From Amyelois transitella (lineage: Eukaryota; Arthropoda; Insecta; Lepidoptera; Pyralidae): a DNA stretch of 64,000 nucleotides. The translations under genes and the position numbers were made by a program. Within the stretch, counting starts at the first letter, position 1; each line of letters starts with the position of its first letter. Under the pieces are notes generated by a model, which worked only from the letters and a program-made list of their open reading frames with translations, was not told the origin of the DNA and did not search any database. The stretch lies in contig NC_083530.1 of NCBI RefSeq assembly GCF_032362555.1, forward strand, positions 3,998,001 to 4,062,000, in the 5' to 3' direction. This document shows, one piece after another, positions 1 through 64,000 of the stretch.

Positions 1-360
1 ATTATGACAAACCAAACGTTCCTTTCCCGACAAACAATAATGGAAACCAGGTATGATTTACACAGGATTACTATATCGCACTTTCGGTGCAACAAAGTCA
101 CAAATAGCCAAAATTGCAATAACGAACTAAGTATGCCAAATTGTTTTTGAATCATACCTTTACTTGGGACAACAAAAAGATCCGCGAAAGTAAACAATTA
201 ATATTGCAAAGATGTTAAACCTACTATAAATAGTAATCGAGAAATGAACAAATACATGAGAAAAAAATTAAAAATTCTTCTCCTGTATATTTAAAAAAAA
301 AAGTTGTTGTGACTTTGTTGCACTCTACTCGATGCGATCTACTGATTCTTCTTTTATGCC
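1..360. other. Intergenic, no gene seen
   Basis: AT-rich sequence with no coding exon or clear repeat that I can support. A 16-codon ATG frame near 245 (Met, basic residues, then Ile/Leu) looks faintly like a signal peptide but stops at once and has no splice donor, so I do not call it. Confidence 0.5.
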
Positions 361-500
361 TTGTGCTACCAACCGTTCATACTATTCGAATCTCAATTTC
401 ATTTTTAAGCCATAAAGCTCACTTGGTCTTCCAGTCTTTTCGATATTATTGGCTCTGTCTACCCCGTGAGAGGTGAAGATGTGATTATATATACATACAT
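361..500 (+). repeat. SINE-like repeat, 5'-truncated copy
   Basis: This is the 3' half of the common short repeat of the window: the stretches around GAATCTCAATT, GTCTTTTC and GGCTCTGTCTACCCC, then a (TATG/CATA)n tail. It is in + orientation and its tail runs directly into the tail of the next copy, which lies on the other strand. Confidence 0.8.
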
Positions 501-756
501 ACATACATATAATCACGTCTACATCCCTTGCAGAGTAGACAGAGCCAACAGTATTGAAAAGATTGGTAGGCACCGTCCAGCTGTTTAGCTTAATGATAAG
601 AGTTGAGATCCAAATAGTGAAAGGTTGCTAACCCATCGCCTAAAAGAAGAATCCCAAGTATATAAGCCTACCCCTTAGTCGCCTTTTACGACGTCCATGG
701 GAAAGAGATGGAGTGGTCCTATTCTTTTTCTATTGGTGCCAGAAACCACACGGCTC
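488..756 (-). repeat. SINE-like repeat, near full-length copy
   Basis: Read on the minus strand it starts with the GTGGTTTCTGGCACC-type head, followed by the GGACGTCGTAAAAGGCGAC and GGCGATGGGTTAGCAACC blocks, and ends in a (TATG)n tail. It is the tail-to-tail partner of the copy at 361-500. Confidence 0.85.
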
Positions 757-1440
757 GGTAATCTATCTATATCTATCTATATCTATACTTATAATAAATC
801 TGTAGAGAGGTCAATTCTGTACATGGAATATATTTTCAAAATAACTATCAGGGGGTGATAAGTAATCGATACTGATGCCAAAAATGCAATCAGTAAAATT
901 TTTGTCTGTCTGTCTGTCTGTCTGTATGTTCTTTATAGAAACAAAAACTACTTGACGGATTTTAACGAAACTTGGTACAGTTATTCTTCATACTCCTGAG
1001 CAGGTTATAGTATACTTTTCATTACGCTACAATCACTAGGAGAAGAGCAGTGAAAGGAAATGTTGGGAAAACGGGAGAAGTTACTTGATTTTTTAAGCTT
1101 CCGTCGCGTGTGCAGCTTTAATGGTTAAAGATACAGTAAAACCATGTATAACGGAAATATACTACATAAAATTATTAAAAAAATATCTCAAGACAGCATA
1201 AGTCTATCTTTTATGGTTGACTCACAATAACACGTGTAATTGCTAATAGCCTAGCAGTTCGGAGATTTCTGATTTTATTTCTTTACTCTGATGTTTATAA
1301 TACCAATAACACTCACACTCATTCATAATTCTTAAAAATTAATATAAGTACCTATTCAATAAAAAAAGAATCATCGAAATCGGTATAGAAACACCAAACT
1401 TATACATGAAATAAAATACCCTAACAAGCCATCGCGCGTA
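757..1440. repeat. Microsatellites and degraded repeat
   Basis: A (TATC)n run at about 758-789 and a (TCTG)n run at about 903-926 flank a decayed element with the ACTTGACGGATTTTAACGAA stretch common in lepidopteran Helitron-like repeats. No gene is visible. Confidence 0.6.
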
Positions 1441-1484
1441 AATACTGAATCATGCTATAAGGATTATTTTTGCGTAACGGTTGC

Positions 1485-2110
1485 CGCGCTCGACGCGGCT
1501 AGCGAAGGCAGGGTATAAAAGAGGCAGGAGGCGAGCGCAAGCTTCATGACCAAGCCAGCCAGGGGGAGACTTCACGCAGTTCTCTCTTCCAGCCTCCCCC
1601 TGAGGACGAAGCTCGGGATCTACCAAACGTACGTCAGATCCCGCCTCACGTTCGCGGCCCCGGCGTGGTACGCATTCTGCTCTGAGACCAACAGGAGAAG
1701 ACTCAGAGCCCAAGAGAACCAAAGTCTCAGAGCAGTCGTCGGAGCCCCGCGCTACGTGAGGAACTCGATGATGCTCAGGGACTTGAAGTGGGAGAACCTA
1801 GATATTCAAGAGGGCGGACGCGTCATCACACAGCCACCTGCGTGGCATCGCGCCGCTCCACTCCGCTCCCTCCGGGCCGTCGGGTGAAACCCTCCCCTCG
1901 CTGCCTTGCGGCTGACGTCGTCAACCAGTGACGACGCCGCCGCTGATGGGAACTCCCAGTGTATGAAGACGTGAAGACCCAGGCCGTCACGGCCACCCCA
2001 TCGACCTGCCTACAGTCGTAGGCAGCGATGATGACATTGAAGAGGGCCAAAAGCCCTCACCAATCTACTCCGACTCCACTAAAGGAGTATGGGAAGACCC
2101 GACGACGGCA
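1485..2110 (+). mobile_element. Jockey-like non-LTR retrotransposon, 3' fragment
   Basis: A reading frame from about 1546 to 1810 encodes the end of a reverse transcriptase. It shows LPLRTKLGIYQTYVRSRLTF, then APAWYAFC, a basic LRAQENQSLRAVVGAPRYVR stretch and WENLDI, the usual C-terminal pattern of Jockey-clade elements. The frame then shifts, and a GC-rich 3'UTR follows to about 2110. That UTR contains the hairpin CTGCCTACAG/TCGTAGGCAG (2006-2025), also present at 6622-6641. The catalytic domains are missing, so this is a dead 5'-truncated copy. Confidence 0.75.
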
Positions 2111-2236
2111 AGACAGTATTGCACAGGCGTTTCAACTTTATTTTCATTTCTTTTTCTTTTGTAAGTTGTAGGTACATATTTCTGGTTATAATTCTATTAG
2201 AATATTTTTTTTAGTTTAAATAGGCACTTAGATTTA

Positions 2237-2512
2237 TCTATACTAATATTATAAAACTGAAGAGTTTGTTTGTTTTTTTTAATGTGCTAATCTCAAGAAC
2301 TACTGGTTCGATTTGAAATATTATTTTTGTATTGAATAGACCATTTATCGAGGAAGGCTTTAGGCTATATAACGTCTAGATGCAACTATTAAACTATTAG
2401 GAGCGAAGAAATAATGGAAAATGTGAAAAAAATCGTGGAAGGAGCATCCTTGAGGGCTTCAATGATGCCCAAAATAACTATTCCACGCGGACGAAGTCGC
2501 AGGCACAGCTAG
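2237..2512 (+). mobile_element. Helitron-like non-autonomous element, copy 1
   Basis: The element begins TCTATACTAATATTATAAA after an A and ends in an imperfect GC-rich hairpin (GCGGACGAAGTCGC region) followed by CTAG and a T. These are Helitron-type ends: A-TC at the start and CTRR-T at the end, with no terminal inverted repeats or target duplication. A second copy with the same ends lies at 47760-48024. It has no coding capacity. Confidence 0.65.
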
Positions 2513-3533
2513 TTATACATATGTATGTAGATATGTATTTATTTATTCATTCTTCTTCGTCATGACGTTAGTTCCGGTCACATCCTCACGTCTCTGGAGA
2601 GGCTGCGCCGTTCAACCATGATCTATGGATCGGGTTAGTCAGGTTTTCACACAAAGCGAATGCTGTCTGACCGCCGAAACCTTTGCAGGGGAATCCAACC
2701 TTTATACGTTAATTAAGCGTTTTTACTCAATCCAGGACTTTTTGACGAGTAAATTGACATAAGAAAATTACAATAATTATTGACTGTAAATTATAATAAT
2801 CACTGACTGAAATGAATATATGGTTACTGTCTGATTTATGTAATAATTAATTGTATTGATTTATTTATTTGATTATGTTAATAATGTAAATTCATAAGAC
2901 TATATTTTGCATGCCAACTGTTAAGTGCTTTAAACAAATGTAACAACTGTATTATGACTCATTCAATGCATAATAAATCATTCATTCATTCATTCATACG
3001 AGTTAGATCAATTTGAAAGCTCCACTAGTTGAATGTGTATGCCTGTTGGAAGGGAATAAATGAATCAGTTGTCTTTTAAAACATCCATTAGAAGGAATAA
3101 GGTGTCGGGAACCACACGGTACTTTTCTAGTAAAGTAAACATATGTAGCTTTAGACAAACAGCTGAACGTGGCCTATTAGTCTTTTCAAGACTGTTGGAT
3201 CTGTCTACCCCGCAAGGGATATAGACGTGACTATATGAATGAATAGCTTAAGAAAAATGCGAAGGTTTTATCGTGTGAAAATACAACCAGGTATATATAT
3301 CCAATAACAAAACATCGAACAATAACAGTAAAAGTTTCTTTACGCTAGTAAAAAAACTAAGATTAAAAAATCACGGTCGGTCATTTAACAGTAATATTTT
3401 AACGACAGTGTAGGTAACTTTTAAAATTTTTGACATTTCAATAGATTCATTTCATTAACTTACAAGGTTAACAATGCATTGTTTTGTAAGTTCGCAAACT
3501 AATAAAAAAATTAGCAAAGATACTTAAATATAG
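2513..3533. other. Non-coding, repeat-rich
   Basis: This stretch contains a dispersed repeat remnant around 2560-2710 (related stretches near 29130, 55140 and 62640), a (CATT)n run near 2975-2996 and a SINE-like tail fragment in + orientation at about 3155-3240. No coding exon is supported. Confidence 0.55.
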
Positions 3534-3800
3534 TACCGTGTGGTTCCCGGCACCAAAAGATAAAAGAATAGAATCACTCCATCTAAAGAGATGGGAAAGC
3601 CCATCGATGTCGTAAAAGGCGACAAAGGGTTACTATAAACTTGGGATTTTTCTTTTAGGCGATGGTCTTGCAACCAGTCACTTTATATGAATCTCAATTC
3701 TATCAGTAAGTCAAACAGCTGGACGTGACCTATCAGTATTTTCAAAACTGTTGGCTCTGTCTACCTTGCAAGGGATATAGACGTGATTATATCAATGTTT
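3534..3800 (+). repeat. SINE-like repeat, near full-length copy
   Basis: It has the head CGTGTGGTTCCCGGCACC, all internal blocks in order, and the tail GGGATATAGACGTGATTATA. It is diverged, and the (TATG)n tract is almost lost. Confidence 0.85.
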
Positions 3801-4126
3801 ACTTTAATATACCTACGACTAGGTTTAAAATTCTTTAATATGACAAACTCAGTTAGTTTTTGTACCTAAAAAGTTAAGGTTTTTGTACCTATGTATCCAT
3901 ATAATTACCTAATTGTAAGGTTTAATCTACTCGTACAGTAAAAATAAAGTGGTTTTTTTTTATTATAATTTATTCAATCATTTTATTACCATGCTTCAGT
4001 AATTTTAGAATGTTTTGTTTAATTTAGAAACAAAGTGTATATTTTCTTCACGACATTATTCCTTTTCGTAAGAACACGTTGCTAAACTTATAATGATTTT
4101 CATGCCACATTGTCATGCCATTTCAG

Positions 4127-7100
4127 CAACCGACGCCGCCGCCCTACAGGCCTACCCCGCCACCTTACAGGCCGCCCACCCCGCCGAGGCCTACATACGT
4201 CCCACCAGGCCCACCCACGCCCCCACGACCCACTTACATCCCACCGGGTCCCACTCCGGGCCCGGGACCTAGGCCTACACCACCTCATGAGGTAAGTTAA
4301 TTACTTACTTAATAAAAAAAAATTCAAACAATTTAGTCAATCTAAAAAATAAAGTTTTTGAAATTGACCAACCCAACGTAGGAAGGCACGCGTGACGCCA
4401 TTTTTTTAACGCGCGAAAATCTATCGCCGTTTCGTTTTTAAACGGTTTTATTTAGCTCACCCCGTTTGTTTTATTTATTATGACGTGAAACAGGATAGCG
4501 ATTGTTTTTCGCGCGATACGACTCATAGTTTTCTTGCCTTAGATTTGACTAGCTGTTACCCGCGACTTCGTTCGCCGTAAAAGTTTAATGAAAAAGCGGA
4601 CTTACTGTGTGGCCCCTTAGCGGGGGAAGAAATTTTTACATACCACAGTTTTTAAATTGGACCAAACCTAACATATTATATTCCCTCTCGCTCTTACTGT
4701 GTAGTTCATTTTAGAGAAACAAAGAGAAGTAAGATAAAGGCCAAGTTCTTGAATCGACCCCCCAGGAGCATGATAACGCAGGGAGAGTTATAAAGAAACT
4801 ACAATTAGTTCTGTGACATCCTTTAATTGTCGTCTACGTAGTAATCCGGTAGGACGTTGCGTCCTGGAGGTTTCTTGTACGCTTGTGTAGAACGCTGCTC
4901 TTCGAAAGCTGGCTTGCTTGCGAAAGCTTGAGAAAGAGAATAGCAATGGAACATCAACATACAATAGTTTCGTGCCAACGTTTCAAATTGGAGCAAAAAT
5001 ATTTTTTTTGTACGTAGGTATTTATGTTTGAAATGCGATAACTTTCGAACCGTCTTTCTTGAGATATTCACAATTTTCTAATTTCAAGGCGAACAACTAG
5101 TTTACATACCTACATACATAACATGACATCTTTATCGCTTGCGGGGTAGACAGAGCTTAAGGTTTTTATCAAGACCCTAACGTTTAACATGCTCATATTG
5201 CTAGGCATTTACTTAGTTCTAAAACGGAACCAAAATAGTGATGGATTTCTGATGTAAAGCCCATTTCCCAACACCGACTTTTACGGTCTGTGTGGGTCTC
5301 CCAGACTTGCATGGAAGATAGAAATATTTTATGTAAATGTAATTAATATACATACATACATAAAATCACGCCTCTTTCCCGGAGGGGTAGGCAGAGACTA
5401 CCCATTTACTTTAATTATAAATGTGGGGAGTGTGGAGGGAAAGGTCGGAGTGGGAAGACCTAGAAGAACATAACTTGATCAAATTAAGGACGTCCTGGTA
5501 AAGGGTCAGGTCAAAAGTACCCGAAACCGCCGAGCTCACATGAAGAGAGTTATGAATGTGGATGAAGCAAAGGAAATATGCAGAGATCGTGGCAAGTGGA
5601 AAGAGATAGTCTCTGCCTACCCCTTCGGGAAAGAGGCGTGATTTTATGTATGTATGTATGTAATATTATAAAAGTTAATTAGTATTTACTTATGTACACA
5701 AAATTTTATACAAGAAAGATCATTTAACACAGTAATTGTAGTACAAAGGTGCTACTAATTTCAATAGAAATATCTTCCAGTAGACCTGTGAGAGGAGAGA
5801 TGAATATTATGTTATTAGTACGTTATTTACCTGTGGATGTTTTGACAGCCCTGTTTGTTTTGACAATATCTCCGGTTTCTACGTAGTCTGAAAATATTTT
5901 AAAAATACATACCTACATACGCGGCCTATCAGTCTTGTCAAGACTTGGCTCTGACTAACCCGCAAAGGATATAGATGTGATTATATGTATGTATGAATTT
6001 ACATGTATACATATAGTCACGTCTATATCCCTTGCGGGATAGGCAGAGGCAACAGTCTTGAAAAGACAAAGGCTACGTTCTGCTGTATGGCTTTGTGATG
6101 AAATGATGAGATTCAAACAGTGACAGGTTGCCAGCCCATCGCCTACAAGAGGAATCACAAGTGTATAAACCCATCGCTTAGTCGTCTTTTACCACATCCA
6201 TGTGTTCTAATCTAAAACTTAAAACGAAAAATTATACCTTTTATTGTAACAATTATTCATTAAAATTATAAATACAGATTTTTGGTTAAAGTATAAAAAT
6301 TAAAAGCTTCAAGTAAGCTTACCTTCTCCACTAGCTAGAAATTTCAAAGTAAAATTGAAATTAAAAAAAAAAATTTAAAAATAAGAACAAACGGGTATCT
6401 CTCCGTGTAAAAACCTGATTTTCCCAATCCTGAACCGTTGTCATAGGCGCGCCTCCTCTCCATAGAGGTGATGACGTTACCGGGTCACGATAATTACCGG
6501 TATGTGTGACGTCGTGCCGCTTCGGCCTCCCCGGCGCCCGTCTTCACGGCCCGTGAGGCCTATAAAAGCCCGCGCACGCGCCCCGTGTGGGTACCCAGGC
6601 CGCCACGGCCGCCCCATTGACCTGCCTACAGCTGTAGGCAGCGAAGAGGCTAATGAAGCGGGCCAAAATCCTTGAGCATTTATTTCGACTTCCCCTTAGG
6701 GAGTATGGGAAGACTGGGCCACGACCTGTGTGGGTACCCCCTTTGGACTATCAGCATTCACCAAGCTAAGCACCTCGCTACTAAGCTCGCTATTCTCTAG
6801 CGGCTTCTTGCTGGCTCCCGTGTCTATAGCTAAACCCACGACTTCTCTTAACTTGTAAAACTAGTCCAAATAAAGAATAGAATAGATTTATTTTCAAAAT
6901 TGGATACAAGGTATCACTTATTGACGTCACATCACTTAAATCTAATTATAACTACTACCGCTTCAAAAGCGCATGTGTAGATGAAGCGGCGGAATAAACT
7001 ACATTGCAGCATTAAGTTTGTCTTTATTCTAAAAATTGTTTAATAATCTCTCATTTCTCTTACCCTCGACGTTTTACTAAAACGCCACAATGGCGCCCAA

Positions 7101-10100
7101 CGTGGGGCCACTGTACAAATACCGATTTTACCGGTACCGAAGCGACTATTGTCCTTTACGATATCTTAGATTTATCTTACCAGGGTTGTAGTTAGGATCC
7201 ACTGAAAATGCGAAAAGAAGGTGTTAATGCAACGAAATAATATAAAATGCGCTGGTTCAATACCAAAGTAGACATACATACCTACGTATAGAGAGAGCCA
7301 ACATTCTTAAAAAACTGACAGGATACATACAGCGGTATAGCTTAATGTTGGAATTGAGATTCAAATAGAAATATTTATTCAATTCAAATCATAAAATATT
7401 TACAGGCCTCGATCATATATTTATATAATCTATGAAATATGTAACTATATGATAATATAAATGCGAAAGTAAGTTTATTAGTTTGTTTGTTTTCCCTTCA
7501 CGCGTTATCTACTGGCCGAATCTTCTTGAAATTTTGATATATAATTAAGAGTCTGGAAAAAGACCTAGGGTTATTTTTATCCCGGAAAAAAGTTCCGGTC
7601 GAATTTGCAAAACACCTGTATTCTTTTGTAGGTGGCGCTAAAGTCGCGCGAGCGAAGCGGGTATCTATAAGTTTGATACACTTACACGTGATGACTTGGT
7701 CAGTCGTACATCTTGTTGACCTGAGAGTCACGGGGGAGTCTATTACATAGCCGCTTTTAGCCGACAGCTTCTTCGTTCTTTTTCTTTCTATCAAAATTAA
7801 TACACAACTTGTATATGATTATTATGAACTAAAATAGCACAAAAGCAAGTTTTCCAACTAGTGACCCGCTTTGGCTTCGCAAGGGGTTCTGATGTTTTTA
7901 TCTATTAATATATCTGCTCTTTGAATCAAACATTGGGTAGGTTTTTAAGATACAAGGATAGGTACATACGGAGGGACAGTCAGCGTGAAGCGACTTTGTC
8001 TTATGATAGGTAATTTATTTAGGTATGTTTTACCTGAATAACCATCAAGAGCATTGGTTTGCAATTATTTAAAAATATAAGTACTTACTGTTGACAGGCG
8101 GCACTGAAATCAATTAAATTATTTACAAACTAATTTATTACTTCACTTTATCTAAGTACCTCTTTATACAGTTTTTGTTAAATCACAAAAAAGTGAAATG
8201 CTTATAAAGCTTTTACCAAAAAAAAAAATCAAGTACCTACTTAAGTTTTTTTTAAATTACCTATCGCCTCTCTCATCTTGGCGTGCTCCCAGTTGCACTC
8301 TCTGCCATTAAGATTCGGCGCCTGAGGTGCGCTATTATACTAAACCCATACTAATCATCTCTTTTTAAATTATCGAACGAAGCCAGTGAATTCTACTAAC
8401 TACATGCAAAAACATACACACAAACGGGACCCAAACACATTTTTTATCTGATCTGATTTTGATAAAATTAAAAATAGTAGGATCTGTCAATAGAATTTAA
8501 GGCATCAAAACCGTAGTTTTTGAGATATTCACAATTCTAAAAAAATATGTATTCGCGAGGTCTAAGTTCGAAGCGAAAGACTATAGTTATTATAATCACA
8601 TATTAGACCTGAAAGTCACTTACTTAGTCTTTCAGACGCATATCCATGTTTACTTAGTACTTCTCAAGATTTCATAAAAAAAAAAGAAAACATAAAAATT
8701 TTGTCAAAAAGCAAAAAATTAAAAAATAACATTTTAAAAACATTGAATCAAATTTTAACGGTTTGTTTGAAAAAAAATTTTTTTTTCTCTTTCATTAAAT
8801 TGAAAAAAATATATTTGGCTTCTTTATAAGATCTTTGTCAGCTAAAAACAACGTGTAAATAAAACTACATACTTTAAAAAATCACCAAATATAAGCTTTT
8901 TTACCTGACACTGACCAGACTGACTGGCATACGAAATGCAATTTTATTGTTACTACCAATCAACATTTTTGTAAATACTTTGTACTAGATGGCGCTGAAA
9001 ATAATCGCGAGTCTACGTTCGTGGCGAACGACTAGTTAGTGATTTTAGACTTTATTCGCTTCCTTCATTTACAAGGGGATATTGAGCAGACATGAAATAT
9101 CAGTGTAGTGTGTAGGAAGTGCATATTTGTGTCAAGTATTACCTTTTCTGTCTTCAACACCTGAAACATAGATGGTAGATTTTTTAAAGTAAATTAGGTA
9201 ACATATTTTTAGACGTTCATATCTCACTGCATACATTGTCACAAGTTTACACTAGACGAATGTGGCTATATAAAAATAATGTACACTAATTAATACAACA
9301 CTAAAAGGCCAAAATGTGATTAATAAGTACAATTACGATAATTAATGACAGCGCTTACTTGAAAGATGTACTCCATAATCTGTTTAAAAATGGAAAAATA
9401 TACGTTTAATATTTAACATACAAAAAAACCTACGTGACAGCTTTAAAACTCAACTTAAATAACTTTCTACTTACCTAAATCTAATAATTTCTGTCTATTA
9501 TCTGAAAATAAAGGAAAACTAATTTTGATTTCTTTGACAAAGACTCCTGCCAATAATCTTATTCACACTTCTAAAGATCTTAGGCGGAGTATGACCTAAC
9601 AGTCTCTTCGAGACAGTTGGCTCTGCACCGTAAGGTATAAAGACGTGATTAAATGTATCTAAGGGTTCGTATTCGTGCTCTTGGCATGAATCCTCATCCT
9701 TACTAAGTAGGTTCCCAAGGTCTGACTATGACCAGGACCCCAGAGAAACATTAGTCGTAACCTCCTATTTTCTATACATACCATTATACTTTCGGAGCTC
9801 ATCTGAAATATAAATTTCAATTGTATTTAATTTCGTATCAGCTCAAGCCGTCTGGCTCACGATAAACTGGAATGTACAATTAGTTACCCTACATGGAATT
9901 CTATGACACAGTAATAGAGTCGAATTTTCAGTAGATTTGGGTAGGTACTGTATTTCTCTATTTCTTTAACTTAAGAAATAAGCGCTTTTATCTTGTGGCA
10001 CAAGCAAGAAAGCAACATAATTACACCTGGTTTAGGTAACCCCAATGATTGATAAATATTTTCTAATTAACCCGCACCTACTCCTTCACGCAATGTTTGT

Positions 10101-11850
10101 AAACCACGAAAAAAATTGACCTCAAATGTGATGTATAATAATTCAAAGAGATCGAAGATCGAGAGAGAAGATATAAAATAGGAATTTTATATCATTTCTT
10201 ACTTGGATTTTTGTGTATGGCTCCGATGGAACTTGAAATCATTAGAGAGGAAACCTGAAAATAATGTAGCCGAAATAAATAACTTTAAAATTTAAGCTCC
10301 GGTAAGGTAGGGATGATACACAGACAATTTATATTAGGATAAGATCTTTTTCAAGGAGTCAGTAGTTATTTCTCTCCTGTCCAAGCTTTTGTGTGTTTTC
10401 CAAAAATAAGACTATGTTTTAATTTATCCAAAAAAAATAGTCTCAGATCAAGTACTCAGATTTGAAAATTAACTTTAAATTTCATAAAATCGGTTCGCTG
10501 GCCGTAAGCGTAACAGACAGCCTTTAGTATTTATAATATTAATATGAATTTATAATAATCTTACAGAAACAATAAGTAAACATCTCTTCATTTTCCTTGT
10601 ACAAACTGCGATCACAATCATTTCTAAAACACTTAAAAATTGCGAAAGTTTTTAACGATTTTACCATGGAGATTGTACGATTTTATTTCTGCTGCGATAA
10701 CTGCTTTACCTATAATATTGTAAACTCTGCCTCTGTGGCCCAGTTGTAATATGCATGCGTCCGAGTTAAAGTCCCAGGTTAGATACCTGATTCTGCCTTA
10801 ACAAGATATTGTGTTTTAGGTATGTTTTTTTTTGGTATTTTAAGGGATCAACTGTCAGAGACAAACATCCCAATTGACTTATTACCCATCGCGGTATAGG
10901 TAACAAAAACATTTAGGTAGTCTACTTACTAGGTACGTCTTCTCAAAAGATACCTAGGTACTTACTTAGGTTTATTTAGTACGCATGCACCGAATACTAG
11001 TCTCTCATCCTTTTATATCTACACGTGCACTGAACAATATTTTTATTCCTTCCCAGGAGCACGACCACCACCACGACGAGCATCATCACCACGAACCTGG
11101 CATGCCCTTCGACTTCTCGTACGCCGTGAATGAGGACGGCAACGATTACAGTCACAACGCCATCTCTGACGGTGACGTCACCAGGGGAGAGTATAGAGTG
11201 GCGTTACCTGATGGTAGGACCCAGATTGTTAAGTATACCGCTGATTGGAAGAACGGATTCAATGCTGAGGTAAGTCATCATCATTGTTATTTTAGAAGTG
11301 TTTGTACCAGTTGCATCCTTGAGCGGAGTAGCCAGTGAGCGACTGGGGATATCGACTAACCATGGACAATTCAGAAATATGCAAGTCAAGTAATTTTATG
11401 AAATAACAGTCCTATCTGCTTATCACTTGGTTACAGGAAAAACCTAACAAAGCCTACATGTTCTAGATAAAGTCACTTCTCAGCATCAAAGCTAGGAATG
11501 ATATTCAAAGCGCTCAGAAAAGGTTTGGCGCTATAGAATTTTTTGATGATTTTTCTATGTAGTCTTTACGGCATCCACATAAAAGAGATGAAATCTTTCT
11601 CTTCTACTCTACCCGACAACACACTTAAAAGCATTTGCTTTCTAAAAGCTTGTATGCCTAGTAAGGAATACAACGAGACATGCAAAATTATATCATCCAA
11701 TCAAATCTATAACATTCACAGGTGAGCTACGAAGGTGAGGCTAGATACCCCGACCAGCAGCCCGGATATCCCTCAGGGGGTCCTGGAGCCCAAAGCGGGC
11801 CTGGTCAACAATATGTACCACCAAGCCAAGGAGGCGGTTACCAGTATTAG
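4127..11850 (+). CDS. RR-type cuticular protein (pro-resilin-like), 5' end missing
   Basis: Three exons are visible, all joined in phase 0: 4127-4291, 11057-11269 and 11722-11850 (stop TAG 11848-11850). Each has an AG acceptor; exons 1 and 2 end in GAG|GTAAGT. Exon 1 encodes 55 residues of proline-rich repeats (PTPPPYRP, RPTYVPPG). Exon 2 begins with a His/Asp run (EHDHHHDEHHHHEP). It then carries a Rebers-Riddiford chitin-binding domain: FSYAVNEDG, DGDVTRGEYRVALPDGRTQI, KYTADWKNGFNAE. Exon 3 completes it (VSYEGEARYP) and ends in a Gly/Pro/Gln tail. YTAD...GFNA is RR-2-like, while LPDGRTQIV and YEGEA recall pro-resilins. Such proteins are secreted and bind chitin in cuticle. The signal-peptide exon is not in the visible sequence. 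The 6.8-kb intron holds an unrelated gene on the other strand. Confidence 0.88.
4388..4600. repeat. Degraded repeat with Helitron-like end
   Basis: Around 4390-4530 lies a repeat with CGCCGTTTC and GACGTGAAAC stretches, also seen at 29228-29335. At about 4550-4580 a minus-strand Helitron-like terminus (CTAGCTGTTACCCGCGACTT) follows. This is in the cuticle-gene intron and downstream of the antisense microexon gene's stop. Confidence 0.5.
4823..10254 (-). CDS. Microexon gene, 111-aa protein, possibly myofilin-like
   Basis: Exons on the minus strand, in order: 10254-10203 (ATG at 10242), 9802-9782, 9501-9475, 9379-9359, 9160-9143, 8103-8089, 7201-7181, 6334-6323, 5887-5831 and 4926-4823 (stop TAA 4825-4823). 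Lengths are 52, 21, 27, 21, 18, 15, 21, 12, 57 and 104 nt. Every visible intron is phase 1, with a GT donor (mostly GTAAGN) and mostly TTTCAG or TTCTAG acceptors. The frame stays open across all nine junctions. The product has no signal peptide, is hydrophilic, and includes ELRKYN, RQKLLDLDYGVHLS, KVPPVN, YVETGDIVKTNRAVKT and a C-terminus NVLPDYYVDDN. I do not firmly recognise it. Myofilin, an insect thick-filament protein with many spliced isoforms, is my best guess from memory. It is nested antisense in the cuticle-gene intron. A 5'UTR exon, or an alternative first exon spliced to 10254, must lie upstream. Confidence 0.8.
5345..5400 (-). mobile_element. LINE 3' tail fragment
   Basis: On the minus strand it reads TCTGCCTACCCCTCCGGGAA, then GAGGCGTGATTTTATG and (TATG)n. 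It is the 3' end of the LINE seen at 5415, 44262, 56262, 56425 and 59246. It is severely 5'-truncated and placed head to head with the next copy. Confidence 0.75.
5415..5665 (+). mobile_element. LINE 3' end with C-terminal coding remnant
   Basis: Across small indels it encodes the end of a reverse-transcriptase protein: GRPRR, LDQIKDVLVKGQVK, RVMNVDEAKEICRDRGKWKE, then VSAYPFGKEA and a stop. The 3'UTR is very short and ends GTGATTTTATGTATGTATG. I read it as an RTE-type LINE, but the clade is uncertain. Confidence 0.75.
5915..6205. repeat. Tail-to-tail pair of SINE-like copies
   Basis: A + copy (about 5920-5998, 3' part only) ends in (TATG)n and meets the tail of a minus copy (about 6000-6205, lacking only the extreme head). 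The pair lies in the intron between microexon-gene exons 5831-5887 and 6323-6334, which appear unaffected. Confidence 0.8.
6430..6730 (+). mobile_element. Jockey-like LINE 3'UTR, second copy
   Basis: GC-rich sequence matching the 3'UTR at 1970-2090: CCAGGCCGCCACGGCC, then the perfect 20-bp palindrome CTGCCTACAGCTGTAGGCAG at 6622-6641, then a GGGAGTATGGGAAGAC end. Only the 3' end survives. Confidence 0.65.
7091..7108 (+). mobile_element. LTR retrotransposon primer-binding site (tRNA-Lys)
   Basis: TGGCGCCCAACGTGGGGC is the exact complement of the 3' end of a tRNA-Lys including CCA. It directly follows sequence ending in CACAA, as an LTR ending in CA would. The preceding 200-350 bases, including an AATAAA, may be a decayed LTR, but I cannot set its start. 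This is a remnant of a Gypsy-like element. Confidence 0.6.
7455..7690 (+). repeat. Helitron-like repeat remnant
   Basis: It starts near TATAAATGCGAAAGTAAG and includes ATCCCGG and TAGGTGGCGC stretches. It resembles 30850-31075, which ends in CAGCTAG. The same family appears in reverse at 31083-31297. No coding potential. Confidence 0.5.
8905..8919 (-). other. Candidate optional 15-nt microexon
   Basis: On the minus strand it lies between CAG and GTAAAA. It is 15 nt long and open in phase 1, adding five residues between the KVPPVN part and its preceding exon. Both splice sites are weaker than those of the ten main exons. Confidence 0.2.
9704..9721 (-). other. Candidate optional 18-nt microexon
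   Basis: On the minus strand this is bounded by CAG and GTAAGG. It is 18 nt long and open in the phase-1 frame of the surrounding microexon gene, adding six residues (junction Asp, LGNLL, junction Asn) between the second and third exons. The pyrimidine tract is weak, so it may be a chance match. Confidence 0.3.
10722..10800 (+). repeat. Degenerate tRNA-like SINE head
   Basis: A box A-like TGGCCCAGTTG at 10736-10746 and a decayed box B GGTTAGATACC at 10777-10787 are spaced as in a tRNA promoter. No cloverleaf forms convincingly, so this is an old tRNA-derived repeat and not a tRNA gene. Confidence 0.45.
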
Positions 11851-13270
11851 AAGAGTGGCGCCCAACGTGTAACGCGAAATGTGATCTTATAACTGTACGA
11901 TGTTTTAACGTTTCTATGGGAATAACTGACAAGACTTGAATAGCTCTATAACTCTTTATCTTTAGGTGGGTCAGCAGTATATTTGAATTTATTTTTGGCC
12001 AGTATATAATTGTGAGAATTTTTTTTATTGCTCTTTAGCTTTCCGCGGCATATAAAAGGACATTTCACAAACCACAGAACTGTGTAAATTCTGAAAAAAT
12101 TTGAGATTCTAATTGGCATCTGGCTACTGTGTGGTAATTATTACAATGGGCCATTGTCTAATGCAATATAATAGTTGTGAAATAGGTCCAAATGAAAGAC
12201 AACATGTGGTGACTATTATATGCTTATAATAAATTTTCACGAGACGTCAATAACCCGTAGAAAAGTTAAGACAAAAATTTTACGAATTGTAGTTACCGAA
12301 TATAGTTACCATTTAGTTATAATGTTTATTTTAATGGCAATATGGAGGTGCTTCATTTTTTCTAGCTCATAGTGAGCTGCTGATTGACTTATTTAGTTAA
12401 CTGTCTGTAGATAAAAGTTGAACAATAATTTTATACATCTACCTAAATGTTGTTATCACAATGAAAAAACTTTAGGTATTCATTAACCCATTTTAATTGC
12501 TAGAAAATGCTTTTTGTTCTTTCGTATAATTCATACAGAAGAATTAGACACTTTCTGGATGGGTATGGGCAATTTTTCATATAAAAATCTTCAACGCAAC
12601 TCCCACAGAGTTGAGTTTAGACTTACGTGCAGGGCACAATACCAACTGACATAAGGTATATATTTTTCACAATTACTTTATTAATTTTGTACAACAGTCT
12701 CTATTTTCTTTATAAGAAAGGACATAATGTTACATTATATAATTTTTTTATGTTTTTGTAAAAATACAAATAACAGTATCTATTTTCTAAGGCTGTCGCA
12801 CCAATATTTGAATCTTGTACCTTGAAGTGATCTAAATAAGTGTTTAAGACTTATTATTTAAGATTAAAAAAAAACCTTGAAAAATACTCATGATACTGCC
12901 GTACTTGTATATTTATTGTATAGTGTAAAAATAATATTTGCGAAATTATTATAATAAAATACCTTTTGTACCTAATTTTTTTACAAAATAAAATAATAAG
13001 ATTTAATAATAAATTGTTTTGTTTTTATTTTACTACAATACAAAACGTCTTACATAAAAATACAGCTTAAGTAAACAAATATTTCTGAACAAATATTACA
13101 AATATTTCTCTCTTAAGAAAAGTTTTCTGACCTGAAAAATTAAAGAATTATCTAAAGAAGCTTAAAAGCCTTAATTTCTTGGTTGTTGGTTCTTGACATT
13201 CAAGATTGTCTACAATCTATCTACATCTACAATTATTATACTATGTACCTACTTAAAGCAAAATATATAT
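11851..13270. other. Convergent 3' regions of cuticle gene and ZAD gene A
   Basis: No coding exon. On the + strand AATAAA occurs at 12228-12233 and 12953-12958, usable by the cuticle gene. A TTTATT near 13025 can serve gene A on the minus strand. Confidence 0.55.
11856..11869 (+). other. Primer-binding-site-like motif in cuticle-gene 3'UTR
   Basis: TGGCGCCCAACGTG matches the first 14 nt of the tRNA-Lys primer site at 7091 and starts six bases after the cuticle-gene stop codon. No LTR precedes it, since coding exon 3 is there. It is either a remnant or a coincidence. Confidence 0.4.
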
Positions 13271-14661
13271 TCAAATACTACTTAATACTGGCAACACATC
13301 TCCAGTGTCATCCAAAAACTCATAATTAGACTGATGAAAATGCGTTTTTGGATTGTCCACCTTCTGTGCATGGACTCTTTTAATGTGTGCATTTAAATCC
13401 TTAACTAGGGCGTAAATTTTTCCACAAATACTACAACATTCATTTCTCGTGCCATGTTTCCTCTTAAAATGGTCTGACCTGCGTCCTGAAGTGATGAACT
13501 TCGCTTTACAAATATTGCATTGGTACGGTTTCTCTCCAGAATGTAAACGTAAATGTTCTAATAATGTTTTCCTACAAACAAAATTTACACCACACTGCTC
13601 ACATGTCAAATTTTTCGCATTTGTGTGTGTCATTGCATGTTCTGTTAGATTACTCTTCTTATAAAATCCTTTTGAACAAATTTGACAGACAAAAGGTCTT
13701 ATGTGAAGATGATATTTATTAATATGAGCTTGTAAAGTACATTTATTCAAGCTCCTATATTCACAATCATTACAGTAATAATTACTTTTATCTTTTCGGT
13801 GTACCCTTTTAATACCTTCATGACATTTTACATGTATCTTAAAATGGGAATGAGTTTTTAAAATTTTTGAACAGTATGGACATGCTTTTTGTCTGTGACA
13901 ATTTAGGTGAGCTTTTAATGAATTAGGTGTTTCGCAAACTTTTCCACAAGTATCACAAATGGTTGACTCATTTTTTATGCATATGTTTTCAATAGCTCCA
14001 TGAAGTCCTTCTGAATTAACATTATCATTACATTTCTTAATACCAATCTTATCCTTGTTGACATTATCAAATATTGGCACTTTGATGTGTAATTTTATTG
14101 GCTGGTTAGTGATTTCTTTATTTTTAGTCAAAGCATTAATTATATTATCCACTATTATACTGCACATCATTTTCTTGGTGTCATATCTTCGTAAAGTGAG
14201 ATACATAGACAGAATAAGTTTAGTGCAATTTTCACATACTTCTTCAAACATAATTTCCTGAAAAAAAGTAAAGCAACTATGTATCCATGTTTCTTTTATT
14301 TCCATTTATTTAATTACTTTAGCATGTTTATCAGTTGTTTAGAAAATATCTGCTTCATAGAAAAAATAGACCTACATAGGTCCACACCTAGTGGTACTTT
14401 CAAATAAGAATAAAACCTCACACTTTATTTTAAGATTGCAGAAATATGCGAACTAACTAGTATACACTATAATTTAAAACTTTCACTTACATGTGAAGGA
14501 AATAAGTACATCATCATAGTGTAAACACAAGAAGTTAAATTTGTATTTTCTTCGTAAATATAGAGTTCCCCAAAAATATTTTCCAAATGTTCGTTTTTCT
14601 TAAAACAAAGAAAGCAAAGTTTCATGTTACGAGATAAAACCACATTTCTAAAAACATCCAT
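13271..14661 (-). CDS. ZAD C2H2 zinc-finger protein A
   Basis: Exon 1 is 14661-14491 and exon 2 is 14257-13271, joined in phase 0 (CAT|GTAAGT donor; TTTTTTTCAG acceptor), for 385 residues. I chose the ATG at 14661 (MDVFRNVV) because the frame upstream has only a GTG. The ZAD zinc-binding pairs are CFLC (about residues 16-19) and CENC (about 65-68), split by the intron. About seven C2H2 fingers follow, ending in HIKRVH. ZAD domains form homodimers, and these proteins are DNA-binding, probably nuclear regulators; the target is unknown. It is divergent from gene B and convergent with the cuticle gene. Confidence 0.88.
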
Positions 14662-16046
14662 GATTGCAATCACAAAAATAACAGATTGGAAATTTCTTTA
14701 ATCTCTCTATCAAATATTTATTTCGAATATTTTCTGAAGTAAAAACTTTGTTTCAATTTTGTTTTGTTGAATTGAAGTATATTATTTTCAAGGTGAGACA
14801 TTCACATAGTTTGACAATGGCAGACGATCAATCGAATGACATGATATGACAGAATAGAACATGCAGAGTAGCCAACTCAGCTTTCAGCGCCATATCTGGC
14901 GGCTTTTTGGCCACGTCAAAAAATCAAGTGGGTTTTTATTAAGTTACGTCTAAACGCTCAAACGGAGCTTAGCCCCAAGGGCCCATTTTCAATATTGTAG
15001 CGTTTTGTTATATAGATATTAAAATATTTCACATACTTTGAAGGTAATTCAAGGTTAAAACATACATACATATGGTCACGTCTATATCCCTTGCGGGGTA
15101 GACAGAGCCAACAGTCTTGAAAAGACTGAATGGCCACGTTCAGCTATTTGGCTTAATGATAGAATTGAGATTTAAATAGTGACAGGTAGCTAGTCCATCG
15201 CCTAGAAAAGAATCCCAAGTTTGTAAGCGTATCCCTTAGTCGCCTTTTACAACATCCATGGGAAAGAGATGGAGTGGTCCTATTCTTTTTTGTATTGGTG
15301 CCGGGAACCACACGACACGTTGTTAAAAAGGCTTTACGCAAATTCGTATAAGTTTGCACTAAACTTGAACAAGTAATAATAAGGGAAATATGATCTAAAA
15401 ATCGTTTGCGCGAATTATTGGCAATCTAGCGCTTTTAGGGACAGATTTAGAACCTACTCATTGAAGATAGTTGGCAACAGGAATAACAAATAAAATATTA
15501 AATTTATAAATTTGAACAAAACTTGTGCATTGAATATGTACCTACTTATTGTTTATTAGAAATAAATCCATTTTAAATAAAAGAAAACGCAAGATCATCA
15601 AAAGATTTAAAAAAGTATACTTATTCAAAAACTCTACTTATCGAGGTAAGAATTTCGACAAGTTTTTTAAGAGAAACGTCGTACTGGAACAGAACCGTAC
15701 AATTTTACCCAACTTCAAATGAGGAGGATTACTCAGTTTGGTTCTTTGTAAGAAGGTAAATTGGAGTCGCTCTGTATATTGGATTACTCCAGTAATGATA
15801 TCGTCTGCATACGGACTTTGGGCTCCGCACGAGGACGACGCAATCTGAGCATCACGAACAACTATGTTAAAAACATTACTAAAACCAAGCCTCTTTAGAG
15901 GGGTGGCATAGGCTACATATTTTCACATTCTCCACATCTTGCTTCTTCATCCACATCTATAATTGTATTTATGCAAAATTGTCGATTTAGAGTAAAATAT
16001 TTAGACCAGAGTTTGATTAAGTATATCTTTATTTCCAGATAAAACT
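14662..16046. other. Divergent intergenic region between ZAD genes A and B
   Basis: Shared 5' flanks of two divergent zinc-finger genes, interrupted by a SINE-like copy. An acceptor-like TTTATTTCCAG at about 16029-16039, just before the gene B ATG, suggests an upstream 5'UTR exon. A short stretch around 15912-15965 resembles the LINE fragment at 44300. No other coding exon is seen. Confidence 0.5.
15060..15318 (-). repeat. SINE-like repeat, full-length copy
   Basis: All blocks are present from the GTGTGGTTCCCGGCACC head to the (TATG)n tail, with little divergence from the copies at 51108 and 61221. It sits in the shared promoter region of ZAD genes A and B. A GTTAAAA stretch near both ends may be a target duplication. 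Confidence 0.9.
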
Positions 16047-19001
16047 ATGGCAGACATACCTGAAATTGGGAACATAGCACATTTGAAACAAAAACTTAGG
16101 AACATTTGCCAAGCGGAGAAGTTTTGCTGTATATGTTTGGAAAATACAGAGAAACTATGGCAGTTAGAGACCGAGTTTGATATCGCAGTAAATGGACGAA
16201 CACTAAAGAGAAAACTCAATGAGTTGGTCTACTATTTATTTGGAGATGTAATACCTCTTATTTGCTACTTGATAAAAAAATGAATAGGTTAACTCTTTAT
16301 TACACCAATAGAAAAAGAAAATCAGAATAACAAAAATAGGCTAAGAGGCACAAAGGCGGTTTTCACTAAAAGAATCTCTTCCAAGCAACCTCTAGGTGGG
16401 AGGAAAGTAATGAATAGAAACTTGCATACTTTTTCAAAGTAATTTCACCTCTAAAGTTAGTCCCAACTTTTATAATCCATAATTATTAAACATGGGATTC
16501 TTCTTATAGGTGATGGGCTCTCAACCCATCACTATTTGAATCTCAATTCCATCATTAAACAGTACAGCTGAATGTGGCCTTCCAGTCTTTTCAACATTGT
16601 TGTCTGTGTCTTCCCTGTATTGGGATGGAGATATGATAAAATTATATTTACTAACTTTGCTTACTTTATTTTACAGTGGAAAGGAGTAACAGCAAGTATC
16701 TACATATGTAGCTACTGTACAGAGAAAAGCATACAGTCTTATTTATTTATCTACAATGCTAGACAACTTTCCAGAATCATGTTGAGCTATATAGAAGACA
16801 TATCAAACAAAATCAATTATGTAAATGGTCAAATTGAAACAAATTGTGATTTCAATAATTCCAATTTCATCATTGTGCTTGATGAAAATGAAGCTAACAT
16901 CAATAATTACTTGGATATTAATGCTAAAACTGAAATAACAGCTAAAGAATCGTCTCATTCACATTTTCACAAAAAAAAGGGGAATCCAATAAAAAAGTTA
17001 GATGATGAAAATATAACTGTGATGTTTAAAGCACCCGAAAATAATTCTACAAAATCTTTTAGGAAAAAGAGAAAGTTTTCTAAGACTGTTATCTACAAAT
17101 GTTTGAAATGTAAAATAGCATTATCAACATTAAATGAGTGGAATCGACATGAGAAAATATGCAAACATCACAGAAGAGTTTGTAAGATATCTCGAGCAGC
17201 ACAGTGTACCGTTTGTTATGAAGTTTTGAAAACACAAAGATTATTATCGATACACTACAAAATGATTCATCAAATGGAAAGATGCAAGATTTGCTACTTG
17301 ATAATGCCGGAAGGAGGGCTACGCGATCATTTGAAACTGAACCATGCAGACGATATCCATACGTGCGAATTTTGCGAGCACATAACTTACTCCGCATCAG
17401 CTCTAGAAATACATACGAAGAAAAAACATGGCGACCCTCAATGCATTATGTGTTTAAAGAGCTTTAAACTTTTAGATCTACGGAGTCACAAATGCAAGTT
17501 TGGGTGTTTAGATTGTAAGGAGATACCTTGTATTCATCACAGATATTTAATTAATTATAGAGAACAAGTGTTGAATGAAGCTGACAAAATTCAATGTTTA
17601 GACTGCGATTATGTGTGTCCCAAACGTGAAACTCTGCTTGGCCACGTGAACCGCGAGCATTTAGACCACCACCCTTTCACATGCGCACATTGCTCTCAAC
17701 AATTCTACTCGAAAGTGACTTTGAGGAATCATTTAAATAATTTTCACAAAGACAATTACGCGTGCGAATTTTGCGACGGACACTTTAAATCTCAATCCAT
17801 TTTGGACGAACACGTTGAGATATGCAAATGGATTAAGAGGCATCATAAATGTGAGGATTGTGCCTCATCCTTTGATACTCTGCAAGAATTACAGATTCAT
17901 AAAAAATCTAAACATAACGAAGAAACATTCCCTTGCAATTTGTGTAATAGGAAATTCTTTTCCGTTTTAAAGCTTAAAGAGCACACATTTAGAATACATT
18001 CAGGCATTCAGATAAAGAAAAAGAGGAATGCTTTGGAATGTACAATATGCGACATCAAATTCATTGAAAGAAAAGAATATAAGCAACACATCGCTTCACA
18101 TGGTTCTGGAAATAGTATAAAATTTCCATGTAAAAGTTGCGATAAGGACTTTGATGATATAAAGAAGCTTCAAGCTCATACGCGCATGCATGACGATGAC
18201 GTCATCAAGTGTAATCATTGTAAGAAACTAATAACTGCACCCTTCTATCCCCAACACATGATATATTGTGGGGCGAGGAATGAAGAAAATAATCTATCTT
18301 GTGAAACGTGCGGCAAACAATTTCAAACAGAAATACTTCTTAAAATGCACAGGCAAGTTCATTTAGACCGAATAACTTGCCAAATATGTGGGAAATTAAT
18401 CAAGCCCGCATACCTTAAAAGGCATTTGAAGTTCTCTCATGGTCAAGCAGATAGAAAACCCAAGAAGAATTTGAAAGCTATCAAATGTGAGTGGTGTGGC
18501 CACATGGTCACGCGGAATGGCGAATTAGAATCCCATGTGAATAGATTCCATTTGAAGATAAAGCCTTATGAATGTAATACTTGTAGCAAAACATTTTGCG
18601 GAAAGGAGCGGTTGCGTGAACACATACAGACTCATTCCAGTGAACACACGCGCTATTGTACAGTTTGCGGTAAAAAATTCGCCAATCAGGTTTGCTTAAA
18701 AATGCATTTACGATTACACTCTGGAGTTACGCCTTACGCGTGTGATATGTGTGGTGAGAAATTTAGGTCATCGAGTATGATGAACACACATAAGATAAAG
18801 AAACACACAGAGAAGACTATACCATGTCCATTGTGTGACGCCATGTTTTATTTAGCGAGGGAAATGCGTCCCCATTTCAAGAAAGTACATTGGAAGAATA
18901 AGGGTCAGAAATTCGATCCAAGAGACGTGAAGGAATTGAAAGAAGAATTTTATTATTTATTTGAAGATCGTAGAATACCTAAAGTGAACGACAAAGAGTA
19001 G
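16047..19001 (+). CDS. ZAD C2H2 zinc-finger protein B, about 20 fingers
   Basis: Exon 1 is 16047-16247 and exon 2 is 16677-19001, joined in phase 0 (GAT|GTAATA donor; TTTATTTTACAG acceptor), for 841 residues. The ZAD pairs are C27-x2-C30 and CSYC (about 78-81), split by the intron as in genes A, C and D. An acidic/polar linker and a basic stretch (about 150-180, FRKKRKF) follow, then about 20 C2H2 or C2H2-like fingers to the C-terminus. Several fingers end in His-Cys (HEKIC, HVEIC, HMIYC), and some lack the TGEKP linker. A frame extends upstream of exon 2 to 16572, but that part is SINE sequence in the intron. Target DNA is unknown. Confidence 0.9.
16493..16650 (+). repeat. SINE-like repeat in ZAD gene B intron
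   Basis: A 3' part of the common repeat from GGGATTCTTCTTATAGG to the tail. It ends about 30 bases before the exon 2 acceptor and creates the false upstream extension of that reading frame. Confidence 0.75.
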
Positions 19002-19907
19002 TATTAGTGTTCTCATGGTGTATCTCACCAAATCAGGGGATACATTACTCCCCCCTCCCCTCCCCATTTGTTTGAATTTCAAACCTAACCAGATAAGAAG
19101 ACATTTTGTAGCGAAAATATTAAGGTAGTTTTCTAAACACTTATACCTACTTATAAGCATACTGGAATACAATCTGTGACCGAAAGTTAGTTTTTTCAAT
19201 ATACCTATGTATGTAATAGTAAAACAATAAATATCATTATAAAATAGTATATTTTCTGAAAAAATTACTACAATAAATCTTATAACTAAATACATTCCAT
19301 AATCTTCTTACATTTATTTTGTTGATGCAACACTGCATAAATAAAACTAGGGTGTTCAAAAATATAAAACAGGTGTGCCATTTTGAAATTATAAAGATCT
19401 TTTCCGTCTATCTGTTCTGGAAGGCTATTCAAGAATGATAATAAAGTCATTAAATAGAATGCAGGTTGGGTGAACCCAGAGGTATAAACTTAGTTTTTAC
19501 AATGATAATAAGTGCAACTGAGTGATGTCCAAACCTTTTATCTAGTCGATCTTGCTGGCAAGGAAATAAAATGATCGTGCAGAAGCTATAGAAGAATTTT
19601 TGGAGAATGTAGTATAAACCTCGAAATTAAGGAAATCTTAGCTTCATTTACAGAGAAAATAAGATTTTTCTAACTTTGTGAATAATCCCGTTGGTAGTGT
19701 TAAAACCAAATTATATACCAAGGTGTTCTTCAATCAAAAATATCTGACACCATAACGCATTTTTTTAAATATAATTTTACTAGGACATTATTGAATTTTT
19801 CACTGTGACTAAAATATCAAACTATTTCATTAGAACCATAATTTTCTACAATTATATTTATATTCTACTATAAAAGATATTCTACATAAAACTATTTCAA
19901 AGCTATG
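19002..19907. other. Convergent 3' region between ZAD genes B and C
   Basis: No coding exon. AATAAA at 19226-19231 is a plausible gene B polyadenylation signal. A C-rich run lies at about 19050-19066. No clear repeat is seen. Confidence 0.5.
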
Positions 19908-22900
19908 CTAAATATTATTATGAGCTATATTTAAATGAAGTTTCAGTTCATATTTATTTGCAAACACACTCTTACAGGGCTTACAACAGAACTTACCGCC
20001 ATGGAATATTTTCATATGATTCCTCAATTTTCCTTGAGAATAGAAGTTTTGCGAACACAAAATACAGGTATAAGGCATAGCCCCAATATGTTTTCTTACA
20101 TGAATAACCAATGCCTTTCTAGACTTCAAGCTTTTATTGCAAAAATTACATTTTTCCCTCGAAAACATGCTGTGTACTTTCTTATGATGGTTCAAATTCG
20201 TATCAGTATAAAATTGACTCTCGCACATGTCACAACTGTAAGGTTTTATTTGCAAGTGGACCTTATTCACGTGGACTGTAAGGTTGTTATTGTTTGCGCA
20301 AGGTTTCTCGCAGAAACTACATGTTTGAATTTTCTTTTCTTGAAGAAGCCTTAATTTTGCAGTGTGCCTTTGCCAGTGATTGTCGAATTGCTTTTGTTTT
20401 GCAAAAAATTTGTCACATAATAAACACTCTTTTGTGTTATGAGTTTTCACATGCTTTATCAAATTTTTTGCACTAACAAATGTCCTCCCACAAGTTTCAC
20501 ACGAGCTGTGATTGATATTTCCTAATAAATGCACCATTTTTGTGTGCTCATGTAAGTGAAACTTTGATTTGAACTGTTTTTGACATATCTTGCATTTTAC
20601 ATTCTTAAAAACATGTCTAACAATGTGACTTTTCAAGAAATAAATTGAAATAAAGCGTTTATTGCACATGGGGCAGGATATTTTAGACCAATCCACTCTT
20701 TTAGGCTTTCTTTCCTTTTTGAATGTTAAAAATTCTCTACAGACATTACTGATAGAATTATAACTTGATTTCGATTTTAATCTAGATTGTAAACCGTTAA
20801 TTCCCTTTCCATATGTTTTTGTTATATGCCTGGCTGGATTGTTAGCCAACTGTTCTATTTCCTCAGCAGTGTCATGGAAAACTGAGTTAGTTTTCTCTGT
20901 CACCTTTCGCGATGTCGTTTCTATATCGCTTTCACTTTCAGAATCTTTAGTTCTGAATTCATCTTCTAAAACTTCCACATTTAGCTTAGATTCATCTACC
21001 TCATCTGGGTCAACAAGTAGACTTTCATCTATTAAGTCTGGTTCTTTTGCTGGTAATATTATATTCTGTGATATCTCAACAAATATCTTTCCATCTGGTT
21101 CACCAACATTACCTAGACTATCAAGCATTAATTCGACACATGTTTTCAACCTATTTCGAACATAATGAGCATGATTTAGGAACACATAAGATGTAATTGC
21201 ATTGTCTAGGCATTTTTTACAAATCTTTGATCCTGTGTATGTACTAAGGATATTCATCTGCAACAAAAATAAATAATGGAATTAAAACAAAAATAAAACA
21301 AGCAAGGAGGGAAAGTCTAGGTGTAATGTTATTTACATTTTAATACCTACTAAAAATTGCCAGTAATATATTAACATGGATATTAAAGATACAGCAACGC
21401 AGAGCTCTTGTATCAAATATATCATGTAAGAAGTAATTAAAAAAAAATTACATCCTACAGAAAATTCTTTGGCGTATACCAAAATTCATAAGATTCAGCC
21501 AAATAAATTACAATTCTCTTTCTTAATTTAAAACAATTATAATCCTGGTAAATGAAGAGATAAGTAAGATAAATAGTATTTCTTCATATTACACTACTTA
21601 TGAAAAGAAGTTGCCATTCTTCTTATAGGTCTTTTAAATCTCCTGGATTTTTTCCTTTCATAATCTGATGATCCTGCTCCTATATTGAAACATAATGGGT
21701 TATTTGAGACTTGCATGAAAGGGATTGGCAGTTCAATAACAGATGTAGTCTTTTGAGAATCAATAGCTTGATTGATCAATAACTCATTTTGAAGATTACA
21801 TTCTTCTACATCCATTTCTTCTTGTATTATGTGTGTATCATGGCTTGCTATAGGATATTGTTCAAAATGTGTATTTGCTGATACTGGCTCCATTGCAATA
21901 TTTTTTGTTATATCTGAAATATCTTGGTTTGTCTCTTCAAAATTTGCAAATTTAATTTTAGTACCTTCTTGAATTAAAGGCTCCATTTCAATATCTTTCA
22001 GAGCATTTTCTTCATTAATCGCAGTTGGGCTTTTATTGGCAGCATCAGTTTCAAAGAAAGATCTATTTATGCCAAGATTTAATTTAATATGATCAGTGTT
22101 TCCAACATGATGATCAGAATCACAACAATAACATTTTTCATTATTTCCATTATCTGTTAAACAATATTTGCATTGCCATTTGGATCTTTTACTTCCCAAA
22201 ACAAAAGAATCTACACTCTTCCTTTTGTTTGTTAGCATTAACTTACTATATTCAGAAACATCAGAGGTGGTGTTCAATTTTATTTTTGAGTTACTGTTTC
22301 CATTGTTAGACTTTTGACAATAATGACATTTATCAGTACATTTAAAAATCCAACAATACTGACATTCCTGCACAATGGGAACTTCAATTTTGTTATTTTT
22401 GTTTGTGAAATCAGCTTTTAATTTGCCATCTCCATTGATTGTTTGAACTTTACATTTCCCAAATATCCAATCAACTTTAGAATTTAAATCAGTTGTACAG
22501 TCTGATGTTGTATGGTTGGATATTGGTATTTGAATTTCAACAACATTAGTTATATATTCTGGATTCGAAAAAGTGAATGAACACTGTTTGTCTGTGGTAA
22601 TACTACCATTAATGAAACATTCAGTTGCTTCTTTCATATTATCAATAGTAGCTAAATTTTCAACCATTTTATTTTTTACTTGCATATTTGTTTGTAGGCT
22701 ACAAACTTCACTTTGGTTCACAATTTCTTCTTCACTATCATTTTTAGGACTCAAAATTTGCTCTATATGTATTGGGTTGTCAAAGAAGAAAATGTAATTG
22801 TCAATAATAAAATATGTTTCTCTAGAAATCACAACAGGATCTGATAGAGAAAACTTGTGATATTTTGCCTTTTTCATAGCAAAACATGATTTATCTCCAT

Positions 22901-23317
22901 TTAGTTGGTAAACCTTCTTGGTTAAAGTTAGAACATTTGCTTCATATGGTACCAGTAATTCTCGGTACTTGTATGAACTTCGCTAGAAAAGGATTACCAA
23001 CATAAAGACTTTTTACTTGCAAATGTTCACATCAGCAATAACATCAAAATGGCAAAATAAAATATAACAACATACCATACCTACAAAATACTTGGTAATA
23101 TTTCTTAATCTGATATAATTTCATGTATAGGTGGGTTAATTTCTTTTAAATATGTCATGCAATTGTAAAAACTTACCTCAGGCATTGTAGATCCGAGAAT
23201 AGTGTACAGACTTCTATGACCAGTCAGTTCTGGGCATCCACCATGGAAATTAATGGTTCTGTCCAGTTTGACCATACTGACCCCTTTTGAGAGGCAGACA
23301 GTACATAATTCATCCAT
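19908..23317 (-). CDS. ZAD C2H2 zinc-finger protein C
   Basis: Exon 1 is 23317-23177 and exon 2 is 21257-19908, joined in phase 0 (GAG|GTAAGT donor; TTTTGTTGCAG acceptor), for 496 residues. The start ATG has an AAAATGG context. The ZAD pairs are C5-x2-C8 and C60-x2-C63. An acidic linker (about 110-175) follows, then nine C2H2 fingers. Exon 1 lies inside the last intron of gene D, and the intron contains the last exon of gene D. Its ATG is 27 nt downstream of D's exon 2 donor and in the same frame. C may therefore start from an internal promoter, or be spliced from D's promoter as a D-C fusion. Confidence 0.82.
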
Positions 23318-24540
23318 TTTACTTTCAATCAAATGTTCCATTACCATATGGAACTTGTGCTTTTCAATATGCTGCAAGTGTTGATCATATGTTTCACTCC
23401 CAACATCGCACTCCGAACACTTATAATCTGTATCAATCAAAGTTTTAGATTTTGACGGTTCATGAGCAGATTTCACATGTTTTCTATAAACATGTCTTTT
23501 GGCAAAAGATTTTCCACATATACGGCAATTAAACCACATTGATTTAGGATGAATCTTCTCATGATATAATCGAGATTCTAAGCTTTCAAACCTCAGCCAA
23601 CATTTTGGACATTCTAGTTCATTAATTTTATTATCAATATTTTCTGTTAACTCAGACCCTATGTTAACAATATTGATGACTGGATCAGCATAATCAATAA
23701 CGTTTTCATGTTCAGAGTGCAACTTGTTATAATTAGGATTCAGTTTTTGTCTGCCTCGCTTTTTAGTGCGCTCCAGGGGATCAAGCTTATCAAGTTTTTC
23801 ATACATGTCTTCAAAACAGTTGCGTAGAGCTCTCCCACTACGCTCGCACTGTTGAGTAAAAAGGTATGATTGAATTGTGTTCTCCAAACATTGATTGCAT
23901 ATTTTTGTAGGAAAATTCGGATCTGCCAGCACCTGAAAAGTTGACAACCAGGATTAAAAGGTAAGAAAGTTATAGTTTAATGTTGTCTTTACATTAAAAC
24001 CAATTTTATTAATAACACTTTAAATAGCAGAGGGTGCAACTTGGAAATAAGCAAAGATGAGAGAATGACACAAGGAAGAAGTGGCTCTAAAACCAAACAG
24101 ATAAAATTTTTTAGAAAATAATTACAAGCATTGCAATGCATTTTAACGCTACCTATTCCATATATTCTAACTTAAAATAGTAACCAGTGAAAATATTATA
24201 GAATAAGGTTCAAACATACCTGAAATGGATAAAAACTAGCAACCATATCCCGAATGGTAACTTTGTAAAGAGCACCTTGACTTGCAATTTGGAATACTTG
24301 GTCCATTTCATATAGAGGAGAATCTACATTCATGCAGTATCGACAAACTTTATATTTCAAAGTTCCTTCCAGTAGAAACTTTACCGCCTTTTTTGTCGTC
24401 AGCGGCTCCCTCTTCAAATTACAAACACCTGTGATAGTTACGTTTGTTTCTTCTTCATCATTTATATCTTCTCCGCCAGACGTAGAATCATTTCCTCCCG
24501 TTTTAGGAATGAGGAATTCAGAAAATTCATCTCCATCCAT
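21594..24540 (-). CDS. ZAD zinc-finger protein D with long Cys-cluster tail
   Basis: Exons are 24540-24220, 23932-23345 and 22982-21594, all phase 0, for 765 residues. Donors are CAG|GTATGT and ATG|GTAATG; acceptors are CTTTTCAG and CCTTTTCTAG. The ZAD pairs are CRYC (66-69) and CNQC (119-122). Exon 2 adds a basic KKRGRQK stretch and three C2H2 fingers. Exon 3 begins RSSYKYRELLVPYE and carries a 462-residue tail with two Cys clusters (CQYCWIFKCTDKCHYC; CKYC...CYCC) that may bind zinc, and a basic C-terminus (RRFKRPIRRM). I do not recognise the tail. The join of exon 2 to exon 3 is inferred from phase and splice signals. The alternative is that exon 2 reads on into gene C. Confidence 0.75.
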
Positions 24541-25775
24541 TATAGTGAGGTTATATCACTGTTGATTTAGGATATGTACGCAATGATTTTTTTCTTATTA
24601 TAAATACATATTAATGTGTAAATAAGAACTTTTTAACTTTGTACATATAGCATAATATAATATAAATATTAACCCACAAGTCAGCAAAGCCGAGAAAAAA
24701 AAGAATGAGATGAGAATACAAGATAAATCAAAATTTTGACAACGTCAAATCAGAAGACATGTAGTGTTGCCCGTATGTAATGTTGCCGCTCATTTTACGA
24801 ATACAATATTTAGAGAAAAAAAACACGTAGGAAATACCAAAAAAATATATGTTGTATGTATACGTACATGCAATACTACAAAACCTTGTATTTATCGTAA
24901 TAATCTTATATGTCATATCCATAAAAATTAAATATTAGAATTTCCGAACCGGGTTTCCTTAAATGGGTACACACCAAAGATAGGCAATCATTTTAACGCA
25001 TGAGTTATTATCCAACTAAACTTGGCTGAATTGATAAGGTGGAGTTGGCAGCGAGAGGTTGCCTGTGCTGGAACGGCACAAGCAAAACCTGCGTGTCATG
25101 GAAATGAACATGCTGCGCTGGATGTGTGGAGGACAGCGTGCAGAACTCCAATTCCGCGGCAGCCTTCATGTCCGTGACATAGTAGACAAACTGCAGGAGA
25201 GCCGCCTTTTGGTACGGCCATGTCTTGCGGATAACGGCAGACTACTTGTGAAACAGATAGCTGGCCATGCCGCTACCGCCGGGCCCAGGTAGAAAGGGCA
25301 GGCCGAAAAGATTATAGCTGGACGTTGCCGAAAATGACATGCGAACTATTGGACTGAAATTAGAGGATGCCGAAAACCCAACCAAGTGTAGAGATATATA
25401 TATAGCATACCCCGGGCCCAGAAACACATCTGTGGAGGGTACAATCGGGAACACGCAGAGATGAGTTTAATATGTAATAAACTAGCACTGTTCCCTTGTA
25501 TTATATTAGGTAGATTCATTCCATTTGAAAATCAAATGAAAATGATGAAAACACTCATATTTGACATGCGATTTAATAATTCGATTTTTAATCGAACCAA
25601 TTTGAATCGTTCTAATGACTTGATTGACTTGCCAACTGGACGAAAATTGACAACTTAATAGCTGTCACTTTGCTAAAGTAAAAATAATGCAATTTTTAGA
25701 TTGTTTTGATTTATTGCATCATAACATTGTGAATTTTTTCTCCTAGATGTGTTCCATGATTAGTGCGCGTTGAAA
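24541..25775. other. Divergent intergenic region between ZAD gene D and golgin-like gene
   Basis: Promoter regions of two divergent genes, split by a LINE fragment at 25033-25455. No other coding exon is seen. Confidence 0.5.
25033..25455 (+). mobile_element. LINE 3' fragment, inactivated
   Basis: A broken frame encodes MEMNMLRWMCGG, then in other frames WYGHV, KGRPKR, LDVAENDM, LKLEDAEN and PGPRNTS. This is the C-terminal pattern of RTE-like endonuclease/reverse-transcriptase elements. Several stops and frameshifts are present. Confidence 0.7.
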
Positions 25776-28700
25776 ATGTCGTGGTTGAACTTAAATCAGA
25801 GTCTGAACAGCTTGAAAGGACAGATTACAAGTTTTGCTACCGAAGTGTTATCGGATGTTCCTGTGCAAGATTCCGATGGAAGTTCTTCGAAATCAGACGC
25901 CCCGGTTGGAGATCTTGTAGAAAAATGTCGTGCCCAGGAGCTGGAGGTAAGTTTTCTGGGTGAAAAACATTAAATAATTTATGACAACATAACCTGCAAA
26001 TCAGCTGTCAAATTGTTATGTCAAGTTATGTTTATGTCTATTTTGTTCAAAATTCTTTTGAAGACCATTACCACGCTAGGCTCCTTGCTGTATCAGAACA
26101 TGAGTCGGGTTAATTGCTACGCGCTATACCGTCGGCGAACCTCTGAACACTCTTCGACATTGGCAGTTTCCGAATTGCAGTCGGACCCAGACTCGGTTCT
26201 GCTGTTGTCCCCCGAACCCTGTCGGTGTTCTTATGGCATAGACGTCGACAGGAACGGACTCTATGGGCTGTATTGTCAAAAAAGTGCTGCTAGGTTTTTC
26301 TACCACAGCTCCATCAATGACATAATCAAAAGGGTGCTTACTACCATAAACATGCCTAGCGGTTAGAACCAGCAGGCATAGTACGCGATGATGGCGAGCG
26401 TCGTGATGGTTTGACGCTGGTCACTTGGGAGCGGGGAAGGGCCCTTGTATGGGATGATGGCTTCTCGCCTCATCCAAGGGATTGGTTTCAAGGGCTGGAC
26501 CTGCAGCAGAAGCTGCTGAAAAAGCCAAATGATTACATGTTTGTTCTGCTTTGCTAAAACACTTTTTGACTATCGGTTTTGAGCTTTAAAAAGTTCTGAG
26601 TTTTGGGTTCAGAGCTTTAAAAACAACTTCAATGTTTTGTCAATGTCACTAGTGACATGAGAGTGGGCTCTTATCTTGCAAAAATAATAGATGTTGCCAT
26701 TTCGCGGAGGAACGCAGCCAGTTCTCGGCACCATGCCACAAGAGCCCCACATTTTTTTCTGATTATTGAGTATTAGTAGTTCCTGAGATCAGCGCGTTTA
26801 AACAAACAAACAAACTCTTCAGCTTTATAATATTAGTACAGATTATTTCTATCAAATTCAAATTAAAAAATGTTATTAATTATTGTGGGATACTTCATAT
26901 CACTTAATAATGGTCATTTCTTTTGGCTTCACAACATTGGTTGTATCCATGTCATGTATGTTTATATTGTTTGATTTAAAAATGTATTTATGTCTTCTTC
27001 TTTATAGAATTTTCAGCAAGATTCTGCACTGTACTAGATATTTATATTTTATGTATTTTGTTATCAATGTTGTGGTTTCCACATGGAGAACATATTATAT
27101 TAATTAGAGGATCACCTAATCTATATTTTCCTTTTTTTAATGAGAATCTAGTTGGGATCCATGAATATAAAAGATGTATTTTTGTCCAATAAGATTCTGA
27201 TGGGTCATGGATATTCCTTACCTACTTGAATTTAATCTATACATATAATAAAATAGTAAAAATATTTTGTCTGTACATTTAGTATTTTTGACTGAAATGG
27301 ACAGAGGGACACTTAGAATGAATAATAGAAAGCAAAAATATTTTTTTTAAATTTCTTGTCTGTCTGTATGTATGATCACGATTATCTCCAAAAGTACTGA
27401 ACCGATTTACTTGAAACTTTCACCAATTGCTTTGTTTTGACTTAGAATAACATTTAAAGTTTGTTTCATCAAAATCGGTTCACTAAAAAAAAAGTTATCG
27501 ACATTTGAATGAATTCAAGGCATGAGTTTGCCTGCTAATAAGTTACGAAACTTAAATTCAAAGTCATTTATCATTGTACGACAGCATAATACCTATAACA
27601 TATAAATATAAGTGAAAGGCGACTAAGGGATAGGCTTACTAACTTGGGATTCTTTTTTACTCGATTGGCGAGCTACCTATCACTATTTGAATCTCAATTC
27701 TATCATTAAGCCAAATAGCTGAACGTGGCCATTCAGTCTTTTCAAGCCTGTTGGCTCTGTCTACCCCGCAAGGGATATAGACGTGACCATATGTATGTAG
27801 TCTACTTTAATTTCGACACCACTGCAATGGCTTCGATGGTCCAGTGGTTAGCGCGTGCGACTGTGAAGTTGGCGGTCCAAGTTCGAGTCCCAACTAAAAC
27901 AAGATATTATTTATTTTTATAAAAAAAAATTTTTTTGTGTTGTTTGAGTATTTTATTTAAAAAAATTGAAAATCTAATTACTACATATAATAAAACGGTG
28001 AAAATATTCTGTCTGTACATTTAATATTTTGACTGAAATGGTTAGAGAATTTTGTTTTTACATTTTTTGTCTGTCTGTCTGTATCTGACTGTATGATTAA
28101 GATTCAACTCGAACTTTACGCGGACGAAGTCGCGGGCAACAGCTAGTTACAAAATAAACGAAGCCATCATTACATGGCCCTACCTTAAAGAAAAGATTCA
28201 AAATGAATTTATTTGTTAATTTGTGTTGTATATTTTGAACTAAAAAATCTGATATGGGACACTGATGTTAGTTCTTTTATTCCATGTATCCATAAAAATA
28301 AACATACTTATATAAGTATAAATATATAAAATGAGTAAATGTCAGTTTCTCTGTTGCTCTTTATCAACAAAACCACTGCATAAATTTTGATTGATTAGAT
28401 TGACTACCAATCAACTTGGGGCATTTTTTGTATGTATGTTACATACATACATACAAAAAATGTATGTATGTAACATACATACAAAAAATGTTTAAAAAAT
28501 TCAATATAATTTTAGAACTTTTGTTTTGATTTTGATGAAATTTTAATTATATCTGTCAATGAAATTCTTAAATTCGTGGGGCATCAAAATTGGTGTAATG
28601 GTTATTAATGGTTAGGTATTCTCAATTTTGTTAAAAAAAACATTAAGAGTTCGCGAGGTCTAAGTTAGCATTGAAAAACTATTACATACTCTTACAATGC

Positions 28701-31700
28701 CCCTGCTCTACCTGCGTAAAAATAACCCCGTGATATTTTCGTTACTCCAAACTATTTGCTAGCAAAAATTCATGGATATTGGTTCATTGGTTGTCATCAG
28801 GGACCTGACAAAAGGTCAAGGGTACCGACGAGCTTGCATGAAGGTAGTTAGGAATGTGTTTGAAGCAAGTGGCAAGTGGAAAAATTCAGAAGGTGTAGAC
28901 CTTGCTTACCCCTCTGGGAAAGTAACTTGATATTATGTGTGTATGGAAAATGGGGGACTCAGTATAACTTGACCCAGGGGTTAACATGGCCAGGTCGAGT
29001 CCGCTTCAGTGGCCTACTGGATCGTGATCGTGAAAAAAAGGTGTACTGCACTTAAATTTTCTTTATCTAGCTAGGCGGTTGGAAAGGAATATGCATATAC
29101 ATACATCTAAGTAGTCCGGCTTTTTCCATGACCTAATATACCTGCAAAGGTAGCGGAGATCAGCCAGGAGACTGAAAACCTGACCCAAACCTGGATCAAG
29201 TCACCCAGCCGCCGTAGCATAGCACGTGGGACGCCGTTTTTATCGCGCTAAAAACATATAACCGTCCCGTTTCACGTCATGATAAAAAGTGAAACGGCGA
29301 TAGTTTTTGCCATGCTACTGGGCTTCTCTCCAAAAAGGTGAGGATGTAACTGGGTTTAACGTTAAGGGGATTATAAACTTGGGATTCTTCTTTTAGGCGA
29401 TGGGCTAGCAACCTGTCACTATTTGAATCTCAATTTTATCTTAAAGCCAAATAGCTGAACGTGGCCTATCAGTTTTTTGAAGACTGTTGGCTCTGTCTAC
29501 CCCGCAAGGGATATAGACGTGATTATATGTATGTATGGATTTGAACAAGTACAACAGTTGGTAGGGCAGTGGTGGGGCAGGCAATAAGAAGTTTTGACGG
29601 TAACTTTTACGAAGCACCAGTATACTATACCGGCGAATTTCGGAGAGCCTCCTGTTTGAAGCAGGTCTAGTATATACAATATTCGTTCAGATTGAATTAA
29701 AAAAAATCCTGACATTTACATTCTCTAAGTGGATGTGAGAGTCATTGAACTTAAAACAGATGAAGAGGAATGCAAACTAAAGAGTCCGAGTAGGTAGTGG
29801 TGCAATGTGAAATAGTTCATATTCGGGAGTCTCAATATTCTGAATCGATCGTCAATAAAAACACTAGAATCATAAATTAAAGCCCTTCTGATTCATGGGT
29901 CAATTATTTATGTAGCAGACTGATTTTGTTTAAGGTCTGACTCGCACTTTACTTTACTTTGGCTAACATAAAAAGTTAATTTTCCATTTAGGCAAAAATC
30001 TACTAGATTTTCCTAACATATTTAAGACTCTTGAAACTCATGTCATGTCAGATGTTGCAACTGAGAATGCGCAAAAATTATATGGGAGCATTATATACAC
30101 ATACATACATATAATCATGTCTCTATACCTTGTAGGGTAGAGAGTCTTGAAAAGATAGACCACATTCAACATTTTGGTTTGATGATAGAGTTGAGATTCA
30201 AATAGTGACAGTTGCTAGCCCTGGCGCTAGAGGGATCTTTAACTAAACAAATCCGGGGTTTGTAGTCAGTTAAGTTTTAAATAACCGTAAAAATAGCAAT
30301 AGCACACAGCGATTGCATTTACAACTTACTTTGTACAACATAAATATGCGTTACTTTTATGATTTCATCCTTATGTCTGTAATCGTAAGGTTCAAATTAT
30401 TGGAGAAGGGAGATGTCCACGGAGGGTAGATAGCTTATCATGTTTAAAGAGTGATATGACTGTGATAACGGACATAAGCTTTTCGTAACCTGTGTTGGGA
30501 CCCTAGTTATTGCATTTTGAAACGGTGATCTAAAAAAATATCAGGAATGGGGAAAAAATATGTTACTTTTTTGCCGAAATGAAATATTTAGTTAAAATTC
30601 TAATGGTAAAGTGATGTTACCAAAAGATTTAATCAATGTATATAAAACTCTTATATAAATCTCAATTCTATCATTAAGCCTAACAGCTGAACGTGGCCTA
30701 TTAATCTTTCAAGATAACTGGCTCTGTTTACCCCGCGAGGGATATAGACGTGATTATGTGAATGAATGAAATGAATAAAACCCCTCAGTTGTTCAGTGAG
30801 AATATCCCTATCTTCCCACGTAAACTTACATTAGACAGGGCCAACGATGAAACATAAATGCAAAAGTAAGTTTATTTGTTTGTTGACACGTAACGCGTTA
30901 TCTACGGAACTTTTCTTGAAATATGCATATGCATATATACCTATAATTATGTGTCTGGAGAACGACAAAGGATAGTTTTCATTCTGGCAACATGTAAAGT
31001 TCCCGTAGGATTTGCGAAAATTTTGTATTGCTTTGTAGGTGGCGCAAAATTCGCGTCGCGGGTAACAGCTAGTTATGTAAGTATAGTAAACTAGAGGCCA
31101 CCCGCGACTTCGTCCGCGTGGAATCAATCGCGCGGGAACTCCGGGATAAAAAGTAGCCTATATGTTATTCTGGGTCTTCAGCTACCTACATACCAAATTT
31201 CATCGTAATCGTTTTATTAGTTTTTGCGTGAAAGAGTACCAAACATCCATACTGACACACTCACAACTTTCGCATTTATAATATTAGTTGGATAGGATGT
31301 CTCAAAAAATACAATTGGCAATCTTTCCGTTGTTTTTTAAGTAGCTTGAAAATTAATAGTAGAACCTTCATCAAGCTACTAACTAATACTCACACCATTT
31401 TTTTAAGTTATATGAGTAGATCAATTAATCTAATTGATTATAGCAATTTGTTTAACGTATTGTTTAAAAATAGCATCGCTTCTGTGTTCGACCATTTTTT
31501 GTTGGCGCCACTACCTGCCTTTCCTGATTTTGACCATTGTTCTTGAGGAAACTTATTTTAATACAAATTATTTCTCCAAACATATAAAAAAAGAAATTTT
31601 CAAGCGCGATTCGATCTCACGAAATATGTGACGGTGTTGTACCATTATATTCCCTTCGAAATTACACCTTGAATAATTGTCATAGTTTTCATTTTCGTTT

Positions 31701-32423
31701 AATTTTTGTATTACATACATACATATACATAGTCACGTCTATATCCCTTGCGGGATATACAGAGCCAACAGTTTCGGAAAAGACTGAAAGGCGACGTTCA
31801 GCTGTACGGCTTCATTATGGAATTGAGATTAAAATAGTGACAGGTTACTAGCCCATCGCCTACAAGAGGAATCCCATGTATATATACGCCTATCCCTTAG
31901 TCGCCTTTTACGACATCCATGAGAAAGATATGGTTCTATTCTAAAGTGCTGAAAACCACACAATACGCGATTATCAGTGAAAATGAAAATTAAATAATAT
32001 TGAGATATATACAACGCCGACTCCGGAGACAGGAAACACGAGTACCTCACAATACAAAGGTTTTTACATAAAAACAAAACGCACGTAACAGCCACTTACG
32101 ATGCGAATACATTTCACTCTGACCTATTGGCAGCACGCATTTAAATCGATTCCAAATTTGAATTTTAAAATCGCTGTACGCTATTGGTCCGTTATTTTTT
32201 TTTTGTCTACCGATGACAAGACATTATTCAGCCAGGAATATATGTAACATGAGGTTATAAATAACGATATTGTTGTATTTTATTTATGCAATGATTATTG
32301 AGAATATATTTGGTTTTGATCAGTTCCTTAATAGTTTATTTTGATAATTAAGGTTTTTTTTTATTACAGAATGCTTCACTCAAGAAGTTGGTAGAAGAAC
32401 TGCAGGCTACGTTGGAATCTGAG
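25776..32423 (+). CDS. Golgin-like coiled-coil protein, first two coding exons (GMAP-210/TRIP11 candidate)
   Basis: Exon 1, 25776-25946, encodes 57 residues beginning [20 protein letters not shown] and ending [15 protein letters not shown]. Exon 2, 32370-32423, encodes [24 protein letters not shown] after a TTTTTTATTACAG acceptor. Both are phase 0. The amphipathic N-terminus followed by Leu/Glu heptads resembles the GMAP-210/TRIP11 golgin, a cis-Golgi vesicle tether whose N-terminus senses curved membranes. That identity is from memory. No further exon is visible to the right, so the next intron would hold the BEL/Pao element and exceed 31 kb, or later exons are too short for me to see. Confidence 0.65.
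26060..26530 (+). mobile_element. Retroelement coding fragment, inactivated
   Basis: A decayed frame encodes [20 protein letters not shown], then [19 protein letters not shown], and in other frames [20 protein letters not shown]. This Cys-x-Cys...GLHGLSC-like domain recurs in invertebrate retroelement proteins. It lies in intron 1 of the golgin-like gene. Stops and shifts show it is dead. Confidence 0.6.
27236..27510 (+). repeat. Helitron-like repeat remnant
   Basis: It begins TCTATACATATAATAAAATAG and contains GTCTGTCTGTATGTATGATC. It is related to 27981-28144 but has lost its 3' terminus. Confidence 0.5.
27614..27800 (+). repeat. SINE-like repeat, 5'-truncated
   Basis: It runs from AAAGGCGACTAAGGGATAGG through the whole 3' half to GACGTGACCATATGTATG. 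It lies in the golgin-like gene's first intron. Confidence 0.85.
27826..27905 (+). repeat. tRNA-derived SINE head
   Basis: Box A TGGTCCAGTGG (27837-27847) and box B AGTTCGAGTCC (27880-27890) are spaced like a tRNA internal promoter. The acceptor stem does not pair, so this is a SINE head and not a tRNA gene. It is a different family from the common repeat. Confidence 0.6.
27981..28144 (+). mobile_element. Helitron-like non-autonomous element
   Basis: It ends with the hairpin GCGGACGAAGTCGCGGG and CAGCTAG followed by T, like 2237-2512 and 47760-48024. The 5' part resembles 27236-27510 and includes a (TCTG)n run. Confidence 0.55.
28430..28492. repeat. Palindromic (TATG/CATA) microsatellite
   Basis: Alternating TGTATGTATG and CATACATACA runs form inverted repeats separated by short spacers. 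They probably come from successive SINE or LINE tails inserted into each other. Confidence 0.7.
28785..28950 (+). mobile_element. Diverged LINE 3' tail
   Basis: A decayed version of the LINE end at 5415-5665: AGGTCAAGGGTACCGACGAG, GCAAGTGGAAA and TACCCCTCTGGGAAAG are recognisable. Confidence 0.55.
28975..29358. repeat. Degraded dispersed repeats
   Basis: It contains a stretch like that at 62640-62777 (AGCGGAGATCAGCCAGGAGA) and, at 29228-29335, the GACGCCGTTTTTATCGCG/TGAAACGGCGATAG repeat also found at 4388-4530. No coding exon. Confidence 0.5.
29360..29540 (+). repeat. SINE-like repeat, 5'-truncated
   Basis: It has a clear 3' half with the tail GGATATAGACGTGATTATAT and (GTAT)n. It is one of the better copies for comparing with the LINE tail. 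Confidence 0.85.
29541..30849. repeat. Golgin-like gene intron with two SINE-like fragments
   Basis: A minus copy lies at about 30095-30240 (diverged, 3' half) and a + copy at about 30645-30770 (3' half). The remainder shows no exon or other recognised element. Confidence 0.6.
30850..31297. mobile_element. Two Helitron-like repeats in opposite orientation
   Basis: A + element at about 30850-31070 ends GTCGCGGGTAACAGCTAG. It is followed at once by a minus element at about 31083-31297 whose end reads CTAGAGGCCACCCGCGACTT and whose start is the reverse of ACTAATATTATAAATGCG. The two 3' ends face each other about 15 bases apart. Confidence 0.55.
31710..31975 (-). repeat. SINE-like repeat, near full-length
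   Basis: It runs from the tail (CATACATACATATACATAG) to a decayed head (GTGCTGAAAACCACACAATA). It lies in the golgin-like gene's first intron, about 395 bases before exon 2. Confidence 0.85.
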
Positions 32424-32937
32424 GTAATTTTTGCAAATATTTTTCTTCGTGCTAGTCTTTATTTTAATAATCCTCATTATTATTTTTTCTTAGGAAATTT
32501 ACATTATGGTTGGTTTACACAATATAATAAACCAACCAACTTTAAGTAACAATCATATGACTTTTAACATCTTCAATAGCCAGAAATATCATTTAAAATT
32601 GACGATTTATAAGAATCAATGCATAAGGCCAATTTGATGGTCAACAATTCCTGTTACACAACATGACATGATAGCTCTTCTTTACAAAACAAGAGATGCT
32701 ATCTCTTCTTTTCATAAAAAGGGTGGTCCGGTTAAGACCTTCCTATAAAATAAACCAAGACTTATGTTTAACTGTTGTTAAAATAATTCTTAAGAAGCAA
32801 TCAGCGCCTGTGTCGAACGGTTCCTTGTTTTTCCATCCACTGTTTCATCTTTGTTCGAACAAATAAGATTTGGAAAAGCTTTTATGGTCTTGTTCTATGA
32901 TCTTTGTTGCCTGCCTCGCTCGAGAATACATACAAGT

Positions 32938-32942
32938 ACGAC
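32938..32942 (+). repeat. Target-site duplication of BEL/Pao element, left
   Basis: ACGAC here is repeated exactly at 39602-39606, directly flanking the two LTRs. A length of 5 bp is usual for BEL/Pao integrases. Confidence 0.9.
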
Positions 32943-33327
32943 TGTCTTCGCCAATTATTTATTTTTTAACATATTTTTTATAAACGCAACACTACATATA
33001 CGCACTCTTTCACGCACGCACTCAATCCTATTCCTGTCCCACTCTCACACATTTCCCAAATTTCGAAAAAGAATTTTAAAAAAAAAGCGCGCCAAATTTC
33101 GTCTCCGCGCGCAACTGCACCGCTCTCTGCATCGATTGTGAATATTCGCAAAATTCATCAAAGACGCTAAAACTTTATTAACTACGCACCCCGGGGTTAA
33201 TTTGTGAAGTGCAGTGATTTGTGTTTCCCAAAAACTACCCTTTGGATCGTGGAAGATACCGGCGCTGGACAAGAGCTTGAGTTACGGATCAAAGGTACTC
33301 CTTGTCCATTTTCCTTCCGCGAGACCA
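32943..33327 (+). repeat. 5' LTR of BEL/Pao element
   Basis: The LTR runs from TGTCTTCGCC to GCGAGACCA, and its 3' counterpart is at 39217-39601. It should contain the element's promoter. No TATA box is obvious. A frame of 75 codons on its minus strand is fortuitous. Confidence 0.92.
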
Positions 33328-33329
33328 AG

Positions 33330-33347
33330 TGGTCCTTCGAGCCGGAT
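33330..33347 (+). promoter_or_regulatory. Primer-binding site, complementary to tRNA-Tyr
   Basis: TGGTCCTTCGAGCCGGAT, two bases after the 5' LTR, is the complement of the 3' end of insect tRNA-Tyr including CCA (as I remember that tRNA). Minus-strand DNA synthesis would start here. Confidence 0.8.
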
Positions 33348-33749
33348 CCCTATCTGCTATCCTCACATTACTCTTCTTCAACGCAATACTTCTCACACGC
33401 TATTAATATCGTATATTTTACTTAATTCCAACGCACCACGCAACGCATCTCATTACTACATACTTAACTACCTACATTACGCTACACTTTCATTCGCTTA
33501 AACACTCATAAACTCATATGTTTCTCTTAAATATAATAATTTATTATCTTATATATTCACAATAGAATATATATTACGCATAACAAATATTCGTTCAATT
33601 GTATTTTTCGAGATAATTTGATATTTTTTGTTACGAATTTGCGTCAAATTATTTATCGACATCGCCGCCATATTTATTTTCACCGATTTATTTTATAAAT
33701 TTATTTTCTAGTTTCATTAAAGTAATTTTTTACATATTTTCAATTTAAA

Positions 33750-36700
33750 ATGTCGAAACAAAAGTCTGAATGTGCATATTCTCCCGAAATTGTTCGATTA
33801 ACAGCAAAAAAGGAACATCTTTTTGCTATTATTCAAGACGCATATACACTTAGTAAAGATATTTCCGATGAAACAAACAAAGAGCAGTTCTTGATAATGA
33901 TACAGTCGCTTGAAAAAACTAGGACTGATTTTATGCAAACGCTCGATGATTTAGCCATAGCTCAAATCTCTTTTGATCCAAAATCAAAACCGGATTACTC
34001 CAGTATGAAATCTTTTGACCAACTTTATTGTCATATTAAAGCTTGCGAAAATAAATACAACTGTAAGATTTCCAGGTGCGATCAAAAGTTTGAATTGTTG
34101 AATAAGAAATTACCCCCGCTTAATTTGATATCATTTGATGGTACCCCCACAAAATGGTCACTCTTTTATGAAAACTTTAAGAGTTTAATTCACGAAAATC
34201 CCCGCTTGACGGATGCGGAGAAGGTTCAGTATCTGGTAGGCAAACTAACAGGTAAAGCCCTAACAGTATGTTCCGGTATACCTCCCACGTCAGACAATTA
34301 TTTGATTATTTGGAACGCGCTTTTGGAGAAATACCAAGATATCAGAGTCCAAGCGTCATTTTATATTGACCAAATGATTAATTTTAAGACTGGCCAATCG
34401 CTTGATACATTCTTGGAGCAATTTTGCTCGGCCGAATCTGCGTTACGCAGATTAAAAATCGATAACTTGTCCGATTATATTTTTACGCATATAGCACTCA
34501 ATAAACTTGACAAAGAGACAGTAAGGTTATTTGAGCAAATGCATTCATGTGTTGAGATACCTACTTTTTCTCAGATAACGCAATTTGTCAATCATCAAAA
34601 CAAGATACAAACGCTTCGTTCGTCTGCCTTTACTATGAACAAAACGCTACCCTCGAACGCTAATAAAAATACTAACAAAAATAAACCAACGCATAATTAT
34701 TTCGCTAACACCGATCAGATAAATACCAAAACAGACATACGTAATTCTAATTCTAAAAACTCACTATCTTACAATTGTTTGATATGCAATTCTCAACCTT
34801 CACACGCATTGTATAAGTGTCAATATTTCTTGAATCAGACTCCAGTTTCCAGAAATAATTTAGTCACTAAGTACAATTTTTGTATTAATTGCCTCGGATT
34901 TCATAATATTGCAGTCTGTCGTTCTCAACGTAACTGTAATATTTGTCAGCAAAGACATCATTCTTTGTTGCACATGCATGATACTCAAAGTGCTATCACA
35001 CCGTCTAGTCACAAGGCGACGTCAGTGAGCTATCCGTCTCACTCGCACGCACCGTATTCAGCCCCTGTTGCCGATACGCTCACACAGTCGAATTCTATGC
35101 AGCAAGTACACGCAGACTCGAATACGCGCGCAAATTTAAATAATGTTGCGCTGTCGGTTGTTACTTCGTCTCGTTGTAATGAGCTAGGTAATACCGTTGT
35201 TTTACCTACTGCTTCCGTTTATGTTTTTAATAAGAATAAGCGACATAATTTACGTCTATTTTTAGATTGTGGATCTATGAGCCACTTCATCACAAAATCT
35301 TGCTGTGATCGATTAAATTTAAAAATAACTCCCGCTTCCTCCTCGATTAAAGGTATCGGTCAGACCGAAAGTGTATCATACGGAGTCACTACTCTGAAAT
35401 TCCATTCCCGTTTCGATCCTATGTGTTCGTATGATATAGTTGCGCGTGTTATTGACTCGATCACCGACCACCTACCCAACTATGAGTTAGATATTTCTAA
35501 ATTAACTCACTTTAGTGACTTACCAATGGCTGACTATAATTACCACACGCCCGGCGAGGTGGATTGTTTAATTGGTAACGAGCTCTTCCCGTTTCTGTTA
35601 GGAAGTGACAAAGTGACTTCACCGCATTCTTCCGTAGTTGCGTTAGAAACTACTCTTGGATATGTAGCCATGGGTAAGGCTGCTGTTACGCGCATCAAGC
35701 CCTGTCGCAATGCTAATAATAAAACTTTCTTTTGTTTTACTGAACAAACCTCAACGCTAGAATCAATTACTCAACGCTTTTGGGAACTCGACAATGTCCC
35801 TCATAAAACTCATATGAGCCCTGACGATCAGGCCTGTGAAGAAATCTTCAAGTCAACTTATTCTCGAGATAGTACCGGTCGTTATACTGTGCATCTCCCG
35901 TTTAAACATAATCCTTCAGAATTAGGAAATTCTCATTTTATCGCTAAACGCCGTTTACTGAATTTAGAGAAAAAACTTGATAGTAATCCTGATTTACGTA
36001 CAAATTACAACGACACTTTGCAAAGTTATATTGATAAAGGTTACTTATCTAAGGTTGAAAATGCATCGTCGGATGATAGCTCTTATTATATTCCGCACAG
36101 AGCTGTTTATCGCCCCGACAAACTCACTTCGAAAACTCGTATCGTTATTGACGCCAGTAGTAAAACTACTAGTGGAAAGTCCCTTAATGACCTTCTTTAT
36201 ACAGGTCCAAATTTACAGACAAGTATATTTGACCTTTTATTAAATTTACGCATGTTCTCTGTGGCCCTATCTGCAGACATTGAAAAGATGTATTTTCAAT
36301 TGAAACTTACTCCCACTCATCACGCTTTTCAACGTATTTTATATCGATTCGATTCTAGATCTGATATCGATACATTCGAGTTCAATCGTGTATCTTTCGG
36401 TATATCAAGTTCCCCTTACCTTGCCATGAGAGTCATTCGCCAGCTAGCTGCCGATAGCCGCGATCAATTTCCTCTCGCCGCTACAGAAGCTGAAACTCAC
36501 ATGTACATGGATGATTTCATCACATCTATGGATGGCGTAGACGTCGCTCTAAAGGCCAAGTCCGAGTTGATCCAAATGTTTGCCTCTGGTGGTTTTAATC
36601 TCACGAAGTGGATTTCTAATAGTCCCGACCTCTTGGACAAGTCGTCCGCAATGCAAAGTGAAGACGTCATACAATTTGATACTAACGCTTCAACTCCACA

Positions 36701-39065
36701 TAAGATAGTAGGAATGCAGTGGTTACCTACTACTGATCATTTTCAATTCTCAACAAACGCTGATATGCAAGAGTGCACCAAGCGCTTTATTCTCTCGATT
36801 ACTGCGCGCTTGTTCGACCCATTAGGACTACTAGGCCCGGTGGTCACATACATGAAACTGCTCGTTCAAGAATGCTGGATGGCTGGCCTTGATTGGGACG
36901 ATCCAGTGCCTCCCGCGATCTTAAATAAATGGACACAGTTTCATAATGAACTTGCTTGTCTAGAACAAATAAAAATTCCGCGACATGTCGGATTACGTTC
37001 TCCGCATGTCATTCTTCTAGGTTTCGCAGACGCAAGTGAAAGGTGCTATGGCGCTAATGTGTATATTCGCGTTAGTCAAGACTCATACTCACCCGGCTCT
37101 GTCCACTTGCTCGCTTCTAAGTCTCGCGTAGCTTCACTATCTAAAATGCCACTCGCACGACTAGAGCTGTGCGCCGCTCTTCTTCTCGCTAACCTTCTAG
37201 ACGCCGTTAGACATACTCTTTCCCAGAGATGTCATATCAACGAAATATACTCGTTTTCAGATTCATCTGTGGCGCTTACGTGGATTCATTCTCCGCCGTA
37301 TAAATTCCATACATTTGTGGCTAATAGAATTACTGAGATTAACTCAAAACTTCCCGCTAAGCATTGGTTTCATGTAAAAGGCATTGAAAATCCCGCAGAT
37401 ATTATATCTCGCCCTGTAACGCCTAAAGCTCTAGTCAACAATCAATTTTGGTTTAATGGTCCCAATTGGCTAAGCCTTAGTTGTTCTGATTGGCCATTGA
37501 AACCTTTTACGATTAATCCTAATGGTTGTTTAGGAAATTTAGAGACTAAAACAATAAGTTTAGTCGTTCAAAGTCCTGAAGATATTCAGACTTCTCATCC
37601 AATTGAAATTATGGCTGAAAGAATTTCAAACTGGTTGAAATTATTACGCTCGGTTGTTTATATGTTACGTTTTATACAAAAATTAAAATCTCAACAACCT
37701 ATTTCTGTACAAGATTTAGAATTTTCTGAACTTTATATAATCCGCTTTGTTCAAAATAAGCATTTCTCTAAAGAAATTACCGCTTTGCGAAATGGGAAAT
37801 TATCGGATAGTTCTCTACTCAAGTTAAACCCTTTTATCGACAAGGAAGGCCTTCTAAGAGTCGGTGGGAGATTATCAAACTCTGAACTCGATTTCGGTCA
37901 AAAGCATCCCATTTTATTACCTTCTAAAAATTTAATAACTCAATTGATTATTGATTATTATCACGTTACTAACCTTCATACAGGACCTTCACTATTACTC
38001 GCTCTTATAAGACAAAAGTTTTGGATACTATCCGCTAGAAACTTAATTCGTCAACGCGTACATAAATGCAATATTTGTTTCAAACTTAAACCGAAATTCA
38101 CTTACCCTCGCATGGGAGATTTACCTACCTTTCGCATTTCAAAAGTTAAGTGTTTCGTTAACACTGCTGTAGATTATTTAGGCCCCTTTTTTATTACACA
38201 TATTCGACGCCGTGGAATCAAAAGCCACAAGGCATATGTTTGTCTATTTGTGTGTCTCGCCACCAAGGCGTTACATTTAGAATTAGTTTCTGATCTCAGT
38301 TCAGAATTGTTTGTCGACGCTTTCAAACGCTTTATAAGTAGAAGAGGTCCGGTTTCTATGATCTATAGCGATGGCGGAACCAACTTTATCGGCGCTAAAC
38401 GAAAACTTAGTGAAATTTATGATTTATTACAGTCCACAGCTCACCAAAATTATATCAGTAATTATTTATTGACAAATAAAATTCAATTTAAACATAGCCC
38501 GCCGTACGGTCCTCATTTTAACGGTCTAAGTGAGGCTAATGTTAAGAGTGTTAAAACTCATATACTCAAAACTGTAGGCTCTCAGATCTTAACTTACGAG
38601 GAGTTCACAACTGTCTTAGTTCAAATAGAGGGTTTGCTGAACAGTAGACCCCTTTGTGTGCTAGGTACTGAACCTGAAGCAACTGCTCTCACTCCAAATC
38701 ATTTTTTAAATGTTACTCCTATAAAATTTCTTCCCGCTGAAAATTACCTTGAATCGCCTGATAATCGCTTATCACGTTATCAATTGTTATGTAAACTCAC
38801 GCATGATTTCTGGCGTCGTTGGAGCCAGGAATATCTCACTTCCCTTCAACAAAGAGAAAAATGGACTAAGTCCTCAGAAAATATAAAACTGGGTACTGTA
38901 GTCATACTCAAAGACAATAATACGCATCCTCATTGTTGGCCCCTGGGAGTCATTACAGATGTTTACCCGGGTAAAGACAATATAGTTCGAACCGTCAAGG
39001 TTCGCACTTCTTCTGGGAGTTATATACGTCCAGTAATCCGGGTTTGCCCATTGCCTACTCAATAA
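33750..39065 (+). CDS. BEL/Pao gag-pol polyprotein, 1771 aa
   Basis: Domains in order, by approximate residue: coiled N-terminus and Gag (DUF1759-like, FDGTPTKWSLFYENF) at about 130-280; Cys/His zinc knuckles (CLICN...CQYF, CINCLGFH, CNICQQRHH) at about 343-410; aspartic protease (LFLDCGSMSHF) at about 503; reverse transcriptase with the YMDD catalytic box at about 917; RNase H-like region (FADASERCYGA) at about 1091; integrase HHCC zinc finger (HVTNLHTG...CNICFK) at about 1404; DDE core with Asp in VDYLGPF (about 1473), Asp in YSDGGTNF (about 1538) and Glu in NGLSEANV (about 1593); C-terminal DUF5641-like region (FWRRWSQEYL) at about 1685. All catalytic residues I can check are present, and Gag and Pol share one frame as in other Pao elements. 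Confidence 0.95.
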   Translation: MSKQKSECAYSPEIVRLTAKKEHLFAIIQDAYTLSKDISDETNKEQFLIMIQSLEKTRTDFMQTLDDLAIAQISFDPKSKPDYSSMKSFDQLYCHIKACENKYNCKISRCDQKFELLNKKLPPLNLISFDGTPTKWSLFYENFKSLIHENPRLTDAEKVQYLVGKLTGKALTVCSGIPPTSDNYLIIWNALLEKYQDIRVQASFYIDQMINFKTGQSLDTFLEQFCSAESALRRLKIDNLSDYIFTHIALNKLDKETVRLFEQMHSCVEIPTFSQITQFVNHQNKIQTLRSSAFTMNKTLPSNANKNTNKNKPTHNYFANTDQINTKTDIRNSNSKNSLSYNCLICNSQPSHALYKCQYFLNQTPVSRNNLVTKYNFCINCLGFHNIAVCRSQRNCNICQQRHHSLLHMHDTQSAITPSSHKATSVSYPSHSHAPYSAPVADTLTQSNSMQQVHADSNTRANLNNVALSVVTSSRCNELGNTVVLPTASVYVFNKNKRHNLRLFLDCGSMSHFITKSCCDRLNLKITPASSSIKGIGQTESVSYGVTTLKFHSRFDPMCSYDIVARVIDSITDHLPNYELDISKLTHFSDLPMADYNYHTPGEVDCLIGNELFPFLLGSDKVTSPHSSVVALETTLGYVAMGKAAVTRIKPCRNANNKTFFCFTEQTSTLESITQRFWELDNVPHKTHMSPDDQACEEIFKSTYSRDSTGRYTVHLPFKHNPSELGNSHFIAKRRLLNLEKKLDSNPDLRTNYNDTLQSYIDKGYLSKVENASSDDSSYYIPHRAVYRPDKLTSKTRIVIDASSKTTSGKSLNDLLYTGPNLQTSIFDLLLNLRMFSVALSADIEKMYFQLKLTPTHHAFQRILYRFDSRSDIDTFEFNRVSFGISSSPYLAMRVIRQLAADSRDQFPLAATEAETHMYMDDFITSMDGVDVALKAKSELIQMFASGGFNLTKWISNSPDLLDKSSAMQSEDVIQFDTNASTPHKIVGMQWLPTTDHFQFSTNADMQECTKRFILSITARLFDPLGLLGPVVTYMKLLVQECWMAGLDWDDPVPPAILNKWTQFHNELACLEQIKIPRHVGLRSPHVILLGFADASERCYGANVYIRVSQDSYSPGSVHLLASKSRVASLSKMPLARLELCAALLLANLLDAVRHTLSQRCHINEIYSFSDSSVALTWIHSPPYKFHTFVANRITEINSKLPAKHWFHVKGIENPADIISRPVTPKALVNNQFWFNGPNWLSLSCSDWPLKPFTINPNGCLGNLETKTISLVVQSPEDIQTSHPIEIMAERISNWLKLLRSVVYMLRFIQKLKSQQPISVQDLEFSELYIIRFVQNKHFSKEITALRNGKLSDSSLLKLNPFIDKEGLLRVGGRLSNSELDFGQKHPILLPSKNLITQLIIDYYHVTNLHTGPSLLLALIRQKFWILSARNLIRQRVHKCNICFKLKPKFTYPRMGDLPTFRISKVKCFVNTAVDYLGPFFITHIRRRGIKSHKAYVCLFVCLATKALHLELVSDLSSELFVDAFKRFISRRGPVSMIYSDGGTNFIGAKRKLSEIYDLLQSTAHQNYISNYLLTNKIQFKHSPPYGPHFNGLSEANVKSVKTHILKTVGSQILTYEEFTTVLVQIEGLLNSRPLCVLGTEPEATALTPNHFLNVTPIKFLPAENYLESPDNRLSRYQLLCKLTHDFWRRWSQEYLTSLQQREKWTKSSENIKLGTVVILKDNNTHPHCWPLGVITDVYPGKDNIVRTVKVRTSSGSYIRPVIRVCPLPTQ

Positions 39066-39216
39066 ATGTTATTACCTAGATTTATATATTTTAGGTTGTA
39101 AGTTTTAATTTTTTTGTTATTAGTTACGTATCTACTCAAAACTTGCAATTGTATTTATTCCTAGTTCCTGTATGTTGTTTCATGTAATATAGAGGAAACC
39201 TCTAGGCCGGCAGACT

Positions 39217-39601
39217 TGTCTTCGCCAATTATTTATTTTTTAACATATTTTTTATAAACGCAACACTACATATACGCACTCTTTCACGCACGCACTCAAT
39301 CCTATTCCTGTCCCACTCTCACACATTTCCCAAATTTCGAAAAAGAATTTTAAAAAAAAAGCGCGCCAAATTTCGTCTCCGCGCGCAACTGCACCGCTCT
39401 CTGCATCGATTGTGAATATTCGCAAAATTCATCAAAGACGCTAAAACTTTATTAACTACGCACCCCGGGGTTAATTTGTGAAGTGCAGTGATTTGTGTTT
39501 CCCAAAAACTACCCTTTGGATCGTGGAAGATACCGGCGCTGGACAAGAGCTTGAGTTACGGATCAAAGGTACTCCTTGTCCATTTTCCTTCCGCGAGACC
39601 A
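39217..39601 (+). repeat. 3' LTR of BEL/Pao element
   Basis: Equal in length to the 5' LTR, with no difference seen on reading. Upstream, a short purine-rich AGAGGAAA at about 39191-39198 is the best candidate for the polypurine tract, though it is not directly adjacent to the LTR. Confidence 0.92.
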
Positions 39602-39606
39602 ACGAC
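39602..39606 (+). repeat. Target-site duplication of BEL/Pao element, right
   Basis: ACGAC, identical to 32938-32942. Removing the element and one duplicate rejoins an old minus-strand SINE-like repeat spanning the insertion point. Confidence 0.9.
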
Positions 39607-39790
39607 TTTGTCACTTACGGCGTAGATAGACTTCTAGGTTATAAAAAGTCTACAGTCTTACAAATTTAAAGACCACGTTCAGCTTTAAAGCTCAATGTTG
39701 GAGTTCAGATTCAAACAGTGGCAGTTAGCTCGCCCATCGCCTAAAAGAAGAACTTGGGATTCTTTTAGGCGATGGGCGATTAATTAGCCC
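39607..39790 (-). repeat. SINE-like remnant ending in a perfect inverted repeat
   Basis: This is the right part of the SINE-like copy that the BEL/Pao element split. It contains CGCCCATCGCCTAAAAGAA (39731-39749) and its exact reverse complement (39760-39778) around a 10-base spacer. It could be a small foldback rearrangement of the repeat. Confidence 0.7.
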
Positions 39791-40740
39791 TTAGAAAATT
39801 TTACAATCAGAACTAGCTGGCACTCATTAAGTTGAATTGATATGCTTGAGAATATGGGTTCACATTTTAATCATCAAGGGCAATATGTATCTTTCCATAA
39901 AAATCAAAGTTCACAGGAAACACGAATGGCGACATCGAAGAGCATTCTTCAATAATTTGTTTTTGATGGAAATCGGGTTTGATGGTTATCGTAAGGGTCT
40001 AAGGTTTCGGAAAGCACGAATATATGTGAATATTTTTTGTTTTGCCTTCATCATAAGGATCCCTCATTGAAAGTCGTTTGACAAAGGTGTGACGTAGATT
40101 AGTTAATACCAGAGGGTGCATGATAGAATGACCTCACAGACAATGAAATAAAGAAGACATTACGTAGGAGACATTTATGTAGGTAATGGGCTTGAATGCT
40201 TGATCCGTTAACTTGAATAGTTAATAGTAGAAATGTTTGTGGATCTAATAAGTTTCTCCTAAGTTTTTTATTACAAAGTACTGTTAGGTATTAAACAACT
40301 TGCTTAGGTTTACTGTAGCGCTTGCGTCAATTCTAAATTCTGGCCATACTGAGAAATTCTCTTTTATCGCGCGCCTCAGTCACTCACTCTAACGTAATTT
40401 TTTTCCAACAGTATGATAGCATTTGATGTGAAGCAAGATGAGGTCATAGGTGGTACACAAGATCCAGGAGACACCAGGGCCACCTCCTGTACACAAATAA
40501 AGGCGAGGTGGTACTGTTATTTCCTGAGTCCACTGTACATGCCATACCAAATAAAGCCTTTTCTTGCCTTGAAAATCTCAATGTTATAGGCTAGCTAACA
40601 GAGAATTCAATATGTATTGATTTACTTTAAGCTTTTGCCTGTGCTCTAGCGATTATTAGCCAAAAGCTTCAAGCATCATATAGCGTCAACAAACAAAAAG
40701 ATAAAAGTATTGATCGTTGTCATGGGGTGATGATAACGGC
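39791..40740. other. Non-coding
   Basis: No exon or recognised repeat. AATAAA motifs occur around 40494 and 40550, but no gene end can be linked to them. Confidence 0.4.
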
Positions 40741-40743
40741 TCA

Positions 40744-40807
40744 TATAAAAGCTGTAGGGAGATATTTTACGCCTTTGTTTGGAGGTATATTTGAGCTGAA
40801 TCGGCAG
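40744..40807 (+). promoter_or_regulatory. Putative TATA promoter and short 5'UTR exon
   Basis: TATAAAA at 40744-40750 lies about 25-35 bases upstream of a short stretch that ends CGGCAG|GTATGT at 40807. A start near 40775 would give a 30-base untranslated first exon. There is no supporting downstream exon. Confidence 0.3.
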
Positions 40808-41990
40808 GTATGTGTTGTTTTAATATTTTATTGAATGTATTAAGCCCTATGCTCTATATATGTTAGCTCCTTCACAATCTCTGCATAGGTTGTTAAAGTT
40901 ATGAGGGATGAAATTGGTAATATTATTATCACACAAAAGTAACTATGGAGGCAGAATTATTTTTAGCGATTGCTAAGAACATCATTTAATTGTAAAGATT
41001 CTGCGATACATTAATAATTGTCACCTATGAATCTTTGACCATCATTATTGATTATTATTGAAACTTTGGACATGAAGAACAAAGGAACGCCGCATTAAGC
41101 AATTTTGTGATATATTCTAGAAATTTTATGTTTAGCATACATTTCATTTTAAAAGATACTCTTCTGAAGGCTCCGACCGTTTTATAAAACTGTTTTAAAC
41201 TACTCCACTACAGGACTTACACGAAATTTAAGAATATAGAACAGAGGCAAATTAACATTTCGTCTTCACGTATCCAATGTTCAGTCGTTGCCCCGGCCGC
41301 CCGCAGTTGAATAAATATTACAATTCTTTTGTTTCCTTTCTCGACTACCGTTTGGAAATTTTCTGAATTTTTTAATGTTCTGTGTATTTCAAGTCATTGC
41401 GAGACTTACTCGTAGCAATCTGTGACTATAGCTTTTACTATAATTGCACATATATACGCATTAGAAAATGGAATGCTTTGTGGGCAGAATTCAAATCGGA
41501 GAAGAAACTTTTCGGTGTTAGGTTAAATAAGTTGTCCAAAATTTTATATCCCTCTTAATAATCACGTTACCAAACAAATATTAAATCCTCGGGTATATTA
41601 CATCAGAAAGTTTATTTAAATTTTTATACCTACATTGTTGATACTTTCTTCTTAGCTACAGTTCTCATTTGCATGTGTGATTATTAGAAAATAAAAATAA
41701 ATATCATTAACTGAATATCATTAGGAATCTTATTTGATTTAGTGGAATGGTCATGTTACTTTTGACTATCAATTGTGCCTTTCTTACGAATAACTTCTGA
41801 CATGTTCTTTTTTTTAATTAAATGGTGAGTCCTAATATTTTATTAATTTTTTGTTCAACAAAGCAATCTTTTGCATATTACTCATGAATTTTCAATAGCA
41901 ACAAAAAAGGACGAATATAGGGTCGTTCGATTTGAATTTCGATAAACTTTCCAAATTTAAACGGATTTTATTTGACCTAAGCACCCCCAT
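40808..41990. other. Non-coding, nothing recognised
   Basis: AT-rich sequence with no supported exon and no clear copy of the window's repeat families. Confidence 0.45.
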
Positions 41991-41999
41991 TCGTCGAAT

Positions 42000-42221
42000 T
42001 TATATTCATCACGACACGCATGGTTGTGTGGATACGCCCCCGTGTGTGTGTGACTGAAGGCGTAGCTCGTATTACCTCAAGCACCGCCTTGTCAGTTGAA
42101 CGGTGTTCCCCGTCGCGTGCACACGTCTCCAGCTCCAAATTAAAAAAAAAATAGTGACGCCAGAGTTCGAATAAGGTTATCGGTTTCTGTTTGCTGGTAG
42201 GATATCCTCAGCCATATAAAG
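42000..42221 (+). promoter_or_regulatory. Putative promoter and non-coding first exon
   Basis: A GC-richer patch in AT-rich surroundings carries an insect-type initiator TCAGTT (42092-42097). The stretch from there to 42221 contains no ATG and ends AAAG|GTAAGT, a strong donor. That fits a 5'UTR exon of about 128 bases on the + strand for a gene whose coding exons are beyond the visible sequence. Confidence 0.42.
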
Positions 42222-43040
42222 GTAAGTTTGTAATGTTTGCCTTTTTTGTCTGTGTTTATTCTTTTTTTTTTTTTTTTTGTAAGAGCCAGTGTTTACTTTT
42301 GATTAGCGCTCGAAGTAGGCTGCGGCTGTGCAGGTTAAGTTTGTTTAATTTAAAAAATATATATTTCTCGAAATACTGACTCATATTTGCTGGTGTGACA
42401 TCATTTGACACTATCGGATGTAACGGATAATTTTTCAATGTTTGTCAATGGGCAAATGTATCATTGCCTATTACGATATCTACTGTAAGATAATTAATGA
42501 TTCATGTATTTATCGCTTTTAGAGAAAATATTATATCGCCATTAATTTAAGTTTGGATTTTCAACAATGCGATAAATGATTTATCAATTAATGCGAGTTT
42601 CCATTATAAAAGTAATTGAAAAAAGTTTCTGAACAGATTTTCGGTCAAATGTATATAAAACCCCGACATGAGGTGCTCTAAATAAAAAAAAAATGTGTAA
42701 TATTTTTTTTTTATTGTACATTAAGAATGATTTTCTCTTAATTGCACGATAAGGCGGAAAATTATGACGCAAACGGCTCAGCCTTGAAGCGAGTAAAATT
42801 ATTTATTGCCTACACAATTTCATCTATTGTTTCAAGAAAATACTAAAGATGGCTCCCGTTCACATACCTATTCTATGCAGAATTACTTGATTTTCTTGCT
42901 ATTATAATAGTTAGTCTTTTGGAAGAAGTTTTGACTTTACACAAAGTTGCTGTAATTTTCTTTCCAGTCTTATCAAAAGATATCTCTATTAGTAACAGCA
43001 CCTGCTTCTGTATTTTCTACTGATTTATTTCTCAATTTAG
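42222..43040. other. Non-coding, intron-like
   Basis: AT-rich, with a poly(T) run at about 42262-42279. No exon or clear repeat is seen. Confidence 0.4.
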
Positions 43041-43044
43041 AATT

Positions 43045-43330
43045 TAGAATAGAACCACTACATATCAATCCCATGGACGTCGAGTAAAGCGACTAAAGGA
43101 TAGGCTTATAAACTTGGAATTCCTCTTGAAGGCTGTATATCTCTTGCGGAGTAGAGCTAACAGTCTCGAGAAGACTGAAAGGCCACGTTCAGCTGTATGG
43201 CTTGAAGACGGTATTGAGATTCAAATAGGTAAAAGGTTGCTAGTTCATCGTCTAAAAAAAAGATTCAGATTAAAAAAAAGAAAGAGACGGAGCGGCCCTA
43301 TTCTTAATTCCCGGGAACCACACGGCTTAA
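43045..43330. repeat. Two SINE-like fragments, opposite orientation
   Basis: A + fragment (about 43045-43135, head part from CCATGGACGTCG) is joined to a minus copy (about 43136-43325) that ends in the head TTCCCGGGAACCACACGGC. The join lacks any (TATG)n tract. Confidence 0.7.
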
Positions 43331-43445
43331 GTGTTAGAGACGTATACATATGTACCTACTCTGGGTATGAATCACCACTGGGAAGTTGAACTAGTGGTTC
43401 ATTACATACACATGGCCCATAGTTACCGCCATAATCATCTCACAC

Positions 43446-43730
43446 GTGCCGTGTGGTTCCCGGCACCAATACAAAAAATATTCTTTTTTGGACCACTCCA
43501 TCTCTTTCCCATGGATGTCGTAAAAGGCGACTAAGGGAGAGGCCTACAAACTTGGGATTATTTTTTTGGCGATGGGTTACCAACTTGTCACTATTTGAAT
43601 CTCAATTCTATTATTAAGCCCAATAGCTGAACGTGGCCATTCAGTCTTTTCAAGACTGTTGGCTCTGTACCCCGCAAGGGATATAGACGTGAATGGTCTC
43701 CATCCCATATGTATGTATGTATGTATAATC
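43446..43730 (+). repeat. SINE-like repeat, full-length
   Basis: It starts GTGCCGTGTGGTTCCCGGCACC-like and ends in (TATG)n. A short extra segment (ATGGTCTCCATCCC) lies between GACGTGA and the (TATG) tract. Confidence 0.88.
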
Positions 43731-43824
43731 TCACACATTTCAGAGAGGAGCGCGCTGTGTATGCAATAAAAGTGATAGTAGTTTCATTTTTACTGTGAAC
43801 TGCTAAAGCAAATACAATCACGCC

Positions 43825-43915
43825 TCTTTCTGACCTACCAGTCTTTTCAAGACTGGTAGGTCACTGTCATCACTGTCTACCCCGCAGGGGTGATTATATT
43901 TATGTATGTATGATT
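43825..43915 (+). repeat. SINE-like tail with perfect 14-bp hairpin
   Basis: GACCTACCAGTCTT (43832-43845) and AAGACTGGTAGGTC (43849-43862) are exact inverted repeats around TTC. The GTCTTTTCAAGAC block present in all copies has been extended here into a longer stem. A tail with (TATG)n follows. Confidence 0.75.
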
Positions 43916-44261
43916 TTGTTTGCATCACCATCTCCCGATCTGCTCACCAAGACCTTCGCATCTATAGACTTGTATTTCAGTGGAAACACACCCTTATTAA
44001 TTACAACGAGTCCTACAAAACCGTTGAGTTGAACATCCACGTACCGTGTCAAGGTTTCCAATAATTACTTGTTTAGCAGCGGCGGACCTCTTAATTTATT
44101 ATGCTTAAATTAATTACGTGCCATTGATTATAATCACTTGAAGTGCGTTTATAATTGTTTTAAGTTCTAAATTGACGTTTTTTAGGGCTTGAACCGTTTG
44201 AAAGATCAGTGACAATTGCCTGCTTTACTGTTTGTTTAAGAGTTTAAAGACATAAATACAT

Positions 44262-44650
44262 ACAGACATAAAATCACGCCTTTTTCCCGGAGGAGTAGGC
44301 AGAGACTACATCTTTCCACTTGCCACGATCTCTGCATACTTCCTTCGCTTCATCCACATTCATAACTCTCTACATGCAAGCTCGGCGGTTTCGGGTACTC
44401 TTGACCTGACCCTTTGCCAGGACGTCCTTCATTTGATCAAGATACGTTCGTCTAGGCCTTCCCTCCCACTCTGATTTATTCCTCCAAACTCTTCTTGTAT
44501 ATCTGCCTGCTTACCATCTTAACATACCTTTTCTATTCCTGTAACAACATCTTCTTTCACATCACAACATTCCCTTATCACGCTGTTCCTTATCCGGTCA
44601 CTCAGTTTCACACCGATCATACTCCTTAATGCTCTTACATAGTTTAAAGA
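44262..44650 (-). mobile_element. LINE 3' fragment, longest copy
   Basis: On the minus strand the broken coding region includes VKLSDRIRN, DVKEDVVTGIEKGMLRW, GRPRRTYLDQMKDVLAKGQV, MNVDEAKEVCRDRGKWKD and VSAYSSGKKA, ending with GTGATTTTATG and a short tail. At least one stop or shift shows it is inactive. It is the best copy here for placing the LINE in a clade. Confidence 0.75.
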
Positions 44651-44664
44651 CATTTATAATTAAG

Positions 44665-45160
44665 TTTAATTTATATATAATCACGTCCGTATCCTTTGCC
44701 GGGTAGTCGGAGCCAACAGTCTTGAAGACTGATAGGCCACGTTCAGCTGTTTGGCTTGATGATAGAATTGAAATTCAAATTGTGACAGATTGCTAGCCCA
44801 TCGCCTAAAAGTATAATCATACATACATACATACATATAGTCACGTCTATATATATCCCTTACGGGGTAGACAGAGCCAATAGTCCCGAAAATACTGAAT
44901 GGCCACGTTCAGCTGCTCGGCTTAATGATGGAATAGTGACAGGTTGCTAGCCCATCGCCTAAAAAAAGGATCGCAATTTTATAAGCCTATCCCTTAGACG
45001 CCTTTTACGACATCCATGGGAAAGAGATGGAGTAGACCTATTCTTTTTTGTATTGGTGCCGGGAACCACACGGCACTATAGTATAATCCTAAGTTTATAA
45101 AACCTATCCCTTAGTTGCCTTTTACGACATCCATTGGAAAGATATATTTTATACATTTAC
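44665..45160 (-). repeat. SINE inserted inside another SINE
   Basis: An older minus-strand copy is split into 44665-44818 and 45080-45160. Between them (44819-45079, 261 bp) sits a complete younger minus-strand copy. AGTATAATC is duplicated at 44810-44818 and 45080-45088. The nested copy defines the full element: it starts near ATAGTGCCGTGTGGTTCCCG and ends in (TATG)n. Confidence 0.9.
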
Positions 45161-45745
45161 CGTCTATCATCATCTCACTCTATGTTAAGTTTCTTGCTTT
45201 ACTGGCACCTAAACCCGGCCAGGCTTATTCATTCGTTAATAGTCACGTATGTTGGATGTGGCAACCAAAGTCTTTGTAACAGTAACCCCTAATTTAACTG
45301 CGTGTCAACCTGCAATCTGGTTACTTTGTAAGAGATTACTTGGAACCGTCTTCTATGTCATTAGGGCCCTTACTGTCGGAACGACCACTGTTACAGCATA
45401 CGCTGTGACAACGTTAAATCATGATTTTAAAGCTCATTTTACAATTAGTTTGTAATTTAACTTATAGCTGTATTGTATACTGACTGTTGCAAATGTCCGA
45501 AACATGTGTGGAGTTACCCTAATAACGGCTTTTTTATATTCTGCAAATGTATTCGTACCTGTAAAAGTTTCTAAACTCAAATTTTTATCAACATAAAGAT
45601 TTCTTTCTATCTCTTTACAATTTCTGCATGTGCAATTGAACTCTCCACATTAAAGCGGTGATATTTCAGAGCCAGATATATGTACGGAATACTAAACAAA
45701 GTTGAATCAAACAGACAGAATTTTCTGAAAAAGAATTGAGAGTGA
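45161..45745. other. Non-coding
   Basis: No supported exon. A 68-codon ATG frame at 45249-45455 has no splice or family support. Confidence 0.4.
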
Positions 45746-45924
45746 TAAATATATACAGGACAAATTACACATATTGAGTTAGCCTCGAAGTAAGTTCGAG
45801 ACTTGTGATATGAGATACTAACACAACGATACTATATTTTATAAAAAAATACGTATAAGTATAGATAAACATCCAAGACTTCGGTGTCACAGACAAGCGT
45901 ACTACCGCTGCGCCACAGAGGCCG
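45746..45924 (-). repeat. tRNA-derived SINE lacking box B
   Basis: On the minus strand it begins GGCCTCTGTGGCGCAGCGG, with box A at 45915-45905, and has the tail GAGTTAGTATCTC...CTCGAACTTACTTCGAGGC. Compared with 57924-58172 it lacks the whole box B segment between GACACCG and GTCTTGGATG. Confidence 0.8.
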
Positions 45925-47759
45925 TCAAACCTCCAACAAAACGCGGCTGTATTACAAATGTCATAAATGACGTTTGATTATTTAAGTTATTTGCACGTTA
46001 TTACATGTGTTGATGTCGCTAACCGATTCCAATAATAAATGAGATTGTATTAAATGTTATCTAAACACTCTTCTATAAGTGAGGGGTCCATTACACTAAA
46101 ATTTGGGCAATGCATTTAATAAACAGTCTGTTTGATAACGTGTTGTATGTTCGTAGAATTTCATATTATCCAAAATATGAAACGTTTATAAGTATCCCTT
46201 AATTTAAAACATTCTAATCTACAGCATTCGCTCTTAAGGACTTCCTAAAACAGCTGACACCATTACCCCTTAGATCGAAAAATTAGTATTAAATTAGTTT
46301 TTTTGATATGAGCAATGAAAAATTTATTTTTATCATACTTCCAAGTTATCAATTCCTAATAAAGGACACATTTTGTACAAGACGATCGATCAGTTTTCAT
46401 TTTTCACCATACTGGTTATTAAAATATCCTCACGATTGTTCTAACTTGGTCCACTTTGTACACTTCTATCCATAAGTTTCCTAATACCGCTAACACACTT
46501 AAGGATGGAGTACCATCGGTCGTGTTTACTTAACCGATAAAACGTAACTATTTGCCTTATCTGACACGACGTTGGAAAGTCCTGTAGTAACACAAGTATT
46601 TTTAAGTACGACTTCATGTCGTGATGGTTTTATTCTTTGAAATCATTAATAGCTTTTCATTTGACCTATTTCTATTTGAACTCAACCTTCACGACACAAA
46701 GATCAGGCAAGCTACTGAACTCGAAATTAGGTGCCGAAAATTTAAAGTCTAAGCAAAAATAATAGATTTATGAATGTGTACCCAACGAAAGTGATTATCT
46801 TAAGATTTAGGTGATGTCTAAAAGGCGGCCTTATTGCATTATTCAGTATTCTCCATTCAACTTATGGAAGATTGTTTAGAGAAAGAAAATCCGGGATTCT
46901 TAATGTATTTATTTCAATTTCAATATATCTCTATGAAACTGTCTTCAACCTTCATCATTTTCTTAACACAGACAATTAAAGATGTCCTCTTTTTTAACCA
47001 TTGTCCAGACAATGGAATCATGATTTGCGTGCCGCGGATACAATCTGTAATTTTGCTGGTAGCTGCTGATCACATCACAATTGATATGTCTATAACGTAG
47101 ACTTGTAACGTTTGGATCAGACACGGAAAGTGTATCTACATTTCGTTTTTCTTTAACTTACTATTTGGATATAGCTTTAACTTGTCTAAAATCAAGTATT
47201 AATTAGATTTTTTGACCTTCCGTTTATTAGACACCATTAAGTTGAATGATTATTTTTGATACTCTCAAATTTGTATGTTTGAACAATTGGAGTTTTAAGA
47301 TCCTGTTTTATAAATTCTACATATTTCCTTTGTTAATTATAGTACACCAACTATATTCTTTATTTAAATATTAATTCAACATTTTGTAGTATCAATTCTT
47401 TGAATCATAGAATTGTAATGATTCATAATTTTCATGTAACTTATGAAGCCTTATCTTAATACCTAACCTATGTCTATAATTTTTGCAAGTCTACAAACCG
47501 TAGATTGTAAGTTCCCTCATTCAATGTCATTTGCTTCGCACACTTGCATGACACGCATACCTTGTATAACTGATGTTGTTTCACATGGCATGGCGTGTGT
47601 ATGTTTGTTTGTAAGAAAATTGTACTTTTCCACCACTGACCTCGTAAACGCAAGTGTGGCCGTGACAGAAAATTAAGAAGATGTAATAGTTATTATCTCT
47701 TTGAATCCGTTAGAGAACCGATAAATTGCGATGAATTGTCGTGTGGTGTGCAAGCTTCA
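45925..47759. other. Non-coding, nothing recognised
   Basis: AT-rich. Short ATG frames at 46834-47100 and 47470-47676 have neither splice context nor recognisable sequence. No repeat-family copy was identified. Confidence 0.4.
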
Positions 47760-48024
47760 TCTATACTAATATTATAAAGCTGAAGAGTTTCTTTGTTTGA
47801 AAGCGCTAATATCAGGAACTACTGGTTCGAATTGAAAAAATATTTTTGTGTTTAACAGACCATTATCGTGGAAGGCTTTAGGCTATTTATCATCACGCTG
47901 CAACTATTAGATGCGAAGAAATATTGGAAAATGTGAAAAAAACGGGGAAAATTATTCCTCTTTGAGGGCTTCAATGATGCCCAAAATAACTATTCCACGC
48001 GGACGAAGTATCGGACACAGCTAG
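47760..48024 (+). mobile_element. Helitron-like non-autonomous element, copy 2
   Basis: Same start (TCTATACTAATATTATAAA after A) and same end (CAGCTAG before T) as 2237-2512, and alignable along its length. The 3' hairpin is damaged (GAAGTATCGG in place of GAAGTCGCAGG). Confidence 0.65.
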
Positions 48025-51000
48025 TAACATAATAATTGAAAGTACTAACTATAATTAATAATATTATTTCTAATATAATTTATCATTTCTTTAGCCTTTG
48101 CGGGGTAATTACAACGAATAGTCACATGACACGAAAGTGACATTTAGCTGGTGGTAAGCTTATATACTAGTTTTAGCTGGGCCATCAACAAAGATGGGCG
48201 AGGCTGCCTACCAAGGGATAACGTTGTTAAAACTTTTAGAATTACTTCGTTAACCTAGTCTTGTTGAGCACAACTCCTGTAGCATTGCACGTTCATCGCA
48301 CATATCATTTACCTACCTTATAAGTTAAGATTTACCCTTGGAACGTAACATCTTTGCTCTCACTTTCCCGTAATCTTCAGTGGTTTCTTGAAAAAAGAAT
48401 AGGAAGTTTGTTATCCGAACGCGTGTCTATTGGTCAATTCAAATAGCGAACGTGTCAGTAGTCACATGTCGATCTGACGTTGAAACATCATGAGCGACTA
48501 CTGTTAGCATGGCTCGTTTTCGTTTCTCTAAAGTACGTACTTGTTACACAATTTATTTATGTTTGAGCTATTTTTTATCCCAAAAAGATATTCCACTCTC
48601 TCTTTTTGCCTAGGGTTAATTTCAATTCGAGTCGATTCTCTAGATTCTGGGTCGCCCTATTATCAATGCAGACCCTAAATGTATGTTTCTGTCAATTAAC
48701 TGGTTTACAGCTCACGGTTCACAAGTTTTAAAACGTCATTAGGAAAGCAAATAGAGCAACACCACAACCATAGATAACAGAGGCGTGACACGTTGACAGT
48801 AAAAATGGCGGGAAACTGTTGTGACCGTTATTTTTTTCTTATCGTTCATAAACGTTTTATCTGTAGACTGTGTTAAGGCGTCACTTGCACCACAATTTCA
48901 TTGCTTATGAATTTTTATGTCGGTTATTAAAGATTATAATGTGTGTAACGTGATTCCGAAATGAGCACATATGTAATGATAGTTTTGAAATCACCGAAAT
49001 AAGTTTTCACCTCTCAATGTTTCTGACGAGCAGCTGTAAATTTTTCACAGCTCACAGTCAGCTCCCTGACTCTTAACCGCGTTGGGATGGGCAATATGTG
49101 TCAGTCTTAGAGTATCTTCTTCATAACGTGATTATAACTGTACTTTTAGTCTTTTATTCGCCTCTTGAGTAAACTATAGTAGAAACATTCAATCATTCCA
49201 ACGTAATTACGATGCGAATATGCAATAAAATAATTAGAAGGAAATAAAATTAATTTACGTTCACAACGAAAAATGTTGCTTTTACAATATGAGACAGATA
49301 GGCTTGGGATTTCCTTACACGTAACAATTTGATTGTCTCAATAATTATGCCGGAATTTCCTTTGCAGCCCTTATCATATCAAATACTGCTATCACGTGAT
49401 ATGATTCTGAATTTCTGACCAACCCGACCACAGAATGAACCAGAAACATCTACGGACAACACCTTAAACTAAATAGCGTTTAATCTAATCGACTAATATT
49501 ACAAAGGCCAAAGTTTGTATGGATTTCTGGATGTGTCTGTTACCTTTTTCAAGCAATAACTACTGGGCGGATTTTGATGAAATTTAGTAAACGTATATAG
49601 AATATAACTTCAAGTGAGCGAGCAATAAATTACAACTGTTGCCAAGCGTACTCATCCGTCTAATTGCAAATACAAAAGCCATATTCTTGTCACTGTTGTT
49701 CACATTTACATACGCCATTGTCAGTGGTTTTTTCTTTGCAATGGTGCGATACCGTGGCTATCTGCCGTCACGTATGACTTGAGGGGTAGATAATGCCAAC
49801 GGATGTGGAAGTTGCTTAAATTGTGTGTGAAATATGCTTAATGTTTGTGGCGCTGTCAAAGGCTGTAATTGGTTGTTTAGCATACATGAAACGAGTCTTT
49901 TATATTTCGAATTCTTTGGGGCGTTGGGTTAAGCCTAAGGTTAGGTAAAGTAGCCTGCTAAATGTGGCCTTCGAGTCTTAAGAAAATTGGCTGTGTGTGA
50001 TAGGTTTAATGTTGCTTGATTGTTCTTAGCAACAAGAATTACCAAAGTAGTTTGGTCTGACGGGCAGCCTTGATAAAATTACACATGAGAAGTTATGCTT
50101 ACATGCTATCATTAAACATTTAAAGACATTAGCTGAGAATGCAATTGAGAGAACGTTATTATGAAATAGTCAGTCGCTAGAATCTGTGAAACGAAGTAAC
50201 CAACTTCTTTCTCTTTCTCTTTCTCTTTGCCGCTGTAGTAATTGCTTTCCTATGAACTAAAAAGGAAAAAGAAAAAAGTTACAATATATTAAAGTTTCTT
50301 CAAATGAAAAGAAACCTATTTGTGGCTCGTGGCAAATAGGTCATCTAGATAAAGTCCAATTAGTAGATATTTATAACAAAATAAATCATGGCTTTTATCG
50401 ATGTGATGACACCGATTAGTTGATAGTTCTTGGAATCGGAAGTCATTCAGTGTTGATATCAACATCATAAAGTTAGATAGACCCAGCCTATAGCCTATAA
50501 TTTGATATGGGACTAAAATTCTTGGAAATAGTTAACACCTTAAATGTGACACCTGTGTCTTCGCAGTTCGTAAACTTCTACTTTTTTTTATAATTTTGTT
50601 TAATATCGTTGTTAATTTTTAAACGAAAAATGGTGGCATGATGTCAAATCACCGCCTACATTGACTGAAGGTTGACCTTTGGCTTAATGAAACTCATTGA
50701 CTTTGCAAATACATTTATATCCTCTTGCGTATATTAAGTACCGTAACAATGATTGTCAAAGCATTAAAAATAAAACTTTCAATATTAAATTTACAGAGGA
50801 ATTAATTATTGAAAATTTCCTCAATAAATGTTACTAAAATTTTGCGACCATGCTCGCAGATAGAAGTACCGCATAGGATATTAGTAACATTATTCTCAGG
50901 GAGAAAATAACTAACGGTGGGATTCGCGGTAAATAAATGCTGAACGCGAGCGAAGCCGCAGGCGAAAGCTATTACACCTTATAAGTATTATATTGAAAAT

Positions 51001-51095
51001 ACTTTAACAGCAAAAATGATGTGTGAGAACCAAACCAGCATGTCATACTACACCGCAAGCCAGCAAAATGTACACAGACGCGCCGCTATGGTACC
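48025..51095. other. Non-coding, mostly unique sequence
   Basis: No supported exon. It contains a Helitron-like remnant at about 49490-49605 (CTAATATTACAAAGGCCAAA, GGATTTTGATGAAATTTAG), another end at about 50938-50972 (GCGAGCGAAGCCGCAGGCGA) and a (CTTTCT)n run near 50204-50229. An ATG at about 48510 is followed by seven codons and AAA|GTACGT; this is too little to call an exon. Confidence 0.45.
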
Positions 51096-51107
51096 AAGAA
51101 TATTTTT

Positions 51108-51371
51108 ACATACATACATATGGTCACGTCTATATCCCTTGCGGGGTAGACAGAGCCAACAGTCTTGAAAAGACTGAATGGCCACGTTCAGCTATTTGGC
51201 TTAACGATAGAATTGAGATTCAACTAGTGACTGGTTGCTCTAGCCCATCGCCTAAAAAATAATCCCAAGTTTGTAAGCCTATCCCTTAGTCGCCTTTTAC
51301 GACATCCATGGGAAAGAGATGGAGTGGCCCTATTCTTATTTGTATTGGTGCCGGCAACCACACGACACAAG
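51108..51371 (-). repeat. SINE-like repeat with 12-bp target duplication
   Basis: A full-length minus copy flanked by AAGAATATTTTT at 51096-51107 and 51372-51383. The duplication has not decayed, so this copy is recent. A 12-bp duplication is in the range expected from target-primed reverse transcription. Confidence 0.92.
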
Positions 51372-51495
51372 AAGAATATTTTTTCTTGGATAAATATTTT
51401 TTATCGTTAGAATTAATTAACCAGCGAACTTTTACTCGGAGCTTTGCTCCCGTCAAATTATCTAAATCCTCTGTGGCGCGAAAATAAATATTTAA

Positions 51496-51539
51496 ATATT
51501 TTATTAAAATTAAAATTAATTTTAATTTTAATAAAATAT
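51496..51539. repeat. Perfect 44-bp AT-only palindrome
   Basis: The 22 bases at 51496-51517 (ATATTTTATTAAAATTAAAATT without its last two bases shown: ATATTTTATTAAAATTAAAA) are exactly reverse-complemented at 51518-51539 with no spacer. The pairing stops at both outer ends. It lies about 110 bases from the young SINE. Confidence 0.85.
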
Positions 51540-54500
51540 GGCGTCTTTGCATTTTTAAACATACAAAATGTAATTCAATTTACCAATACGCCTTGTAATT
51601 CTCGTTTGTTGGGCTTCTTTCTTTCTTCTTCACAACTCAATTGTATCTTTTTATATTTTTTAATATCCCTTCTATTTTTATAATCTTTTTGTATCTTGTT
51701 TATCTCATCTCTTACAATTTTACTTTACGTACCTTTGCTTTACAATAAATACCTACTTATATACCTTTAATCCACGTTCATATATAACCAGATACGATTT
51801 ATTTTCTTGTTTGTTAGCCAGTTACGAAAGTGGATAACTAATTTAATAAAATAATAATTTATTAATAGAATTTTGTGTTTCTAGTATTTTTACAGAGTAC
51901 AATAACTGCTATCACAACTTTACGTATGGAGCTCGCTCGGGTCAAAATCATACTTCACATCACCTATATTATATGCTAATCTGTATATTTCCATCAATTA
52001 TAATTTCAAAATGGGATACATTTAAGAAAATAAATAAATTCACGGCGCACGTTTTGCTTATACGTTGACCAATATATTTCAATGTCTTTTTTCCAAAAAC
52101 ATTTGGTATTGTAATTATTTTGGTGACTGTTTTAGATGCAATATTGAATTGTATGAATGATTCGTATGGCTTTTGTTTTTTGACCTATAAAAATATTCAG
52201 TGGCTTGAATAAAAAAAATATTTTATCATAGGAAGAGCTTTGACCGCAGAAATTCGATTCTTCTAGTGCGTTCGTTGTTTTTATAGGTATCTACTATTTT
52301 ATAATTGTATGAAACGTAAAAAAGTTTGTGACAAATATTATTACTATAAAAATAATAATGAAATATTTTTTCATCTTAATGGAATTTAATTTATAATGGA
52401 TAATAAGTCTCTAAAGACAATGTTTAAGCAACAGACTGATAAGAATGCCTTATTAAATACCTTTCAAAATGAAACCAAAGTTATCCTTCTCTCAGAATTG
52501 AATTCAGATGATAATATTTAATACGCTAAGTTGAGGACATTCTGCATCGTACACAAGATTATTTACTCAGTTGCTGTTGACTCAAGGGATGTGTCGACTC
52601 GTCTTTACGTAAGGGCAACGACTCAGTGTCATTCCGGCGTGTTTGACTTTGTAACGCGGCTTTATCTTACTTCCTTCGTGGATAAAAACGTTTCTGAAGA
52701 CTTATTGTACTTGATGACGGCAGAAGTATTAGTAATACCTGTTTAAACATGACACTAAAAACTTACCCTTTTTTTAAACCATATTGTTATCGGTCGTAGA
52801 AATTACCAAGTAGCATCTTATTAATTGGTTATGTTCCATCTCTATAAACTCTATTATAAATTATCGCGCTTCTTAGTAATTTCACATGTACTCATTTCAT
52901 TACACATAGTCTTGTCTAAATTATCTCCAAATACAAATGTGTCATCGTCGTTGTATAAAACTTTTCATTTTACATCATCACGACCGTTCCAATCTTATCT
53001 ACAATCTAAACAATACCAGTTGTTGCACATTTCTTTTCCCGCATCTTTCGACAACCAGTCACAAATTTGAAATTTGGTCAGGCATCATTCCGCTCGCGTT
53101 TTAACCAATTTCGACTCGTGCCACAGTGGCACCAATTTGTCTTGAACCACCTTAAATGTAATGCTAATACTGTAGGAGCATTAAACGGTTCGTTTGTTTA
53201 AATTTCAACGGGTCTTGTTAGGTTGGAGTCTCCTTACTAGTAAAACGTGATCAGAATAAGACACCATCCATTGACTGTGCTTATTGTTTTTTTTATTAGA
53301 ATGCGGGCTATTTGCCTGAACATCGCGGCATACACACCTGTCAAGTGTCAGAAGTTGTGGGAGGTTTTCTTTTATTTTTGTCGCACCAGTATTGATTTCA
53401 TTCGTCGTACAATGAATATTAATTTGGTAATGATTATAATATTTGTTCATTAGGATTTTAAACCCGTCTTCGATATAACTGTGTTCTGTAATGCTGAAGT
53501 CCAAAGTCTCAGATAGGCTGGTTATGTAATCTGATTGTTACATAAATTCTACATGAAACTGTGAAGGATTTAGATATTTTTTACCGCAGTGTTAGATTTA
53601 CAACTCAACAAAACTCGTCAAAAATTTTGGTTTATATATATATTTTTAACTTCTTTTAAAAAGGTCTCAGTAGGGTTAGAGACGCGACGACCTTTTTAAA
53701 GGAATTCAACAATGGCGCCTTTGGTGCGCCCGAGTTCAGTTGCGTTGTGTTCGCTTTCACTCAAAGATACGGGATCCAAAAACGTAGACGCTACCGCTTG
53801 GCGTTTCGTAACCTAACCCCCTTTAACCTCTGAGCGACAATAAAGCGACATTACCAAGTAAATACATACAGTCATTGTAATTCAAATAAATTTAAATTAC
53901 ATATCGTTGAGCGTCGCCGTGTCGCAAGGATGGACCGAATATTCTATGGGCTGTGATGTAATCTTCCACTTTTCTTTGTTATTTATCGTTTCAGAAATCT
54001 GTCTGGTTTTGAAATAGTTGTGTCGTTTAGTTGGTTTGCGGTAGGTCGTATAGTTTGCATGCGCTTGTCAATTGGCGCGGCCTGCCCTTAACAGTAAGGT
54101 GTTAGTTCCCCTTCAGGTAGAACTGTTGTGGTTTGATAATGTTTATTTGTTTATATTTCTTTTCTGTATGATCCAAGAGATTTGGCGTTCGATACGTTAA
54201 TTGCTGCGTCTGTTTATCGATTTCTAAAGCATTTGTTGATTTTCTCTATGTATGTCTTGTAAGTATATCTTTAGTGTCAAGTAATTACTATGCCTCCTTG
54301 ACTTTTTCGTAGACTGCTCCATTATTGTCTCACATATAATTTTAGATCAAATCTGTGTCATAATATTCGGGCGATGGAATAAAATAAACCGCTTTCAGAA
54401 AACTGATCTGACTTTCATTAAATAACCTTTTGGTTTTTAAGGCTCTCTTAGTTGCTTCACATGCAAATCCATGTTTTTCTAAGTTGATGTTAAACACGTT

Positions 54501-54670
54501 TTCTTATTTACCACCATTTGCAGAAAATTTTATGTTTTATACATTCTGAGCTTTGTTTCTCTCATTCTTAATAATATTACCCGCATTGTTTAATCAAAGA
54601 ACTATAGAATCGATTTACAATTTCGCATACAATATCGATCATTCAACCTGTGACTCGGAGCTGCTGTGTA
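51540..54670. other. Non-coding, no supported exon
   Basis: No recognised repeat. A 41-codon frame at 52396-52521 (MDNKSLKTMF..., ending SELNSDDNI) and a 34-codon frame at 53712-53816 with a good AACAATGG start context stand out, but neither has family or splice support. Confidence 0.4.
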
Positions 54671-54677
54671 AACAATG

Positions 54678-54758
54678 GTTGCCTAGCAACACAAGCGAGC
54701 GAGACAAACATATATGTTTACCATGTACATGAGTGGGAAAGAATGTCGTCTATAAAAG
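54678..54758 (+). promoter_or_regulatory. RFX X-box upstream of a TATA box
   Basis: GTTGCCTAGCAAC at 54678-54690 is a palindromic match to the RFX X-box (GTNRCC...RGYAAC). TATAAAAG at 54751-54758 lies 60 bases downstream, with a GC-rich stretch and a possible start around 54775-54785. RFX factors drive ciliary genes in sensory neurons of insects. No coding exon is tied to it. Confidence 0.4.
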
Positions 54759-55139
54759 TTGCGCGGGCGCATAGTTCACGGTGTATGACGGTTTAGCTTT
54801 TATTAAGGCAGTTGGATTTATTACTTCCCTATTCATGGGATTGTTTTAATGACTTCTAGTTCACTTCCTTGTTGGTGTAAGGGCTTCTGGTTTTAAGCTC
54901 ATGCTGAGACCAATACGAAAAAAGTTAGGTGTTGTAAGTTAAAGTACCTACCTCCAGTTACATCTTAACTATCAAGTGGGTGCACCTGTCTTGGTGTCGC
55001 TTCTATTTAGTTATGTATCGTATTAATGAGAGAGAGCTGAAAAGTTTTGAATGTCAATACTATCGCGCCCATGACTCTTTTCTGAATTACGTACATCAGT
55101 TTGTTCGCTAACCACTGCTTTTATGATGAGAGAATCATC

Positions 55140-55325
55140 GTCAGGCTATCAGCACATTCAGACAACTGGATATGCCACATGGATCTAATATCCATGCACG
55201 TGTTAGGTTGCCATAGGACCAGGTCCAATGGAAGTCGTTTTGTGTAAACACCTTACTCCCACTCCAGGATCGTGGTTACAGATGGATCCTGGACTTCTCT
55301 CCAGACACGTGAGGATGGCTTATAA
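55140..55325 (+). repeat. Dispersed repeat remnant
   Basis: It contains AACTGGATATGCCACATGG, GTTAGGTTGCC and CACTCCAGGATCGTGG. It is related to 62640-62777 and 2560-2710, and it abuts a SINE-like copy. Confidence 0.5.
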
Positions 55326-55340
55326 CAGGGAAAACATTTC

Positions 55341-55585
55341 CGTGTGGTTCCCGCCATTAGAATAGGACCGCTCCATCTCTTTCCCATGGATGTCGTAAAA
55401 GACGACTAAGGGATGGCTTTATGGACTCTGGATTCTTCTTATAGGCGATGGGCTGGCAATCTGACACTATTTAAATCTCAATTCCATGAGTAAGTCAAAC
55501 AGCTGAAAGTGGCTTGTCAGTCTTTGAAGACGGCTGGCTCTGTTTACCCCGCAAGGGATATAGACGTGATTTTATGGATGGACGC
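55341..55585 (+). repeat. SINE-like repeat, near full-length
   Basis: It has the head CCGTGTGGTTCCCGCCATTA, all internal blocks, and the tail GACGTGATTTTATGGATGG. A few small deletions. Confidence 0.88.
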
Positions 55586-56261
55586 AAGTATGCAACCGGG
55601 ACTAACTCCGAAATGATATCTTATGATGATGATGGAGGATAAACTTTTAGAATTATTGATGGTCAGAGGCTGACCTTACACACCCTAGCTCATGGACTCA
55701 TGAATTATTTTAGCTTATCTAAACCACGCCTCAATTTACACTTGAAGATATACTAAGTACGTTCAAAATTCAAACAACATTATTATCACATTCGGTTAAT
55801 GGTTATTTTTTCTTACAAAAAAAGAAATGCGGTAGGGAAGGGAAGACAAAGGATGTTAAGGAATTCCCGAGTCATTGACCAACATACAGAATGCAAAGAC
55901 AACATGCGTTTGGAAAGCCAAAAAGTGAAGAAACATGCGTTGTTATAATACTGTGGGTTAATGTGGGGTTTTTTTCTTTCTTTCACAGATTGACTATTTG
56001 AACAGTTGTATATAAATTTAAAGAGTCTTTTTATTTTAGTAGGTATATACTTATAAGAAAATTAACTTCTATGCTGAGCTCCGTTCTCTAAACGTTGAAG
56101 ACTTCCAAATGCTTGTAATTCGCTACCAGATGACTTGCTCGCGCTAGATGAATGTGATTGTTCCCTTAGTTAAGACGTTCTTTACCTATAGACTCAAAAA
56201 GCTTAGTATTATATATGTACGTAGTATAACTTATAGGCATGAAAGCTAAGTATTGTATAAA

Positions 56262-56395
56262 TACATACATAAAATTATGCCTTTTTCCCGGTGGGTAAGG
56301 CTGAGACTACATCTTTCCACTTGCGTTACTTGCATACTTCTTTCGCTTCATCCACATTCATAACTCTCTTCTTGCAAGCTCGTAATTTGAAGTTA
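56262..56395 (-). mobile_element. LINE 3' tail fragment
   Basis: A minus-strand copy of the LINE end, from the (TATG)n tail at its left to the codons before RVMNVDEAKE. It lies head to head with the next copy, as at 5345 and 5415. Confidence 0.75.
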
Positions 56396-56424
56396 AGTAG
56401 TTTATCTTATTTATTCTAATTCTA

Positions 56425-56645
56425 AAGGTCCGAGTGGGAAGACCTAGACGAACGTATCTTGATCAAATTAAGGACGTCCTGGTAAAGGGTCAGGTCAAAG
56501 TACCCGAAACCGCTGAGCTTGCATGAAGAGTTATGAATGTGGATGAAGCGAAGGAATTATGCAGAGATCGTGGCAAGTGGAGAGAGGTAGTCTCTGCCTA
56601 CCCCTCCGGGAAAGAGGCGTGATTTTATGTATGTATGTATGTATT
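56425..56645 (+). mobile_element. LINE 3' end with coding remnant
   Basis: It encodes GRPRRTYLDQIKDVLVKGQ-like and MNVDEAKELCRDRGKWREVV stretches, then VSAYPSGKEA and stop, then GTGATTTTATG and (TATG)n. One or more small deletions interrupt the frame. Confidence 0.78.
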
Positions 56646-56934
56646 CCAATTGTGAAAAAGGGTCGGCCACCCAGATGTTCACAACGCACCGTGGGTAACT
56701 TTCGCACTGCGCGGTTATTTGTTAAGCCAATAACGAACCTTTGCCGAATTGAGAAAAAAAAATATATCGCAGGACTGCGGGTCCTAACTTTATAAAGGTG
56801 CGTCAGGTGTCAAGTAAAAAAAAGTATTTAGTTACGAGTAAAAATGAATGCTTCCATATTTTTTATTTGCCTTTAAAAAATCCGTCAAGATTTTATATTT
56901 ACCGCTGTTTTATTCTTTCTTCGTAGAAATTAAA

Positions 56935-57080
56935 AATTTGACATCTGCTTTGAGTGCTAGTAATCTGTCACTATTTAAATCTCAATTCCATCATAAAGCC
57001 ATTCGCTGAAAGTTGTAAGTTTTAAGACTGTTGGCTCTGTCAACGTGACGTCTGACGTGACTATTATATACCTATGTATG
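56935..57080 (+). repeat. SINE-like repeat, diverged 3' half
   Basis: CACTATTTAAATCTCAATTC and GGCTCTGTCAAC blocks are recognisable; the tail is decayed. Confidence 0.6.
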
Positions 57081-57167
57081 CTTTGTGTGCGTAAGTGAAC
57101 TGTAAAAAAAAATTATTCTGCTGCTGTTCTTCGTGTTGATGACCCAAAATTAGATCACTACATAGTA

Positions 57168-57330
57168 TAAAACAAAGTCGCTATTTTAGTCTGTTTGTCT
57201 GTATGCTTAAATCTTTAAAATTACGCAACGGATTTTGATGCAATTTTTTGTAACAGGTAGAGTGATTCAAGAGGAAGGTTTTTATGTATAATTTTGCACC
57301 CGTGCGAAGCCGGGGCGGGTCGCTAGTTTT
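57168..57330 (+). repeat. Helitron-like repeat remnant
   Basis: It contains TCTGTTTGTCTGTATGC and GGATTTTGATGCAATTTTTT and ends CCGTGCGAAGCCGGGGCGGG, then TCGCTAGT. A minus-strand frame of 131 codons (57576-57181) overlaps it and is therefore suspect. Confidence 0.5.
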
Positions 57331-57656
57331 ATATAAAAAAGAAGCCATCTTGGTTCGGACATACGTTGTATAGTGTTTACCGTTGTGTAAAAAATTGACG
57401 ATAGTAACATTTTCCGAACCTTTTTTAAGGTGGAAAAAGATGCTGGATGTGAAAAAGGTGCCACCCAATTTTGTGCAATCAGCTACCACATATTTCATCC
57501 TACACTCGTGCGGTTTACATTCCAAAATGGTTCGGGTCACTGGCGTTTTGTCATTTGAGATCTCGACGGTTGGCACTGTCCGCCTTAATTAGTGACTGAA
57601 CGGATTTGGTTAATTGGACCTTCGAATGAGCTTTAACTTCAAAACGCTAAAGGAAC

Positions 57657-57794
57657 CGTAGTATTTTTAACCTCTCCAAAGTAAAGGTCTCTCTTTACCG
57701 TTAAATAACTATTCCTCTCACCAGTCTCGTAGTATTTTTAACCTCTCCAAAGTAAAGGTCTCTCTTTACCGTTAAATAACTATTCCTCTCACCA
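57657..57794. repeat. Perfect tandem duplication, 71-bp unit
   Basis: The unit begins CGTAGTATTTTTAACC. The first copy runs 57657-57727 and the second 57728-57794; the first 67 bases match. Each copy ends with ATTCCTCTCACCAG, which looks like a 3' splice acceptor, but no exon follows. Confidence 0.88.
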
Positions 57795-57923
57795 GCGTTG
57801 ACTCCTGACACACAAGATAAATAAATCAACAAACATACCCCGAGTTCTCCTCCACGTAGATTAGATATGTCAGACGAAAGTCACTTCTTGTAATGATGGA
57901 GTTATTTCCGACAAGATGGTTCC

Positions 57924-58172
57924 TAAATAAATAAATAAATATATACGAGACAAATCCCATAGATTGAGTTAGCCTCGAAGTAAGTTCGAGACTTGTGTTA
58001 CGAGATACTAACTCAACGATACTATATTTTGTAATAAATACTTACATAGATAAACATCCAAGACCCAGGCCAATCAGAAAAAGTTCTTTTCTCATCATGC
58101 CCTGGCCGGGATTCGAACCCGGGACCTCCGGTGTCACAGACAAGCGCACTACCGCTGCGCCACAGAGGCCGT
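57924..58172 (-). repeat. tRNA-derived SINE, full-length
   Basis: On the minus strand: box A TGGCGCAGCGG (58162-58152), box B GGTTCGAATCC (58119-58109), then a tRNA-unrelated body containing TCTCGAACTTACTTCGAGGC and an (ATTT)n tail at about 57924-57940. It matches the lepidopteran tRNA-SINE type. The head is too decayed in its acceptor stem to be a working tRNA gene. Confidence 0.82.
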
Positions 58173-59245
58173 CAAAATGTTAGTTTAACTTACTCAGGCA
58201 TCCTCCCTGTTCAAGGAAGAATATGCCAGACGGGAGTCGCTACTTGTATTCACCTGAGCAACTGTTCTGTGAGCAATTATTGCTGTTGTTGCGTTTAGAA
58301 CAGAGTTCAAAAGGTTCACAGTTTTCACAATATTTTTTTTTTCTAAGGCTTGTAATGAAGTAATATATGGCTTTTTTCGTAGGTGTCTTTTTTTCATTAA
58401 AGCCTAAGTCCCTTATCAAGCTTGAAGCAGTAATTGTGAATTTCTTTAATTCTGTCATTAATATAGATAAAATATAAAATTAAGAAGTGTATTTATAAAC
58501 CTATTAGGAGATAGTCTGGTAGGGTGAACTACTCGTATTATTGCTCATCATGGGATATTTTTGGACATTTGTTTTTTTTCGTTTTAAAGTAGGTACTTTA
58601 TAAAATAAAATAAAAAATGTATGGAAACTGGGAAAATTTTGGATTAAGATCGTTAAGGGACGAAGCGAATTTCCGCAAACCCCTAACTAAGGAACAACTT
58701 AGTCAATGAAAAGTATGAGGGCTTAGGTGTTAGACATCTTTGCATACTCAGACGTTTTTTTTTTATAAACTCGGTCATGGTGAAGCGTGCGACCGAATGC
58801 TACAAGCGACCTCTGCACACGCCAACTATGATTGTATAACTGTCAAAGTAGTGTCTTTGTATGAATGTACTTGTTTGTAGTATGTACTTGACTAGGTGTA
58901 TAAGATTTTAGGACTCAAGTTTGCATGTTACATTTAGGACTTATGTTAGTAATAAGTTGAAGATTGGCGTTGGCGTCGATAATGACACTTCTTTGTTTAC
59001 CATAACCGCGAGCATTACCAGAATTTTAATCCTTTTGTCGATTTTTACACCATCCTGTTTGTCCCAAGTTAGCCAGGATTATGATGGCACGATATGACGG
59101 CATGATATGTGAAAAATTTTATAAATCGTCGAAGAAACATAAAGAATATGATCCTTGATCGAAGTTATAAGGTAAGGCCAGAAATTAATGTTTTCGAAAA
59201 AATTCCCTGGACTGTTCCGAACAATGCTTTATTAAAATGAAAAAT
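58173..59245. other. Non-coding
   Basis: No supported exon and no further repeat copy recognised. Confidence 0.4.
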
Positions 59246-59335
59246 TAAGTATGCAGAGATCGTGGCAAGTGGAAAGATATAGTCTCTGCCTACCCCTCCG
59301 GGAAAGAGGCGTAATGTTATGTATGTATATTTGTA
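59246..59335 (+). mobile_element. LINE 3' tail fragment
   Basis: The last 90 bases of the LINE: ATGCAGAGATCGTGGCAAGT, then CTCTGCCTACCCCTCCGGG and a (TATG)n tail. Confidence 0.75.
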
Positions 59336-61207
59336 TTTAAAATGAAAAATATCATTAGGCCAGCAAACTGTTGATGTAGGTACTATAAATTTATATATAT
59401 TTAAAAATTATAATATTGCAGTGTGAACACAAACAAAAACGTGTGATTCACAAAAAAAGCCGTTTGTGTATTAATCATACGAAACGTTTGATGTAAGTAC
59501 AGTACAGTCAATAAAGGTAAGCAGTTAGCGCCTAGCAACTGGTACAAGGTTGGCCCATTCAGTTGGCCAGTCGTGTTTGTAGTACTATGTAGTAATCATT
59601 AAATAGATAATAATGTGATGGTACCATGATCATACACGGGTTAGGTTCTCCTGCAAATGCTTTTAGAAACTCTTTGGTAAGATTGGTTGTCAAACTCTGT
59701 CGCGAAATGGTTATGTACTCGTCCTGAATGTCTCCGGTTAAATTCTTGTAAAAATTATATCGTTTATTTTCTATCCTATTTATCGTAGAATTCGTGTTTG
59801 TTTTGTTTGCGACATAATCCCAGTATGTTTACATATCTATGCCAATACATGAAGCTAGGAATAGGAATAAATCATGGTAGTATCAATAGTATGCTAGGTT
59901 GCGTGTGGTGCTAAGGTCATATTCCATGCGCACAGGCATGCAACGCCATGCCATGACCGAGTTACACGTTGTCACACCATAAAATTGGCGGGAAACGAAA
60001 ATGCATATATTAACGTGGATACATAGAGTTAAGCATTTTTTTTTCAATTGATTTATTCAAAAAGTTGGATGATTCGTCAAATCCAGTATTATGGTAAAAG
60101 GTCCATCCTATCTATGTCCTCTCCATAGAGGTGAGGTGGTACCCGGTACTAACACCAGGAGGAAGAAGACTTTTATAATTTCCACGAGAACGGAATTGTT
60201 GTTCATTTAATAGAATCTGTAATTTACCATAGGAAATTCGTATTGTTTGTCATTCAATTTCCTCAAGCCATCTCTATTTCAATTCAAAAATCAATCAGTA
60301 AATATTTTTTCCTATACCGGAAGCAAGATGTTGACATATATTGACCGAGTGGCATAGGATTACCAGATGCAGTCATTCAGCCTTCAAAGAATTGAATGAA
60401 CCACCATTGATATTATATTTTTAAGTAAATATTCTAAGATAACTTGTGTTATCGATAGGCGTGGGCATAATATTTTTTTATGCCCAATACAGAAAGTATT
60501 GGTAGTAGTATAGTAGTATTTACTAAGCTCATCTTTTATTAGTATTGTAGTAGTTTTAGCTGCGATTTTTAAATTGCAAGAAAGTTAGAAGGTTTGAACT
60601 ACTCCAATTTAACATTTCTAAGAAGATTTTTTAAATTAGTATCGGGAGCCTTTAATTTTGTTTTATGATAGACTAATTCACATTCATAATGTTTTTTTCA
60701 TCTTTCATCCAATAGAATATTGTTTATTACGTAACAATTAAATTAATCCACATAAATGGTTGTTGATAACTAAATTCAAGGCTAATTGTACCCACCGCGA
60801 CTTTCATCTTTTTTCTTCATTATAAATTCACACTGAAGCTTGTTAATTTTATGCAATTTGCAAAGTTTCGCAACAATGTCGCTACTGCAGCCATCTTTAC
60901 GAGCCGCCGTGTCGCGTTGAGACGTCAATCACAACCTGACATTGGCCCGAACGCTTTGAATGGACATTACACAACGCCCGTATAGTATAAATCGTCATAA
61001 AACGTCTACGCTTAATTTAACCCTATTTCTGAAACCGCAAAGTGTAATTTACTCCGACAATTGCCTATTCGTACACAATTTTCAGGACACGCTTTTCGAT
61101 GTAAAACCTTAAGTTTTAAACTAACAATCGTTTGACAATGACCTTTATTGCTTTGGCTTTTGTGTCAGCTGTGGGAGACATATACAGTCTCATTTATAAC
61201 TACACCT
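59336..61207. other. Non-coding, mostly unique
   Basis: No supported exon. A short dispersed-repeat stretch lies at about 60100-60160 (CTCTCCATAGAGGTGAGGTG, also near 6455). Confidence 0.4.
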
Positions 61208-61220
61208 TTATACAATTACA

Positions 61221-61492
61221 TACATACATACATATAATCACGTCTATATCCCTTACGGGGTAGACAGAGCCAACAGTCCTGAGCGGACTGATAGGCCACG
61301 TTCAGCTATTTGGCTTTAAGATAGAATTGAGATTCGAATAGTGACAAGTTGCTAGCCTATCGCCTAAAAAAAGAATCTCAAGTTTGTAAGCCTATCCCTT
61401 AGTCGCCTTTTACGACATCCATGGGAAAGAGATGGAGTAGTCCTATTCTTTTTTGTATTTGTGCCGGGAACCACACGGCACTACATATACAC
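61221..61492 (-). repeat. SINE-like repeat with 13-bp target duplication
   Basis: A full-length minus copy flanked by TTATACAATTACA at 61208-61220 and 61493-61505. The sequence is close to the copy at 51108. Recent insertion. Confidence 0.92.
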
Positions 61493-61505
61493 TTATACAA
61501 TTACA

Positions 61506-62639
61506 AGGATTATATAGTTACATAACGTAAGTAGTATATGCTTTTTGAAATTGAACTGTATTGTTTAGGTATAAAGTTGGTGATTGTTCATCGGCGCTGA
61601 GATACATATGGCGATGAATGCACGCAAGCGGTTCCGGTGCTGCAGCCGCGAAGGACGCATTTGTGAAATTGACGCGAGTCGATTATTGTGATTTTAGTTT
61701 CTGAAAATTGTTGTCTGTAAAATTTGCATGCTAGGAAATTTTTATGTGGTATTTACATTCCCGCGGGAAAGGGAATTATTGGGATTGGCCGTTAGACGCG
61801 GACGGAACCGCGGACATCTTTTAGTACTTTAAAGTGTCACTAGTTGTGATGTCTACGACTTTGTAGGTGTGGCTGAACGATTTTCGTTAAGGCGTCATCG
61901 CTATTTTTTCTTAATTGTAGCTGGACTGTCGTTTAATGATCAATTCGAAAATTTGAATAATAAAAAAATCTTGAATATCTTAGGTCGGCAAACATTTTTT
62001 AAGATTTTCGAAAATTTCAGCCGCTTCAAAATAGAACATTGTCAAAGTTAGTGACAAAAGCATCGAATTAATATGATATCTATATTGATATATAATTCTT
62101 ACAAATTTTTAATTTTTTCTTATCACATTTAAGAGCTAGCTTGTGTCGAAGGATTTTACTCAATAGACTAGCGACGGCTTCTCACGGGTAGCATTAATAC
62201 ATTTAAAACTTCCTCTATAATCGCTATTTATTTTAAAAAAAACTGCATCATTATCAGTTGTGTACTTTTAATGATCGTAGCATGCACGCAGAAATAGGAA
62301 CAGACGCGGGAAGCGACTTCGCTTTATAATATGTAGTGAAGTCACTAAGAGCTAAAAATTATCATGAGGCTTAACCTTCGTAATGTAAAAGTATTGTATA
62401 AACAGACAGACCTTGGTAATGATTCTAATGACGACGCTCAAGTCATGCCACACACTAGTTGCTTACATTCGTATAGCAACAAGGTAATTCATATAATCAA
62501 TTGCATAATTTGAGTTATGCATTTGTAGTATTGATAAACCAATTTGTTGTTTGATTTTATCTAGAAAATATTCTGGACTTTATATATGTAATAGTCCTTG
62601 CATTTATGTAAATTTTACGGTGAGGAAAAACATCGTGAG
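61506..62639. other. Non-coding
   Basis: No supported exon. A 60-codon ATG frame at 61869-62051 has no supporting signal. Confidence 0.4.
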
Positions 62640-62777
62640 GAAACCGGCACATTCAATAAACTGGATGTGTCACCATGATCGATTGAATACGGGTTAGGTT
62701 TGCAAAGGTTGCGGAGGTCAGACGGGAGTCGCTTCGTGTAAAAACCTGACTCACCCAATCCAGGGTCCATGGTCAAT
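62640..62777 (+). repeat. Dispersed repeat remnant
   Basis: It contains AACTGGATGTGTCACCATGA, GGAGGTCAGACGGGAGTCGC and AAAACCTGACTCACCCAATC. It shares stretches with 2560-2710, 29130-29220 and 55140-55325. Confidence 0.55.
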
Positions 62778-63030
62778 GGTTGTGGTTCCCGGCACTTTAG
62801 AATAGGACCACTCCATATCTTCCCATCGATGTTGTACCTAAAAGGCGACTGAGGGAAAGGCTAATAAACTTCGGATTCTTCTTTTAGGCGATGGCTAGCA
62901 ACCTGTCACTTTCCGAATCTCAATTCTATCATTCAGCCAAACAGCTGATTGTGGCCTTTCAGTCTTTTCAAGACTATTAGCTCTGTCTACCCCGCTAGGG
63001 ATATAGACGGGATTTTATATATGTATGTTG
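62778..63030 (+). repeat. SINE-like repeat, near full-length
   Basis: It runs from a TGTGGTTCCCGGCAC head to GGATATAGACGGGATTTTAT and a short (TATG) tail. Confidence 0.87.
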
Positions 63031-63199
63031 TTTTCGTGTATATTGTAGTAATTGTTACGCTACCGAATTGTGTAAGTTTGTATGCCATTGTCTATGTTAA
63101 ATGTTATCATGCAGCTAACATAATACGCTGTTACGTTTTGAACTACGTCTAGTCACAACACATGAATTGGAAGTACAATTGGCCATGTTATGAAAACTG

Positions 63200-64000
63200 C
63201 ACTTGCAAGTAGGGATGGACGCGCGGTTCAATCGTGTGTGCTTTGGAATATCGATTGAACAAGTTTGTAGCGGGAGCGATGATTCGAGCGCGACCGCTAC
63301 AATGGGAAGATCTTCCGCCAGGTTGGCTGTTATGCCTGGGGAACCGCGGCTCCGACGATGTTGAGTCAGAGGTTATGTATTTATGCTCCAATCCGTTTGA
63401 AATCCCAATTTTGACTGTGCGCTGCTATTGGTTGAGCGCGTCATTTTCTTCGCTATGATTGACAGTTGGTGTGTGTGTGTTTTGACTGCTTTTGTGTAGA
63501 AAAAGTTTTCAATAAATTTGGAGAATAACAATTTGTGATATGATATGGTCGACATTGTTTTTTTTTTTTAATTATTTATTGAATATCTGGGGTTTGTGTA
63601 TAATTTTACGCACTCGTACAGCCCAGAGTAGTCTTTTTTTTAAATACAAATCTCGACCTATGTTATTAATTATTTATTAAAATTACTTATCGACTTCCAC
63701 GCGCTATCGCGAAGGCTCAGAGTATCGATATTTGGCCAAGTGCATCGCATCCTTGCCTGCGAGTAGTTACGCGGGCGGCACGATCGTCGCCGCCATTGTT
63801 CGGGCATACAAGTGTTAAAATCTAAAAATCCAGTTAAAATTCCACGTGAAATCGTTATGGTTTATTGAAAGAGTCATTCGAAGCTAAAAAGCGTGGAACT
63901 ATTGTGCTACATAAAAATAATTTACAGAGCGTAAAATAACCGAATATGTGCAGTGTTGTATGTGACCATCATTAATATGTTATGGTCAGGGAATAGGGAT
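63200..64000 (+). promoter_or_regulatory. GC-rich promoter-like region running off the window
   Basis: From about 63200 the composition becomes locally GC-richer. TATCGATA at 63723-63730 is a perfect DRE (DREF-binding) motif, known mainly from Drosophila housekeeping promoters. ATTGGTTG (inverted CCAAT) lies near 63428. A start could lie between 63750 and 63960, with the gene continuing past the end. Short frames at 63234-63458 and on the minus strand lack support. Confidence 0.35.

What the first reader, a model, noticed from the sequence alone, without database searches (positions are those of the whole stretch)
4823..10254. A nested antisense gene made of phase-1 microexons
Ten exons, seven of them 12-27 nt, chain on the minus strand inside one intron of a cuticle gene. 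All nine visible introns are phase 1, every exon bounded on both sides is a multiple of three, and the frame stays open to a stop, giving 111 residues. Any internal exon can be skipped or included without breaking the frame, so the locus could make many isoforms. The chain of phase and splice agreement is seen directly. The function is not; a myofilin-like muscle protein is a guess.
Basis: partly seen in the sequence, partly recalled or inferred. Interest (0 to 1): 0.88.

Follow-up and report, generated by a model that had tools for sequence, protein, structure and literature searches.

The report
Nested antisense gene of symmetric microexons
Inside one intron of an insect cuticle gene, on the opposite strand, lies what looks like a real small gene cut into ten pieces, most of them tiny and all joinable in any combination without breaking the reading frame, which matters because ordinary gene finders tend to miss such genes.

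Summary
Ten minus-strand exons (10254-4823) join through nine GT-AG introns, all phase 1. The eight internal exons (12-57 nt, seven of them 12-27) are multiples of three; the frame runs from an ATG at 10242 through 111 residues to TAA. All 256 skip combinations stay in frame. A chain of eight strong phase-1 microexons was not reached in 640 or 10,932 simulated 64-kb strands at the stricter threshold (longest 5 and 6); at a laxer one, 2 of 10,932 reached it. Outside the locus, 268 kb of this genome gave no chain above two. The host is a Chitin_bind_4 cuticle gene. The myofilin guess fails: no Pfam match, and myofilin lies on another contig. No signal peptide or cysteine was found. By my reading of its phase wording, the structure passes the published aphid bicycle classifier (0.9996, cut-off 0.72), but sequence features do not fit. 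Splice sites are strong, so constitutive inclusion is as likely as isoform variety. No transcript could be tested, no homologue was found in insect-poor collections, and the own-genome protein search did not complete.

The parts
10203..10254 (-). exon 1 (52 nt); ATG at 10242-10240; ends in phase 1; preceded by a good acceptor, so probably not the first exon of the transcript
   Evidence: acceptor 9.25, donor 7.31 bits
9782..9802 (-). exon 2, 21-nt phase-1 microexon
9475..9501 (-). exon 3, 27-nt phase-1 microexon
9359..9379 (-). exon 4, 21-nt phase-1 microexon
9143..9160 (-). exon 5, 18-nt phase-1 microexon
8089..8103 (-). exon 6, 15-nt phase-1 microexon
7181..7201 (-). exon 7, 21-nt phase-1 microexon
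6323..6334 (-). exon 8, 12-nt phase-1 microexon
   Evidence: weakest acceptor, 5.22 bits
5831..5887 (-). exon 9, 57-nt phase-1 exon
4823..4926 (-). exon 10, 104 nt, terminal coding exon with TAA
4470..4479 (-). overlapping AATAAA motifs 344 nt past the stop codon, still inside the host intron; possible poly(A) signal, weak (223 such motifs in the window)
1..50 (+). end of the host exon that begins 88 nt left of the window with ATG and a signal-peptide-like stretch
4127..4291 (+). host cuticle-gene exon, proline-rich, phase 0
4292..11056 (+). host intron (6,765 nt) that contains the whole minus-strand chain
11057..11269 (+). host exon encoding Chitin_bind_4 (PF00379, 54 bits)
11722..11850 (+). 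host last coding exon, TAG

Best explanation
A genuine protein-coding gene lies antisense inside one intron of a cuticle gene. SHOWN from sequence: ten exons, nine phase-1 GT-AG introns of 95-1039 nt, eight symmetric internal exons, one open frame of 111 residues, nesting on the opposite strand, all 256 skip combinations open. INFERRED: it has its own promoter upstream of 10254 (with at least one upstream, perhaps untranslated, exon, since exon 1 has a strong acceptor), and the spliceosome recognises the tiny exons because each has strong splice sites on both sides. The product is a small (12.5 kDa), hydrophilic, probably disordered, non-secreted protein. Because every internal junction is phase 1 and every donor-side base is A or G, a skipped microexon removes 4-9 residues (19 for exon 9) and never shifts the frame or makes a stop at the junction. 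The microexons are thus either constitutive or tuneable short linear motifs; I cannot tell which, and lean slightly to mostly constitutive inclusion with occasional skipping.
For: Exact exon/intron model; strong sites throughout; chain length beyond all 640 and all 10,932 simulations at >=13.3 bits; no chain above 2 in 268 kb of the same genome outside the locus; locus excess of lengths divisible by three (9 of 12); only one of six frames free of stops; purine-rich first and pyrimidine-leaning third codon positions; all 256 combinations open; host gene is a Chitin_bind_4 gene whose intron holds the chain; no hydrophobic leader, GRAVY -0.95.
Against: No transcript and no homologue was seen. Sequence searches gave nothing in Pfam, PDB (one hit, E 0.7), 5.8 billion proteins, viral contigs or prokaryote contigs; I take these collections to hold little or no insect gene sequence. 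Codon evidence is weak (+4.0 bits; 6.8% of random concatenates reach it; synonymous score -6.6). The ATG context looks poor by my own recall. At the laxer threshold 2 of 10,932 simulations reached a chain of 8 or more. Site weights were recalled and thresholds set afterwards.
Confidence: 0.8

Rival explanations
1. The chain is a chance alignment of splice-like sites in an AT-rich intron.
Against: At >=13.3 bits 0 of 640 and 0 of 10,932 simulations reached 8; real control sequence never exceeded 2 at either threshold; the test did not count the in-frame ATG and the 104-nt open terminal exon.
Confidence: 0.06
2. Real antisense transcript, but a non-coding RNA or a decayed gene whose frame no longer matters, perhaps acting on the cuticle gene by transcriptional interference.
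For: Antisense position; no homologous protein found; weak coding score.
Against: Eight of eight internal exons are multiples of three and stop-free in one frame, which non-coding exons need not be.
Confidence: 0.08
3. The ten exons are the 3' part of a longer gene whose earlier coding exons lie right of 10254, possibly beyond the host exon at 11057-11269, so it is interleaved rather than nested. (This overlaps with the best explanation; it disputes only the 5' end.)
For: Exon 1 has a strong acceptor (9.25 bits) and is open upstream of the ATG (V-S-S-L-M). A coding exon ending in phase 0 would join; a hydrophobic candidate at 10912-10787 exists.
Against: That junction would be phase 0, unlike the other nine; the candidate is one of 31 from a mechanical scan and its donor is middling (6.6 bits).
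Confidence: 0.25
4. It is a secreted, fast-evolving effector-like gene of the kind known from aphid bicycle genes or schistosome micro-exon genes, with extensive isoforms.
For: Symmetric microexons; every internal exon starts at codon position 2, as the paper says of almost all internal bicycle exons; the published structure-only classifier gives 0.9996 against a cut-off of 0.72 under that reading (PMC9168663 sections 6 and 17).
Against: No hydrophobic leader and no cysteine; if the paper's phase is read as intron phase the classifier gives 0.00002; that paper found no homologues in its sampled Psylloidea, Aleyrodoidea or Fulgoroidea (section 11).
Confidence: 0.06
5. It is a myofilin-like muscle protein.
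For: None by sequence. Microexon genes in flies are enriched for actin-filament and neural functions (PMC8042270 section 13 part 1), which is a general lead only.
Against: No Pfam match at E<=10; myofilin itself is at C14:6871894-6874605, best piece 103.7 bits, with a sequence that looks different by eye, and no tblastn hit on it among the 30 listed; no MEF2-like motif between 8478 and 13002, though four lie at 5411-8477.
Confidence: 0.03

Closest known systems
Aphid bicycle genes (Stern and Han 2022, PMC9168663; read: abstract, sections 6, 11, 17 and passages)
   Same: Many very small internal exons, almost all starting at codon position 2; passes the published structure-only classifier under that reading.
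   Different: Ten exons against an average of about 17; no hydrophobic leader, no CYC motif (no cysteine at all); outside the aphid, phylloxerid and coccid lineages in which they were reported; no family of such genes detected here.
Schistosome micro-exon genes, MEGs (PMC5825161; passages only)
   Same: Short symmetric exons that can be skipped in frame.
   Different: MEGs have about 80% of coding sequence in 6-36 bp exons and almost without exception a secreted or membrane-anchored product; here 40% (135 of 336 nt) and no leader found.
Fly neuronal eMIC-dependent microexons (PMC8797185; passages only)
   Same: Very short, in-frame exons.
   Different: Those have extremely weak 3' splice sites with UGC close by; here sites are strong and TGC appears within 50 nt upstream of only 2 of 10 acceptors, at -30 and -19.
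Vertebrate fast skeletal troponin T mini-exons (recalled, no call)
   Same: A run of in-frame mini-exons that can be combined.
   Different: Known muscle gene with known isoforms; no sequence relation tested beyond Pfam and PDB.
Drosophila Gart / pupal cuticle nested pair (recalled, no call)
   Same: A gene nested antisense in an intron, one partner a cuticle gene.
   Different: There the cuticle gene is the guest; here it is the host.

Membership tests
Myofilin (PF15929) | sequence match to the Pfam model | tested here: not met
   0 families at E<=10; myofilin of this genome is on contig C14
Aphid bicycle genes | many small internal exons starting at codon position 2; classifier probability over 0.72 | tested here: inconclusive
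   0.9996 if exons starting at codon position 2 count as phase 2 (paper's wording), 0.00002 if counted as phase 1
Aphid bicycle genes | N-terminal signal sequence (reported for many or most members) | tested here: not met
   (simple hydropathy scan; no dedicated signal-peptide program; an unseen upstream exon cannot be excluded)
Aphid bicycle genes | CYC motifs (absent in some divergent members) | tested here: not met
   no cysteine in 111 residues
Schistosome MEGs | about 80% of coding sequence in symmetric exons of 6-36 bp | tested here: not met
   135 of 336 nt, 40%; definition
Schistosome MEGs | secreted or membrane-anchored product | tested here: not met
   (hydropathy scan only)
eMIC-type neuronal microexons | weak 3' splice sites with UGC close to them | tested here: not met
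   definition
Nested antisense gene | all coding exons within one intron of a gene on the other strand | tested here: met
   for the ten exons found (5' end of the transcript not located)
Alternatively spliced microexon gene | isoforms with microexons skipped are made | not testable with these tools
   no RNA-seq; only frame compatibility shown

The most novel reading that the evidence does not exclude
An intracellular insect protein built largely from interchangeable phase-1 microexons has evolved the same gene architecture as aphid bicycle genes independently, giving up to 256 in-frame isoforms of a tuneable disordered protein. It would show that this architecture is not a mark of secreted parasite effectors.
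Probability: 0.18. Interest if true: 0.75.

Novelty: new variant of a known kind. Interest (0 to 1): 0.5.

Why it matters
If real, it is a gene that ordinary annotation is likely to miss, because most of its exons are very short. It would also caution that many symmetric microexons of one phase, the feature used to find aphid effectors, can occur in an apparently non-secreted insect protein. The locus makes a clean test of how consecutive exons of 12-27 nt are spliced and whether symmetric microexons are used combinatorially or simply kept.

Tried and rejected
Myofilin: rejected. Homology by protein, solved structures, viral contigs (27 pattern matches, none confirmed) and prokaryote contigs (154, none confirmed): nothing; I take these collections to be poor in insect sequence. 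A weak tblastn pair on C14 near 1,088,118 looked like exon 10 but has stops, does not keep the spacing, and its second half lies in what reads by eye as a transposon tail. Upstream signal-peptide exon: 31 mechanical candidates over 10255-30000, of which the 25 most hydrophobic were printed; none convincing. MEF2-like motifs: 34 in the window against 26.3 +/- 5.8 expected, none between 8478 and 13002. Rfam: nothing at the gathering threshold for 4000-12000. The bacterial promoter scan was run but is irrelevant for an insect gene. PMC2238819 (passages) gave only a cited 3-bp troponin T microexon. Ten paper searches showed, in their listings, no report of this gene or of a lepidopteran gene of this build; they are keyword searches of open-licence papers only.

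Full report
Observation. The minus strand of 4823-10254 was read directly and the exons placed by exact match. Ten exons of 52, 21, 27, 21, 18, 15, 21, 12, 57 and 104 nt are separated by introns of 400, 280, 95, 198, 1039, 887, 846, 435 and 904 nt. All nine introns begin GT, end AG and fall after the first base of a codon. The joined frame gives 115 residues from the acceptor and 111 from the first ATG, ending in TAA.

Is it more than chance? I scored sites with generic insect splice-site frequencies recalled from general knowledge, not trained here. The ten acceptors score 5.2-10.9 bits and the nine donors 6.7-11.0, where 8.7% of GT and 9.7% of AG on that strand exceed 5 bits. Taking microexons of 9-60 nt with both sites at 5 bits or more and a sum of 13.3 or more, open in phase 1, the longest chain with introns of 60-1200 nt is 8, exactly the eight internal exons. 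In 640 order-4 Markov strands of 64 kb the longest chain was 5 (two cases); in 10,932 order-5 strands it was 6 (one case). With the sum lowered to 12, the observed value is still 8; 0 of 640 reached it but 2 of 10,932 did, with 8 and 9. In real sequence from the same genome outside the locus (64.8 kb to its left, 103.7 kb to its right, 100 kb of another contig), both strands, no phase gave a chain above 2 at either threshold. Density of strong candidates is 2.17 per kb in the locus and 0.39 per kb elsewhere, and 9 of 12 against 81 of 214 have lengths divisible by three. The thresholds were chosen after the locus was known, so these are strong but not clean probabilities.

Coding evidence is modest. 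Only the proposed frame lacks stops; the other five have 6-8. Against codon usage of five long ORFs of the window the log-odds is +4.0 bits, with random concatenates from the region at -8.3 +/- 8.5 and 6.8% of 20,000 reaching it; the synonymous part alone is -6.6. First codon positions are G/A rich (0.33/0.32). The frame-conserving lengths are the better argument.

Setting. On the plus strand the host gene has an exon ending at window base 50 that starts 88 nt left of the window with ATG and a signal-peptide-like stretch, then 4127-4291, 11057-11269 and 11722-11850 with TAG. The third of these coding exons matches Chitin_bind_4 at 54 bits. The host intron 4292-11056 holds the whole chain. AATAAA motifs lie at 4470-4479 on the minus strand, 344 nt past the stop, but the motif occurs 223 times in the window (162 expected). 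Exon 1 has a strong acceptor, so an upstream exon probably exists; whether it codes is unknown. A scan of 10255-30000 listed 31 ATG-to-donor candidates in the right phase; of the 25 most hydrophobic, which were printed, none is convincing.

Product. The protein is 12.5 kDa, pI 6.1, GRAVY -0.95, with no hydrophobic leader and no cysteine or tryptophan. Nothing matches in Pfam, PDB (best E 0.7), the large protein set, viral contigs or prokaryote genomes. I do not count these as a fair test for insect genes. The one fair own-genome search did not complete; tblastn on the 274 kb held found no other copy. Myofilin is excluded as a family: the genome's PF15929 gene is elsewhere and looks different.

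Mechanism. Every donor-side base is A or G, so no skip can create a stop codon across a junction, and I enumerated all 256 include/skip combinations: 256 of 256 are open, 47 to 111 residues. This shows that isoforms are possible, not that they are made. In flies, 283 of 411 flanked microexons are alternatively spliced (PMC8042270 section 13 part 1), which favours regulation in general. The sites here are strong and lack the weak acceptors and nearby UGC of eMIC-dependent exons, which favours steady inclusion. I therefore leave the isoform claim open.

Comparison. [quoted passage not shown] The exons here also start at codon position 2. With the published coefficients the gene scores 0.9996, over the 0.72 cut-off; if one instead takes phase as intron phase 1 the score is 0.00002. 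Sequence features do not fit, and the paper found no homologues in Psylloidea, Aleyrodoidea or Fulgoroidea. So the locus is an architectural look-alike, not a shown member. Schistosome MEGs share symmetric microexons but differ in share of coding sequence and in secretion.

Verdict. A real, nested, antisense, microexon-built gene is the best reading (0.8). Its function is not established. The finding is a new variant of a known kind: symmetric microexon genes are known, but here in an apparently non-secreted insect protein inside a cuticle gene. Whether reference insect proteomes already hold it could not be checked.

Noticed in passing
window 33726-39065 +: A 1,779-residue open frame that looks like the gag-pol of a Bel-Pao-type retrotransposon (label recalled, not tested); noted only.
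   Followed up: no
window 13271-14305 -, 16572-19001 +, 19908-21281 -, 21594-22982 -, 23105-23953 -: A cluster of five long ORFs, most of them C2H2 zinc-finger-like by eye (no family search run).
   Followed up: no
window 5348-5407 and 5600-5659: Inverted repeat, 60 nt arms 93% complementary, inside the last intron of the nested gene; reads like a small folded-back mobile element.
   Followed up: no
window 1519-1887 + and about 6590-6720: A reverse-transcriptase-like fragment, and two similar GC-rich tails (near 1970-2100 and 6590-6720) that look like 3' ends of the same non-LTR element (by eye).
   Followed up: no
88 nt left of window base 1 (L004) to window base 50: Host cuticle gene's signal-peptide exon starts with ATG directly after an acceptor-like AG, so a 5' UTR exon probably lies further left.
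   Followed up: partly
window 10787-10912 -: A hydrophobic 42-codon ATG-to-donor stretch in the phase that could join exon 1; probably chance.
   Followed up: partly
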